Part shown: positions 1 through 37,473 of the stretch, piece after piece
Layout of the letters: each line of letters opens with the position of its first letter
Position numbering within the stretch: position 1 is the stretch's first letter
From: a virus
IMG/VR virus record: IMGVR_UViG_3300011113_000302
Location: 1-37,473 of that record
Reading direction: 5' to 3' (one strand)
DNA: 37,473 nucleotides
Program-made: the position numbers and the translations under genes
The notes under the pieces: generated by a model
Seen by the model: only the letters and a program-made list of their open reading frames with translations
Told to the model about the DNA's origin: nothing
Databases searched by the model: none

Positions 1-131
1 AAATAGGCAATGGTGTGATCAACTAAAACTTTGTTGAAATCAATTGTTTTGATTGTTGCTTCTTCAGCCTTGCGCTGAATATCATTCCATGAGTAGAAAG
101 TTGGAAATTGAGGTGATTGTGTGAAAAACAT
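1..131 (-). CDS. Truncated hypothetical protein (N-terminal 43 residues)
   Basis: The reading frame starts at ATG 131-129 behind a strong ribosome binding site (CAGGAG, six bases upstream) and is still open at the window edge, so only the N-terminus is visible (begins MFFTQSPQFPTFYSWNDIQ). I do not recognise the family. The visible part is soluble, with aromatic residues near the start and no signal peptide. It is the last gene of the window in transcription order, separated from the GIY-YIG gene by 48 bases that contain a possible promoter, so it may begin a new transcription unit. Confidence 0.75.
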   Translation of the reverse strand, partial: MFFTQSPQFPTFYSWNDIQRKAEEATIKTIDFNKVLVDHTIAY

Positions 132-178
132 AATTATCTCCTGTAAAGTTAGACAGCCCGCTTAGGCACTGTTCTATC

Positions 179-208
179 ATTATATAGTATTTTTGTTGCT
201 TTGCACAA
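179..208 (-). promoter_or_regulatory. Possible sigma70-type promoter upstream of the truncated gene
   Basis: A perfect -10 hexamer TATAAT lies at 184-179 on the minus strand. A weak -35-like TTGTGC at 208-203 lies 18 bases upstream. The TAA stop codon of the GIY-YIG gene is inside the -10 box. The -35 match is poor (3 of 6), so only the -10 box is convincing. It would drive the gene starting at 131 with a leader of about 40 bases. Confidence 0.35.
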
Positions 209-599
209 TAGATTTAAGGTGATCTTTGCGTATCTTCGCCGTTACCCAATCATTGTAGTAATTTTCACTCAGCAAGGCATGGCGTGACATTATCTCATAT
301 GTCTCCCAATACGAACATTCAGATTTGCTTTTACACAAATGAAGTATTATTCTTCGGTAGTTGCTTTCACCGGCTGCTGCGATTTCTCTTTTGAGTGTGT
401 CGTTGGAACCGTAATAGTCTTTCCAGTCTGAAGGCTTTCGTATCTTTTTTTTCTTGCCGTTGATTTGTCTTGTGCCAGCCTGCGTAAAGTATTTGCGTCC
501 AATATATTTTCTTCCCGTACTAAGATTTTCTATCAGATAGACGAAACCAAATGATGTGCCGTCATACTCATACGGCGCACCATCGTAGTACCATGTCAT
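180..599 (-). CDS. GIY-YIG nuclease-like protein (SegE type)
   Basis: This 139-residue protein carries a degenerate GIY-YIG core. V20-Y21-L22 is followed ten residues later by K-Y-I-G-R (31-35), with R35 as the likely catalytic arginine. A W-K-D-Y-Y-G-S stretch lies at 59-65 and E99 or E102 is a candidate metal-binding glutamate. The spacing resembles Seg-type endonucleases of T4-like phages, which are free-standing homing nucleases. The protein is short and has no obvious separate DNA-binding domain. Its start codon overlaps the stop of the zinc-ribbon gene (ATGA), so the two are probably translationally coupled. Family membership is a motif-level call; homing activity is inferred. Confidence 0.7.
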   Translation of the reverse strand: MTWYYDGAPYEYDGTSFGFVYLIENLSTGRKYIGRKYFTQAGTRQINGKKKKIRKPSDWKDYYGSNDTLKREIAAAGESNYRRIILHLCKSKSECSYWETYEIMSRHALLSENYYNDWVTAKIRKDHLKSIVQSNKNTI

Positions 600-772
600 A
601 GTGGTTCTTCGTCATCGTCATCATGGAGGTCTTCATCATCAAAACTTTCATCATCTAAAAGTAAAAACTCTCCACAGAAGGGACAATGTATTGGGTCTGA
701 TTCAGTGTGCATTTCATTGTAAGAAATACTAAATTCGGAACCACATGCTGTGCATTCATGTTGTATTCTCAT
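596..772 (-). CDS. Small zinc-ribbon protein with acidic tail
   Basis: The frame from ATG 772-770 encodes 58 residues. Two CxxC knuckles, C7-x2-C10 and C30-x2-C33 (CPFCG), form a classic zinc ribbon. The last 20 or so residues are almost all Asp/Glu. The gene starts two bases after the thermonuclease stop and overlaps the GIY-YIG start by four bases. The acidic tail could mimic DNA or contact basic proteins, but no function can be assigned. It lies among nuclease genes. Confidence 0.75.
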   Translation of the reverse strand: MRIQHECTACGSEFSISYNEMHTESDPIHCPFCGEFLLLDDESFDDEDLHDDDDEEPL

Positions 773-774
773 AA

Positions 775-1209
775 TTAGTTACACCAAGATTGTTTGGCTT
801 CACCGTAGTATTCACGTGCAAAGCCATTTTGAATTAACATTGAACGAAGACTTTGACCATCTAGAATGATGTCTCCCAATACACGACCACCAAACTTATC
901 CCACGCATAAAGAATGACTTGACGCTTAGAAGATTTAGCAACGGCATTGGTTGTAAACTTTGTCGCCAACTTTCCCCTTTCATCCTCCTGTGGACATTGA
1001 GCCCTAAAACCTTTTTCTGGTGTATCTACACCATAGATGCGAACAGCAAGTTCGGGCTTCAGTGGCGCTGGCAAAAATGGTGCTGCGATAACAACTGTGT
1101 CGCCATCGTTTACACGAACAATTTGTGCATCATATGTTACACCTTGTGGTGCTTTTTGTGCCAGTGCCAGTGACGGCAATAGCATGATCATTAACAGCAA
1201 TTTTTTCAT
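775..1209 (-). CDS. Secreted thermonuclease (SNase family)
   Basis: Staphylococcal-nuclease-type phosphodiesterase of 144 residues. A signal peptide (MKKLLLMIMLLPSLALA) is followed by the nuclease fold. D37 sits in N-D-G-D-T-V, R57 and D62-T63-E65 in V-R-I-Y-G-V-D-T-P-E, and R109 in G-G-R-V-L-G-D. These match the Ca-binding and catalytic positions D21, R35, D40, T41, E43 and R87 of the S. aureus enzyme, so activity is expected. C72 and C143 could form a periplasmic disulfide. The start overlaps the preceding exported-protein gene by ATGA. An exported phage nuclease could degrade DNA in the periplasm, for example that of superinfecting phages, or scavenge nucleotides; either role is inference. 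Confidence 0.9.
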   Translation of the reverse strand: MKKLLLMIMLLPSLALAQKAPQGVTYDAQIVRVNDGDTVVIAAPFLPAPLKPELAVRIYGVDTPEKGFRAQCPQEDERGKLATKFTTNAVAKSSKRQVILYAWDKFGGRVLGDIILDGQSLRSMLIQNGFAREYYGEAKQSWCN

Positions 1210-1661
1210 ACTGATTCCTTACAAACAAGATTGAGAATGTCAAAGCGTGTGGTGTGCGGCACGTTCAAACTAACAATGTTTGAATTGACTTCATATGAGT
1301 TGCGAAAAACTACTTTATTATTTGCATCAACATACAAATCCATAAGCATCATGAGTTGTTTTCTACCACAGTGCAATGAACCAAATACGTACAATGCACT
1401 TACAGGAACATCTACACCATAAAATTCTTGTGGAACATGATAAGGCACATATGCGTGAAAACTAACAATTTCTTGTTTAGCGCCGACTGTGCTTTTCTCA
1501 ATGTATATATCATAACCATCGGACTGAGTTACAAAATGCCAGTCGTTTTGATTGTGGATGATTTTATCATCGTTTGTGAAGTTAAGCCGGTATTCCGACT
1601 CTTCTGCATTTACCGAAAAGGCTAAAAGTGCTGCAATGACAAAAGAAAATAGGTGCTTCAT
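1206..1661 (-). CDS. Exported protein, adhesin-E-like
   Basis: I chose ATG 1661 over an upstream in-frame start because it gives a clean signal peptide (MKHLFSFVIAALLAFSVNA) and sits behind a GGGGGG ribosome binding site. The mature protein has about 132 residues, beta-rich, with a W-H-F-V start to the domain and two cysteines about 50 residues apart that may pair. The pattern (W-x-x-V, a Y-I-E-K-S-T turn, C-G-R-K, a final V-C-K) recalls the Surface-adhesin E family; this is tentative. It begins a small unit with a late-promoter-like box 20 bases upstream and is coupled to the secreted thermonuclease. Confidence 0.7.
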   Translation of the reverse strand: MKHLFSFVIAALLAFSVNAEESEYRLNFTNDDKIIHNQNDWHFVTQSDGYDIYIEKSTVGAKQEIVSFHAYVPYHVPQEFYGVDVPVSALYVFGSLHCGRKQLMMLMDLYVDANNKVVFRNSYEVNSNIVSLNVPHTTRFDILNLVCKESV

Positions 1662-1680
1662 GGCATCCCCCCGAAACACC

Positions 1681-1688
1681 TATTTAGA
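1681..1688 (-). promoter_or_regulatory. Late-promoter-like box TCTAAATA
   Basis: TCTAAATA on the minus strand differs from the T4 late -10 element TATAAATA at one position. It lies in the short gap after the glycosyltransferase stop codon, 20 bases before the chosen start of the exported-protein gene. The same variant recurs at 3385-3392 and as ACTAAATA at 22283-22297, always between genes. Confidence 0.5.
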
Positions 1689-1695
1689 ACACAAA

Positions 1696-2415
1696 TCAAC
1701 TCCAGTATTTACTGTTGTCCAATTTATCCCAATACTTTTGATTATTACGATTTATGAAGTTTTTGATCAAATACCAACCCATACCAAAGTAACCCATTTT
1801 TTTGAATCTACGGGCATCTTGACCAAAATAATGATTTATGATTTTGAATTTTTTGGGATCATACATTCGTGAAAGAAAGTAATCTTCAGAAGTTGAAAAT
1901 CTTTCTTTAAAGCCACCAAACTCATTAAACTTATCTCGGCGGGTCAACATAAATGCACCAATAGCAAAAGGTGAGAAATGTTTTAGTATATGATTAATTC
2001 TATTGAAGATAGCAAATCCTAATGAGGCTCGCCAATCTTTTTCATAGCACTTAATGTTACAAGTTATCAAGTCTAACTCTTCATGCTCAATTTCAAACAC
2101 AGCATCACGAATAGTATATTCATCAAAGAATATCACATCGGCATCTATGAATAGAATATAAGGTGTAGTAACTAGTCTAGCTGCATTGTTTCGTGCTGTA
2201 GAAACTGGACCACCTTCAATTATTTCTACATTGAGTTGTGATCTATTATCTTTGATTACCTGTCTGGTGTTGTCTGTTGAACAGTCAGCAATTATGATTC
2301 TGGTATTGCCTATTTTTTGCGAACGTAGAGAATTGAGCAAATGAGATATATAATTCTCTTCATTTTTACACGGTATCACTATTGTGATTTTATCTGCTAC
2401 TGAACCTTTTGGCAT
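1696..2415 (-). CDS. Family 2 glycosyltransferase
   Basis: A GT-A-fold glycosyltransferase of 239 residues. The N-terminal T-I-V-I-P-C-K-N-E-E (11-20) binds the nucleotide and is typical of GT2. A-D-C-S-T-D-N-T (43-50) follows, and D91-A-D is the DXD metal motif. No membrane segment is evident, so it is probably cytosolic or peripheral. It is 60 bases downstream of the LpxH-like gene and has a good ribosome binding site (AAGGTGG). The neighbour suggests a role in host envelope lipopolysaccharide modification; the sugar and acceptor are unknown. The region looks more AT-rich than the core genes, which may reflect later acquisition. Confidence 0.85.
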   Translation of the reverse strand: MPKGSVADKITIVIPCKNEENYISHLLNSLRSQKIGNTRIIIADCSTDNTRQVIKDNRSQLNVEIIEGGPVSTARNNAARLVTTPYILFIDADVIFFDEYTIRDAVFEIEHEELDLITCNIKCYEKDWRASLGFAIFNRINHILKHFSPFAIGAFMLTRRDKFNEFGGFKERFSTSEDYFLSRMYDPKKFKIINHYFGQDARRFKKMGYFGMGWYLIKNFINRNNQKYWDKLDNSKYWS

Positions 2416-2475
2416 TTGCCTTCCACCTTAAAATTGTCAAACTTCAACCAATATGTCATGCTCCGCAGAACTTGT

Positions 2476-3321
2476 TCACATTGCTGCTGTGTCTGAAACT
2501 GTAGATTTATTTTTCCCGGTATGTCTTTTGGGTCGTTTATGTGTACCGCTATCAATATCATCAACCACATCATCGGTCTCCTGTGTCCATGTGACTATTT
2601 CCCATCGGCCATCATGATGTTCAACAAGTGCAGTCAACGATTCAACCCAATCACCATCATTCATATAGATAACGCCACCAATCTCTTTTATTTCAGCATG
2701 GTGTATGTGACCACAAATCACACCATCATAGCCTTTTTTCTTACAATAACCTGCTAGATTTTTTTCAAACTGAAACATAAAGTCTACTGCTTTTTTTACC
2801 CGGCGTTTAAGATAGCGACTGAGACTAAAATAACCAAAGCCCATTCTATGTAGGATGCTATTGATTCTAGTATTAATAGATAAAACGGTGTCATATGCTT
2901 TGTCTCCTAAAAATGAAAGCCAAGGAGCTAGTCTTGTAATACCGTCAAACAAATCACCATGTACAACAAGATAGCGTTTACCATCGGCACCATTGTGTTC
3001 TATTTGATTGTGTATTTTTACCATTCCAAAATTCAAATTGTATTGTAAATACGGTCTGAGAAACTCATCATGATTTCCTAATACATAAACTACTCTAGTG
3101 TCTCTCTTAGCATGACCTAATATTCTGCGAACCACATTTGTATGACTTTGCTTCCAACGCCATTTGTTTTGTTTGATTTTCCATGCGTCAATTATATCAC
3201 CTACAAGATATAATGTTTCACAGGTATTATTTTTGAGAAAATTATTGAGTGCTTCAGCCTTGCAGTCTTTTGTTCCAAGGTGAACGTCTGAAATGAAAAT
3301 ACTGCGATATGTTTTTTGCAT
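2476..3321 (-). CDS. LpxH-like metallophosphoesterase (UDP-2,3-diacylglucosamine diphosphatase family)
   Basis: A calcineurin-like phosphoesterase of 281 residues. All metal-binding motifs are visible: D12-x-H14 (S-D-V-H-L-G-T), D42 (V-G-D-I-I-D), N83-H84 (L-G-N-H-D-E), H121 (V-V-H-G-D-L-F-D) and H205-x-H207 (C-G-H-I-H-H). The order and the N-D-G-D-W-V-E motif near 221-227 match COG2908, the family of LpxH, which hydrolyses UDP-2,3-diacylglucosamine in lipid A synthesis. It is longer than E. coli LpxH (240), with an extra basic/polar C-terminal tail. The gene begins a unit with a late-like promoter 63 bases upstream and is followed by a glycosyltransferase, which suggests envelope lipid remodelling. 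The exact substrate is unproven. Confidence 0.85.
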   Translation of the reverse strand: MQKTYRSIFISDVHLGTKDCKAEALNNFLKNNTCETLYLVGDIIDAWKIKQNKWRWKQSHTNVVRRILGHAKRDTRVVYVLGNHDEFLRPYLQYNLNFGMVKIHNQIEHNGADGKRYLVVHGDLFDGITRLAPWLSFLGDKAYDTVLSINTRINSILHRMGFGYFSLSRYLKRRVKKAVDFMFQFEKNLAGYCKKKGYDGVICGHIHHAEIKEIGGVIYMNDGDWVESLTALVEHHDGRWEIVTWTQETDDVVDDIDSGTHKRPKRHTGKNKSTVSDTAAM

Positions 3322-3384
3322 AATTGTTCTGGTTACGGTTCCAGAGTCACCCTATTATTGTGACCGATTTTCTTCGTTTTCTAT

Positions 3385-3392
3385 TATTTAGA
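3385..3392 (-). promoter_or_regulatory. Late-promoter-like box TCTAAATA in the longest gap
   Basis: TCTAAATA lies 63 bases before the LpxH-like start, within the 102-base gap after nrdB (3322-3423). Between the box and the start, two small hairpins are possible on the RNA (GUCAC/GUGAC and UCUGG/CCAGA), and no clear ribosome binding site precedes the ATG, so the leader may be structured. Confidence 0.45.
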
Positions 3393-3423
3393 AATTACAA
3401 TCAAGGAAACGAAACTGTAACAA

Positions 3424-4416
3424 TTACGCTGCTTTACCCCAAACAGTTTCCCAATTACCAGACAATGCACCTTTTGAGTAATCTGTAGCACGATTCTCAA
3501 AAAAGTTTGTGTGTGTTGGTGCGTTAATCATCTCTTCAACCCATGGAAGCGGATTCTTTTTAACTTTGAATACACCCTTGAGACCCAGACTAATGAGGCG
3601 ACGATCAGCAATGTAGCGTATGTAAAGTTTAACGTCATCAGCAGATAGACCAGACATGTCACCCATATTAAAAGCAAGATCAATAAACTTGTCTTCGAGT
3701 TCAACCATTCTTTCAGCAATGGTGTAGATTTTTGATTTGAGGTCGTCATTCCAGATTTCCTTATTCTCTTCGATGTAAGTGCGGAATAATTTAATCATCG
3801 ACTCAGCGTGTTGTGTTTCATCCACGATTGACCAAGTAATAATCTGACCCATGCCTCTCATTTTACCGGTGCGTGGGAAGTTAAGTAACATGATAAAGGA
3901 ACTGAATAGTTGCATCCCTTCGGTGAAAGCAGAGAATACTGCAATATGAGCAGCAGTAGAAGCCCTATCGCCATTCTGTGTGCTAATACCAAGAAGATAA
4001 TCATGTTTTGAACGCATTTCTTCATATTCCATAAACTCCGTGTATGTGGTGTCTGGCATACCAAGTGTTTCAATTAGATGTGAGTATGCTGCGATGTGTA
4101 ATGCTTCACGTGCTGCAAAACCTAGCAACATCATTCTTACTTCAGGTTGTGGAAAGTATGGCAAATAATTCTTGACGTAACCACCTGCCACATCAATGTC
4201 ACCTTGTGTAAAAAATCTAAAGATATGTGTAAGAAAGTTCTTTTCTTCTTGTGTCAGTTTGTTTTTCCAATCTTTAACATCTTCAAGCATAGGAACCTCG
4301 GTGTGAATCCAGTGACTCTGTTCGTGACGTAACCATGATTCGTAACACCAAGGATAGGCGAACGGCTTGAATGATGTTCTTTCATCTGTTAGTTTTGTGT
4401 TTTGCTTTTTAATCAT
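3424..4416 (-). CDS. nrdB: Class I ribonucleotide reductase beta subunit
   Basis: The 330-residue radical-generating subunit, which makes the tyrosyl radical used by NrdA to reduce ribonucleotides for phage DNA synthesis. The diiron ligands and radical site are visible with E. coli spacing: D73, E104 and H107 (R-E-A-L-H), Tyr111 seven residues after E104, E166 (F-T-E-G-M), and E200 with H203 (D-E-T-Q-H-A-E). The start overlaps the end of the thioredoxin gene by eight bases. It is the last gene of a nucleotide-metabolism unit that also encodes primase, ThyX and NrdA; unusually, nrdA and nrdB are separated by seven small genes. Confidence 0.96.
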   Translation of the reverse strand: MIKKQNTKLTDERTSFKPFAYPWCYESWLRHEQSHWIHTEVPMLEDVKDWKNKLTQEEKNFLTHIFRFFTQGDIDVAGGYVKNYLPYFPQPEVRMMLLGFAAREALHIAAYSHLIETLGMPDTTYTEFMEYEEMRSKHDYLLGISTQNGDRASTAAHIAVFSAFTEGMQLFSSFIMLLNFPRTGKMRGMGQIITWSIVDETQHAESMIKLFRTYIEENKEIWNDDLKSKIYTIAERMVELEDKFIDLAFNMGDMSGLSADDVKLYIRYIADRRLISLGLKGVFKVKKNPLPWVEEMINAPTHTNFFENRATDYSKGALSGNWETVWGKAA

Positions 4417-4654
4417 TGATGAATGCCTCTAGTTCTTGTTTTGTCTTATTGCCTACTAATCTTTTTGTTGCCATGTTATCTTCCATCATCACCAATGTTG
4501 GTACACCACGAATACCAAATTCTGCTGCTATTTCTGGTTGTGCGTCAATGTCGATTACTTCAATTGGCACATTTGTTTGTACATCTTCTAGTGTCTTTGC
4601 TAACATCTTACATGGACCACACCATGATGCTGTAAATCGAACGACCTTTTTCAT
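4409..4654 (-). CDS. Thioredoxin-like redox protein
   Basis: A minimal thioredoxin fold of 81 residues with the canonical W11-C-G-P-C15 active site and the cis-proline motif G-V-P-T-L (51-55). It lacks part of the usual N-terminal segment (E. coli thioredoxin has 109 residues). Its position immediately before nrdB, overlapping it, makes it the likely electron donor for the phage ribonucleotide reductase, filling the role of T4 NrdC. The start overlaps the stop of the small basic gene (ATGA). Confidence 0.92.
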   Translation of the reverse strand: MKKVVRFTASWCGPCKMLAKTLEDVQTNVPIEVIDIDAQPEIAAEFGIRGVPTLVMMEDNMATKRLVGNKTKQELEAFIND

Positions 4655-4788
4655 TTGCCTTGACCTCTATATTTTTTGTGTGAACGCTTTTCATGTTTAT
4701 TCATTGATGCTGTTTTCTTTTGACCACCTTGTTTGGTGCGTTTGTGTACTTTTTTGTGTTTGTTCACGTTAGGTGCTTTAACTGACAT
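4651..4788 (-). CDS. Small highly basic protein
   Basis: The frame from ATG 4788-4786 encodes 45 residues behind a good ribosome binding site (AGGAG). About 40 percent are Lys, Arg or His, ending H-K-K-Y-R-G-Q-G-K, with a S-M-N-K-H-E-K-R-S-H-K-K-Y-R core. I have seen similar K/R-rich miniproteins ending in Y-R-G-Q-G in marine T4-like phages, but no function is known to me. Charge suggests nucleic-acid binding. It overlaps the thioredoxin start by four bases. Confidence 0.75.
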   Translation of the reverse strand: MSVKAPNVNKHKKVHKRTKQGGQKKTASMNKHEKRSHKKYRGQGK

Positions 4789-4796
4789 AATTTCTC

Positions 4797-5429
4797 CTAT
4801 TCATACATTACTGTTTCAGTGTCACCCAAAGACCATTTGGGATTTTGTTCTACAACATACTTCTTAGTACAAACTTTGAAATCAGGAAACTTCAATTGTT
4901 TTGGATTACTTGCTGCGTCTAAAAACAAACAACGATTGTTTGGCTGTGCTGCATACTGACCATTGTATAATTCAATGAAGTTGAAACTCTTATGATCTTC
5001 TGGCCATTCAGCATAACTTGTATCTATAATATTTAAGTCTGGTGCTGAGTGATCTACTGTAAACAAATAGTTGCCTTCGTAGAACTGTTTATCTTTGGCA
5101 TAAAACTTACATGTAAGATTACGCACAAATGCTTTTTGTATCACAGTGAAATCATAACTGAAACAGTCCCAGATTTGCAATGTGTCTAAAGATAAAAAAG
5201 TTTTTGGGAGATTATCCGTTCTGCTAACAAAAGCATGTAATGGTAGTTTATCGTAAAGTGCGCCATAGTTTGGTAGATATGCCTCTATTCTGAATGCTTG
5301 ACCTCTGATGCTTTTGATTGTAATCCAAATGCATGGCTCATATTCACCATGACCTTTTTCAAAATCATACAGAAATTCCTTGCGTATGTAACAATGTACT
5401 GGTGGTAGATTTGCTACTAAATGTGCCAT
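4797..5429 (-). CDS. Conserved phage hypothetical protein
   Basis: A 210-residue soluble protein with no signal peptide or membrane segment. It is rich in aromatic residues, with conserved-looking blocks: L-P-P-V-H-C-Y-I-R-K-E-F-L-Y (8-21), Y-G-A-L-Y-D-K-L-P (55-63), L-Q-I-W-D-C-F-S-Y (83-91) and N-G-Q-Y-A-A-Q-P-N-N-R (156-166). These blocks are familiar from conserved proteins of marine T4-like phages, but the function is not known to me. It overlaps the upstream membrane-protein gene by 13 bases and lies in the nucleotide-metabolism unit, implying early or middle expression. Confidence 0.8.
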   Translation of the reverse strand: MAHLVANLPPVHCYIRKEFLYDFEKGHGEYEPCIWITIKSIRGQAFRIEAYLPNYGALYDKLPLHAFVSRTDNLPKTFLSLDTLQIWDCFSYDFTVIQKAFVRNLTCKFYAKDKQFYEGNYLFTVDHSAPDLNIIDTSYAEWPEDHKSFNFIELYNGQYAAQPNNRCLFLDAASNPKQLKFPDFKVCTKKYVVEQNPKWSLGDTETVMYE

Positions 5430-5671
5430 TTTTTCTCATGTAAATGAAATTTCATGCCAACATATGTTCCTGCAAATGCACCAAGAACTGCTGGTATAAT
5501 CATTGTGTTGTCAGTAGTGTAGTTGATTACTGCTACACCACCTAAAAATGTAATTGCTGATGCCCAAATGCTTGATGCAAGTGGTTTATCATTCTGTACT
5601 GATTTAAGTAACTGCGTATAAACAATGTCCGTAAAAAACATACAAACAAATGTAAAAATATATGCCCACAT
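5417..5671 (-). CDS. Small integral membrane protein
   Basis: An 84-residue protein with three probable membrane helices (about 2-20, 34-51 and 55-75) and a short basic C-terminus. Two helices are rich in small residues (G-G-V-A, A-F-A-G-T), as in helix-packing membrane proteins. The start shares one base with the stop of the preceding 42-residue gene (TAATG). I do not recognise a characterised family. Such genes beside nrdA/nrdB are conserved in marine T4-like phages, but the role is unknown. Confidence 0.75.
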   Translation of the reverse strand: MWAYIFTFVCMFFTDIVYTQLLKSVQNDKPLASSIWASAITFLGGVAVINYTTDNTMIIPAVLGAFAGTYVGMKFHLHEKKWHI

Positions 5672-5799
5672 TATTTTTTCTCTTCAACTTTCTTTTCTAC
5701 TGGTGGTGGCTCGGGTGGCCAGATTTGTTCTTTGATATAATTGGCTCCGAACCAGCCCCATGCTGAAAAGAAACCCCACATCATAATTTCAAGTATCAT
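5671..5799 (-). CDS. Small membrane-anchored protein (42 aa)
   Basis: The frame from ATG 5799-5797 has a good ribosome binding site (GGAG) and encodes 42 residues. A tryptophan-rich helix (M-M-W-G-F-F-S-A-W-G-W-F-G-A) probably spans or lies on the membrane, followed by a proline stretch (P-P-E-P-P-P) and a charged tail. I have seen a short W-G-F-F-S-A-x-G-W protein like this in marine T4-like phages; its function is unknown. Confidence 0.75.
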   Translation of the reverse strand: MILEIMMWGFFSAWGWFGANYIKEQIWPPEPPPVEKKVEEKK

Positions 5800-5800
5800 G

Positions 5801-6442
5801 TTACTTCTCCAATAATCTATTCACAAACTCTCTCAAAAGTTTATGATGTCTCCCTTGATGCCAATGTTTATGTAGATATGGTTTACTGTACCAATACTCT
5901 TCTGCTTCTAAGTGTGGACCAATTAGTCCTATTTTGTTTTGTATGACTGCTGCTGGATCACCGTTGCTGTATCTGGCAATTGTTTCAAACTTTGATTCAT
6001 CTCCGACAAATGCAGGTCCATCGTAAAAGAAGAACCTGTCTGTGTTGCCTTGCCAGTCACATTCAACTGCTTTGGAATAATATCGTTTAGTACAGGTATT
6101 TGGTCGTCGTATGTATTGTTTGGCTTCAATGCCATCCACAATGTCCAAAAAATGTTTGTCAGCCCAATAAGCACCCATGCATATACCGAGAAATCTACCA
6201 CCATTTTCAATGTACTGTCTGACACTAGATTCATGATATTTAAACATATGGTCATAGGTGTCAGCATCGCCAATGCCACCAGGAAAGCAAACAAGATCCA
6301 CATCGTTAAAGTAATCGTCTTCGATTTCATGCTTGGTAAAAAGTTTATAGTTATAGTTAGCACCTAGTGCTTTGATAATACCATTACATGATTGTACAGA
6401 ACACCTTGGGTGCTGTACGAAAAGAGCAATTGTACAACTCAT
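5801..6442 (-). CDS. Class I glutamine-amidotransferase-like protein (BPL_N type)
   Basis: A 213-residue protein with a flavodoxin-like GATase fold. The nucleophile elbow is G86-I-C-M-G-A-Y, with C88 as nucleophile, and G-P-H-L-E-A near 177-182 supplies the His and Glu of a catalytic triad. F-P-G-G-I-G-D-A-D (53-61) is the oxyanion strand typical of the biotin-protein-ligase N-terminal domain family (BPL_N). No ligase or synthetase domain is attached. It lies between nrdA and nrdB, so a role in nucleotide or cofactor amidation or hydrolysis is possible; the substrate is unknown. The start overlaps the preceding small gene by four bases. Confidence 0.75.
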   Translation of the reverse strand: MSCTIALFVQHPRCSVQSCNGIIKALGANYNYKLFTKHEIEDDYFNDVDLVCFPGGIGDADTYDHMFKYHESSVRQYIENGGRFLGICMGAYWADKHFLDIVDGIEAKQYIRRPNTCTKRYYSKAVECDWQGNTDRFFFYDGPAFVGDESKFETIARYSNGDPAAVIQNKIGLIGPHLEAEEYWYSKPYLHKHWHQGRHHKLLREFVNRLLEK

Positions 6443-6561
6443 TTTTCTTCTTTTTTATTCTCCTGCTCTTTCTTTTGCGGTTGTTGAACAGGAGTTTTTT
6501 CCTTGTAAGTTGGCCTTTTTGGATGAGGCTTTTGTTTTTTTGGATTTAGTTCGAATGACAT
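6439..6561 (-). CDS. Small Lys/Pro/Gln-rich protein (40 aa)
   Basis: The frame starts at ATG 6561, directly after the nrdA stop codon (TAAATG), and encodes 40 residues that are almost all Lys, Glu, Pro, Gln and Asn, hence disordered and highly charged. It overlaps the following amidotransferase-like gene by ATGA. The nrdA end supplies GAGGG as a ribosome binding site. The function is unknown; it may be mainly a translational coupling device. Confidence 0.6.
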   Translation of the reverse strand: MSFELNPKKQKPHPKRPTYKEKTPVQQPQKKEQENKKEEK

Positions 6562-8355
6562 TTAGCCCTCACATGCTAAACAGACCTCCTCAGTAGCCAG
6601 TTGCTTCAGATCAATTTCTTGAATGATTTCACGTTCAATCTTTTTGGATACTTTGTCAGCCTTTGCTAGTTTTTCTGAACGACAGTAGTACAACGTTTTA
6701 AGTCCTTGCTTCCATGCTTGAAAGTGTACAGCATGTAAGTATTTAACATTTACATCAGGTCTAAAAAAGAGGTTAAGGGATTGCGCCTGGTCAATGTAAT
6801 GTTGTCTGTCAGCAGCGTGGTCCACGACCCATCTTTGGTCAATTTCCATACCAGTTTTGTAGACATCTTTGGTGTAGTCATCCAGGAAATCCAAGTGCTG
6901 GACGGAACCGTCGTTTGCAATGATACTTGACCAGATTTCTTGATAATCCAATTTGCTGTCTGCATTACATTTCTCCTGAATAATTTTATCTAGAAATTTA
7001 TTCTTGTTTAGAAAAGCACCCGAAAGAGTGTCTTGTCTATAAGCATTAGCACGATAAGGCTCAACGGAAGGACTAGTATTACCCATAATAATGGAAGATG
7101 AAGCATTAGGAGCAATGGCAAGCATATGGCTAAACCTTTTACCTGTACCAACAGCATCAGGAGCCTCACCTCTTTCTTTTCCGAGTTCGTAATTTGCTTC
7201 ATCTAATCTCTCACGAATATGTTTGAATACTTGATTGTTCAATGACTTTGCTACTGCTGATTCGAACGCCACATTTTTCTTCTGTAGAAGAGCATGATAG
7301 CCAAGAGCCCCCACGCCAATGCTGCGCTCTTGTTGAGCAGAGAACCTGGCTCGGTGTATAGCATCAGGAGCATTGTCAATAAAATACTGAAGTACATTAT
7401 CAAGCATTTCCGCCAAGTCCCGCAGAAAAAGTTTATCATTTTTCCAATCATCATAATACTCCAAGTTTACAGATGAAAGACAGCAAACTGCTGTGCGTTG
7501 TTTATCTGTAGGTAAAATAATTTCACTACAAAGATTTGATTGTTTGATGCTCAGACCTTTTTCTTTCTGAAACTCTGGCATCAAACGATTTGATGTGTCA
7601 ATAAAGTGAATATATGGTTCACCAGTGAGCATACGTGTTTCAAGTATGCGTTGCCACAATTCACGTGCTGATATTTTATCTTTGACTTCACCTGAATGTG
7701 GGTCTTTGAGTTCCCATGTATCGTCAGCATCATGGTCGAGCATACATTTTTCAATCAGATGCATGAAGTCATCAGTAATATTGATGCCATGATGTAGATT
7801 CAGTGTACGTAGATTAGGATCACCCGTAGGTTTTCTCATCTCTAAGAAAGAAATAATATCAGGATGACTGATATCAAGATAGGCAGCATAAGAACCACGA
7901 CGGGTACGACCTTGCCTGTATGCCAATGAAGATGCGTCATAAGTGCGTAGATGAGGCATGATACCAACGGACTTATCATCAGCAGAACGAATTCCCAATC
8001 CAATTCCAACTCCACCCCCTAACATTGATAACCAATTTACTTCCGAAAGAGTATTGACCAAACCTTCTGCTGAATCATCCAGATAGGGTAGAAAACAACT
8101 GATAGGCAGACCACGCTTACTGCGGCCAAAAGATAAGATAGGAGTAGAATAAGAAAGCCAGTGCTTACTAGAATAATCGTACAACCTTTGAGCATGATCA
8201 GGATTGGATGCAAAGGCTGCGGATACAAATGCGAATCTCTCTTGTGGGCTTGTTTCGTCCTCACGCATGTACGATTCTCTAAGTCTTTTAATTCCGAGTT
8301 CATCAAATAAGTTATCCCTTGTATAGTCTATTGTAATGCTGCTCTTATCTACCAT
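6562..8355 (-). CDS. nrdA: Class I ribonucleotide reductase alpha subunit, lacking the ATP cone
   Basis: The catalytic subunit that reduces ribonucleoside diphosphates. All key residues are present: C87 (P-I-S-C-F), N274-L-C276-S-E278 with the thiyl cysteine C276 and catalytic Glu, C292 of the redox pair (C-C-L-S-S-V-N-L), the radical-transfer pair Y556-Y557, and the C-terminal shuttle C592-x-x-C595 (C-L-A-C-E-G). At 597 residues it is much shorter than T4 NrdA (about 750) because the N-terminal ATP-cone domain is missing; the fold begins almost at once with E-L-G-I-K-R-L. Loss of the cone should remove dATP feedback inhibition. Ribosome binding site GGAG. Overlapped downstream by small genes and paired with NrdB further on. 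Confidence 0.95.
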   Translation of the reverse strand: MVDKSSITIDYTRDNLFDELGIKRLRESYMREDETSPQERFAFVSAAFASNPDHAQRLYDYSSKHWLSYSTPILSFGRSKRGLPISCFLPYLDDSAEGLVNTLSEVNWLSMLGGGVGIGLGIRSADDKSVGIMPHLRTYDASSLAYRQGRTRRGSYAAYLDISHPDIISFLEMRKPTGDPNLRTLNLHHGINITDDFMHLIEKCMLDHDADDTWELKDPHSGEVKDKISARELWQRILETRMLTGEPYIHFIDTSNRLMPEFQKEKGLSIKQSNLCSEIILPTDKQRTAVCCLSSVNLEYYDDWKNDKLFLRDLAEMLDNVLQYFIDNAPDAIHRARFSAQQERSIGVGALGYHALLQKKNVAFESAVAKSLNNQVFKHIRERLDEANYELGKERGEAPDAVGTGKRFSHMLAIAPNASSSIIMGNTSPSVEPYRANAYRQDTLSGAFLNKNKFLDKIIQEKCNADSKLDYQEIWSSIIANDGSVQHLDFLDDYTKDVYKTGMEIDQRWVVDHAADRQHYIDQAQSLNLFFRPDVNVKYLHAVHFQAWKQGLKTLYYCRSEKLAKADKVSKKIEREIIQEIDLKQLATEEVCLACEG

Positions 8356-8368
8356 TTCTTCTCCATTG

Positions 8369-9022
8369 TTATTGTTCTAGTGCTGCTACTACATTTGGAA
8401 ATTTATATTCAATAATTTCCCAACATGCTTTTGCTACATTCATATGTTCTTTTTGTGTGCCGTTTTCCATACGCAACTGACAGTAATGAATCCAACTACG
8501 TAATGTGCCATTCATGTACATGCGTGACTGTGTGTTGCCTTCTGGTAATACTACACGTGCTTGTTCTTTTGCAATACCATTTTCAATCGCCCAATCATAT
8601 GCTGCTTTTATTTCAGCAATCAGATTAATTTGTTTTGTTTTCCATTCTGACTGCAATTCATTATCGTCAGTCTCAATAGAGTTTTGACGATTCTTTGTGT
8701 CTTGTAACCTTGCTTCACGTAGTTCGAAACCTAAATCTTTCGTCGGGTCAGCATATCTTTGACTGAACTCTTGAAAAGAAAAACTACGATGTCGCAAGAT
8801 TTGTCTTGCAATGTCTCTTGTAGTGTTTATTTCCATAACGACATTGACCATTTCAAATGGTGACCAATGTTGATTTTTGATAAGATAACGAATCAATTTT
8901 GCAGGATCACTGTTCATTCCCTGATTGCTTGGATTTGATACACGTGCCATGTGTACAATCAAATCTTCAGCAGAACTGTAACCATTCAATGGTAACGTTA
9001 TACCAACTAACTTCACACTCAT
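8369..9022 (-). CDS. thyX: FAD-dependent thymidylate synthase
   Basis: Converts dUMP to dTMP using methylene-tetrahydrofolate, FAD and NADPH. The signature R-H-R-x-x-S-x-x-E-x-S-x-R is complete at 77-89 (counting from ATG 9022), and the 217-residue length is normal. I preferred ATG 9022 to an upstream TTG because it overlaps the primase stop as ATGA, the arrangement used throughout this window. It replaces the T4 Td-type thymidylate synthase and fits with NrdA/NrdB in supplying deoxynucleotides. Confidence 0.96.
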   Translation of the reverse strand: MSVKLVGITLPLNGYSSAEDLIVHMARVSNPSNQGMNSDPAKLIRYLIKNQHWSPFEMVNVVMEINTTRDIARQILRHRSFSFQEFSQRYADPTKDLGFELREARLQDTKNRQNSIETDDNELQSEWKTKQINLIAEIKAAYDWAIENGIAKEQARVVLPEGNTQSRMYMNGTLRSWIHYCQLRMENGTQKEHMNVAKACWEIIEYKFPNVVAALEQ

Positions 9023-10068
9023 AATTTCTTCCAAAAAGTAAACTTGGCTATAGCCTCAAGACCATAAAATGTATTACTATCTATGATTTCTTGAATTTCG
9101 CTAGATGAAAAACCGTTCAGTATCATTTCATTTATATCTTTACCTTCAATGTTATCGGGCCAAATTACAACATTATGATTTGATTTGATAGCATCTTCAA
9201 TCAACTTACATACTTCTTTATTTCTTGGTTCATTGTCAAATACCAGAGTAATTTTTTCTGCTTGAATATTTTTCACCGTTAAAGATAAATTTGCGTCACC
9301 TGATGCTAGGCAGTTATTCAGAAACAAGCTATCAAGCGGACCTTCAACAAGATAAACACGTTTCTTTAAATCAACTCTGTCCATGCCAAAGACAAGTTTG
9401 TTTGTTGATTCATTTGTTCTCAATGTAACATAGCGTAGTGTGCGGTCGCTTGTCTCTAAAGCACGACCAGACACAGCAATTAATTCATTCTGGTAATTAA
9501 AATATGGTATAACTAGTCTTGCGTCTTCAACTAGTTTCTTATCGTGATTTGGTATAAGCGCATCACAAAATGCTTTGTAGTTTGAAGTGAACAACAACTT
9601 ATCATAATGTTCCTCGGGTATTAAACGATTCTCAACGTATGTTAAACAAAAATGTCCACTTGGTAAGTTACTGAGCCATTCCCCATGTTCAAATATGCTG
9701 CGCTTTTTGATGTGATCAAATTTGGGTGGTTGGGTGACGATTCGTGGTGAAAATTCACTTTTTCTGTGATGCGTATTGGCAGTTCCGGTTGTGCCCGACT
9801 TGTACTTTTCGAGTACATATTCTCCATGTAAGGATGGGTCGATGTGCTTGAGGAAATTGGCGACATTTGTTCCTACTCCACAGTTATGACAGCGATAGAA
9901 TAAATCATTGCCCTTAGCAAACATATAGCCTCGGGCTTTGAGTGTGTTAGTTTTGGAATCTCCACAATATGGGCATGAAAAGTTCCAGAGATTGTCGCCT
10001 TTCTGTTTGAAGTTACGCAAACGGGAAGAGGTCAATCTCACATATTTTGTATCAATATAAAGAGCCAT
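9019..10068 (-). CDS. 61: DNA primase, T4 gp61-like
   Basis: A 349-residue primase that makes RNA primers for lagging-strand synthesis with the gp41 helicase. The zinc-binding domain has C32-x-x-C35 (C-P-Y-C-G-D-S) and C60-x-x-C63 (C-H-N-C-G). A Toprim-like core follows with V-E-G-P-L-D (241-246) and V-F-D-N-E (276-280), then W-P-D-N-I-E-G-K-D-I-N-E (303-314). The start is supported by position of the zinc domain. Upstream is a 35-base gap holding a well-formed sigma70-type promoter whose predicted start site coincides with the ATG, and there is only a weak ribosome binding site (GAAAG). This gene leads the nucleotide-metabolism unit. Confidence 0.93.
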   Translation of the reverse strand: MALYIDTKYVRLTSSRLRNFKQKGDNLWNFSCPYCGDSKTNTLKARGYMFAKGNDLFYRCHNCGVGTNVANFLKHIDPSLHGEYVLEKYKSGTTGTANTHHRKSEFSPRIVTQPPKFDHIKKRSIFEHGEWLSNLPSGHFCLTYVENRLIPEEHYDKLLFTSNYKAFCDALIPNHDKKLVEDARLVIPYFNYQNELIAVSGRALETSDRTLRYVTLRTNESTNKLVFGMDRVDLKKRVYLVEGPLDSLFLNNCLASGDANLSLTVKNIQAEKITLVFDNEPRNKEVCKLIEDAIKSNHNVVIWPDNIEGKDINEMILNGFSSSEIQEIIDSNTFYGLEAIAKFTFWKKL

Positions 10069-10074
10069 ACTTTC

Positions 10075-10103
10075 ATTATAACATTACTGCTCAAGAAAAT
10101 CAA
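10075..10103 (-). promoter_or_regulatory. Sigma70-type promoter of the primase/nucleotide-metabolism unit
   Basis: On the minus strand, TTGATT (10103-10098) and TATAAT (10080-10075) are separated by exactly 17 bases. The promoter fills the gap between the coiled-coil gene stop and the primase ATG. Expected transcription start is about 10068, on the start codon itself, which would give a leaderless or near-leaderless message. Confidence 0.7.
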
Positions 10104-10532
10104 TTAATTAAAAAACTTTGCCAGGTATTCAAACTTTACGTTAGAAATGATCCATGCAACAACCACAACACCACCGGCAACCATCCACTTCCACTGCATC
10201 AGAGATTTTAGATCATCATCTTCTTTTTGATTGTGTTCGGTAATATGATCACGTAACGATTTAATTTCATCCATGATTCTACGTTCTGTCAGTTCAATCT
10301 TATCGGATAGATTTCTGTCCGTGGTAGTAATCCTAGAATGAAGTTCTTTGATATCGCTAACGGTATCTTCTTTGCGTTTGTCCATGTCTTTGTAAATCTG
10401 GTTGACAATGTTGGTATTGTTATCTGAAAGTTTCTCAATAACACGGTCCATCTTCTCACAGAGGTCAACAAGTGTGTTGACTTTCTCTTTGAGAACGCCA
10501 ACTTCCACTTTGAGTGCTACATCTCCGTCCAT
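10104..10532 (-). CDS. Coiled-coil protein with C-terminal membrane anchor
   Basis: A 142-residue protein, mostly charged heptad-type helix from about 5 to 112 (many K/E/D/I/L), followed by one hydrophobic segment (about 114-132, W-M-V-A-G-G-V-V-V-V-A-W-I-I) and a short tail. This tail-anchored coiled coil is common next to lysis genes in myoviruses, sometimes annotated as a holin or antiholin accessory; this is inference. It is the last gene of the lysis cluster, four bases after a small exported-protein gene. Confidence 0.75.
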   Translation of the reverse strand: MDGDVALKVEVGVLKEKVNTLVDLCEKMDRVIEKLSDNNTNIVNQIYKDMDKRKEDTVSDIKELHSRITTTDRNLSDKIELTERRIMDEIKSLRDHITEHNQKEDDDLKSLMQWKWMVAGGVVVVAWIISNVKFEYLAKFFN

Positions 10533-10535
10533 TGC

Positions 10536-10733
10536 TTATTTCTTCTCAGGAATCTTTGTTCCCTCTAACTTCTTGTGAACTTTGATTGTCTTACATACTT
10601 CTTTTTCTTTTTTAGTTTTGTTATCAAACTCTTTGACACACACTTTCTTTTCTTCAGCAGCAAAAGCAGCATTTGTCAGTGGTGCTAAAAGCAGAAATAA
10701 AACCATTGAGATGAATGCGATTTCTTTTTTCAT
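10536..10733 (-). CDS. Small exported basic protein with a cysteine pair
   Basis: A 65-residue protein with a signal peptide (about 1-25, ending N-A-A-F-A-A) and a 40-residue mature part. That part is rich in Lys and has K-V-C-V-K and E-V-C-K-T, 14 residues apart, suitable for one disulfide, then H-K-K-L-E-G-T-K-I-P. I have seen similar short exported proteins with a K-L-E-G-T-K-x-P ending in marine T4-like phages; the role is unknown. It overlaps the holin-like gene by ATGA, placing it in the lysis cluster and the periplasm. Confidence 0.75.
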   Translation of the reverse strand: MKKEIAFISMVLFLLLAPLTNAAFAAEEKKVCVKEFDNKTKKEKEVCKTIKVHKKLEGTKIPEKK

Positions 10734-10957
10734 TTTTCTTCCTTCGAAACAAATTTTTCGGTTGCAGTAAATCCCAATCCACCAAGCACAACATACATTA
10801 TAACATCAAGTGTCTGAGGATTCAATTTCTTTTCAAAAAATAACTCGGCAATAAAACCAGTAGCAAGCAAAAGAAATGCCAAGAAGGTAATAAACCTTTT
10901 GCTACTGGGTTGCTGCTCACCTTCAGCGGTGAGCATTTGTATCATAAACTTTTTCAC
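10730..10957 (-). CDS. Holin-like small membrane protein
   Basis: A 75-residue protein with two probable membrane helices (about 22-41 and 50-65), a polar N-terminus and a charged C-terminus (E-K-F-V-S-K-E-E-K). Size, topology and position beside endolysin and spanins fit a small holin. Assignment is by topology and context only; the neighbouring 160-residue membrane protein is an alternative candidate. The start overlaps the previous gene by four bases. Confidence 0.65.
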   Translation of the reverse strand: MKKFMIQMLTAEGEQQPSSKRFITFLAFLLLATGFIAELFFEKKLNPQTLDVIMYVVLGGLGFTATEKFVSKEEK

Positions 10958-11436
10958 AGTTCTGGATGTGGTGGCTGTGCTGGTGCTTCTTTACCACCAA
11001 AGCCTGTTGCTACTGTTGGTGTAAATGCCGAAAACGCATCAATGCCTGCTGATACACTCATTGGCGCACCAAACGCAGCCATGCTCATTGGTGAACTCAA
11101 ACCACCCGAACTCATTGGTGCTGATGGTGGTGATGGTGGCGGTGGCTTGTTTGCTGCTTCAAGTGCTTTTGCTCTCAACTCCTTGTCATCACCAGCAAGC
11201 ATAATACCTGATAGTGTGCCAGTCAAGAACGTAGCAATTGGAATAATCAATTCAAAAAACTTGTTGTCTACAGGACTCATGCCGTTCATTGGCTGAGTAA
11301 CAAAAATCAAACTATAAAGAACAACAAAGACAATACCAAACAGTGTAAGACCTAAAATGATACCAATGAAAAACTTCAGTCGTGCGTTTAGTTCTTCAGT
11401 TGTATATCTCTCTCCTGACCATAACTCCTTAATCAT
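10954..11436 (-). CDS. Membrane protein with Pro/Gly/Ala-rich tail, possible holin partner
   Basis: I chose ATG 11436, which overlaps the lipoprotein stop (ATGA), giving 160 residues. The N-terminus is charged (K-E-L-W-S-G-E-R-Y-T-T-E-E-L-N-A-R-L), followed by two membrane helices (22-46 and 60-81). The second half is unusual: P-P-P-P-S-P-P-S-A-P-M then a low-complexity stretch of Gly, Ala, Ser, Met and Phe to a P-P-H-P-E-L end. It lies among lysis genes, so a holin or holin-regulator role is plausible. The tail is probably disordered. Confidence 0.7.
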   Translation of the reverse strand: MIKELWSGERYTTEELNARLKFFIGIILGLTLFGIVFVVLYSLIFVTQPMNGMSPVDNKFFELIIPIATFLTGTLSGIMLAGDDKELRAKALEAANKPPPPSPPSAPMSSGGLSSPMSMAAFGAPMSVSAGIDAFSAFTPTVATGFGGKEAPAQPPHPEL

Positions 11437-11657
11437 TTGCAATCTCCTCTAGATGGTACTTGCTGCATTTGTGGTGAAGGCTGACCAACTTTATTCTTTT
11501 CGTAATGTGTCAAGTCTTCTGGGCAAGTACCGTTTGCGCTACAATAGGGTTTTTTACATTGCTTTGTATCCCAGTTTTCTGGGTCTTGGCATGGATAACG
11601 ATAGTTTTCCTGACAAGCAACTAACAATGGTAATAGTAATAGTGCTAGATATTTCAT
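11433..11657 (-). CDS. Small Cys-rich lipoprotein
   Basis: A 74-residue lipoprotein with lipobox L-L-V-A-C15. The mature part has five further cysteines (Y-P-C-Q-D-P-E-N-W-D, Q-C-K-K-P-Y-C, N-G-T-C-P-E-D-L-T, and D-C-K at the end), suggesting a disulfide-stabilised periplasmic or outer-membrane-attached domain. The start shares a base with the endolysin stop (TAATG). The P-C-Q-D-P-E-N-W and G-T-C-P-E-D-L motifs look conserved in related phages. The role is unknown; location in the lysis cluster suggests envelope action. Confidence 0.8.
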   Translation of the reverse strand: MKYLALLLLPLLVACQENYRYPCQDPENWDTKQCKKPYCSANGTCPEDLTHYEKNKVGQPSPQMQQVPSRGDCK

Positions 11658-12274
11658 TAATGGGCTCCTAGAACATGAAGGGCGTGTTCATAATGTTTCT
11701 TACGATCCTCAAGTCCTATGGTTCCACCATTAATTCTCTTTGTCATACCAACAATATCACCCTTATCCGCAAACGCATTGATTTTGTTTGTTTCCCAAAA
11801 CCAACAAGCAGATTGAGCAGCACCTTCGAATGTTTGTGTATATTCTGCTGCTTCTTCTGGAGAAATTTCAAGTGATGCGGCAAACCAAGCATAGTTTGTT
11901 TTGCCAGTCAGTTGAATCAGTCCACGGCCACGATATTTGTAGCCGTCACCAGATGCTTCGTTGCCATTACCCATACGGTCGGCGTAAATACGATTAGCAA
12001 TTTTCTCTGGCTTCTTTTCGTATGCTTTTGCAGTTGCCATATCTGGAAAATACTTTCCAAATATTTTCATCAGACTTTCTGCTTTGTAGTTCAAGTTCTC
12101 TGTGAGAAAAACAAAACCACCAGACTCATGTGAGCATTGTGCAATAAACGATGCAATACGCTGTGGCGTATTGATTTCATAATCTGGAAGTAATTGGCTT
12201 AATGCTTTGTGCCACTGGTCAATATATGGGTTTTTTGGTAGTAATTGTTTTAATTGTTCTTTTGTGAGTTCCAT
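11657..12274 (-). CDS. Endolysin, GH19 chitinase-like muramidase
   Basis: A 205-residue glycoside hydrolase family 19 enzyme that cleaves peptidoglycan glycan strands at the end of infection. E50 in S-H-E-S-G-G-F and E59 in T-E-N-L-N-Y are the catalytic pair positions, followed by Y-R-G-R-G-L-I-Q-L-T-G (114-124) of the substrate cleft. No signal peptide or cell-wall-binding domain is present, so it should need a holin for release. Ribosome binding site GAGGA. It follows the spanin genes, unusual only in that the spanins come first. Confidence 0.93.
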   Translation of the reverse strand: MELTKEQLKQLLPKNPYIDQWHKALSQLLPDYEINTPQRIASFIAQCSHESGGFVFLTENLNYKAESLMKIFGKYFPDMATAKAYEKKPEKIANRIYADRMGNGNEASGDGYKYRGRGLIQLTGKTNYAWFAASLEISPEEAAEYTQTFEGAAQSACWFWETNKINAFADKGDIVGMTKRINGGTIGLEDRKKHYEHALHVLGAH

Positions 12275-12289
12275 GTGTATCCTCAGGTA

Positions 12290-12550
12290 TTATTTTACGG
12301 AATCAAAAATCTCCTTTTGTAATCTATACCATTCTATCCACATATCAACTTTGTCACTACACTTATGATACTCCATGTAGTTGTCAGATACGACCGTAAT
12401 CACATCACTCAGTTTGGTCGTGTCTTCTTTTAGTTGTGTCAGTGGCGGGCAAGGCTTTCCTAATGATTCTGGCATTTCAGGAAACTTGCGGGCCACTGGC
12501 ACAGTAGTGCTACAGCCAGACAGCAATAAAACTATAAGTAATTTTTTCAT
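12290..12550 (-). CDS. Outer-membrane spanin lipoprotein (o-spanin)
   Basis: An 86-residue lipoprotein with lipobox L-L-S-G-C13. The mature part begins S-T-T-V-P and has a proline-containing segment (F-P-E-M-P-E-S-L-G-K-P-C-P-P) then a helix to W-I-E-W-Y-R-L-Q-K-E. Its start overlaps the stop of an i-spanin candidate by ATGA, the usual gene order for a two-component spanin (Rz/Rz1-like). The pair would fuse inner and outer membranes at lysis and shows that the host has an outer membrane. Confidence 0.8.
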   Translation of the reverse strand: MKKLLIVLLLSGCSTTVPVARKFPEMPESLGKPCPPLTQLKEDTTKLSDVITVVSDNYMEYHKCSDKVDMWIEWYRLQKEIFDSVK

Positions 12551-12984
12551 GGCTTCTTGGCTGCTTCGTTCAAAATACTTACTACGTTGGGATCAAGTTC
12601 ACACTTCGCATCAATAACTTTTTCCACTTCCTTAATCTTTTGGACAATAACCTCTCGTTTTTCAACGACTCTCTTTGTTCTCTCTCTGATCTGCGTTTCA
12701 ATAACAACATTTGTCTGCTGTGATTTCGCTTCTGCATCTTTCACTTTCTCCTCTAGTTCAGCCACTCGTTGACGCCATTCTTGCTCTACGCTATAGCCTC
12801 CTTTCCAATATATACCGACACAGAGCAGTGCTATGGAAACATATTTGATTATGTTCGCATAGTTGCTAATGAATAATAGTCTGCTACCTATGAAACCTAA
12901 GATGGTGCCGATGACACCACAAACTAAAACTGTATTAATAATGAATAGAAGAAAACCAGAGGGCAAAAAACTAAGAAGCCACAT
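12547..12984 (-). CDS. Inner-membrane spanin candidate (i-spanin) with two membrane helices
   Basis: A 145-residue protein with hydrophobic segments at about 8-33 and 44-60 and a long coiled coil at about 66-126 (E-L-E-E-K-V-K-D-A-E-A-K and R-E-V-I-V-Q-K-I-K-E-V-E-K). A short tail with C128 follows. The coiled coil after a membrane anchor, plus the directly following o-spanin gene, supports an Rz-like role. Typical i-spanins have a single N-terminal helix, so the two-helix anchor is unusual. The start overlaps the preceding gene by 14 bases. Confidence 0.75.
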   Translation of the reverse strand: MWLLSFLPSGFLLFIINTVLVCGVIGTILGFIGSRLLFISNYANIIKYVSIALLCVGIYWKGGYSVEQEWRQRVAELEEKVKDAEAKSQQTNVVIETQIRERTKRVVEKREVIVQKIKEVEKVIDAKCELDPNVVSILNEAAKKP

Positions 12985-13204
12985 TTGATTTTCTCTTTAG
13001 GAATGAAATGAATGTCGCAGTCTTGCGTTTCTTGACACCAGGTTCACCCTGTGGTCCCACACCAAGTCCGGCAATAGCACCACCACCGACTGCGTTTGCT
13101 GGTGCGCCCATAGCACCAGCATCTTCTTTGAGTGGTTTACAGACTTTATCGGCATTACACCAATAATAACCTGCACCACATTCTTTTTTGAATTCGTTAG
13201 ACAT
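12971..13204 (-). CDS. Small protein with Cys motif and Gly/Ala-rich linker
   Basis: I chose ATG 13204 (77 residues) because the longer frame would run into the adhesin-like gene. The N-terminus has three cysteines (C9, C16 and C22 in K-E-C-G-A-G-Y-Y-W-C-N-A-D-K-V-C-K-P), followed by a Gly/Ala-rich linker (30-55) and a basic end. A Y-W-C-x-x-x-K-x-C-K-P module of this kind is familiar from marine T4-like phages. A consensus late -10 box lies only six bases upstream and no ribosome binding site is visible, so the message may be leaderless. Function unknown; late expression is implied. Confidence 0.7.
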   Translation of the reverse strand: MSNEFKKECGAGYYWCNADKVCKPLKEDAGAMGAPANAVGGGAIAGLGVGPQGEPGVKKRKTATFISFLKRKSNVAS

Positions 13205-13209
13205 AGTTT

Positions 13210-13217
13210 TATTTATG
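13210..13217 (-). promoter_or_regulatory. Late promoter CATAAATA upstream of the lysis genes
   Basis: CATAAATA on the minus strand matches the cyanophage-type late consensus NATAAATA exactly. It lies in the 16-base gap between the adhesin-like stop and the start of the 77-residue gene that leads the lysis cluster. Expected transcription start is at or next to the ATG at 13204. Confidence 0.65.
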
Positions 13218-13220
13218 TTA

Positions 13221-13937
13221 TTAGTACCCTGTACCACCAACATTATAGCCGGTATATACAGTCCACGATGTTCCTGTGCTATTTCCCACCATAACATAAC
13301 TCTGATTTGCAGTCACACCACGATTAGATGGTCCCAAATCACCACCGGTTAGTTTTGCAGTTGCGCTGTATAAACCAGAAATAACACCGGTAGTATTATT
13401 TCCTCTTGCTTGCACACCAACAAGCAATTCGAGCCAAGGATTACCACCAGTCAAACTTGGATTGAAGAATGTCAATTCATACACCATGTTTGGATTACCA
13501 GGTGTACCAGAAGTAGACGCCGTACCCTCCCAACGCAATCTTCTATAATCCGTGCCAGAAACAATTGTAGATACTCTTTGCCAAGAATTATCGGTACCAG
13601 CAAAAAAGATTTTATTCAGTGCTGGATTGCTTGCACTCAAGCCATTGAATTGAGTTGATCCTGAACCAAATGTTACATAATAATTTGAATTGGGAAAGAA
13701 GTTTGTGTAGCCTGTATTGTTATAGTTCCAAGTAAACGGTAATGCTACTACTGTGTTAGCATCGTCGGCTGTTGCTGATACTAATGATGTCCAACCAGAA
13801 GCCGGAAAAGGACTTTGAGCGCCAGCACCAAGAACTGGTGCCTTTGTGCCAGTGTTTAATGTATAAACGCCACTAACTGGTATCTGTGAATCAACGTAGA
13901 TTCCACCAGTGATTGTGATGCCAGGTCCGATTATCAT
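13221..13937 (-). CDS. Adhesin-like/tail-associated virion protein
   Basis: A 238-residue protein rich in Gly, Thr, Ser, Asn and aromatic residues, with low charge: a beta-structured virion surface composition. It opens with I-G-P-G-I-T-I-T-G-G-I, a short turn-rich motif often seen in tail fibre or adhesin proteins of marine phages. The C-terminal part ends Y-N-V-G-G-T-G-Y. No signal peptide or enzymatic motif is seen. It overlaps the upstream 130-residue gene by ATGA. It probably acts in host recognition or as virion decoration; this is inferred from composition and context. Confidence 0.7.
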   Translation of the reverse strand: MIIGPGITITGGIYVDSQIPVSGVYTLNTGTKAPVLGAGAQSPFPASGWTSLVSATADDANTVVALPFTWNYNNTGYTNFFPNSNYYVTFGSGSTQFNGLSASNPALNKIFFAGTDNSWQRVSTIVSGTDYRRLRWEGTASTSGTPGNPNMVYELTFFNPSLTGGNPWLELLVGVQARGNNTTGVISGLYSATAKLTGGDLGPSNRGVTANQSYVMVGNSTGTSWTVYTGYNVGGTGY

Positions 13938-14326
13938 TTTAGATTTCTGAGAACTTCTGCGACATTCATATCAATCGGTATGTCTGATGATACGATGTCT
14001 GTGCCGTTGATGCCACGAACTTTTTCTGGCATAAGATTCAAAAATATCAAATATGTTTTGAGAATACTGTAATCACTTTTGTTGGTGTGATAAAACATTA
14101 TTCTTGTTGACACTTCAGGACCAAAAATGTTATACAAAACAACAATGTGATTGAGTATTAATCGCTCACGCATTTCACCATGTTTAGAGTAACGTCTGAA
14201 TAATCGTTTGAGATAATTCAATCGCTTCATATCTTCAGTGAACTCACTCATGATACAGTTAGGCCTATCATAAGCCTTAGCAGCATATAACATGATATTT
14301 TCTTCAGTCAGATTCTCAAACGACAT
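13934..14326 (-). CDS. Conserved structural-region protein of T4-like phages
   Basis: A 130-residue mainly helical soluble protein with a conserved-looking core: K-R-L-N-Y-L-K-R-L-F-R-R-Y (34-46), M-R-E-R-L-I-L-N-H-I-V-V-L-Y-N-I-F-G-P-E (52-71) and L-K-T-Y-L-I-F-L-N-L-M-P-E (88-100). I recognise it as a conserved hypothetical of marine T4-like phages, without known function. The ATG is only seven bases after a strong UUCG hairpin and has no ribosome binding site in front, so expression probably depends on readthrough and an unusual initiation. Confidence 0.75.
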   Translation of the reverse strand: MSFENLTEENIMLYAAKAYDRPNCIMSEFTEDMKRLNYLKRLFRRYSKHGEMRERLILNHIVVLYNIFGPEVSTRIMFYHTNKSDYSILKTYLIFLNLMPEKVRGINGTDIVSSDIPIDMNVAEVLRNLK

Positions 14327-14333
14327 AATAAAT

Positions 14334-14355
14334 GCGGCTGACCGAAGCCAGCCGC
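14334..14355 (-). terminator. UUCG-loop hairpin, probable rho-independent terminator
   Basis: On the minus strand a nine-pair stem (GCGGCUGGC with GUCAGCCGC, including one G-U) closes a UUCG tetraloop, a very stable C(UUCG)G design. It is followed by AUUUAUU. It begins nine bases after the stop of the small virion protein gene, which has its own late promoter, so the two frame a monocistronic transcript. Confidence 0.8.
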
Positions 14356-14363
14356 TAATTCAA

Positions 14364-14942
14364 TCAAGAGTCAGGTGCAATAGCGTCATCAGATGCGTCA
14401 CCAGTCATTGAACCCATTGCTACCAGAGTTTCAAATGTGGTGCGACCATTGCGTCCACCCATTGTGAAGGTGAATGCAGTGTTACCAAATGTGTTCGCTG
14501 TTGGTGTACCAGTATACAAACCAGCATTCGAAATTGAAATGCTAGAGATTCTACCAGTAGCAGCAGTCGTTACGCTGACTTGTGCGGAGGTGTTGTTTGT
14601 ACCACCACCAGACAATACCAGTGTATATGTGCAGGCCGATGCTGCTGGACCTACAGCGTCAGTGTTTGCTGTAACGGCTGTAACTGGGCCTGAACCTTTT
14701 GTGCGTGCTACCCAACCAGCATGTGTTGGTTGACCGTCAGTGATAAGTGGCTCTTCTGTCGTATCTATACCGAATACACCAAACTCTACATTTGTGCGGG
14801 TTGCACTCATGTATGTGTTACCAAACACTGATGAAGTTTCTGAATTAGCTATACTTTCACCAGTAGTTGATACATCGTAGCCTGTTAGACCCGAAAAGTT
14901 TGGAGCATTGTTAGATGCGTCTACATTTCCCCAAAGTGGCAT
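14364..14942 (-). CDS. Small virion structural protein
   Basis: A 192-residue protein beginning M-P-L-W-G-N-V-D-A-S-N-N-A-P and ending in a block (G-R-T-T-F-E-T-L-V-A-M-G-S-M-T-G-D) that I recognise from conserved virion proteins of marine T4-like phages. F-G-V-F-G-I-D-T-T-E-E (53-63) and H-A-G-W-V-A-R-T (73-80) are other conserved-type blocks. A Ser/Thr/Gly-rich beta segment (about 84-160) looks like an inserted domain. It has its own late promoter 29 bases upstream, an AGGAG ribosome binding site and a strong terminator, consistent with high late expression. The exact position in the particle is unknown. Confidence 0.8.
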   Translation of the reverse strand: MPLWGNVDASNNAPNFSGLTGYDVSTTGESIANSETSSVFGNTYMSATRTNVEFGVFGIDTTEEPLITDGQPTHAGWVARTKGSGPVTAVTANTDAVGPAASACTYTLVLSGGGTNNTSAQVSVTTAATGRISSISISNAGLYTGTPTANTFGNTAFTFTMGGRNGRTTFETLVAMGSMTGDASDDAIAPDS

Positions 14943-14970
14943 GTTTTTCTCCTATAAATCTTTGATTGTT

Positions 14971-14978
14971 TATTTATG
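14971..14978 (-). promoter_or_regulatory. Late promoter CATAAATA for the small virion protein
   Basis: CATAAATA on the minus strand fits NATAAATA exactly. The TAA stop codon of the 504-residue modular protein (14976-14974) is inside the box. The distance to the ATG is 29 bases, leaving room for a leader with an AGGAG site. Confidence 0.75.
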
Positions 14979-16488
14979 TTTTCTGCATATCGCTAGACAA
15001 TTCGGGGTCTTTTTGAAACTTGTCCGATGCCTCTTCTTTATCTTGCTTTTTTCCTTTTGCAGCATCTCTTACGATTTGTGCTTTACGGGATAGAGTTCTT
15101 GCCGCTGCACTTGGCTCGTCAACGGCTTCACTTACAGTCTTCCAGCCACCCCCCTTTGACTTGTACCACTTTGATGCCCAACCGTTGGCATATGCAGAAG
15201 GATACACATCAAACTTTTGTTTTGCTAGTGCTTTTGCTTTAGACCACAATGCAGGATTGGTCGGAGCATTCTTTTCTTCAAGATACTCAATCTCTTCGTT
15301 GACATGACCATACTTCTTTTTGTACCAATCAGGCATGCCATTCTTTTTTCTCCAATGTCTTACAGTCGCAGAATCATTTGCTTGGTCACGATACTTGTTT
15401 TCTGCTGTTGTGTTATGACTCTTCATTGCTTCTGCTGCTTCATGTGCATCTTTGGCAATGTGAACTAACGCCTCATTAGATTTCTTATGATACTCATGAC
15501 CTTCTAGTGGATGACGCTGTGATGGGCGACCTTCTTGAAGTTCAACTTCTTCTTTTACACGCTTACGAGCAAGTTCCATACTCTTGGCTGTTCTGTCAAG
15601 AGCAGCAGCAGCCAATGGCTTTTCTCTTGGTGCGCCCATGTTTGCCTTTACTGCTCTTTTTGCTTGCTTAAACCTGACCTTGTCGAGATATGATTTAGCT
15701 GTATCAGAACTAATCTCATCTAGATGTTCAACTTCTTCATTCTTAGGCTTGATGCCTTTTTTCTTCATGTTGATAGCAATCGCCGCTTGTTGTGCAGGAT
15801 TAGCTGCTTCGTTCAATTCACCACGCAGATAATTTGCTGCGGTAGAAATATAATCTTCAGCAAGTGTAATCTTTGATTGTACCCACTCTGGTAGATTTGT
15901 ATTCTCATCCATCATGTCAATTAAATCTTGAGCATTGAACATGAGTGAACGAAGTTGTGACATTGCCATATCACCTTCATAATCATATTCACGTGGATCT
16001 TTTGCCTCTCTGATTGGCGATACAATCGTAGGTGCTTTAAATGTTTTCTTAGGTGGTCCAGACACAAATCGTCCTTTCTTTTCTAATTGTTCATCAATCT
16101 CTGTTTCTTCAGAAACTCTTGATGCTTTCATGATACCACGAATTAATGGTGCTTTGAGTTGCTTATGTCTTGGTACAGCAATATGCTTATCTGACTTAGG
16201 ATGAGCATAAACATCATGCCCACCACCTGTACGTTTCAATTCCCAACCAGACTTTTTCAGATGAGCATGAACATCACGTGTCTTCATGCTCGACTCTGGC
16301 ATCTCATCAAGTTGTTCAACTGATTCAACTTTATATTTCTTTTTGATTTCGGCCTGCTTTGCAAGTCTTTCTCTGTCATCAGAAATGCTATAAGAATGAC
16401 CTAGTTCTTTGTAATAGTCGGGATGTGGTAGTCCCGACTTCTTACGCAGAGCCATTTGTCGTTGATGTAGTTTGTCTGCGATTGACAT
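14974..16488 (-). CDS. Modular repeat protein A with HicA-like module and L-x-E linkers
   Basis: A 504-residue, highly charged, soluble protein built of small modules. Linkers V-E-Q-L-D-E (57-62), T-E-I-D-E (129-133), G-E-L-N-E (223-227), E-E-V-E-H-L-D-E (251-258), E-E-V-E-L-Q-E (313-319) and E-E-I-E-Y-L-E-E (398-405) separate them. All fit the (L/I)-x-E cleavage rule of the T4 prohead protease gp21. Modules: about 68-125 resembles the HicA mRNA-interferase fold (L-K-K-S-G-W-E-L, G-G-H91-D-V-Y, I-A-V-P-R-H-K, I-R-G-I-M-K); about 168-222 is a helical Q-L-R to W-V-Q-S-K-I-T-L-A-E-D-Y-I block; 259-312 is basic helical; 321-397 has H-I-A-K-D-A-H-E-A-A-E-A-M; 406-450 contains F-D-V-Y-P-S-A-Y-A-N-G-W-A. 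Late context suggests a virion or prohead-core protein; polyprotein processing is inference. Confidence 0.8.
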   Translation of the reverse strand: MSIADKLHQRQMALRKKSGLPHPDYYKELGHSYSISDDRERLAKQAEIKKKYKVESVEQLDEMPESSMKTRDVHAHLKKSGWELKRTGGGHDVYAHPKSDKHIAVPRHKQLKAPLIRGIMKASRVSEETEIDEQLEKKGRFVSGPPKKTFKAPTIVSPIREAKDPREYDYEGDMAMSQLRSLMFNAQDLIDMMDENTNLPEWVQSKITLAEDYISTAANYLRGELNEAANPAQQAAIAINMKKKGIKPKNEEVEHLDEISSDTAKSYLDKVRFKQAKRAVKANMGAPREKPLAAAALDRTAKSMELARKRVKEEVELQEGRPSQRHPLEGHEYHKKSNEALVHIAKDAHEAAEAMKSHNTTAENKYRDQANDSATVRHWRKKNGMPDWYKKKYGHVNEEIEYLEEKNAPTNPALWSKAKALAKQKFDVYPSAYANGWASKWYKSKGGGWKTVSEAVDEPSAAARTLSRKAQIVRDAAKGKKQDKEEASDKFQKDPELSSDMQKT

Positions 16489-16490
16489 AA

Positions 16491-17549
16491 TTAGTCTTTC
16501 TTAGCCATTTTTGTAGCCGTGGCATACATTACTGATTTTGCTCTTTCACCATAACGCTGTTTGAAACCAGAAAGACCCTTCTTCATGCCTTTAACATACT
16601 CTTCTTTTTTCTTGGCTTCACCTTTTGTCAGTTCACGCTCATCGATTTGCTCAACTGATTCTGGCATTGTCTTTACACCGACAGTTTTACCAGCGGCAAT
16701 TTTTGGTTGTTTCTTCTTAGCTTCAAAACTTGCTTTTTGATCTTCATATTCTTTTGTCCACTCATCATTTGTTGGCTCTTCAACGATTGTTTCAACAACA
16801 CCATTTACTTTGTCGGCATCAATGACTTCAATTGTTGTACCGTCAATGTCCATTTCTTCTGTTTCAATTGGTGCTAGAACCTTCAGTCCATGCTCATTGT
16901 ACAACTCAAGCATTTCTGTGAATGATGCTGACTCATTGACACGTGTTGAACGCTTGTAGTTTTGACGGGCACCATAGCCATGACCTTTAGGACGACCAAC
17001 TTTTTCCGGATGATCATCATCTTCAGCATTATGTTCAAAGTCACGCTTATGAACAAGACCTGTTGCTGTCTTTGTGACTGAACCTGTTGCTGTCTTACCA
17101 GCATCCATGCGCTTTTTAGCATCTGCTACAGTTGGAAATGCTTCGTTCAGTTGCTCTTGTTCAGTTGCTTCAACTTCTTCGTTTGTTTTTTTGCCATAAT
17201 AATCATCTTTGTAAAGGCGTGACGTTGCTTTACGCATACCTTTTACTCTATTTTGAACTTTACTCGGATTATACATTGAAGTTGATATTGCTTTATCTAC
17301 ATATTTGTGTAGTGCTTTTCTACCTGCTGGTGTATCACCAACTTCATCCAATTGTTCAACTTCTTCTTTCTTGATTACACCACGACCAACCAACACATCT
17401 TTGTGTGTAATCTTATCTTTTGGATGTGCTAGTGCTGCCAAAGATTTCTCTTTGTCGGTTTTTGGTGTTGAACCATGACTTGTTTCTGCCATGATTTTTG
17501 CTGCTGCTTCTGCGACACCTTTCAGTGCTTTGTCATTGAAAATTGACAT
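16491..17549 (-). CDS. Modular repeat protein B with (L/I)-x-E linkers
   Basis: I chose ATG 17549 (AGGAG site) rather than an upstream extension, giving 352 residues. The architecture is the same as in the next gene: linkers E-E-V-E-Q-L-D-E (62-69), E-Q-E-Q-L-N-E (130-136) and E-S-V-E-Q-I-D-E (297-304), separating basic helical modules. One module (about 72-113) has K-G-M-R-K-A-T-S-R-L; one (about 138-200) has G-L-V-H-K-R and a G-R-P-K-G-H-G-Y-G motif that could contact nucleic acid. The C-terminal module (305-352) is Y-V-K-G-M-K-K with R-Y-G-E-R-A-K-S-V-M-Y-A-T-A-T-K, which I recognise as widespread in marine T4-like phages. Two bases separate it from protein A; they probably share a transcript. 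Probable head-internal protein. Confidence 0.78.
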   Translation of the reverse strand: MSIFNDKALKGVAEAAAKIMAETSHGSTPKTDKEKSLAALAHPKDKITHKDVLVGRGVIKKEEVEQLDEVGDTPAGRKALHKYVDKAISTSMYNPSKVQNRVKGMRKATSRLYKDDYYGKKTNEEVEATEQEQLNEAFPTVADAKKRMDAGKTATGSVTKTATGLVHKRDFEHNAEDDDHPEKVGRPKGHGYGARQNYKRSTRVNESASFTEMLELYNEHGLKVLAPIETEEMDIDGTTIEVIDADKVNGVVETIVEEPTNDEWTKEYEDQKASFEAKKKQPKIAAGKTVGVKTMPESVEQIDERELTKGEAKKKEEYVKGMKKGLSGFKQRYGERAKSVMYATATKMAKKD

Positions 17550-17560
17550 GTTGTTCTCCT

Positions 17561-17568
17561 GATTTAGT
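17561..17568 (-). promoter_or_regulatory. Weak late-promoter-like box ACTAAATC
   Basis: ACTAAATC lies in the 23-base gap between the 437-residue virion gene and modular protein B. It differs by one base from the ACTAAATA boxes at 22283-22297. The gap is one of few not closed by overlapping genes, which makes the site more credible, but the match to the T4 late element is poor. Confidence 0.25.
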
Positions 17569-17572
17569 TTTG

Positions 17573-18886
17573 TTATCTTGTGATCTCTTCCCAGTCCATC
17601 GATGCATAGATGTCTGCACCGGCTAGAGTGGTAGCAGCACACAATGTGAGTTCATACGGTGTGCCTGTTAGTCCATTTCTTTCTAACTGAAATTTAAATA
17701 ATGCTTCTTTCAAAATATCAATTGGTGATGCACTTTGATTTGTTGCTCCTGTCCAGCCCGATGCTAATATTCTACCGCCGGTAATTGATGCACCATCAAC
17801 TTTATATTCTACGGCAGAGTTATCTCCTGCGCTGACCCAAGTTCCAGCACCTGTGTTTGCAGCGGCTCTGACTTGCCAGTTATAAAATGCGTTGTTTGTA
17901 ATACCTAAAATTGATAGTGCGGTCATAATCACAACGGCGTCTAAACGATTCTGCTTTAGTCGTATAGATAAAACAGGATAATATGTTCCTGCTGGTGCTC
18001 CCAAATCTACTGGTGAACCAATTGGTGTTTGAATTGCTTGTTGTGAACCATATAATTCATAACCACCCTCTGAAATTACTGTTGAACAGATTTGTTTCAA
18101 AGTAGAATTACTTGCGGTAACTCCAGTATTCTTGATTTCATATCGCAATGGTAGTGTTGCAGTTGTCATATAAGGAACTGTGTTTACATTATCATTGTGA
18201 AATATGTGTGCTGGAGTTAGTTTACCATCAACGACAAATCCACAACGAACATCACCAACACCAAGCCATTCAATATCCATCCAAAGAATATTTGTTTTGC
18301 TTACATCTAAACCACCAACGTGTTCAGCACCACCGGCTTGTGCTGAGTATCCCGTACCGTCAAACTTGTCTATATTCCAGTTTGATTGTGCAACTCTCTC
18401 CTCTGTAATCGTTCCTGATGTGTTGCTTCTCAATACAAAGTAATTTGTTGTGCCGTCATTCTCAAGATAGATGCCATTCTCAGCACCATGATAACCGACT
18501 CTTTGACGCACATTTGCTTTTGGCGGTTCCATAGCAAATGTTGACATCATCAACAAGGATTTACCTGGCTGGTATGAAAATACTTTTGTTGTCTCACGAA
18601 TCACTTCTGCATTTGCTGTGGTACCTACAGTCATCACAACCATACTCTGATTGTTTACGAAAGCATATGAACTGTTTCCTGCGGTGTTTGATGTTGCCCA
18701 CAATCCATTATCCGCAAAACGATGTGAACTATCAAATAGAGTAAGTGGTTGTGATATACGTAGACGACCAAACGCATCTGTCATAGTACCAGATGGTGAC
18801 AAACGATCAGACATCATATTCACTTCATAACGAGTGAATACTTGTCCTGAATCTATCTTGTGTAGGTCGGTTCTAAACTGTGCCAC
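17573..18886 (-). CDS. Virion structural protein (tail/surface type)
   Basis: A 437-residue beta-rich protein with low charge. The N-terminal block S-P-S-G-T-M-T-D-A-F-G-R-L-R-I-S (31-46) followed by L-T-L-F-D-S is familiar from virion proteins of many marine myoviruses. The remaining sequence is rich in Asn, Thr, Gly and aromatic residues, as in lectin-like or fibre-associated folds, and ends M-D-W-E-E-I-T-R. The start codon appears to be GTG (18886-18884), directly after the TAA of the previous gene (TAAGTG), with GGAA upstream; an internal ATG at residue 24 is less likely because it would cut into the conserved region. Flanked by CTS-tagged and modular proteins in the late block. Confidence 0.78.
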   Translation of the reverse strand: MAQFRTDLHKIDSGQVFTRYEVNMMSDRLSPSGTMTDAFGRLRISQPLTLFDSSHRFADNGLWATSNTAGNSSYAFVNNQSMVVMTVGTTANAEVIRETTKVFSYQPGKSLLMMSTFAMEPPKANVRQRVGYHGAENGIYLENDGTTNYFVLRSNTSGTITEERVAQSNWNIDKFDGTGYSAQAGGAEHVGGLDVSKTNILWMDIEWLGVGDVRCGFVVDGKLTPAHIFHNDNVNTVPYMTTATLPLRYEIKNTGVTASNSTLKQICSTVISEGGYELYGSQQAIQTPIGSPVDLGAPAGTYYPVLSIRLKQNRLDAVVIMTALSILGITNNAFYNWQVRAAANTGAGTWVSAGDNSAVEYKVDGASITGGRILASGWTGATNQSASPIDILKEALFKFQLERNGLTGTPYELTLCAATTLAGADIYASMDWEEITR

Positions 18887-19165
18887 TTAGCAATTCCATG
18901 CCTTTCTTGACCAATAATTTGCTGAAGTCTTATCACTTGTACCTTTAATGCCGCCTGATCTAGCACAGTATGATTTCTTACGTGCTGGTTGATCTTTTTT
19001 GATTGACAGATTCTTGTCACCAAAATTTATTTTTTGTGCTTTACCATCACCATCCGGATCGACGTAAACTTTTGATTTCTTTACGTCACCCGGCATAGGC
19101 TTGTTCAATGGTACTTCTTTACCCTGATATGTTGCTTCTTCTAAATGTTGTTTGAAAGTTTTCAT
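18887..19165 (-). CDS. CTS-like tagged protein with K-S-Y-C-A-R motif (92 aa)
   Basis: From ATG 19165 (TAATG with the upstream stop) it encodes 92 residues. The first ten, MKTFKQHLEE, closely match the capsid-targeting sequence MKTYQEFIAE of T4 internal head proteins, with L-E-E fitting the gp21 cleavage rule. The core has K-V-Y-V-D-P-D-G-D-G-K-A-Q-K (32-45), I-N-F-G-D (46-50), K-K-S-Y-C-A-R (63-69) and Y-W-S-R-K-A-W-N-C at the end. This fold-type module is widespread in phage genomes, function unknown. The two cysteines (67 and 92) could bind metal or form a disulfide. Internal head location is inferred. Confidence 0.8.
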   Translation of the reverse strand: MKTFKQHLEEATYQGKEVPLNKPMPGDVKKSKVYVDPDGDGKAQKINFGDKNLSIKKDQPARKKSYCARSGGIKGTSDKTSANYWSRKAWNC

Positions 19166-19692
19166 TAGCAGTTCCATTTTCTTAATGCCTTATTTACACG
19201 TGAGTTTGGATCGTTTGCTGTTTTAGATGAAGTTAATCTTCTTTTTAAACCACTCATTCTGGCACAGAATGACTTTCTTCTATTTGCTGCTTTAGAACCA
19301 GGCTTCAGTTTGCTTGGTTTTGTTGTTACAGCCATCGATAGTTTTGAACCCGGATTCTCACGACGATATGATTCGATACCTTTACGATTTAGACCGCCAG
19401 ACTCAGACTTACCTTCTTTACGCTGCCATGCTGCAACTTCTTTTAACTGATTCAACTGATCTTCTGTCAATGGACCATCGTCGGCTTCATATTCTTCTTT
19501 TGAAATTTTAGCAATCGCTTTGTTGACACCCATCTTCATCTTTGGCTTTGTGAATACAGGATTGTCTGCACCACCAGCATCACCTTCTCTCTCTTCTTTT
19601 ACACATGAACCTTTAGCATATGCTTTTTTGCCTGGTGCTGGTTTGTAACCTGGCCAGCATCTTTCTGTCATGTAATCTTTGAACGATTTCAT
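19165..19692 (-). CDS. CTS-like tagged protein with K-S-F-C-A-R motif (175 aa)
   Basis: A 175-residue basic protein. It begins MKSFKDYMTE, similar to the T4 capsid-targeting decapeptide, with M-T-E at the cleavage position. The next segment (C-W-P-G-Y-K-P-A-P-G, then G-S-C-V-K) is a small Cys-containing module that I have seen in other phages. The C-terminal third holds R-R-K-S-F-C-A-R-M-S-G-L-K and ends L-R-K-W-N-C. This is the same arrangement as the next gene's C-terminus, so the two are likely distant paralogues. The start overlaps the 853-residue gene (ATGA). The protein is probably packaged in the head; function unknown. Confidence 0.8.
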   Translation of the reverse strand: MKSFKDYMTERCWPGYKPAPGKKAYAKGSCVKEEREGDAGGADNPVFTKPKMKMGVNKAIAKISKEEYEADDGPLTEDQLNQLKEVAAWQRKEGKSESGGLNRKGIESYRRENPGSKLSMAVTTKPSKLKPGSKAANRRKSFCARMSGLKRRLTSSKTANDPNSRVNKALRKWNC

Positions 19693-22250
19693 ATGTAGTT
19701 TCTCTTTTTAAATGTTATAAGTGAGATACCTTTTTTCTTCAATTCATCTTCTTTTTGATCACCGATTGATGCTGTGGTTGTATCGCCAGTAAGTTCAGCA
19801 AGTCTACAATTCTTCATGCCATGTTTAGGGCACAACGCACCAGCGCCTGTGCCGTTACAAACAACTTGTGTTGCTTTTCCATCAACGTTTGGTTTTTCAC
19901 CCATGTCTCTAGCGGGAGATTCACCAGCACCTGCCATTGAGATGCCCGGTTCTATTCCTTTGTCGATTGATTCTTCGACTTTTTTCTGGAAGTTTTCTTT
20001 GATGCTGGCAAGACTGATTGTTCTTCTTCCTTCGGCAACTGGCTTGTCAAGGGCTGGTCGATCTTTTCTTCCAACACTGGCTCTAACTTTTTCAAGTTCT
20101 TTGGCTGTTGGGGTTGAACTATTTTGTCCATAAACTGCTTCAATCGCAGAATTATCAGGTGAATGTACTTCATACAAATCCTCTTTGAGTTTTACAACAT
20201 ACCTCTTTCCTACTTTTGCTACTGTGCCACCTTTTTGGTGTGCTTCTTTTGCTGCTGAACCACGAATGAAAAACAATCGTGTCTTACCATTCTTGTCTGT
20301 CAATAGTTTTTGTTTCTTTGTTTCTTCACTGATCTTACCTTTACCATAGTTTGATACATTAATTGGTGCGCCTTTGCGTTCTGGATCAGGATCATGACGG
20401 CGTTTTGCTCTTACAGCAGCAGCACGTTCACTCTTAGACAGTGATGCTGCTTTTGCGTTTGACATACATTTTGGTTTTGGTTCACCCGGTTCTCTAGCGC
20501 AAGGACCAATCGCTTCACCTTTAGTATTGTATCTTTTCCAATTACCTTCTGGATTAGTTTTACTAAACCACTTACGCAAATCTTCTTTGATCATACCTCT
20601 ACCCAACGTAAGTAGATTGAATGCTCCGGAATCGGACATTGTGTTTACTTCTTCTTGCTCTGTCATTTCTTCATCATCAGACTTGAGCAGACGAAGTGTT
20701 CGTGTGACTTCTTCTACCGTGTCACCCGTAACTGAAACTGTGACTGCTTCATTCATCTTAGCCATTTTGCTTTGGTGAGTTTCAACAGTCTTTGCAATCT
20801 TTTCTACTGGCACAAGACTACCGTGGACTGAACGATGTGTGACTTTACCATCTTTACCATAACGACCAAAACCATAATACTCAAGACCCATTGTGTTCAT
20901 GTCATCATGTGTGCCAGCATCTTTGTGTGGCTTCATGTCGGTACGAATTGGTGCTGTATCTTTTTTACCCAACTCTGTAGCTATCCAACCTTTTGCTTCA
21001 TCATTCTTTGGTGGTTTACCGACAAATTTTTGTATATTCTTAAAAAGACCCTCTAATTCTTTTGTCTTTGCTTCTACAACATCTGGTGATGCAGAACGCA
21101 AGTCTTCTGAATTATCAAACTCTACGTAGTTGTCACGAAATAGTTTACCAAACATTGGTCGTGCTGCTTGCACAGAATCCCATTTTTCTTTACGAATATC
21201 TTCTGGAACTGTGCGACCACCACGTTGACCACGTTCAATGTTTCTTTCTTTTGATACTTCATCGGCTGTGTTAACCATGATCATTGATGTTTCATAACCT
21301 AACTTCTCAAGCATCTCTTTGATCTTGGCATACTTTTCTGGGTCATCACCTGTACCATTGATGATTAGACCATTACGGCCATGTAATGCTAAACGCTGAC
21401 GCAACTCTGTAACATTCTTTGCACGTTTACGAACAGCATTACGCTGTGCTTCTTCATCCTCAGGCATTCTCTTATCAAGACCTTCTTTGTCCATCAAATA
21501 CTCAAGTGCTTTGTCTGAATTGATTTCTGTCAAGCCATGACCGTCTAGTGTTTTACTCAACACATAATCTTTGCCTGAGCCAGGACCGCCGCCAAGAAAC
21601 ACTGCTTTGAAAATGCCTTTGTCATGTACACCTTCACGAATGATTTCTTCGTGCAGTCTCATACCTTTACGCACATCATTGAACATTTGTTTGACATGTG
21701 CATGAGACATTGACGATGGTGCGCCTTTCTTGAATGAATCAAGATCGCCACTCTTTGCATGTTCACGCATCTTTGAAGCAGAAATGCCAGTCACACCTTC
21801 AGCATCAGGATCACGTTCGCCGGCTGAGTGTACTTTGATTTCTTTGAAATTGAAACGGGCACCTTCATGTGTGCCATTATACTTGTGTAACAGTTTGTGA
21901 TATTCTTCTGTGCGGTCAGAGCCACCAACCATATGAAGATGAGTTACACCTTTCTTGTGAAGTGCTTCTGCATGATCAAAGAATGTTGGTTTATCTTTAG
22001 ATGCTGCTGTGAAGTTCGTGCCAGGAAATGCACGTTTAGCGTGTTTGACTTTTTGATCTGCTGTAAGGGGATTTTTCTTAGCGTCCTGTGAGTGTGACAG
22101 AACGATGTGATGTGAGCCACCAACTTTGTCGGCAATCTCTTTGACTTTATTGACTAGTTTTTCGTGACCATTTGTAATCGGATTCATGCGACCAAATGCT
22201 AGGACGGCATGTTTCTCTTTCTGTTCACGTAGAAAATCTCTAAATTTCAT
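19689..22250 (-). CDS. 853-aa CTS-like tagged nucleotidylyltransferase and P-loop kinase fusion with phage modules
   Basis: A multidomain protein. Residues 1-9, MKFRDFLRE, resemble a capsid-targeting tag. Residues 15-165 form a cytidylyltransferase-type fold: G20-R-M-N-P-I-T-N-G-H29 (HxGH-like) and G-I-S-A-S-K-M-R-E (155-163, ISSTxxR-like). Residues 213-375 form a P-loop kinase with Walker A G-G-P-G-S-G-K-D (221-228) and an R-G-Q-R-G-G-R lid (339-346), similar to polynucleotide-kinase or zeta-type kinases. Later modules: Y-Y-G-F-G-R-Y-G (458-465), L-R-K-W-F-S-K-T-N-P-E-G-N-W (558-571) with G-P-C-A-R-E-P-G-E, and a Cys-containing end (C798, C807, C815). It leads a late unit with tandem late-like promoters. 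Fused NTase and kinase suggests cofactor (NAD-like) or nucleic-acid end chemistry; substrate unknown. Confidence 0.85.
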   Translation of the reverse strand: MKFRDFLREQKEKHAVLAFGRMNPITNGHEKLVNKVKEIADKVGGSHHIVLSHSQDAKKNPLTADQKVKHAKRAFPGTNFTAASKDKPTFFDHAEALHKKGVTHLHMVGGSDRTEEYHKLLHKYNGTHEGARFNFKEIKVHSAGERDPDAEGVTGISASKMREHAKSGDLDSFKKGAPSSMSHAHVKQMFNDVRKGMRLHEEIIREGVHDKGIFKAVFLGGGPGSGKDYVLSKTLDGHGLTEINSDKALEYLMDKEGLDKRMPEDEEAQRNAVRKRAKNVTELRQRLALHGRNGLIINGTGDDPEKYAKIKEMLEKLGYETSMIMVNTADEVSKERNIERGQRGGRTVPEDIRKEKWDSVQAARPMFGKLFRDNYVEFDNSEDLRSASPDVVEAKTKELEGLFKNIQKFVGKPPKNDEAKGWIATELGKKDTAPIRTDMKPHKDAGTHDDMNTMGLEYYGFGRYGKDGKVTHRSVHGSLVPVEKIAKTVETHQSKMAKMNEAVTVSVTGDTVEEVTRTLRLLKSDDEEMTEQEEVNTMSDSGAFNLLTLGRGMIKEDLRKWFSKTNPEGNWKRYNTKGEAIGPCAREPGEPKPKCMSNAKAASLSKSERAAAVRAKRRHDPDPERKGAPINVSNYGKGKISEETKKQKLLTDKNGKTRLFFIRGSAAKEAHQKGGTVAKVGKRYVVKLKEDLYEVHSPDNSAIEAVYGQNSSTPTAKELEKVRASVGRKDRPALDKPVAEGRRTISLASIKENFQKKVEESIDKGIEPGISMAGAGESPARDMGEKPNVDGKATQVVCNGTGAGALCPKHGMKNCRLAELTGDTTTASIGDQKEDELKKKGISLITFKKRNYI

Positions 22251-22282
22251 AATCCCTCTACCTCTGCGGCAGTTGTTTCTGT

Positions 22283-22297
22283 TATTTAGTATTTAGT
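22283..22297 (-). promoter_or_regulatory. Tandem late-promoter-like boxes (ACTAAATA twice)
   Basis: ACTAAATA occurs twice in direct repeat, at 22297-22290 and 22290-22283, sharing one base, in the 42-base gap before the 853-residue gene. The TAA stop of the upstream gene (22295-22293) is inside the first copy. Spacing to the ATG at 22250 is 33 and 40 bases. The second base differs from NATAAATA. Confidence 0.5.
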
Positions 22298-23000
22298 AGA
22301 TTTCCGTTGCTCCTGTGCTGGCCATGACACCTTGGCAGTGTATTTTATCAAGTTCTACAAGACGGTCAGGATCAATGTTGAAGAAATGTGCATGTTCAGT
22401 ATCAACACCAGCATCTTGAATTACGCCAATGTTTCTTCTGCAAACAATTGAGTAGTCATCAATCAGACTCGGACAAAATGAAAACAAACGAGTAATCAAC
22501 AAATCGGTAAATGTTTCAGCAGCATCACCAGCAAGCCATGTTGGCATTCTTTTCTTGAACACATATTTTCCAAAGTGATCATGTTCAGCCACATCAAACT
22601 CATCATGCAGTGTTGTTCTTGCTGAAAACTTGTATATTCTACGAACAGAGTGTACAAGTTGCATCAACTCAGGTGCTTGTTTCAGAAGCATTATCATTTT
22701 GAGCATCAGCACATTCTCTGCTTCACTTTTACGACCAATTGATGCGAATTGTGCTATATCTTTGTCACCAGAAAAGTCTGCAATCAGATTTACCAATTGA
22801 CTCATACTATCATACTTTTCTCTTTCTACTGGCTCTGGTGAGCCGTCAGCCAAAATCACAATGGCGTCTGGACATTTTCGTCTGAGTGACACAAGACCTT
22901 CAATCGTTTGCTCAAATCTTTCTTGTCGATTGAGTATGCCCATATTTGGATTGAGTGCAGATGTTACAATGAACAACTGTTGTGAGGGTATTAGTGCCAT
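22293..23000 (-). CDS. Glycosyltransferase-like hypothetical protein
   Basis: A 235-residue soluble protein. The start L-F-I-V-T-S-A-L-N-P (9-18) then R-F-E-Q-T-I-E-G-L and A-I-V-I-L-A-D-G-S-P (45-54) resembles a GT-A nucleotide-sugar fold, though no DXD motif is obvious. R-R-I-Y-K-F-S-A-R (119-127) looks like the G-R-Y motif of a phage family near other glycosyltransferases. It is the last gene of the cyclitol/sugar cassette and overlaps the SDR by ten bases, so a sugar-transfer role is plausible but unproven. Confidence 0.65.
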   Translation of the reverse strand: MALIPSQQLFIVTSALNPNMGILNRQERFEQTIEGLVSLRRKCPDAIVILADGSPEPVEREKYDSMSQLVNLIADFSGDKDIAQFASIGRKSEAENVLMLKMIMLLKQAPELMQLVHSVRRIYKFSARTTLHDEFDVAEHDHFGKYVFKKRMPTWLAGDAAETFTDLLITRLFSFCPSLIDDYSIVCRRNIGVIQDAGVDTEHAHFFNIDPDRLVELDKIHCQGVMASTGATEIY

Positions 23001-23662
23001 TCTACATCCGAAAATAGTTTGATTGTTTTGTAAGTTGCTTTTGATTTAATGACATGAACAATCGTGTCACTTACTTCTTTTGGTTCTAAAAACTTCTTTC
23101 TATCTGGGTGATTTTTTTGCATAGGTGTTTGTATACCACCAGGATGAATGCTTGTGACACGAATCTCATTCATCTGTGTGTGTAATTCTGCACCCAATGC
23201 ACCAGCAAATGCAGTGATAGCATGTTTAGATGCGGAGTAAACTGCTTCCCATTCCATCTCTTTTAGACCAGCAACAGAATTGATGAAGAAAATGTCGCTA
23301 CCTTTATTCAGTAACTTGAGTGCTTTTAGTGTTACATACATCGTGCCTTTGACATTCAAATCAATAATCTTGTCTATCGATTCAAATGAAAGTTCGTCTT
23401 TGAACAATCCCCACTCATACACACCAGCATTGTTTACAAGCACATCAATGTATGTGCCAATTGTTTTAAATGCATCTTCAACTTGTTTTGACTTTGTTAT
23501 GTCGCATTCAACCCATTCAAATGTATCGGGATATGAATACAAGTCCATAGGTGGTTGTGAACGTGATAGACCATAAACAAAATAGCCCTCATCAATTAAT
23601 CTACCTGCTATATCATAACCAAGACCATAACTACAACCTGTCACCACAGCAACCTTACGCAT
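22991..23662 (-). CDS. Short-chain dehydrogenase/reductase (SDR)
   Basis: A 223-residue NAD(P)-dependent oxidoreductase of classical SDR type. From ATG 23662: T8-G-C-S-Y-G-L-G15 binds the cofactor, N77-N-A-G80 is structural, and S129, Y142 and K146 (Y-S-A-S-K) are the catalytic set. I favour ATG 23662 over the adjacent ATG 23665 because it is five bases after GAGGAG. It directly follows the sugar-phosphate cyclase and overlaps its stop codon. This suggests oxidation or reduction of a cyclitol or sugar intermediate. Substrate inferred from neighbours. Confidence 0.9.
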   Translation of the reverse strand: MRKVAVVTGCSYGLGYDIAGRLIDEGYFVYGLSRSQPPMDLYSYPDTFEWVECDITKSKQVEDAFKTIGTYIDVLVNNAGVYEWGLFKDELSFESIDKIIDLNVKGTMYVTLKALKLLNKGSDIFFINSVAGLKEMEWEAVYSASKHAITAFAGALGAELHTQMNEIRVTSIHPGGIQTPMQKNHPDRKKFLEPKEVSDTIVHVIKSKATYKTIKLFSDVEWH

Positions 23663-24798
23663 CATATCTCCTCAAAAAGATCAATAGCCAATTTCATTTC
23701 ATCTTCTGTGATATCATTGACAATCTTGTAGTTGCCAATTGCAATAGGTAGTGGTGCATACTGATTGCCATTACGATGTTTGGTTGCATCACGCAGACTC
23801 TCCAACAAATACTTCATGTTTGTGAAGTCTTTATGAAATGTTTTCAGTTTCAATCTCTTTGCAACACCAAAGATTCGTTTCAATTGAACTGTGTCAATGT
23901 AACCACGAATGAATGAAATACACGAACTATACAAGCAGTCTAATGCTACTGCTTCACCATGTAACAACTCTGGTATGTTAGCCATCTCAATTACAGGACT
24001 AAATGTGTGACCAAAATCTACACAACGATCTAATCGTTTTTCCCACAGATTTGGTCCTAGTTCTGCAATCATATCTGTGATAGCAAGATTGATTACACGA
24101 ACTGGCACAGCACCATACTGAAATTTTTCATCAATCAATATTTCTGCATTCTCTTCTAGCAGATGAAATAGTTCTGGTGATTTGATGACGGCAAGTTTGA
24201 ATATCTCTGCAATGCCATTGACAATCTCACGTTCACTCTGTGTACGAATAAACTTTTTATCAATGTATGTCGCCAATGGTGGATAGTATGCACCAATACG
24301 ATTACGTCTACCTAAATGATTGACACCTACTTTTGAGCCGACTGATGCATCAACAATCGCCAGAAGTGTTGTGGGGATTTTGATATATGGAATTCCACGA
24401 CGATAAATGCTGCAAGCAAAGCCAACAATGTCAAGCAGGACACCCCCGCCAATTGCGATAATCGGTTCACGGCGTAACACTCCATTCTGTTCAAAAAAGT
24501 CTAAGATACGATCTACATTCTTCCAGTTTTTATTTTCTTCTTTGCAGTCTACACAAAGTATTTTGCAACTCAACTTGACAGCGCCAAAGTATGCTGCAAT
24601 GCTATCTTTGTATAGATCATGCACTTCAGAATCAATAACAATAATTCTACGATCACTGTTCGTGATGTTTACAATATCTTGATTACTTGGGCTGAAGATG
24701 TCAGCAGAGTATGTAAGTTTGAATTCTACTGGTAGTTCTGTTTTGACTGACCAAGTTCGTTTGAACTTGTCATAATCCATCATAAAGTCTAAACTCAT
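23662..24798 (-). CDS. Sugar-phosphate cyclase, 2-epi-5-epi-valiolone synthase-like
   Basis: A 378-residue member of the dehydroquinate synthase superfamily. G117-G-G-V-L-L-D123 binds NAD. E198 (N-G-I-A-E-I-F-K), H264 (F-G-H-T-F) and H280 (L-H-G-E-A-V) are the metal ligands. R-R-N-R-I-G-A-Y-Y-P-P (164-174) and K-V-G-V-N (156-160) look more like 2-epi-5-epi-valiolone synthases (cyclitol formation from sedoheptulose 7-phosphate) than like AroB, whose equivalent is K-T-A-V-N-H-P-L-G-K-N-M-I-G-A-F. Flanked by an SDR and an APH-type kinase and near a nucleotidyltransferase, it fits a short C7-cyclitol pathway. Activity is inferred from motif comparison; a 3-dehydroquinate or 2-deoxy-scyllo-inosose synthase remains possible. 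Confidence 0.85.
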   Translation of the reverse strand: MSLDFMMDYDKFKRTWSVKTELPVEFKLTYSADIFSPSNQDIVNITNSDRRIIVIDSEVHDLYKDSIAAYFGAVKLSCKILCVDCKEENKNWKNVDRILDFFEQNGVLRREPIIAIGGGVLLDIVGFACSIYRRGIPYIKIPTTLLAIVDASVGSKVGVNHLGRRNRIGAYYPPLATYIDKKFIRTQSEREIVNGIAEIFKLAVIKSPELFHLLEENAEILIDEKFQYGAVPVRVINLAITDMIAELGPNLWEKRLDRCVDFGHTFSPVIEMANIPELLHGEAVALDCLYSSCISFIRGYIDTVQLKRIFGVAKRLKLKTFHKDFTNMKYLLESLRDATKHRNGNQYAPLPIAIGNYKIVNDITEDEMKLAIDLFEEI

Positions 24799-25748
24799 TT
24801 CATCGCCTTACTAAACAGTTTACATGCATGAACATAAAAATATTTTGCTTTATCAATATCACCAGCAAGCAGTTTGAACGGAAGCATACGAATGAACTGT
24901 GATGCTTCTAGTATATCTATGAGTTTCATTTTATCTTCTGGTAACTCAGAGATAAAGTGTTTGTTGAATGTCTCAAAGTGATCCACACCACCATGAGAAA
25001 TAGACACATCAATTCCTTTTACACGAACATCATGATCGTTGATGAAGCCATAGTGACTACGAGAACATTGTAACACTTGTGCATAGTCAAGATACTTGGT
25101 GTTCCACATACTCTCATCATATAAGTCAATGAAGACAACACGATCTTCATTAAATGAATACATGATATTTTCTAGTGTAGGATTACCGTGAATGTTACAC
25201 TCATCATCATTTTCTAATTCTGCAAAGTATTCTTTCAGAACATGAAGATAACCACCTATACCTGTAACAACTTCACCATTGAAATTGTAAGTGCCATAAT
25301 AGAAGAAATCTTCAAACTCTTTTATTTTGATGGCATCTTCAATCTTCTGTTGTATCTCTTCAACAAAATAAAGTTTTGGTGTGCCAGCAATAGGTTCTTT
25401 TCTGATTGAGTGAAGTGTATTCAGTCCTCTCCAGACTGCTTGACTCATTCTGAAGATTTGTTCTTCACTCAGTGTGTCTTTACTAAGAATGCTTTTGATA
25501 TCACGAAAGCCTTCAAGATATTCCAAATCAAACCATGCTTCAACACTAGTAGAATCTACATTTACAACTTTAGGAAACAAACCAGGATACAGTGTGTTAT
25601 ATTCTTGTAACTTCTTCAACTGAGAATACCAACGCATGAAACCATATTCACGATTTTTTATACGTGAGATTTCTTTGCGAACAATCTTCTCATCTGGTAG
25701 CCAGTAAGTTTTACTGAGTGAGCCACCTTTCAATGGTATAGTTGTCAT
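24795..25748 (-). CDS. APH/choline-kinase-fold protein
   Basis: A 317-residue protein with the aminoglycoside-phosphotransferase fold. H187-G-N-P-T-L-E-N194 is in the position of the HGDxxxxN catalytic loop, and F-I-D-L-Y-D-E (206-212) supplies the metal-binding Asp. The catalytic Asp of HGD is replaced by Asn189, which is unusual and could mean weak, altered or absent phosphotransfer. Possible role: phosphorylating a cyclitol or sugar made by the neighbouring cyclase before nucleotidylation. The start overlaps the nucleotidyltransferase stop and the end overlaps the cyclase start (ATGA both). Confidence 0.75.
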   Translation of the reverse strand: MTTIPLKGGSLSKTYWLPDEKIVRKEISRIKNREYGFMRWYSQLKKLQEYNTLYPGLFPKVVNVDSTSVEAWFDLEYLEGFRDIKSILSKDTLSEEQIFRMSQAVWRGLNTLHSIRKEPIAGTPKLYFVEEIQQKIEDAIKIKEFEDFFYYGTYNFNGEVVTGIGGYLHVLKEYFAELENDDECNIHGNPTLENIMYSFNEDRVVFIDLYDESMWNTKYLDYAQVLQCSRSHYGFINDHDVRVKGIDVSISHGGVDHFETFNKHFISELPEDKMKLIDILEASQFIRMLPFKLLAGDIDKAKYFYVHACKLFSKAMK

Positions 25749-26467
25749 TTTGCACCTAGTGTTTGCCTTGCTATCTCAATACCGTATTCTTGAGGACTGC
25801 CTAGCACAATCGTTTCTTGATTGCTGCCAAGAGGATTCATGAATACTTGTTTATTAGATTGTATCATACTTTGTATCACATCTGCAATATACAATTCACC
25901 ATCTTTTTCGGCTAACTTGTTATAATATTCTAGGTAAAGATGACCAGTTAGAAAACCATAGAAGCCCGATGATGCATAAGGTGAGATTTGTTTCTTTTCC
26001 ACAATTTCAATTACCGTGTTTTCAAATGCACGAACATAAGAATACTTTGGTGAATTACCCACAAACACATCAATGTATGCATCATGCTTTGCGGTCAAGT
26101 CATCGGCAATAAAATCTATACGACGACCCTTGATGATTGTATCTGCATTGTGTACAAACGTTGGTAAGTTCTTGTTGTTCAGTTGCTCAATGCCAATCGC
26201 TGCTGTGTGTGCTTGACCTTTTGTATCACCGATATAAAGAATATTACTTTCGTTCCATCCCAATGGCTTGATTGCTTCAACAAGTTGCTCTTTGAAATAA
26301 ATGTCTCTTTTGTTGGCCACGAGAATAAGTTGATTGACCCAACCAAGATTCTTCAAAATATCGTATATGATTGTTTTGCCATTCCAAGGCAAAAGATATT
26401 TTGGTATGTCAAAGCCAACGTCATGGAAACGGGTGTTGTAACCCGCCATACAGATTATCAGATTCAT
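25745..26467 (-). CDS. Sugar-type nucleotidyltransferase
   Basis: From ATG 26467 (240 residues; chosen for ATGA overlap with the upstream stop and better ribosome binding site spacing than ATG 26476). The start I-I-C-M-A-G-Y-N-T-R-F (4-14) is a variant of the G-x-G-T-R loop, I-P-K-Y-L-L-P-W (21-28) contains the sugar-phosphate-binding PK motif, and N107-A-D-T carries the metal-binding Asp. G-Q-A-H-T-A-A (84-90) also fits NDP-sugar pyrophosphorylases. It probably activates a sugar or cyclitol phosphate with NTP for the neighbouring glycosyltransferases. Substrate unknown. Confidence 0.83.
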   Translation of the reverse strand: MNLIICMAGYNTRFHDVGFDIPKYLLPWNGKTIIYDILKNLGWVNQLILVANKRDIYFKEQLVEAIKPLGWNESNILYIGDTKGQAHTAAIGIEQLNNKNLPTFVHNADTIIKGRRIDFIADDLTAKHDAYIDVFVGNSPKYSYVRAFENTVIEIVEKKQISPYASSGFYGFLTGHLYLEYYNKLAEKDGELYIADVIQSMIQSNKQVFMNPLGSNQETIVLGSPQEYGIEIARQTLGAK

Positions 26468-27177
26468 TTGAGCCATTCTTCCATATCATTTCTCAAAAGA
26501 GAATGCCATGTGCTGTTATATTCTCCTGGTGAAAACGGATGATTGACATCACAATATACAAGATTCTCACCAACAAGATTGTGTCTCTTCCAGTTGGCAC
26601 TCATGAAATCTTCCATCATGTATTGCACACCAGAATTGTAGAACTCATCAATGTGATTGTAAGCATCAGCATACTTGTCCATATTTTCGGATGATGAGAA
26701 CGCAAACTGATCATTGCCAAAGTCACGATCAGGTGTCATGCGACAGTTTGGTATGTACAACTTACTATTGTCTAGTTCTTCAAATGGTATACGAGTGTTG
26801 ATAGCAAAGTCAAATCGTGAACGAATGACCCAATCAAACTTCATTTCAAAGTATTTTTCGTATTCATACTTTGTTTTCATACACTCTCTGATTGCATACA
26901 ACTGAGCATACGTTGACATACGACCATCTTTGACTTTCCAATTTGGTGATGGTGGTGGTGTGTTTGTATACTTTGACAAATCAACTGTAGGATTTGGTGA
27001 TGTTTTGAAACTGTATGCATTATACTTTGAAGAAATCTTTTGCATCTCTTCAGCGGGCATTTCCCATGAATGCAGAAAAACAGTTACATCATTATCTTTG
27101 ATAATATTTTCGTAATGATATGCATGGCCTTTTTCCCACATTCTTGGTTGGCCAGAGATACAGAGTGCTATTCTCAT
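26464..27177 (-). CDS. Glycosyltransferase-like protein
   Basis: A 237-residue soluble protein. It starts I-A-L-C-I-S-G-Q-P-R (3-12), followed by V-F-L-H-S-W (33-38). The core has F-D-W-V-I-R-S-R-F-D-F-A (113-124), which resembles a GT-A-like acidic motif (R-x-D) of viral and bacterial glycan genes. No membrane segment. It overlaps both neighbours by ATGA within the sugar/cyclitol cassette. Function is inferred from fold-like motifs and context; the family is not one I can name. Confidence 0.65.
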   Translation of the reverse strand: MRIALCISGQPRMWEKGHAYHYENIIKDNDVTVFLHSWEMPAEEMQKISSKYNAYSFKTSPNPTVDLSKYTNTPPPSPNWKVKDGRMSTYAQLYAIRECMKTKYEYEKYFEMKFDWVIRSRFDFAINTRIPFEELDNSKLYIPNCRMTPDRDFGNDQFAFSSSENMDKYADAYNHIDEFYNSGVQYMMEDFMSANWKRHNLVGENLVYCDVNHPFSPGEYNSTWHSLLRNDMEEWLK

Positions 27178-27854
27178 AGTTCACGCCCCACGTTTGCTTT
27201 GTTGTCTGTGATGCCAAATGGCTTGAGTTGTTCTTTTTCCATCACAACCATGCTGTTATAAAATGCTACAGAGTATAGATTGTGATATGCATCTAGTGCA
27301 TCTTGTGAAATTGGTGAGCCTTGAAAGTGCTGCTGATTGACTATATCAGTTGCCCGCTTACAGTGTTCGGTGAATGTACCAGCACCACGAAATACACCAC
27401 CCCATGGCTGTGGCCAATAACTTGTGTGAGTGTCTTCACAAATGTATACACCACCCTCTTTGATGTGTGGAAAAACTTTGTTGAGTGTAGTGATTTGATG
27501 ATTCATTACATGTGAGCCATCATCAATTACAATGTCAAACTTGTTTTGTGTTTTGAGAAACTCATCCCAAAACTCTGGATCACCTTGATCACCCATCACA
27601 ATCTTGACATCACCAGTATACTCATATTTCAAACATTCTTCGTTGATGTCAATGGCAACAACTGATGTATCTGGTCCAAAGTATTTCAGCCACATTTCAA
27701 TTGAGCCACCACCAAGCACACCAATTTCAAGTATGCGTGGTGCTTTACCTACAAACTTCTTTAGATGTCTTTCATAAACATCAAAGTAGCCTGACCATTT
27801 AGTAGATGGTTTTTCTAATTCCCAAAATAGTTCTTTGATTCTATTTGTCGTCAT
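27174..27854 (-). CDS. Class I SAM-dependent methyltransferase
   Basis: From ATG 27854 (226 residues; start inside the upstream gene's end, GAGG site). I-L-E-I-G-V-L-G-G-G-S (41-51) is the SAM-binding glycine loop, D69 follows in V-V-A-I-D-I-N, and D111-D-G-S-H115 is the motif IV region. The D-D-G-S-H pattern and the later E-D-T-H-T-S-Y-W resemble sugar O-methyltransferases of the MycE type, which use a divalent metal. Placed between two glycosyltransferase-like genes, it probably methylates a sugar or cyclitol. The acceptor is unproven. Confidence 0.85.
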   Translation of the reverse strand: MTTNRIKELFWELEKPSTKWSGYFDVYERHLKKFVGKAPRILEIGVLGGGSIEMWLKYFGPDTSVVAIDINEECLKYEYTGDVKIVMGDQGDPEFWDEFLKTQNKFDIVIDDGSHVMNHQITTLNKVFPHIKEGGVYICEDTHTSYWPQPWGGVFRGAGTFTEHCKRATDIVNQQHFQGSPISQDALDAYHNLYSVAFYNSMVVMEKEQLKPFGITDNKANVGREL

Positions 27855-28683
27855 ATTTTGCCTCAATCACTTTACGCCATTCTGGCACACGATCATACTG
27901 ATGTACAATAGTATACTCTATTCCTGTTGAAGTTACAACCTTGTCACCTTCTAATTTCGGTGATGGTTCTAAAAGATGTGGTCTGAATTGTTCGATCTTA
28001 CTTGGATCGGCAGTTGTACCTAATTGACATGCCCAACCATCTTCGGATTTCATGTACATTGATGTTTTCACATATGGATGTCTTGATACCATTACATTGA
28101 ATACTGCCTGATCTACAATTGGAATTGGTCTGTTGATACAGTTCAAAAATAACTGTAGCACCAAGTCTCTCATTGCATGACCTCGACCAGCAAGAACACC
28201 CACATTGAAAATTGTGTTGTTCTTGAAATCATCATAGATGCCTTGACCATAACATTGTGTGATATTTTCACGACCCCATGGCTCATCTTTATATTTCATG
28301 CTCTCGGAAGAGAATACCAAATCTTCTTGTGCTGAAAGATTCTCTTCTAACCATTCTACAGGATTCTTTTGAAAGATAACATCTCTTACGTCAGTAGTAA
28401 TTACATACCGATAATCATTGCTTTTGAGTAATTTGTAAATGTGAACAAAACGTTCAACATGGACCATAAGGTTCGATTGATACGTCAAATTACCTTCAGT
28501 GTCTTGATTGAATGCAATGATTGAGAAACCTGCGTTAGATACTTTTTGTACGGTATCTTTATCACAGTTCATGAGAATCAGAACTTTGTCACCTTCAAAG
28601 CCTGATTGATTGATAGAATTGACCCAATATTTTAGTTTGGACCAATCATAGTTGTTGGCACAGCCTACAATCACATCTTTCAT
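27841..28683 (-). CDS. Nucleotide-sugar transferase-like protein (GT-A fold)
   Basis: A 280-residue protein with T-T-D-V-R-D-V-I-F (95-103) as a DxxD-type metal site, N-V-G-V-L-A-G-R-G (162-170) and V-D-Q-A-V-F-N (189-195), the set seen in GT-A glycosyltransferases related to GT8-like families. No signal peptide. It is the first gene of the sugar/cyclitol cassette, 15 bases after the small tagged gene, with a GGAG ribosome binding site, and overlaps the methyltransferase by 14 bases. Confidence 0.72.
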   Translation of the reverse strand: MKDVIVGCANNYDWSKLKYWVNSINQSGFEGDKVLILMNCDKDTVQKVSNAGFSIIAFNQDTEGNLTYQSNLMVHVERFVHIYKLLKSNDYRYVITTDVRDVIFQKNPVEWLEENLSAQEDLVFSSESMKYKDEPWGRENITQCYGQGIYDDFKNNTIFNVGVLAGRGHAMRDLVLQLFLNCINRPIPIVDQAVFNVMVSRHPYVKTSMYMKSEDGWACQLGTTADPSKIEQFRPHLLEPSPKLEGDKVVTSTGIEYTIVHQYDRVPEWRKVIEAKYDDK

Positions 28684-28698
28684 AATATCTCCAATAAT

Positions 28699-28884
28699 TT
28701 ATTTTATGTCTGTTGTTGCCCAGCTTCCTGTGTATTTTTTATATTGTTGTTGACTTTGACCGGGCGTGTCATCAAGATATTTAGCAGTGAGTTCAGGTCG
28801 ACCCCACTCACCACCACCAGCCTTAGACACAAACTCTTGTCTGCTATCTTTGTTTGCCTTTAGATAATCTTTGAATGTTTTCAT
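28699..28884 (-). CDS. Small CTS-like tagged protein (61 aa)
   Basis: From ATG 28884 (ATGA overlap with the Fe-S carrier stop) it encodes 61 residues. The first eight, MKTFKDYL, match the capsid-targeting-like tag of the late proteins, but position ten is Ala and no (L/I)-x-E site follows directly, so it may be uncleaved or degenerate. The rest is polar with [16 protein letters not shown] and no recognisable domain. It separates the Fe-S carrier from the sugar cassette. Confidence 0.65.
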
Positions 28885-29204
28885 ATCGTGAATGATGAGC
28901 CGCAACCACAAGTTGCAGTTACGTTTGGATTTTTGATTGTAAATGAAGCACCCATCAAATCTTCTTTATAATCAATCACGGCTTCATTCATATATTGCAT
29001 ACTCATACTATCTATGACAACTCCAACACCATCTCTTTCAAATGTAAAGTCATCATCTGCTGCTGGCAATTCTTCTAATGTAAAACCATACTGAAAGCCA
29101 GAACAACCACCACCTTGAACGAAAACCCTCAACTTCAAGTCAGGATCTTCTTCAGCAATAATTGTTTTGATTTTCTTTACGGCAGAATCAGATATAGTAA
29201 TCAT
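28881..29204 (-). CDS. A-type iron-sulfur cluster carrier (IscA/ErpA-like)
   Basis: A 107-residue HesB-family protein that binds and delivers Fe-S clusters. The three invariant cysteines are present: C34 (G-G-C-S-G-F), C99 and C101 (C-G-C-G-S-S-F). Length and spacing are normal, so activity is likely. Such genes are known in marine T4-like phages. In this phage it could maintain host or phage Fe-S enzymes during infection. The start shares a base with the upstream stop (TAATG). Confidence 0.94.
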
Positions 29205-29476
29205 TATCCCCTCGTCAGTTTCAATACTTTTTGCATTTGCTTCTCAATAATTGGTCCACGATTTGGCCAGTGAATGTATGGTTGACTTGCGGTCTTGTAT
29301 AGATTTGTCAGAAATGGCATAATAATTTTTTCTACTTGCTGAAGTCTTGCTTTGTATTCTTCAACAGTTTCATCCTTCTCCGCAATGACTGCTTGATATT
29401 CAACTTCATCTACAGCACTGAAGCCAAAGTCGTCGTCTGCATATTCTGCTAAAATTTTATTGATATCGTATTCCAT
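29204..29476 (-). CDS. Conserved small hypothetical protein (90 aa)
   Basis: An acidic, mainly helical 90-residue protein. The central helix (about 38-62, [15 protein letters not shown]) leads to a conserved-looking Y-I-H-W-P-N-R-G (67-74) and a final E-K-Q-M-Q-K-V-L. The W-P-N-R block is familiar from T4-like marine phages, located beside the Fe-S carrier. Function unknown. The start shares a base with the upstream stop. Confidence 0.78.
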
Positions 29477-30699
29477 TACTTATCCCATGCTTTCTGTGCG
29501 TTGAAATTTTGTCTGCTGAATTCTAATCTGTCTACCAGTTTCAATGCTTTGCCAAGATGATCAACGGCAACAAAACCTTCTGGTGCTGTAATACGGAAAC
29601 CATCATCTGTGCGAACAAATGTGCCAATGCTTTTGATAGTTTCTAACTTACGAATGATCATTAACTTGGCATCAACAATAAGGTTCATCAAATCGAATGC
29701 TTGTTTCAATTGAATTGCATTTGAACGGTAGAAACGCATGACTTCATTTTTTTCTTTGATGCGTTTTTGTTTTGTATCTTCTTTCTTTGCTGCCAGAATT
29801 TCTTTATTCAATTTTGCTTCAACCCAGTTTATCAACTCTTGTGTATGAATTCTGGTGTCAGCAATCTTTTTACCTTCACGAACTTTTGTATTGTTGAATG
29901 TTTTGATTTGTGTAAGAAAAACATCCGATGCAGCAATACGATTCAGTGTCAATGCAGGAATCGTATTGAAAACTCTGCCCGCATTTGAAAGAATAGATGT
30001 AATTGCTGCCGTTTCTTCTTCAGTAAATGTAACTGAGCCTGACGCATCAGTAAATGAAGCATCACGAAACCAAACATCTTTTGTTGGCTTCAAATGTCCA
30101 ATGTCAATGTTGTATGATGCCTTCATTGTCTCTAATGTTTTACCAGAATATGATGTATGAAACACAACACCAATTTGTGCAGCCAACATTGTCTGTGCTA
30201 GTTTTGATTTTACTGGCACAGCATATACGATTGTGTTTGGTTGAAAAATAATATATTCTTCACCAGCAATTGTTTCTTTCTTGATGTCACCTTTACTAAA
30301 CATCATGTCACCTTGCAATACACCCTTGATGCCCAACTTAGATAAGAATGCAAGTGCAAGTTTTAGTTTTTGATTTAGTCCTTCACCCGGATGATTTGCA
30401 TCAATATCTTCATCAGTATAATTCAATTTTGCATTTTTTGCAAATACTGATTTAGTGCCAACGAAAAATTTACCGTTTTCCGGATTTGTGCCAGCAAAGA
30501 TAGCAGGTGCGCCATCCCACTTTGTAGTCACATTTATTTTCGAACCCGTATGACCAGCAAGCATATTGCGTAGTGAACGAAGAAAATCTATTGCTTCACG
30601 TGCGCCAGATACACCACCATTTAATACGTTATCTTCAAGATGTTCTAAGTGAACATTCTTGCCTTCTTTACTCTCTTTTATATAATCCATGAATTTCAT
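29476..30699 (-). CDS. CTS-like tagged nucleotidyltransferase/ligase-like protein
   Basis: A 407-residue protein starting MKFMDYIKES, with I-K-E at the expected protease position. T59-K60-W-D-G63-A-P-A-I matches motif I (KxDG) of covalent nucleotidyltransferases (RNA/DNA ligases and capping enzymes), where Lys becomes nucleotidylated. V-L-Q-G-D-M-M-F (127-134) could be motif III, P-E-G-F-V (373-377) motif IV and K384-A-L-K387 motif V. The middle and C-terminus are helical and charged. Other members are present in marine T4-like phages, function unknown to me. It follows the nuclease-like gene by ATGA overlap, in a unit with a perfect late promoter. Ligase-fold assignment is a motif hypothesis. 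Confidence 0.72.
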   Translation of the reverse strand: MKFMDYIKESKEGKNVHLEHLEDNVLNGGVSGAREAIDFLRSLRNMLAGHTGSKINVTTKWDGAPAIFAGTNPENGKFFVGTKSVFAKNAKLNYTDEDIDANHPGEGLNQKLKLALAFLSKLGIKGVLQGDMMFSKGDIKKETIAGEEYIIFQPNTIVYAVPVKSKLAQTMLAAQIGVVFHTSYSGKTLETMKASYNIDIGHLKPTKDVWFRDASFTDASGSVTFTEEETAAITSILSNAGRVFNTIPALTLNRIAASDVFLTQIKTFNNTKVREGKKIADTRIHTQELINWVEAKLNKEILAAKKEDTKQKRIKEKNEVMRFYRSNAIQLKQAFDLMNLIVDAKLMIIRKLETIKSIGTFVRTDDGFRITAPEGFVAVDHLGKALKLVDRLEFSRQNFNAQKAWDK

Positions 30700-31760
30700 T
30701 TTACTTTGAACTTTGTGTCGTTAGGGTATTCACCGGCTTTTGAGTTTCTCAATTCAATAACATAACTTTGAAATCTATTTCCACAATAAATTGTTATTTG
30801 TTTAGATTTGGGGTTGGGATATCTAATATCAGTAACTTGAATGTTGCTTGTCAATTCATTTAATTTTTTTCTATCCAACCAAAATACTTTCCATCCTTGA
30901 GTTTGTTTTCTTACATAAAAATAATTCATACCCCAGGCTCGTTCAAAGATTTTTTTTATTTCTGTCGGATTAGCCTTCTCAACTTTAATTTTTTTTCTTA
31001 ACGCTTTTTTCTTGTTTCTTATGTCAAAACCTTCTTGAATTTTATTCAAATCTACACCAAAAGCATTTAGAAATTCTGCTCCCGCAGATTTTGGTTGCAA
31101 TTCACCTGTTGCATTAAAAAGAGATGCTGCACCTGAATAAGAACTAAACGTATCTCCGTTTACATCTTTTAAAGAAATAAACCAGTTATTGTTTGTCGTA
31201 TCTGTTAAAACAATATCTCCAATAATTGCACCCAACTTCTCAATTGGCACACCTTCTTTTTTTGTTGAACCTTTTCTTTGGCTTACAGATTTGATTTCAA
31301 CCGAAGCAAAATCTTTATTCGATTCATTTAATTGCTGAATAACACTGCTATAGTCACTAGAGGTTTTACTTGTCGCAAACGCTTTTGCTAATCCAGTTAC
31401 AGTGTTTGTCTCAAAATTTTCACCTTTGTTTGCACCTCTTCCAATTATTAAATCAAAACCCTGCCCATCATACTTAAAAGTATAACTTGGAAATTTTGAA
31501 CTGTTTGGTGAAATTTGATTATACTGTATTGAACTTATATCTTTAGATGCTGATCTTAATAGTTTTCCTAAGTCGTCAACCAATTTTGCAGATGTGTCTT
31601 TATTTTTATCAATTAGTTGCAATCTATACTCTCGTACAGTTTTTACGATCTTACCCGGTTTGCCAGATGGAGCAAGAGGTGCAACTTGATAGTTGTATGA
31701 CTTTAGAATAGAATTAAAAAATTCACCTATTTTTAAATATTGTTCTGTGGATAAAGCCAT
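30696..31760 (-). CDS. Possible PD-(D/E)XK nuclease-like protein
   Basis: From ATG 31760 (GGGAG site) it encodes 354 residues. D103 in G-F-D-L-I-I-G-R-G, then E155-I-K157 in S-V-E-I-K-S-V fits the D to E-x-K active-site pattern of restriction-type nucleases. W-F-I-S-L-K-D-V-N-G-D-T-F (193-205) resembles the downstream strand of some type II enzymes. The gene looks noticeably more AT-rich than its neighbours, a possible sign of later acquisition. It is the first gene after a perfect T4 late promoter and overlaps the KxDG protein. A nuclease beside a ligase-like protein suggests a break-and-join pair; this is inference. Confidence 0.65.
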   Translation of the reverse strand: MALSTEQYLKIGEFFNSILKSYNYQVAPLAPSGKPGKIVKTVREYRLQLIDKNKDTSAKLVDDLGKLLRSASKDISSIQYNQISPNSSKFPSYTFKYDGQGFDLIIGRGANKGENFETNTVTGLAKAFATSKTSSDYSSVIQQLNESNKDFASVEIKSVSQRKGSTKKEGVPIEKLGAIIGDIVLTDTTNNNWFISLKDVNGDTFSSYSGAASLFNATGELQPKSAGAEFLNAFGVDLNKIQEGFDIRNKKKALRKKIKVEKANPTEIKKIFERAWGMNYFYVRKQTQGWKVFWLDRKKLNELTSNIQVTDIRYPNPKSKQITIYCGNRFQSYVIELRNSKAGEYPNDTKFKVK

Positions 31761-31782
31761 CAATACTCCCTAGATAATAGAG

Positions 31783-31790
31783 TATTTATA
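31783..31790 (-). promoter_or_regulatory. Perfect T4 late promoter TATAAATA
   Basis: TATAAATA on the minus strand is identical to the T4 late -10 consensus. The TAA stop codon of the gp41 helicase (31788-31786) lies inside it. The start codon of the downstream gene is 23 bases away with GGGAG between, so the expected leader is about 17 bases. Confidence 0.85.
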
Positions 31791-33192
31791 CTTTAAAGCC
31801 CCCGAACTTATTTTTCATTCCCGACTGACGTTCACGATCACCAAATGTGTTCAGTGGCTTGTCATCAACTTGACCGGTATCTACCAAATCTTCTTGTGCT
31901 GACTGTTCTACATCATACAGTTTCATTTTGGCTCTGTCAATACCCACAACAAATCGCTTGAAATAGTTGGGATCATTGTAACGATTCTTTAGTTGCTTAA
32001 TTAGTATCTGATTCAATTGTTGCAACTCTTCGGTACTTATCAAAGCGAACATAAAGTCTGCTGTGGCTGGCAAGCCGAACGATTCAGAAGTGTCTTCTAA
32101 GCCGGGATCTGAGCTTGTGAAGCCGCTTCTAGTGGTCTGTGTGGCTGATACTATAGGAACATCAAACTCGACCGCTAGACCCCGCAATTCTTCTGCAATT
32201 GCCTTAACATAAGAATAACTATTTACGTTAGCACCAGGCTTGATTCTAGCACTTGCACAAATGTTAAGGTAGTCAATAAAAATGATGTCAGGTTTGAAAC
32301 TTTTCTTGAGTTGCAATTCATTTAACAATGCTCGAAAGTGAAGTGCCGATGCCGCTGCTGTTGGATACTCTTTGATGATGAGTTTGCCATGCGTTTTGAC
32401 TTTGAGTGCAGAGAACTTTCGATCATAGTCTTGCTTAGAAATTGAGTTCAGATCAGCAATATCAATATTCAAAAGATTCGCATCAATACGTTCAGCAATT
32501 CTCTCTTCAGCCATCTCCATTGTGATATACAATACATTCAGACCTTGTGCCAAACAAGAACCAGCCACATGACACATGAACAATGATTTACCAACACCAG
32601 TACCAGCAAGTGCAATGTTCAGTGTCTTCTTTGGTAGACCACCTTTGGTAATCTTGTTGAACAAATCTAGATCAAATGGTATCTTTGTTTCATGACGATG
32701 ATAGAACTCAAATCGATTGTCAGAGTCATCAATGTAATCGTGACCAACAGACCTGTCAAATGACACACCAAGTGCATCGCTCAACAACTTTGGTATCATG
32801 CCTTTGTCTTCTTTGTTTGCCTTGTCATCAAGAATCTTGACAGACTTCATGATGGCATTGTAGATTGCTTTGTCTTGACAAAACTTTTCTGTTTGCTTGA
32901 TAAGCCAATCTACATCAGTTGGATTGTCTTTGTCTGCATTGATTTCACGAATCATTTCGACTGCTTTTCTGATTTGATCTTCAGTCAGTTTGCGTGATTC
33001 AGTAAAATTAATTACAAGAGATTCGTATGTGGGAAGATGATTGAATTGTTCTACGTGGTCGTTGATTTCGTCAAACAAAATTTTTTCCGTTTGATCTGTG
33101 AAGTATTCTGTTTGTATGAAGGGAATAATTTTTCTTGTGAAGTCTTCATTGAAAATTAAGTTCTTCAGTATGGTAGTTTCGAGTCTTTTCAT
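31786..33192 (-). CDS. 41: Replicative DNA helicase, T4 gp41-like
   Basis: From ATG 33192 (GGAAAAG site) a 468-residue DnaB-type hexameric helicase. Walker A is G197-T-G-V-G-K-S203, Walker B is I-I-F-I-D-Y-L-N near 300-307 and S-A-T-Q-T-T-R follows near 349-355. The N-terminal domain (1-150) is helical. It unwinds the fork and works with primase gp61. A longer start (33231) is possible but has no better site. The gene overlaps the 122-residue gene by 47 bases and ends within a late promoter. Confidence 0.93.
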   Translation of the reverse strand: MKRLETTILKNLIFNEDFTRKIIPFIQTEYFTDQTEKILFDEINDHVEQFNHLPTYESLVINFTESRKLTEDQIRKAVEMIREINADKDNPTDVDWLIKQTEKFCQDKAIYNAIMKSVKILDDKANKEDKGMIPKLLSDALGVSFDRSVGHDYIDDSDNRFEFYHRHETKIPFDLDLFNKITKGGLPKKTLNIALAGTGVGKSLFMCHVAGSCLAQGLNVLYITMEMAEERIAERIDANLLNIDIADLNSISKQDYDRKFSALKVKTHGKLIIKEYPTAAASALHFRALLNELQLKKSFKPDIIFIDYLNICASARIKPGANVNSYSYVKAIAEELRGLAVEFDVPIVSATQTTRSGFTSSDPGLEDTSESFGLPATADFMFALISTEELQQLNQILIKQLKNRYNDPNYFKRFVVGIDRAKMKLYDVEQSAQEDLVDTGQVDDKPLNTFGDRERQSGMKNKFGGFKV

Positions 33193-33514
33193 CAGGCTTT
33201 TCCAAAAGTATTTCCGTGAGAATGTCACCAATCATTGTAACAAACTCTTCATCATTTTGCAAGTCATCTATATCAAAAGATGATGGATTTATGATTGTGT
33301 AGTCAAAAGCAAGTCGAGCAAAACTACCTTCTTCAACTATACTTGCCTTGCCATATTGATAGATGACACCAGCATACTTACCTTTGAGTATGCTGATGTC
33401 GGTCGTATTGTCTTCTTCAGACGGTAGAAAATGAAAGTCTTCGTCAATCAGATACTTCGGTTTCTTCTTCCAAGGTTTCAGTTTCGCCCATAATGCTACT
33501 ATAAGTGATTTCAT
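33146..33514 (-). CDS. Small conserved protein between uvsX and gp41
   Basis: A 122-residue acidic protein starting at ATG 33514 with a strong site (AAGGAAG). It overlaps the end of uvsX by 71 bases and the start of gp41 by 47 bases, both in different frames, which is unusual length for this genome. The core has D-E-D-F-H-F-L-P-S (24-32), G-K-Y-A-G-V-I-Y-Q-Y-G-K (45-56) and F-A-R-L-A-F-D-Y-T-I-I. An equivalent conserved gene lies here in marine T4-like phages; function unknown, perhaps a replication/recombination accessory. Confidence 0.75.
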   Translation of the reverse strand: MKSLIVALWAKLKPWKKKPKYLIDEDFHFLPSEEDNTTDISILKGKYAGVIYQYGKASIVEEGSFARLAFDYTIINPSSFDIDDLQNDEEFVTMIGDILTEILLEKPDEKTRNYHTEELNFQ

Positions 33515-34505
33515 ATTTCTTCCTTACGAATTCTTTGAAACGTTCATCAGCAAGAATATCTTTCCAGAATTCTTCTGTTTGTGTATCTGCGAATCGTTTC
33601 TTCTCAAGCACTTCACCAGTTTCTTGATCTACTTTGGCGTACCAACCGTTGCTTGGTTTGGATACGAAATTACCTTCGAGTGCAATATCAAGTAGACCAG
33701 ACCACTTGTTAATACCACCACCAAAAGATACAGTAACAGGTATTTTAGATTTTTCTCTGACATATCTACTTTTTTCTACATTGATGATAAAGTTATAGCC
33801 GACAATCTCTGTACCATCTTTGTCTTGTTGACGACCAAGAATCCAGATTGTGTCTGCTGAGTAATAAGAGCCTGTGCCACCACCAACGATGTCTTTTGGG
33901 AACATACCAATCTCTTTGTATGTGTGATTGACAACAACCATTGGAATGTCTTTGATTGTCAAATGTGGTGTGACCATACGAAACAATGATTTCATCTGTT
34001 TTGCTCGGCTCATATCAGCAACAGACTTACCTTCGATTGAATCTTCAACTTCTTTCTTTGATGCCAGATTGCCAATCGAATCTAGAACAATAATTACTTT
34101 GTCAGTCTTTTCAATATTCTGTAACTGATTCATAATGTCGTGTTTCAATTGTTCAACATCAGTGATTGGTGTGTGAAGTACACGTTCAGTATCAATACCA
34201 AATGCATCAAAGTAACTTTGTGGTGTGCCAAACTCTGAATCATAAAACAAAACAACAGCATCATCGTACTTGTTCATGTATGATTTTGCCATGAGTAAAG
34301 CAAATGCTGTTTTGAAGTGTTTTGATGGACCAGCAAACATCGTCAGACCTGGTGTCAAACCGCCATCTAGATTGCCTGATAGTGCCACATTGATAATAGG
34401 CACATCAGTTTGAATCATATCTTTTTCTGTGAAGAACTTCGATTTAGAAAGCACCGATGTTTCTTTGATTGTCGATGACTTCTTTAGTTTGTCAAGTACG
34501 CTCAT
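33444..34505 (-). CDS. uvsX: UvsX RecA-like recombinase
   Basis: A 353-residue strand-exchange protein that drives recombination-dependent replication and repair. The Walker A loop is the T4-type variant G59-P-S-K-H-F-K-T66, Walker B is I-I-V-L-D-S near 138-143 and the L2-like region G-G-G-T-G-S-Y-Y follows near 208-215. The C-terminus is acidic (E-T-E-T-L-E-E-E-T-E-V), typical of single-strand-binding-regulated RecA homologues. It overlaps the upstream membrane-protein gene by 14 bases and lies in the core replication block with gp43 and gp41. Confidence 0.95.
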   Translation of the reverse strand: MSVLDKLKKSSTIKETSVLSKSKFFTEKDMIQTDVPIINVALSGNLDGGLTPGLTMFAGPSKHFKTAFALLMAKSYMNKYDDAVVLFYDSEFGTPQSYFDAFGIDTERVLHTPITDVEQLKHDIMNQLQNIEKTDKVIIVLDSIGNLASKKEVEDSIEGKSVADMSRAKQMKSLFRMVTPHLTIKDIPMVVVNHTYKEIGMFPKDIVGGGTGSYYSADTIWILGRQQDKDGTEIVGYNFIINVEKSRYVREKSKIPVTVSFGGGINKWSGLLDIALEGNFVSKPSNGWYAKVDQETGEVLEKKRFADTQTEEFWKDILADERFKEFVRKKYEITYSSIMGETETLEEETEVSD

Positions 34506-35403
34506 TCATATCTCCAATATCTGCAATTTTGTCTTTTGGTATTACGGTGTGCTTATCATCCACAAAGAATGATTCTAACGTGCGTGATGGTGTGCTGTCA
34601 AGTTTTTTCTTCTTTATAACCTTTTTGATTGGTTCAATTTCACCTTTGTCTTCTTTGATTCTTCGATATGTTTGATTTGCTGCAATCAGTAACAATACTG
34701 CCAAAGGATCAAATACGATGATAATGATAAAGATGACCAATCGTACTGCTTTGTCGATTAGATCACGATCTTGTGTGCCATAAACCACTTCTGCCACATA
34801 TTTTATAGGCCCCAAATCCGATTCAGCCTTCTTAACTTCCAAGGATAAAGGTAGCTTTTCCTCTGTGAGTATCTGTATCTCTTTTTGAAGCCTTTTAGTC
34901 TCAGCAATGATTCTCTCACGGTCTTTCTGTTGGGCTTTGCGGATTTGGTTCGCCCGTTCGGCACCCTTTTCGTCTTTCGAGCGACCCATAACTTGATCGA
35001 CAGCCTCATCATACTGACTAAGGTTCTTGTTGTTCCTATCGATCTGCGATTGAATAACTTTGATCTTTTCATCATAGATTTCTACCTTTGCTGCTTGTGG
35101 TGCTATGGTGCTTGAATGTTCAATATGTGCTTTCGACAGATAACCAAAAATACCCATTGATGTGATGCCCATCAACAACACCACAGCAATGAGAAAATAA
35201 AGTTTGAGTGCAGAGAATGTTGTCTTCCAGTGATTGTATACCCATGATACAGTTACCAGTTTTGCTGCTTCAAGCACAGAACCCATAATGATAATTGGCC
35301 AGTATGAACCTGGAAATATCTGTGCAAGACCAATCACTGAATAGTATGCTGCGATACCAGACAGTGCAATTGCAGTTATAAATGGTAATACTACATGTAT
35401 CAT
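34492..35403 (-). CDS. Multi-pass membrane protein with long coiled coil
   Basis: From ATG 35403 (ATGA with the polymerase stop) it encodes 303 residues. Three N-terminal membrane helices (about 4-30, 35-56 and 66-89) are followed by a cytoplasmic or periplasmic coiled coil (about 104-205), a fourth helix (about 221-243, V-I-F-I-I-I-I-V-F-D-P-L-A-V-L-L-L-I) and a charged Lys-rich tail. The I-I-M-G-S-V-L-E-A-A-K-L-V segment is familiar from an uncharacterised gene in the same position in marine T4-like phages. Role unknown; location among replication genes suggests membrane anchoring of the replisome, as an inference only. Confidence 0.8.
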   Translation of the reverse strand: MIHVVLPFITAIALSGIAAYYSVIGLAQIFPGSYWPIIIMGSVLEAAKLVTVSWVYNHWKTTFSALKLYFLIAVVLLMGITSMGIFGYLSKAHIEHSSTIAPQAAKVEIYDEKIKVIQSQIDRNNKNLSQYDEAVDQVMGRSKDEKGAERANQIRKAQQKDRERIIAETKRLQKEIQILTEEKLPLSLEVKKAESDLGPIKYVAEVVYGTQDRDLIDKAVRLVIFIIIIVFDPLAVLLLIAANQTYRRIKEDKGEIEPIKKVIKKKKLDSTPSRTLESFFVDDKHTVIPKDKIADIGDMNERT

Positions 35404-37473
35404 GTGAAGAATGATTCGAGTGTATACTGTTTCTCTGTTTGCCAACCAATACAATCAAGAATTGATTTAATCGGTTCTACAAAAGATTTTTCAAATTGAG
35501 TTTCGTAATCAATGTATTCTTGTAGATTAAACTCTTTAGGCAATCTTGTTGGGAATGAAACTACCATATCTCTGAAAGGATTCGGCGTTTTGAGATAGGT
35601 AAACTTCAACTTCTCACCCTCTTGTATCAAAGGATACTTAGTCAACAAATTATGCTGCTTAAGGAAATGATTGTAGAGTATCGCACCTTTCACATGAATT
35701 GGTGTACCTTTTCTGTATATTGTAACAGAATCAGCATACTCTTTCAAGCCATTGCAACCTCTTGGGAAAGAAATATCTTCAACCGGCAGTTTACGAAACT
35801 CTTCTCTGAAATCTGACACAAATTTTTGTACAGTTTCTTCATCCGTGTTCACAATTAAGTCAACCAGTTTATACATCTTGTCACGCACAACGGTAGGTGT
35901 TGATGACTTAACCATCTCAAGACCCATGACCTTGAGTTTTGGTTTGGCGTACTGCACACCTTCATTGTTGTACACATTCAGAATATAACGTTTCTTTGCT
36001 GTCCAGATACCTTTATCAGACAAGCCTTCACGTTTCATTTGCATCTTTTGGTCGAACGCATGAACATATTCAGCAAGGTCTTGATAACTCTTATCAATGT
36101 ATGGTTGAATTTTCTCTTCACAGATTTTGTCCATGAAGGTGATAACTTTCTGAGCCTCTGGTTTTTCTTTATACACAGAGTCAACCAGTGGACCAAGATT
36201 GAGATAGATCGAATCTGTATCTGAAGCAATAACATAGTCTTTGTCGGTTTTCAATAATTTGTTTAGATATTCGTTGAGTTTGTTTTCAATCCAACGAATT
36301 GACAATTGACCTGCTTGTGTAACAGCAAGTGCTTGTCTCAAATCATAGAACCGAAAATACTGTGAACCCATTGCACCATAAGCAGAGTTCAACGAAACTT
36401 TTTTAGCCAACTGTAGATTGTTATATCTGGCAATTAGCTTTTCAATTTCTTTTCGTTTAGTTACATCTTTTTCATTTTCATAGTCTTGTTGTTCCTTCAG
36501 CATCAACTTCTTGAACTTTTTACGATCTTCATACATCTCAATCATCATGGCTGGCAAGAAGCCTTGTTTGTCTGTGCGAAAGAACTGACCGTTTGGTGTA
36601 ATTGTCACATTGTTCATCACACTTGTATCAAGTTCTCTGTCGAGCAAACTTTCTACTGATGCTTGCGTAGAGAGCCGACGCATATCATCTGTGTAATCTT
36701 CTTTCTCAACCAATGTTTCTGGTGAGATGTTGTACTGCATGATCAAATGTGGATACAGACTGTTCAAGTCAAATGATGCAACCCAATTGTGCAAACCAAT
36801 CTGTGGTTCTTTGACATATGCACCTTCAAACGCTTCATTCTTCTTGGCAACACGGCGTGGTGGAACAACAATCTTACGCTCAAGCAAATAGTTATATATC
36901 AGAGCATCCCACATTCTTGTTTGTGCAAAGATGTCATCATAATTTGTTTTGGTGTCATATGCCAGAGTCAATGCCAGTTCAATCAACTTCAATTTATCTT
37001 CGAGTTTCAACACAAGATGTACATCTTTAATGTTATACTCAATAAATTTTTGATGATCAAGTTTGTATAACTGATGAAGGTTATCATACTCATCATATGA
37101 TAATTTACTTTCACCAAGTTCTACACTTGCAACTGTCTCAAGACGATAGTTTTCAATGTTCTTACCACCAGGCGCATACCACTGATATAGTTCAAGGTAA
37201 TCAAGAACAGAGATGCCAACAAGATCATAGACAATCTGTTCTTTACCTTTGAACATAGTCTTTCTTTCTGAATAGACCGACCATGGTGATAACTTGTTTA
37301 CTACATCATCGCCAAATAAACGTGAGAAGCGATTGACAAGGTAAGGAACATCAAAGAACTTGATATTCCAACCAGTAACAACGTCAGGCCAATTGCTTGA
37401 CCAGTCAGTAATAAACCGCTCACACAAATCGATTTCATCTTCGCAGCGAATGTAAGTTTCTTCACCTTTTACC
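35400..37473 (-). CDS. 43: DNA polymerase, family B (T4 gp43-like), N-terminus cut off
   Basis: The frame runs to the window edge, so the N-terminal part is missing; about 690 residues remain. The first visible part contains the exonuclease Exo II motif (G-W-N-I-K-F-F-D-V-P-Y-L) and Exo III (Y-N-I-K-D-V-H-L). Polymerase motifs A (D-L-N-S-L-Y-P), B (K-V-S-L-N-S-A-Y-G) and C (A-S-D-T-D-S-I-Y) are intact, so this is an active proofreading polymerase. It ends E-S-F-F-T, a candidate C-terminal clamp-binding tail. It heads the replication block; the stop overlaps the membrane-protein start. Confidence 0.97.
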   Translation of the reverse strand, partial: VKGEETYIRCEDEIDLCERFITDWSSNWPDVVTGWNIKFFDVPYLVNRFSRLFGDDVVNKLSPWSVYSERKTMFKGKEQIVYDLVGISVLDYLELYQWYAPGGKNIENYRLETVASVELGESKLSYDEYDNLHQLYKLDHQKFIEYNIKDVHLVLKLEDKLKLIELALTLAYDTKTNYDDIFAQTRMWDALIYNYLLERKIVVPPRRVAKKNEAFEGAYVKEPQIGLHNWVASFDLNSLYPHLIMQYNISPETLVEKEDYTDDMRRLSTQASVESLLDRELDTSVMNNVTITPNGQFFRTDKQGFLPAMMIEMYEDRKKFKKLMLKEQQDYENEKDVTKRKEIEKLIARYNNLQLAKKVSLNSAYGAMGSQYFRFYDLRQALAVTQAGQLSIRWIENKLNEYLNKLLKTDKDYVIASDTDSIYLNLGPLVDSVYKEKPEAQKVITFMDKICEEKIQPYIDKSYQDLAEYVHAFDQKMQMKREGLSDKGIWTAKKRYILNVYNNEGVQYAKPKLKVMGLEMVKSSTPTVVRDKMYKLVDLIVNTDEETVQKFVSDFREEFRKLPVEDISFPRGCNGLKEYADSVTIYRKGTPIHVKGAILYNHFLKQHNLLTKYPLIQEGEKLKFTYLKTPNPFRDMVVSFPTRLPKEFNLQEYIDYETQFEKSFVEPIKSILDCIGWQTEKQYTLESFFT

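Follow-up and report, generated by a model that had tools for sequence, protein, structure and literature searches.

This locus raises the question of why a series of dissimilar viral proteins should begin with almost the same short peptide. A preliminary description of the window (the whole 37,473-nucleotide stretch of DNA analysed here) had claimed five look-alike N-termini, four of them with a Glu and three with L or I two residues before it, and had read them as a T4-type capsid-targeting sequence (CTS). The ORF translations place all five on the minus strand, and the Glu tally is correct:

22224–22250, minus strand: tag MKFRDFLRE, CTS-like with an L-x-E end; opens 19689–22250
19663–19692, minus strand: tag MKSFKDYMTE, with M, not L/I, two residues ahead of Glu; opens 19165–19692
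19136–19165, minus strand: tag MKTFKQHLEE; opens 18887–19165
30673–30699, minus strand: tag MKFMDYIKE; opens the DUF6267 gene 29476–30699
start at 28884, minus strand: degenerate tag MKTFKDYLK, without Glu; opens 28699–28884, start as in relatives

We consider it very probable that the leader, M-K-x-F-x-x-(F/Y)-(L/I)-x-E, is a CTS of the T4 type; to judge by sequences alone, it is an address tag that water-dwelling relatives of T4 carry at the start of many unrelated proteins. The CTS would take its bearers into the prohead core, a gp21-type protease would cut after the tag Glu and leave the cargo loose in the head, and the cargo would exit with the DNA at infection. The members of this cargo encoded in the window would be a multi-domain protein with NMNAT and kinase parts, two proteins of the DUF6321 type and one that resembles RNA ligases. 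Core binding, cutting, head location and ejection are inferred, and no mature N-terminus has been seen.

Genes and leaders of the window

The tagged genes and the neighbours considered here are:

19689–22250, minus strand: tagged, 853 aa; NMNAT/cytidylyltransferase-like (NTase) domain, P-loop kinase and small modules (CTP_transf_like, Zeta_toxin/AAA_33)
19165–19692, minus strand: tagged, 175 aa; CWPGYK and DUF6321 (E 2.5e-16)
18887–19165, minus strand: tagged, 92 aa; DUF6321-like (phrog_7595, E 3.7e-11)
29476–30699, minus strand: tagged, 407 aa; DUF6267 ligase-like protein (PF19782, E 5e-114)
28699–28884, minus strand: 61-aa ORF; degenerate tag followed by a stretch shared with the C-termini of longer tagged proteins (some of them HAD-like)
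17573–18886, minus strand: virion structural protein (phrog_1645, E 2.7e-136), directly downstream of tagged genes
14974–16488, minus strand: untagged multi-module protein, 504 aa; HicA-like domain (E 3e-10) and KNxPTNP module
16491–17549, minus strand: second untagged multi-module protein, with linkers as in 14974–16488

A T4-type leader has about ten residues, with aromatic or hydrophobic residues at positions 4 and 7, and the window tags conform to this, two being one residue shorter. The terminal (L/I)-x-E is exact in three of the five, appears as the M variant in one, and lacks its Glu in 28699–28884. In the predicted structure of the 853-residue protein, the tag (residues 1–9) has pLDDT below 50. 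The ORF at 18887 has four codons (MELLMKTFKQHLEE) ahead of MKTFKQ; because its relative in L012 begins at MKTFKQ, the gene is probably 18887–19165. The fifth leader makes a poor CTS, since neither the window copy nor its listed relatives of 61 and 70 aa have the Glu. Apart from these relatives, the only matches of the ORF are to C-terminal portions of longer proteins, which in many cases have the tag, and it is probably the remnant of a cargo slot.

The top Foldseek match of the 853-residue protein is NadR 6gyf (E 1.7e-7, TMq 0.28); proteins of the NadR type have an NMNAT domain with a ribosylnicotinamide kinase behind it. The kinase part of the window protein also matches adenylate and polynucleotide kinases. 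ATP-dependent RNA and DNA ligases have the motifs KxDG, EGxV and KxK; in DUF6267, KxDG and EGxV are invariant and motif V reads KLV. RNA ligases occupy the top three rows of VIA-align for this protein (1xdn, Z 7.2; 2hvr, Z 6.9; 8uci, Z 6.2), all below 8, and Foldseek gave nothing below E 0.001. In L408, three consecutive tagged genes encode a kinase, a HAD phosphatase and a ligase. A nucleic-acid-repair kit of these three activities and a NadR-like NAD salvage were both considered as the function of the cargo; the data do not decide.

Specificity of the leader

A stricter CTS pattern was scanned at the first and later Met residues of ORFs in the window and in 11 phage genomes. In the window it matched 3 of 163 first-Met ORFs and one of 296 later Mets, the latter being where the 18887 gene truly begins. 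In the 11 genomes it matched 27 of 6771 first Mets, which include spurious ORFs, versus 4 of 11896 later ones; S-SM2 was covered only for the first 174,079 of its 190,789 bases. Relative to the window these genomes are not all independent choices: two (G015 and G028) had been picked via the tag and two (G001 and G002) are closely related to it; the seven remaining genomes alone gave 14 of 4126 and 4 of 7398. In T4 the matches were ipII, ipIII and gp61.1, with ipI and alt being missed, and HTVC008M gave no match to this pattern, its leaders being shorter or degenerate. The exact DNA form of the tag, which demands MK(S/T)FxxFLxEA or its F form, was found in at least 120 IMG/VR stretches versus 2 for a permuted control, and in 5 cases in prokaryote genomes. 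The stricter pattern has false positives, because it matches S-SZBM1 ORF64, a metabolic regulator (CP12). Loose patterns are unspecific: an S-CRM01 ORF of 749 aa that by eye resembles DNA polymerase matches the looser form.

The leader across protein families

The 432 distinct tagged ORFs fall into 88 BLAST clusters, which is only a rough count of families because a cluster of 273 was joined through shared modules. In 78 representatives of separate clusters, many of which come from the exact-form search, no column beyond the tag is invariant and mean column identity is 5%; the leader is thus common to otherwise dissimilar proteins, as a CTS should be. The M and E columns are invariant because the selecting pattern demands both. 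Excluded from the 78 were the seemingly spurious L187_6740, L242_5481 and L262_5129 and the representatives from T4 (2), P-SSM2 (2), Melnitz and G002; L058:20963, L011:13239 and the representatives from G015 and S-SM2 were dropped subsequently.

Among the matches listed, the looser pattern is met by 79 of 90 distinct N-termini of DUF6267 relatives and 62 of 85 of NTase relatives. Across the relatives' loci, with these two families included, it is met by 225 of 1043 ORFs of at least 150 aa, again among the matches listed; the baseline in 11 genomes is 44 of 1398 ORFs of that size. The N-terminal profile of relatives is shaped by its pattern, and these fractions are the informative numbers. The searches kept the best 80 loci; two used internal peptides only, and one had the tag among its six query peptides, so that near relatives lean towards the tag. 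Both families include tagged and untagged forms, the DUF6267 relatives of S-SM2, Syn9, S-SM1 and S-SZBM1 having no tag.

Prohead protease and the gp23 site

A protease of family PF03420 is encoded in 11 of the 16 tagged contigs of at least 84 kb and in all eight of at least 168 kb, and an S77 prohead protease in 7 of 12 contigs with relatives of window genes. The window fragment itself has no head genes, and so does not show the gp21 of its own phage. In gp23 of ten relatives (G001, G002 and eight further phages besides T4), (F/I/M)-(L/I)-x-E stands at the place of the T4 E65 site, the cut points being assigned by position. These putative sites resemble the end of the tag, so that a gp23 maturation site of like type, which a CTS system should have, is met in relatives only. 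These findings on gp21 and gp23 in relatives, like the existence of the tag and its distribution among unrelated families, were obtained by computation here.

Tagged relatives in purified virions

Published mass spectrometry of purified virions, as far as the available parts of the reports go, detected the tagged NTase relative in S-SM1, S-CREM2, S-SCSM1 and S-SZBM1, and S-CREM2 virions also contain a tagged SAM hydrolase and a tagged kinase; the same parts describe virion-associated NMNAT, kinases and SAM hydrolase in cyanomyoviruses (PMC10665884, PMC9602691, PMC9146016). Because tagged relatives are found in purified particles, the tag probably marks proteins for carriage in the head, and perhaps for delivery to the host. 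Virion presence had been proposed as a check in the preliminary description, and the NTase relative passes it in these four proteomes; for the window proteins themselves there are no data. The larger claim, of a T4-type CTS on a multi-protein virion cargo including large enzymes, is supported by the same spectra.

In S-CREM2 the looser pattern matches 0 of 24 detected structural proteins; among the other detected proteins, which are non-structural or unassigned, it matches 4 of 28, and among those not detected, 1 of 167 (4/52 versus 1/167, Fisher one-sided p 0.012), but this pattern and its test were written together in one script; the stricter pattern, fixed earlier, gave 3 of 52 versus 0 of 167 (p 0.013). 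Over S-SM1, S-CREM2, S-SCSM1 and S-SZBM1 together, the stricter pattern occurs in 10 annotated genes, of which 6 were detected, about 1.8 being expected from overall detection rates. S-SCSM1 ORF30 and S-SZBM1 ORF191, ORF192 and ORF64 were undetected despite a stricter match, and the looser pattern also matches two non-virion S-SCSM1 genes, ORF159 and ORF186. Detected yet untagged proteins occur in the same gene block (S-CREM2 ORF155 and 156; S-SCSM1 ORF89, 90, 92 and 93). A kinase has been reported in S-CRM01 virions, and the S-CRM01 kinase SCRM01_130c begins MISFDQFLSE, which fits the looser pattern only.

The window proteins were compared with all frames of at least 50 aa of S-CREM2, S-SCSM1 and S-SZBM1 at E 0.001; a first comparison had used 15, 13 and 6 hand-picked virion proteins of these phages, respectively. 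The NTase domain of 19689–22250 matches the virion-detected S-SCSM1 ORF91 (5e-36), S-SZBM1 ORF140 (6e-32) and S-CREM2 ORF154 (4e-21), and the CAREPGEPKPKC module of the same protein matches the virion protein S-SCSM1 ORF29 (E 6e-8 in the six-frame database). The C-terminal half of 19165–19692 has 62% identity to the end of ORF29 and also resembles the detected S-CREM2 ORF137; its closest S-SZBM1 relative, the full-length ORF192, is tagged and undetected in virions. The structural protein 17573–18886 matches S-SZBM1 ORF190, which is detected in virions, and for 18887–19165 nothing reaches E 0.001 in any of the three six-frame databases. Weak likenesses to S-CREM2 ORF160 (the 18887 protein and the CAREPGEPKPKC module) and to S-CREM2 ORF14 (residues 447–534) did not reach E 0.001 in the full six-frame search and were dropped.

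The DUF6267 relatives S-CREM2 ORF87, S-SCSM1 ORF257 and S-SZBM1 ORF141 are all untagged and went undetected in virions, which fits the role of the tag without showing that the tagged form is packaged. Proteomic support for the cargo first put forward exists for the NTase protein, through its relatives, and is lacking for DUF6267.

Module boundaries inside the probable cargo proteins

Triplets like the end of the tag also occur inside the tagged proteins, at the starts of modules:

21633–21635, minus strand: Glu 206, site EIIRE/GVHD between NTase and kinase of 19689–22250
20583–20585, minus strand: Glu 556, site GMIKE/DLRKWF ahead of the CAREPGEPKPKC module of 19689–22250
19438–19440, minus strand: Glu 85, site NQLKE/VAAWQRK in 19165–19692

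In four unrelated modules the start directly follows a hydrophobic-x-Glu triplet in 78 of the 83 internal copies counted and in 17 of 18 N-terminal ones, and the sequence ahead of the site varies among copies. The triplet is in register in 37/37 internal and 6/6 N-terminal copies of the kinase, in 22/26 and 4/4 of the CAREPGEPKPKC module, and in 7/8 and 5/6 at sites of the VAAWQRK type. Only copies fitting an anchor pattern were counted, kinases without a GxxD start being omitted, and 4 of 105 copies, at 23–60 residues, fell into neither class. In a wider set, such a triplet lies within a 13-residue stretch ahead of the P-loop in 61 of 66 fused kinases. One protein (L466) begins MLKFKDFILE/VAAWQRK, the tag being directly joined to the module.

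Each of the two untagged multi-module proteins contains three [VI]Ex[LI]xE linkers, versus 0.03 expected (p 0.0005 in both cases); their hydrophobic-x-Glu sites are at Glu 62, 133, 258, 319 and 405 (14974–16488) and at Glu 69, 136 and 304 (16491–17549). Among 13 other window proteins the linker pattern has one match, in gp41. A plain count of L/I-x-E was rejected as a marker: it is weak, with p values of 0.04 and 0.35 in the two multi-module proteins, and unspecific, the primase and 23662–24798, ordinary proteins, also having p <0.05.

That modules start after internal hydrophobic-x-Glu is a new observation, and it suggests that the cargo consists of protease-punctuated polyproteins of recombining modules, imported by the tag and split in the head by a gp21-type protease, a reading towards which we lean. 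The modules (NMNAT, kinase, CAREPGEPKPKC, DUF6321, KNxPTNP and HicA-like) would be joined by prohead-protease sites, the polyproteins would be brought into the head either by a single N-terminal tag or together with partners that carry one, and the protease would separate the modules there. Because the same cut site ends both, a module could move from a tagged gene of its own to a place within a longer chain, or back.

Alternative explanations

The CTS could be real and the internal triplets mere linkers that aid recombination, with the multi-domain cargo carried whole. We regard this as unlikely, but it has substance: cutting by gp21 at internal sites has not been shown, the kinase and DLRKWF sites could belong to a conserved helix, and the copies of a module share descent. 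It accounts less readily for triplets that adjoin four unrelated modules in nearly all counted copies behind variable sequence, or for an NTase–kinase site (residues 201–209) that lies in a stretch with pLDDT below 50.

Two further explanations bear on the tag itself. A virion proteome does not tell head proteins from tail proteins, and the peptide could in principle be a general signal for virion incorporation or tail association; the absence of the peptide from all 24 detected structural proteins of S-CREM2, and its match to T4 ipII/ipIII and to the gp23 site, make this very improbable. We give still less credence to the idea that the shared start merely reflects translation or composition in late genes and has no function at the protein level. 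ATG AAA starts are indeed common in AT-rich phages, and the S-SZBM1 CP12 fits the pattern by chance; however, the permuted DNA pattern gave only the two stretches, DUF6267 and NTase homologues hold the aromatic residue, L/I and Glu at constant spacing among variable neighbours, and forms of both without the extension exist.

Implications and comparison with known systems

Most potentially injected proteins of T4-like phages in oceans and lakes are unknown, and the tag would yield a list of candidate effectors from genomes. It also offers a reason why cyanophage virions contain NMNAT, kinases and SAM hydrolase, and it opens to direct test what these phages deliver in the first minute of infection. 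Protease-punctuated cargo, if true, would be a new way of packing many activities into one head.

In T4, IPI–IPIII and Alt, a packaged enzyme, carry a CTS that is cut by gp21, according to the parts of the sources available (PMC9026906, PMC12373910). Measured against these parts, the window leader is like that of T4 in its length of about ten residues, its key residues 4, 7, 8 and 10, its L/I-x-E cut motif and its occurrence on unrelated proteins, with an S77 protease and a gp23 site in related phages; the T4 leader is described there for small internal proteins, whereas that of the window is on enzymes and multi-module proteins. The same protein families as among the tagged proteins (NMNAT, kinases, SAM hydrolase) occur in purified cyanomyovirus virions, and the available parts of those reports mention no targeting tag for them (PMC10665884, PMC9602691, PMC9146016).

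Polyvalent proteins of phages and plasmids, as portrayed in the accessible part of PMC5512222, combine many disparate effector domains in one polypeptide, are thought to be injected, and have been proposed to be processed by built-in zincin-like peptidases; the word 'cyanophage' is absent from the main text. Disparate domains in one chain are likewise found in 19689–22250 and 14974–16488. However, no zincin-like peptidase Pfam match was obtained in the 10 window proteins scanned, and sites like those of prohead proteases are at the module boundaries instead. Several gp21-type cuts per chain are known, from what is available of PMC9026906, in the T4 core proteins gp22 and gp67 and in the prohead protease substrates of giant phages. 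The window proteins are like these in having multiple gp21-type sites in one chain, their cuts being inferred, but in that account the known substrates are scaffold proteins or propeptides, in contrast to the recombining enzyme modules of the window.

Results and discussion

The window, an IMG/VR fragment of 37,473 bases from a T4-like myovirus, carries on its minus strand gp43, uvsX and gp41, then a variable block, and then gp61, nrdA, nrdB and thyX (names assigned by comparison with other sequences). All five N-termini that the preliminary description had likened to the T4 capsid-targeting sequence (CTS), a leader of about ten residues ending in (L/I)-x-E, were found in it:

19689-22250, minus strand, NTase-kinase protein
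19165-19692, minus strand, DUF6321 protein
18887-19165, minus strand, small tagged gene
29476-30699, minus strand, DUF6267 protein
28699-28884, minus strand, small gene with a tag-like start downstream of DUF6267

The open reading frames (ORFs) 18887-19177 and 28699-28911 have better starts at 19165 and 28884, respectively, as in their relatives. Between the DUF6267 and NTase genes (22293-28683) lies a block resembling sugar or surface-glycan genes, with a nucleotidyltransferase, an SDR, glycosyltransferases and a 3-dehydroquinate synthase-like protein; these names come from translations read by eye, without a family search.

Frequency of the tag and the families that carry it

Summed over 11 phage genomes (S-SM2 with its first 174,079 bases only), a stricter 9-/10-residue pattern matched 27 of 6771 first methionines versus 4 of 11896 later ones; without two genomes chosen via the tag and two close relatives of the window, the counts were 14 of 4126 and 4 of 7398. 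The T4 matches were three, ipII, ipIII and gp61.1; ipI and alt were not picked up by this pattern in the T4 genome scan. T4 gp61.1 (AF158101 18966-19130), a hypothetical protein of 54 aa encoded beside the primase gene, has the N-terminus MKTFKEFIKE; judged by sequence, it is a candidate further T4 internal protein. The exact DNA form of MK(S/T)FxxFLxEA occurs in at least 120 IMG/VR stretches, versus 2 for a control with identical codons reordered, and in 5 stretches of a 257 Gb prokaryote collection. In 114 frames with FL, from 111 of the at least 120 stretches, the previous stop lies at most 45 codons from the tag, and an additional methionine intervenes in five.

With the first 12 residues removed, 432 distinct tagged ORFs of at least 60 aa form 88 single-linkage clusters. 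An alignment of 78 representatives from different clusters has the consensus MKTFxxFLxEA and a mean column identity of 5%, and its sole invariant columns, M1 and E10, are those required by the selection. A Pfam scan of tagged representatives (78 + 29 proteins, E 0.01) assigned ADP-ribosyltransferase (2), cytidylyltransferase-like (6), Zeta-toxin-like kinase (3), DUF6267 (3) and DUF6321 domains, 2'-5' RNA ligase, LigT and Acb1 all on one protein, and also DnaJ, methyltransferase, glucosaminidase, lytic transglycosylase and 5'-nucleotidase-like domains. At least 53 of the 78 had no Pfam match at E 0.01.

Among the tagged loci, L262:847-1464 encodes a 2H phosphoesterase that Pfam places in the 2'-5' RNA ligase family (E 3.6e-12) and, at its cut-off, in Acb1 (anti-CBASS; E 3.8e-6). 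Tagged proteins of L184, L230, L214, L206 and L209 have, by eye, ADP-ribosyltransferase-like starts (RTSHYTS, NVYRG); L184 and L209 gave no Pfam match, and ADPrib_exo_Tox was assigned to two of the 78 representatives, which two not being resolved. L408:2595-5071 holds three tagged genes in a row, a DUF6267 ligase-like protein, a P-loop kinase and a HAD-like nucleotidase (just below the Pfam cut-off), and looks like a nucleic-acid repair set.

Prohead protease and gp23 maturation site

The S77 (gp21) family is encoded by 7 of the 12 contigs that carry window-gene relatives, by 11 of the 16 contigs that bear the tag and reach at least 84 kb (8 of 8 of those reaching 168 kb), and by all five and all four named phages of two further sets. 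The gp23 motif at the T4 cut position, which we take to be E65, is of the tag-end type in these phages; cut points outside T4 are inferred by position.

Table. gp23 sites (arrow, cut point)
FL-x-E type: T4 SFLTE↓AE; Melnitz AFLSE↓AA; HTVC008M AFLGE↓IA; P-SSM2 NFLSE↓AP; G028 (genome chosen via the tag) SFLGE↓AA; G015 (likewise) SFLYE↓TG
Other: Syn9 and S-SM1 ILTE↓TL; G001 (close relative) ILQE↓TG; G002 (likewise) ILSE↓TG; S-SM2 MIAE↓QP

For the T4 leader, a published account assigns residues 4 and 7 to targeting and residues 8 and 10 to cutting, with L/I-x-E at the cut (PMC9026906). In SSM2_108 (GU071095 91376-91804) and L177:3696-4238 the residues right after the tag copy the N-terminus of mature gp23 (TPTNSVGNGGYTSAGGQTVAGYD), as if the start of the capsid protein had been reused on another protein; SSM2_108 matches gp23 at BLAST E 9e-9, and the likeness of L177 was judged by eye.

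Tagged proteins in virions

Purified S-SM1 virions include a putative citidylyltransferase (T4-GC190; PMC3037559), whose N-terminus is MKKFSAFLNEA. S-SCSM1 virions contain an NMNAT (PMC9602691) tagged MKSFLQFLKEA; tagged ORF30 of this phage has no virion label in the sequence record. In S-SZBM1 the cytidylyltransferase ORF140, tagged MRFRQFIIEA, was detected (PMC9146016, Table 1); ORF191, ORF192 and ORF64 (CP12) match the stricter pattern and are absent from that table. S-CREM2 virions yielded 52 proteins (PMC10665884, Table 3). Among its 219 CDS a looser CTS-like pattern, written with this test, had no hit among the 24 structural proteins detected; it matched 4 of the 28 remaining virion proteins (the SAM hydrolase ORF6, ORF13, the APH/ChoK-like kinase ORF14 and the cytidylyltransferase ORF154) and, among the 167 that went undetected, a single one (ORF175, 55 aa); the previously fixed stricter pattern matched 3 of 52 detected versus 0 of 167 undetected (Fisher p 0.013). 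Near-tags in two detected proteins, the Cas9-like nuclease ORF12 (RFASFMAE↓AA, residues 18-25) and ORF136 (MQTFSMFFSE), were not counted. Across these four phages the stricter pattern marks 10 annotated genes, and the products of 6 were found in virions. In the three with full gene lists, the DUF6267 relatives (S-CREM2 ORF87, S-SCSM1 ORF257 and S-SZBM1 ORF141) are untagged and undetected. A kinase in S-CRM01 virions, cited second-hand in PMC10665884, is by inference the annotated PKN8 kinase, which starts MISFDQFLSE.

Window proteins were compared with all frames of the S-CREM2, S-SCSM1 and S-SZBM1 genomes. The NTase matches virion-found S-SCSM1 ORF91, S-SZBM1 ORF140 and S-CREM2 ORF154, and the CAREPGEPKPKC module of its gene matches virion-found S-SCSM1 ORF29. 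The DUF6321 gene matches the same ORF29 (62% over 98 residues), S-CREM2 ORF137, also found in virions, and undetected S-SZBM1 ORF192; 18887-19165 matched nothing in these frames at E 0.001. A small module (GLxxxGHGxW/GLEYRGFGYW) that comes after the tag in several enzymes unrelated to one another, seen by eye in cyanophage NTases, S-CREM2 ORF12 and ORF14, and residues 447-534 of window 19689-22250 (matching ORF14 only in a small hand-picked database), may be a second packaging element.

Gain and loss of the tag

Within a single enzyme family, DUF6267 or NTase, some members bear the tag and others lack it. CTS-like starts occur on 79 of 90 distinct DUF6267 and 62 of 85 distinct NTase N-termini; in a comparison set they occur on 44 of 1398 longer ORFs (11 genomes). 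DUF6267 is untagged in S-SM2, S-SM1, Syn9 and S-SZBM1, and untagged NTases include L506, L462, L516, L504, L508 and L491.

At the locus downstream of DUF6267 (window 28699-28884; L101, L104, L112, L114, L125, L126, L366, G001:168404) both ends are kept, a start resembling the tag and the motif GxWGRPELTxKYxxDTPGQ at the C-terminus, and the middle is a HAD-like enzyme (so labelled from a TIFDIDDTL start; the Pfam match for L101 is weak), another domain or nothing. From these sequences the locus would be a cargo slot with exchanged contents.

The NTase-kinase half of 19689-22250 has NadR as its closest structure (6gyf, E 1.7e-7) and also matches adenylate and polynucleotide kinases. DUF6267 keeps the ligase motifs KxDG and EGxV, and RNA ligases head its second-look structure list (Z 7.2 and below). 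NAD repair and RNA repair are both possible functions.

Modules and internal hydrophobic-x-Glu sites

Four modules of window proteins recur near the N-terminus of other proteins. A hydrophobic-x-Glu triplet directly precedes the module in N-terminal and distinct internal copies, respectively, in 6/6 and 37/37 (kinase), 4/4 and 22/26 (DLxxWF), 5/6 and 7/8 (AWQRK) and 2/2 and 12/12 (KNxPTNP). The triplet is the leader's own end in about 11 of 18 N-terminal copies, as in L440 (MKTFNTFVVE↓DLRKWF versus internal GRGMIKE↓DLRKWF in the window) and L466 (MLKFKDFILE↓VAAWQRKEGK versus NQLKE↓VAAWQRKEGK); L218, L041 and L055 have just three or four residues ahead of the module, and in L408, L517 (kinase) and L267 the tag is followed by another triplet. 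Other offsets gave at most 6/37, 3/26, 3/8 and 4/12, respectively, except five residues before the kinase (30/37), a position at which another triplet of this kind often occurs. Because they are related by descent, the copies are not independent trials. In the AlphaFold2 model of the NTase-kinase protein, the segments with pLDDT below 50 are residues 1-9 (tag), 201-209 (junction of NTase and kinase) and 256-284. Each of two other window proteins, both without a tag, holds three [VI]Ex[LI]xE motifs, versus 0.03 expected, and a HicA-like domain (E 3e-10) inside the late multi-module protein 14974-16488 is flanked by EQLDE and TEIDE sites.

Conclusion

The earlier proposal of a packaging tag is supported by the T4 ipII and ipIII matches, by the tag's presence on unrelated families and, within the accessible proteome data, by tagged relatives in virions. 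The tag very likely marks proteins for packaging; its cutting and the delivery of cargo are inferred. We are largely confident that a T4-type capsid-targeting tag, with cargo cut and delivered from the head, is the best explanation, and we lean, with less assurance, towards a cargo punctuated by protease sites. Confidence in both readings is slightly lowered because ORF192 was undetected and ORF64 was a false positive.

The tag strings searched were absent from the open-access papers covered (subscription literature lay outside the search), among which capsid targeting sequence and cyanophage co-occur in a single review. By title and abstract, the papers there that pair polyproteins with prohead proteases hold nothing relevant, and neither do the matches listed for the targeting of cargo to capsids in marine phages; punctuated cargo is new as far as these searches reach. 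T-even internal proteins have nothing but a leader in common and block restriction enzymes (PMC12373910), and polyvalent proteins are the nearest concept for multi-domain injected proteins (PMC5512222).
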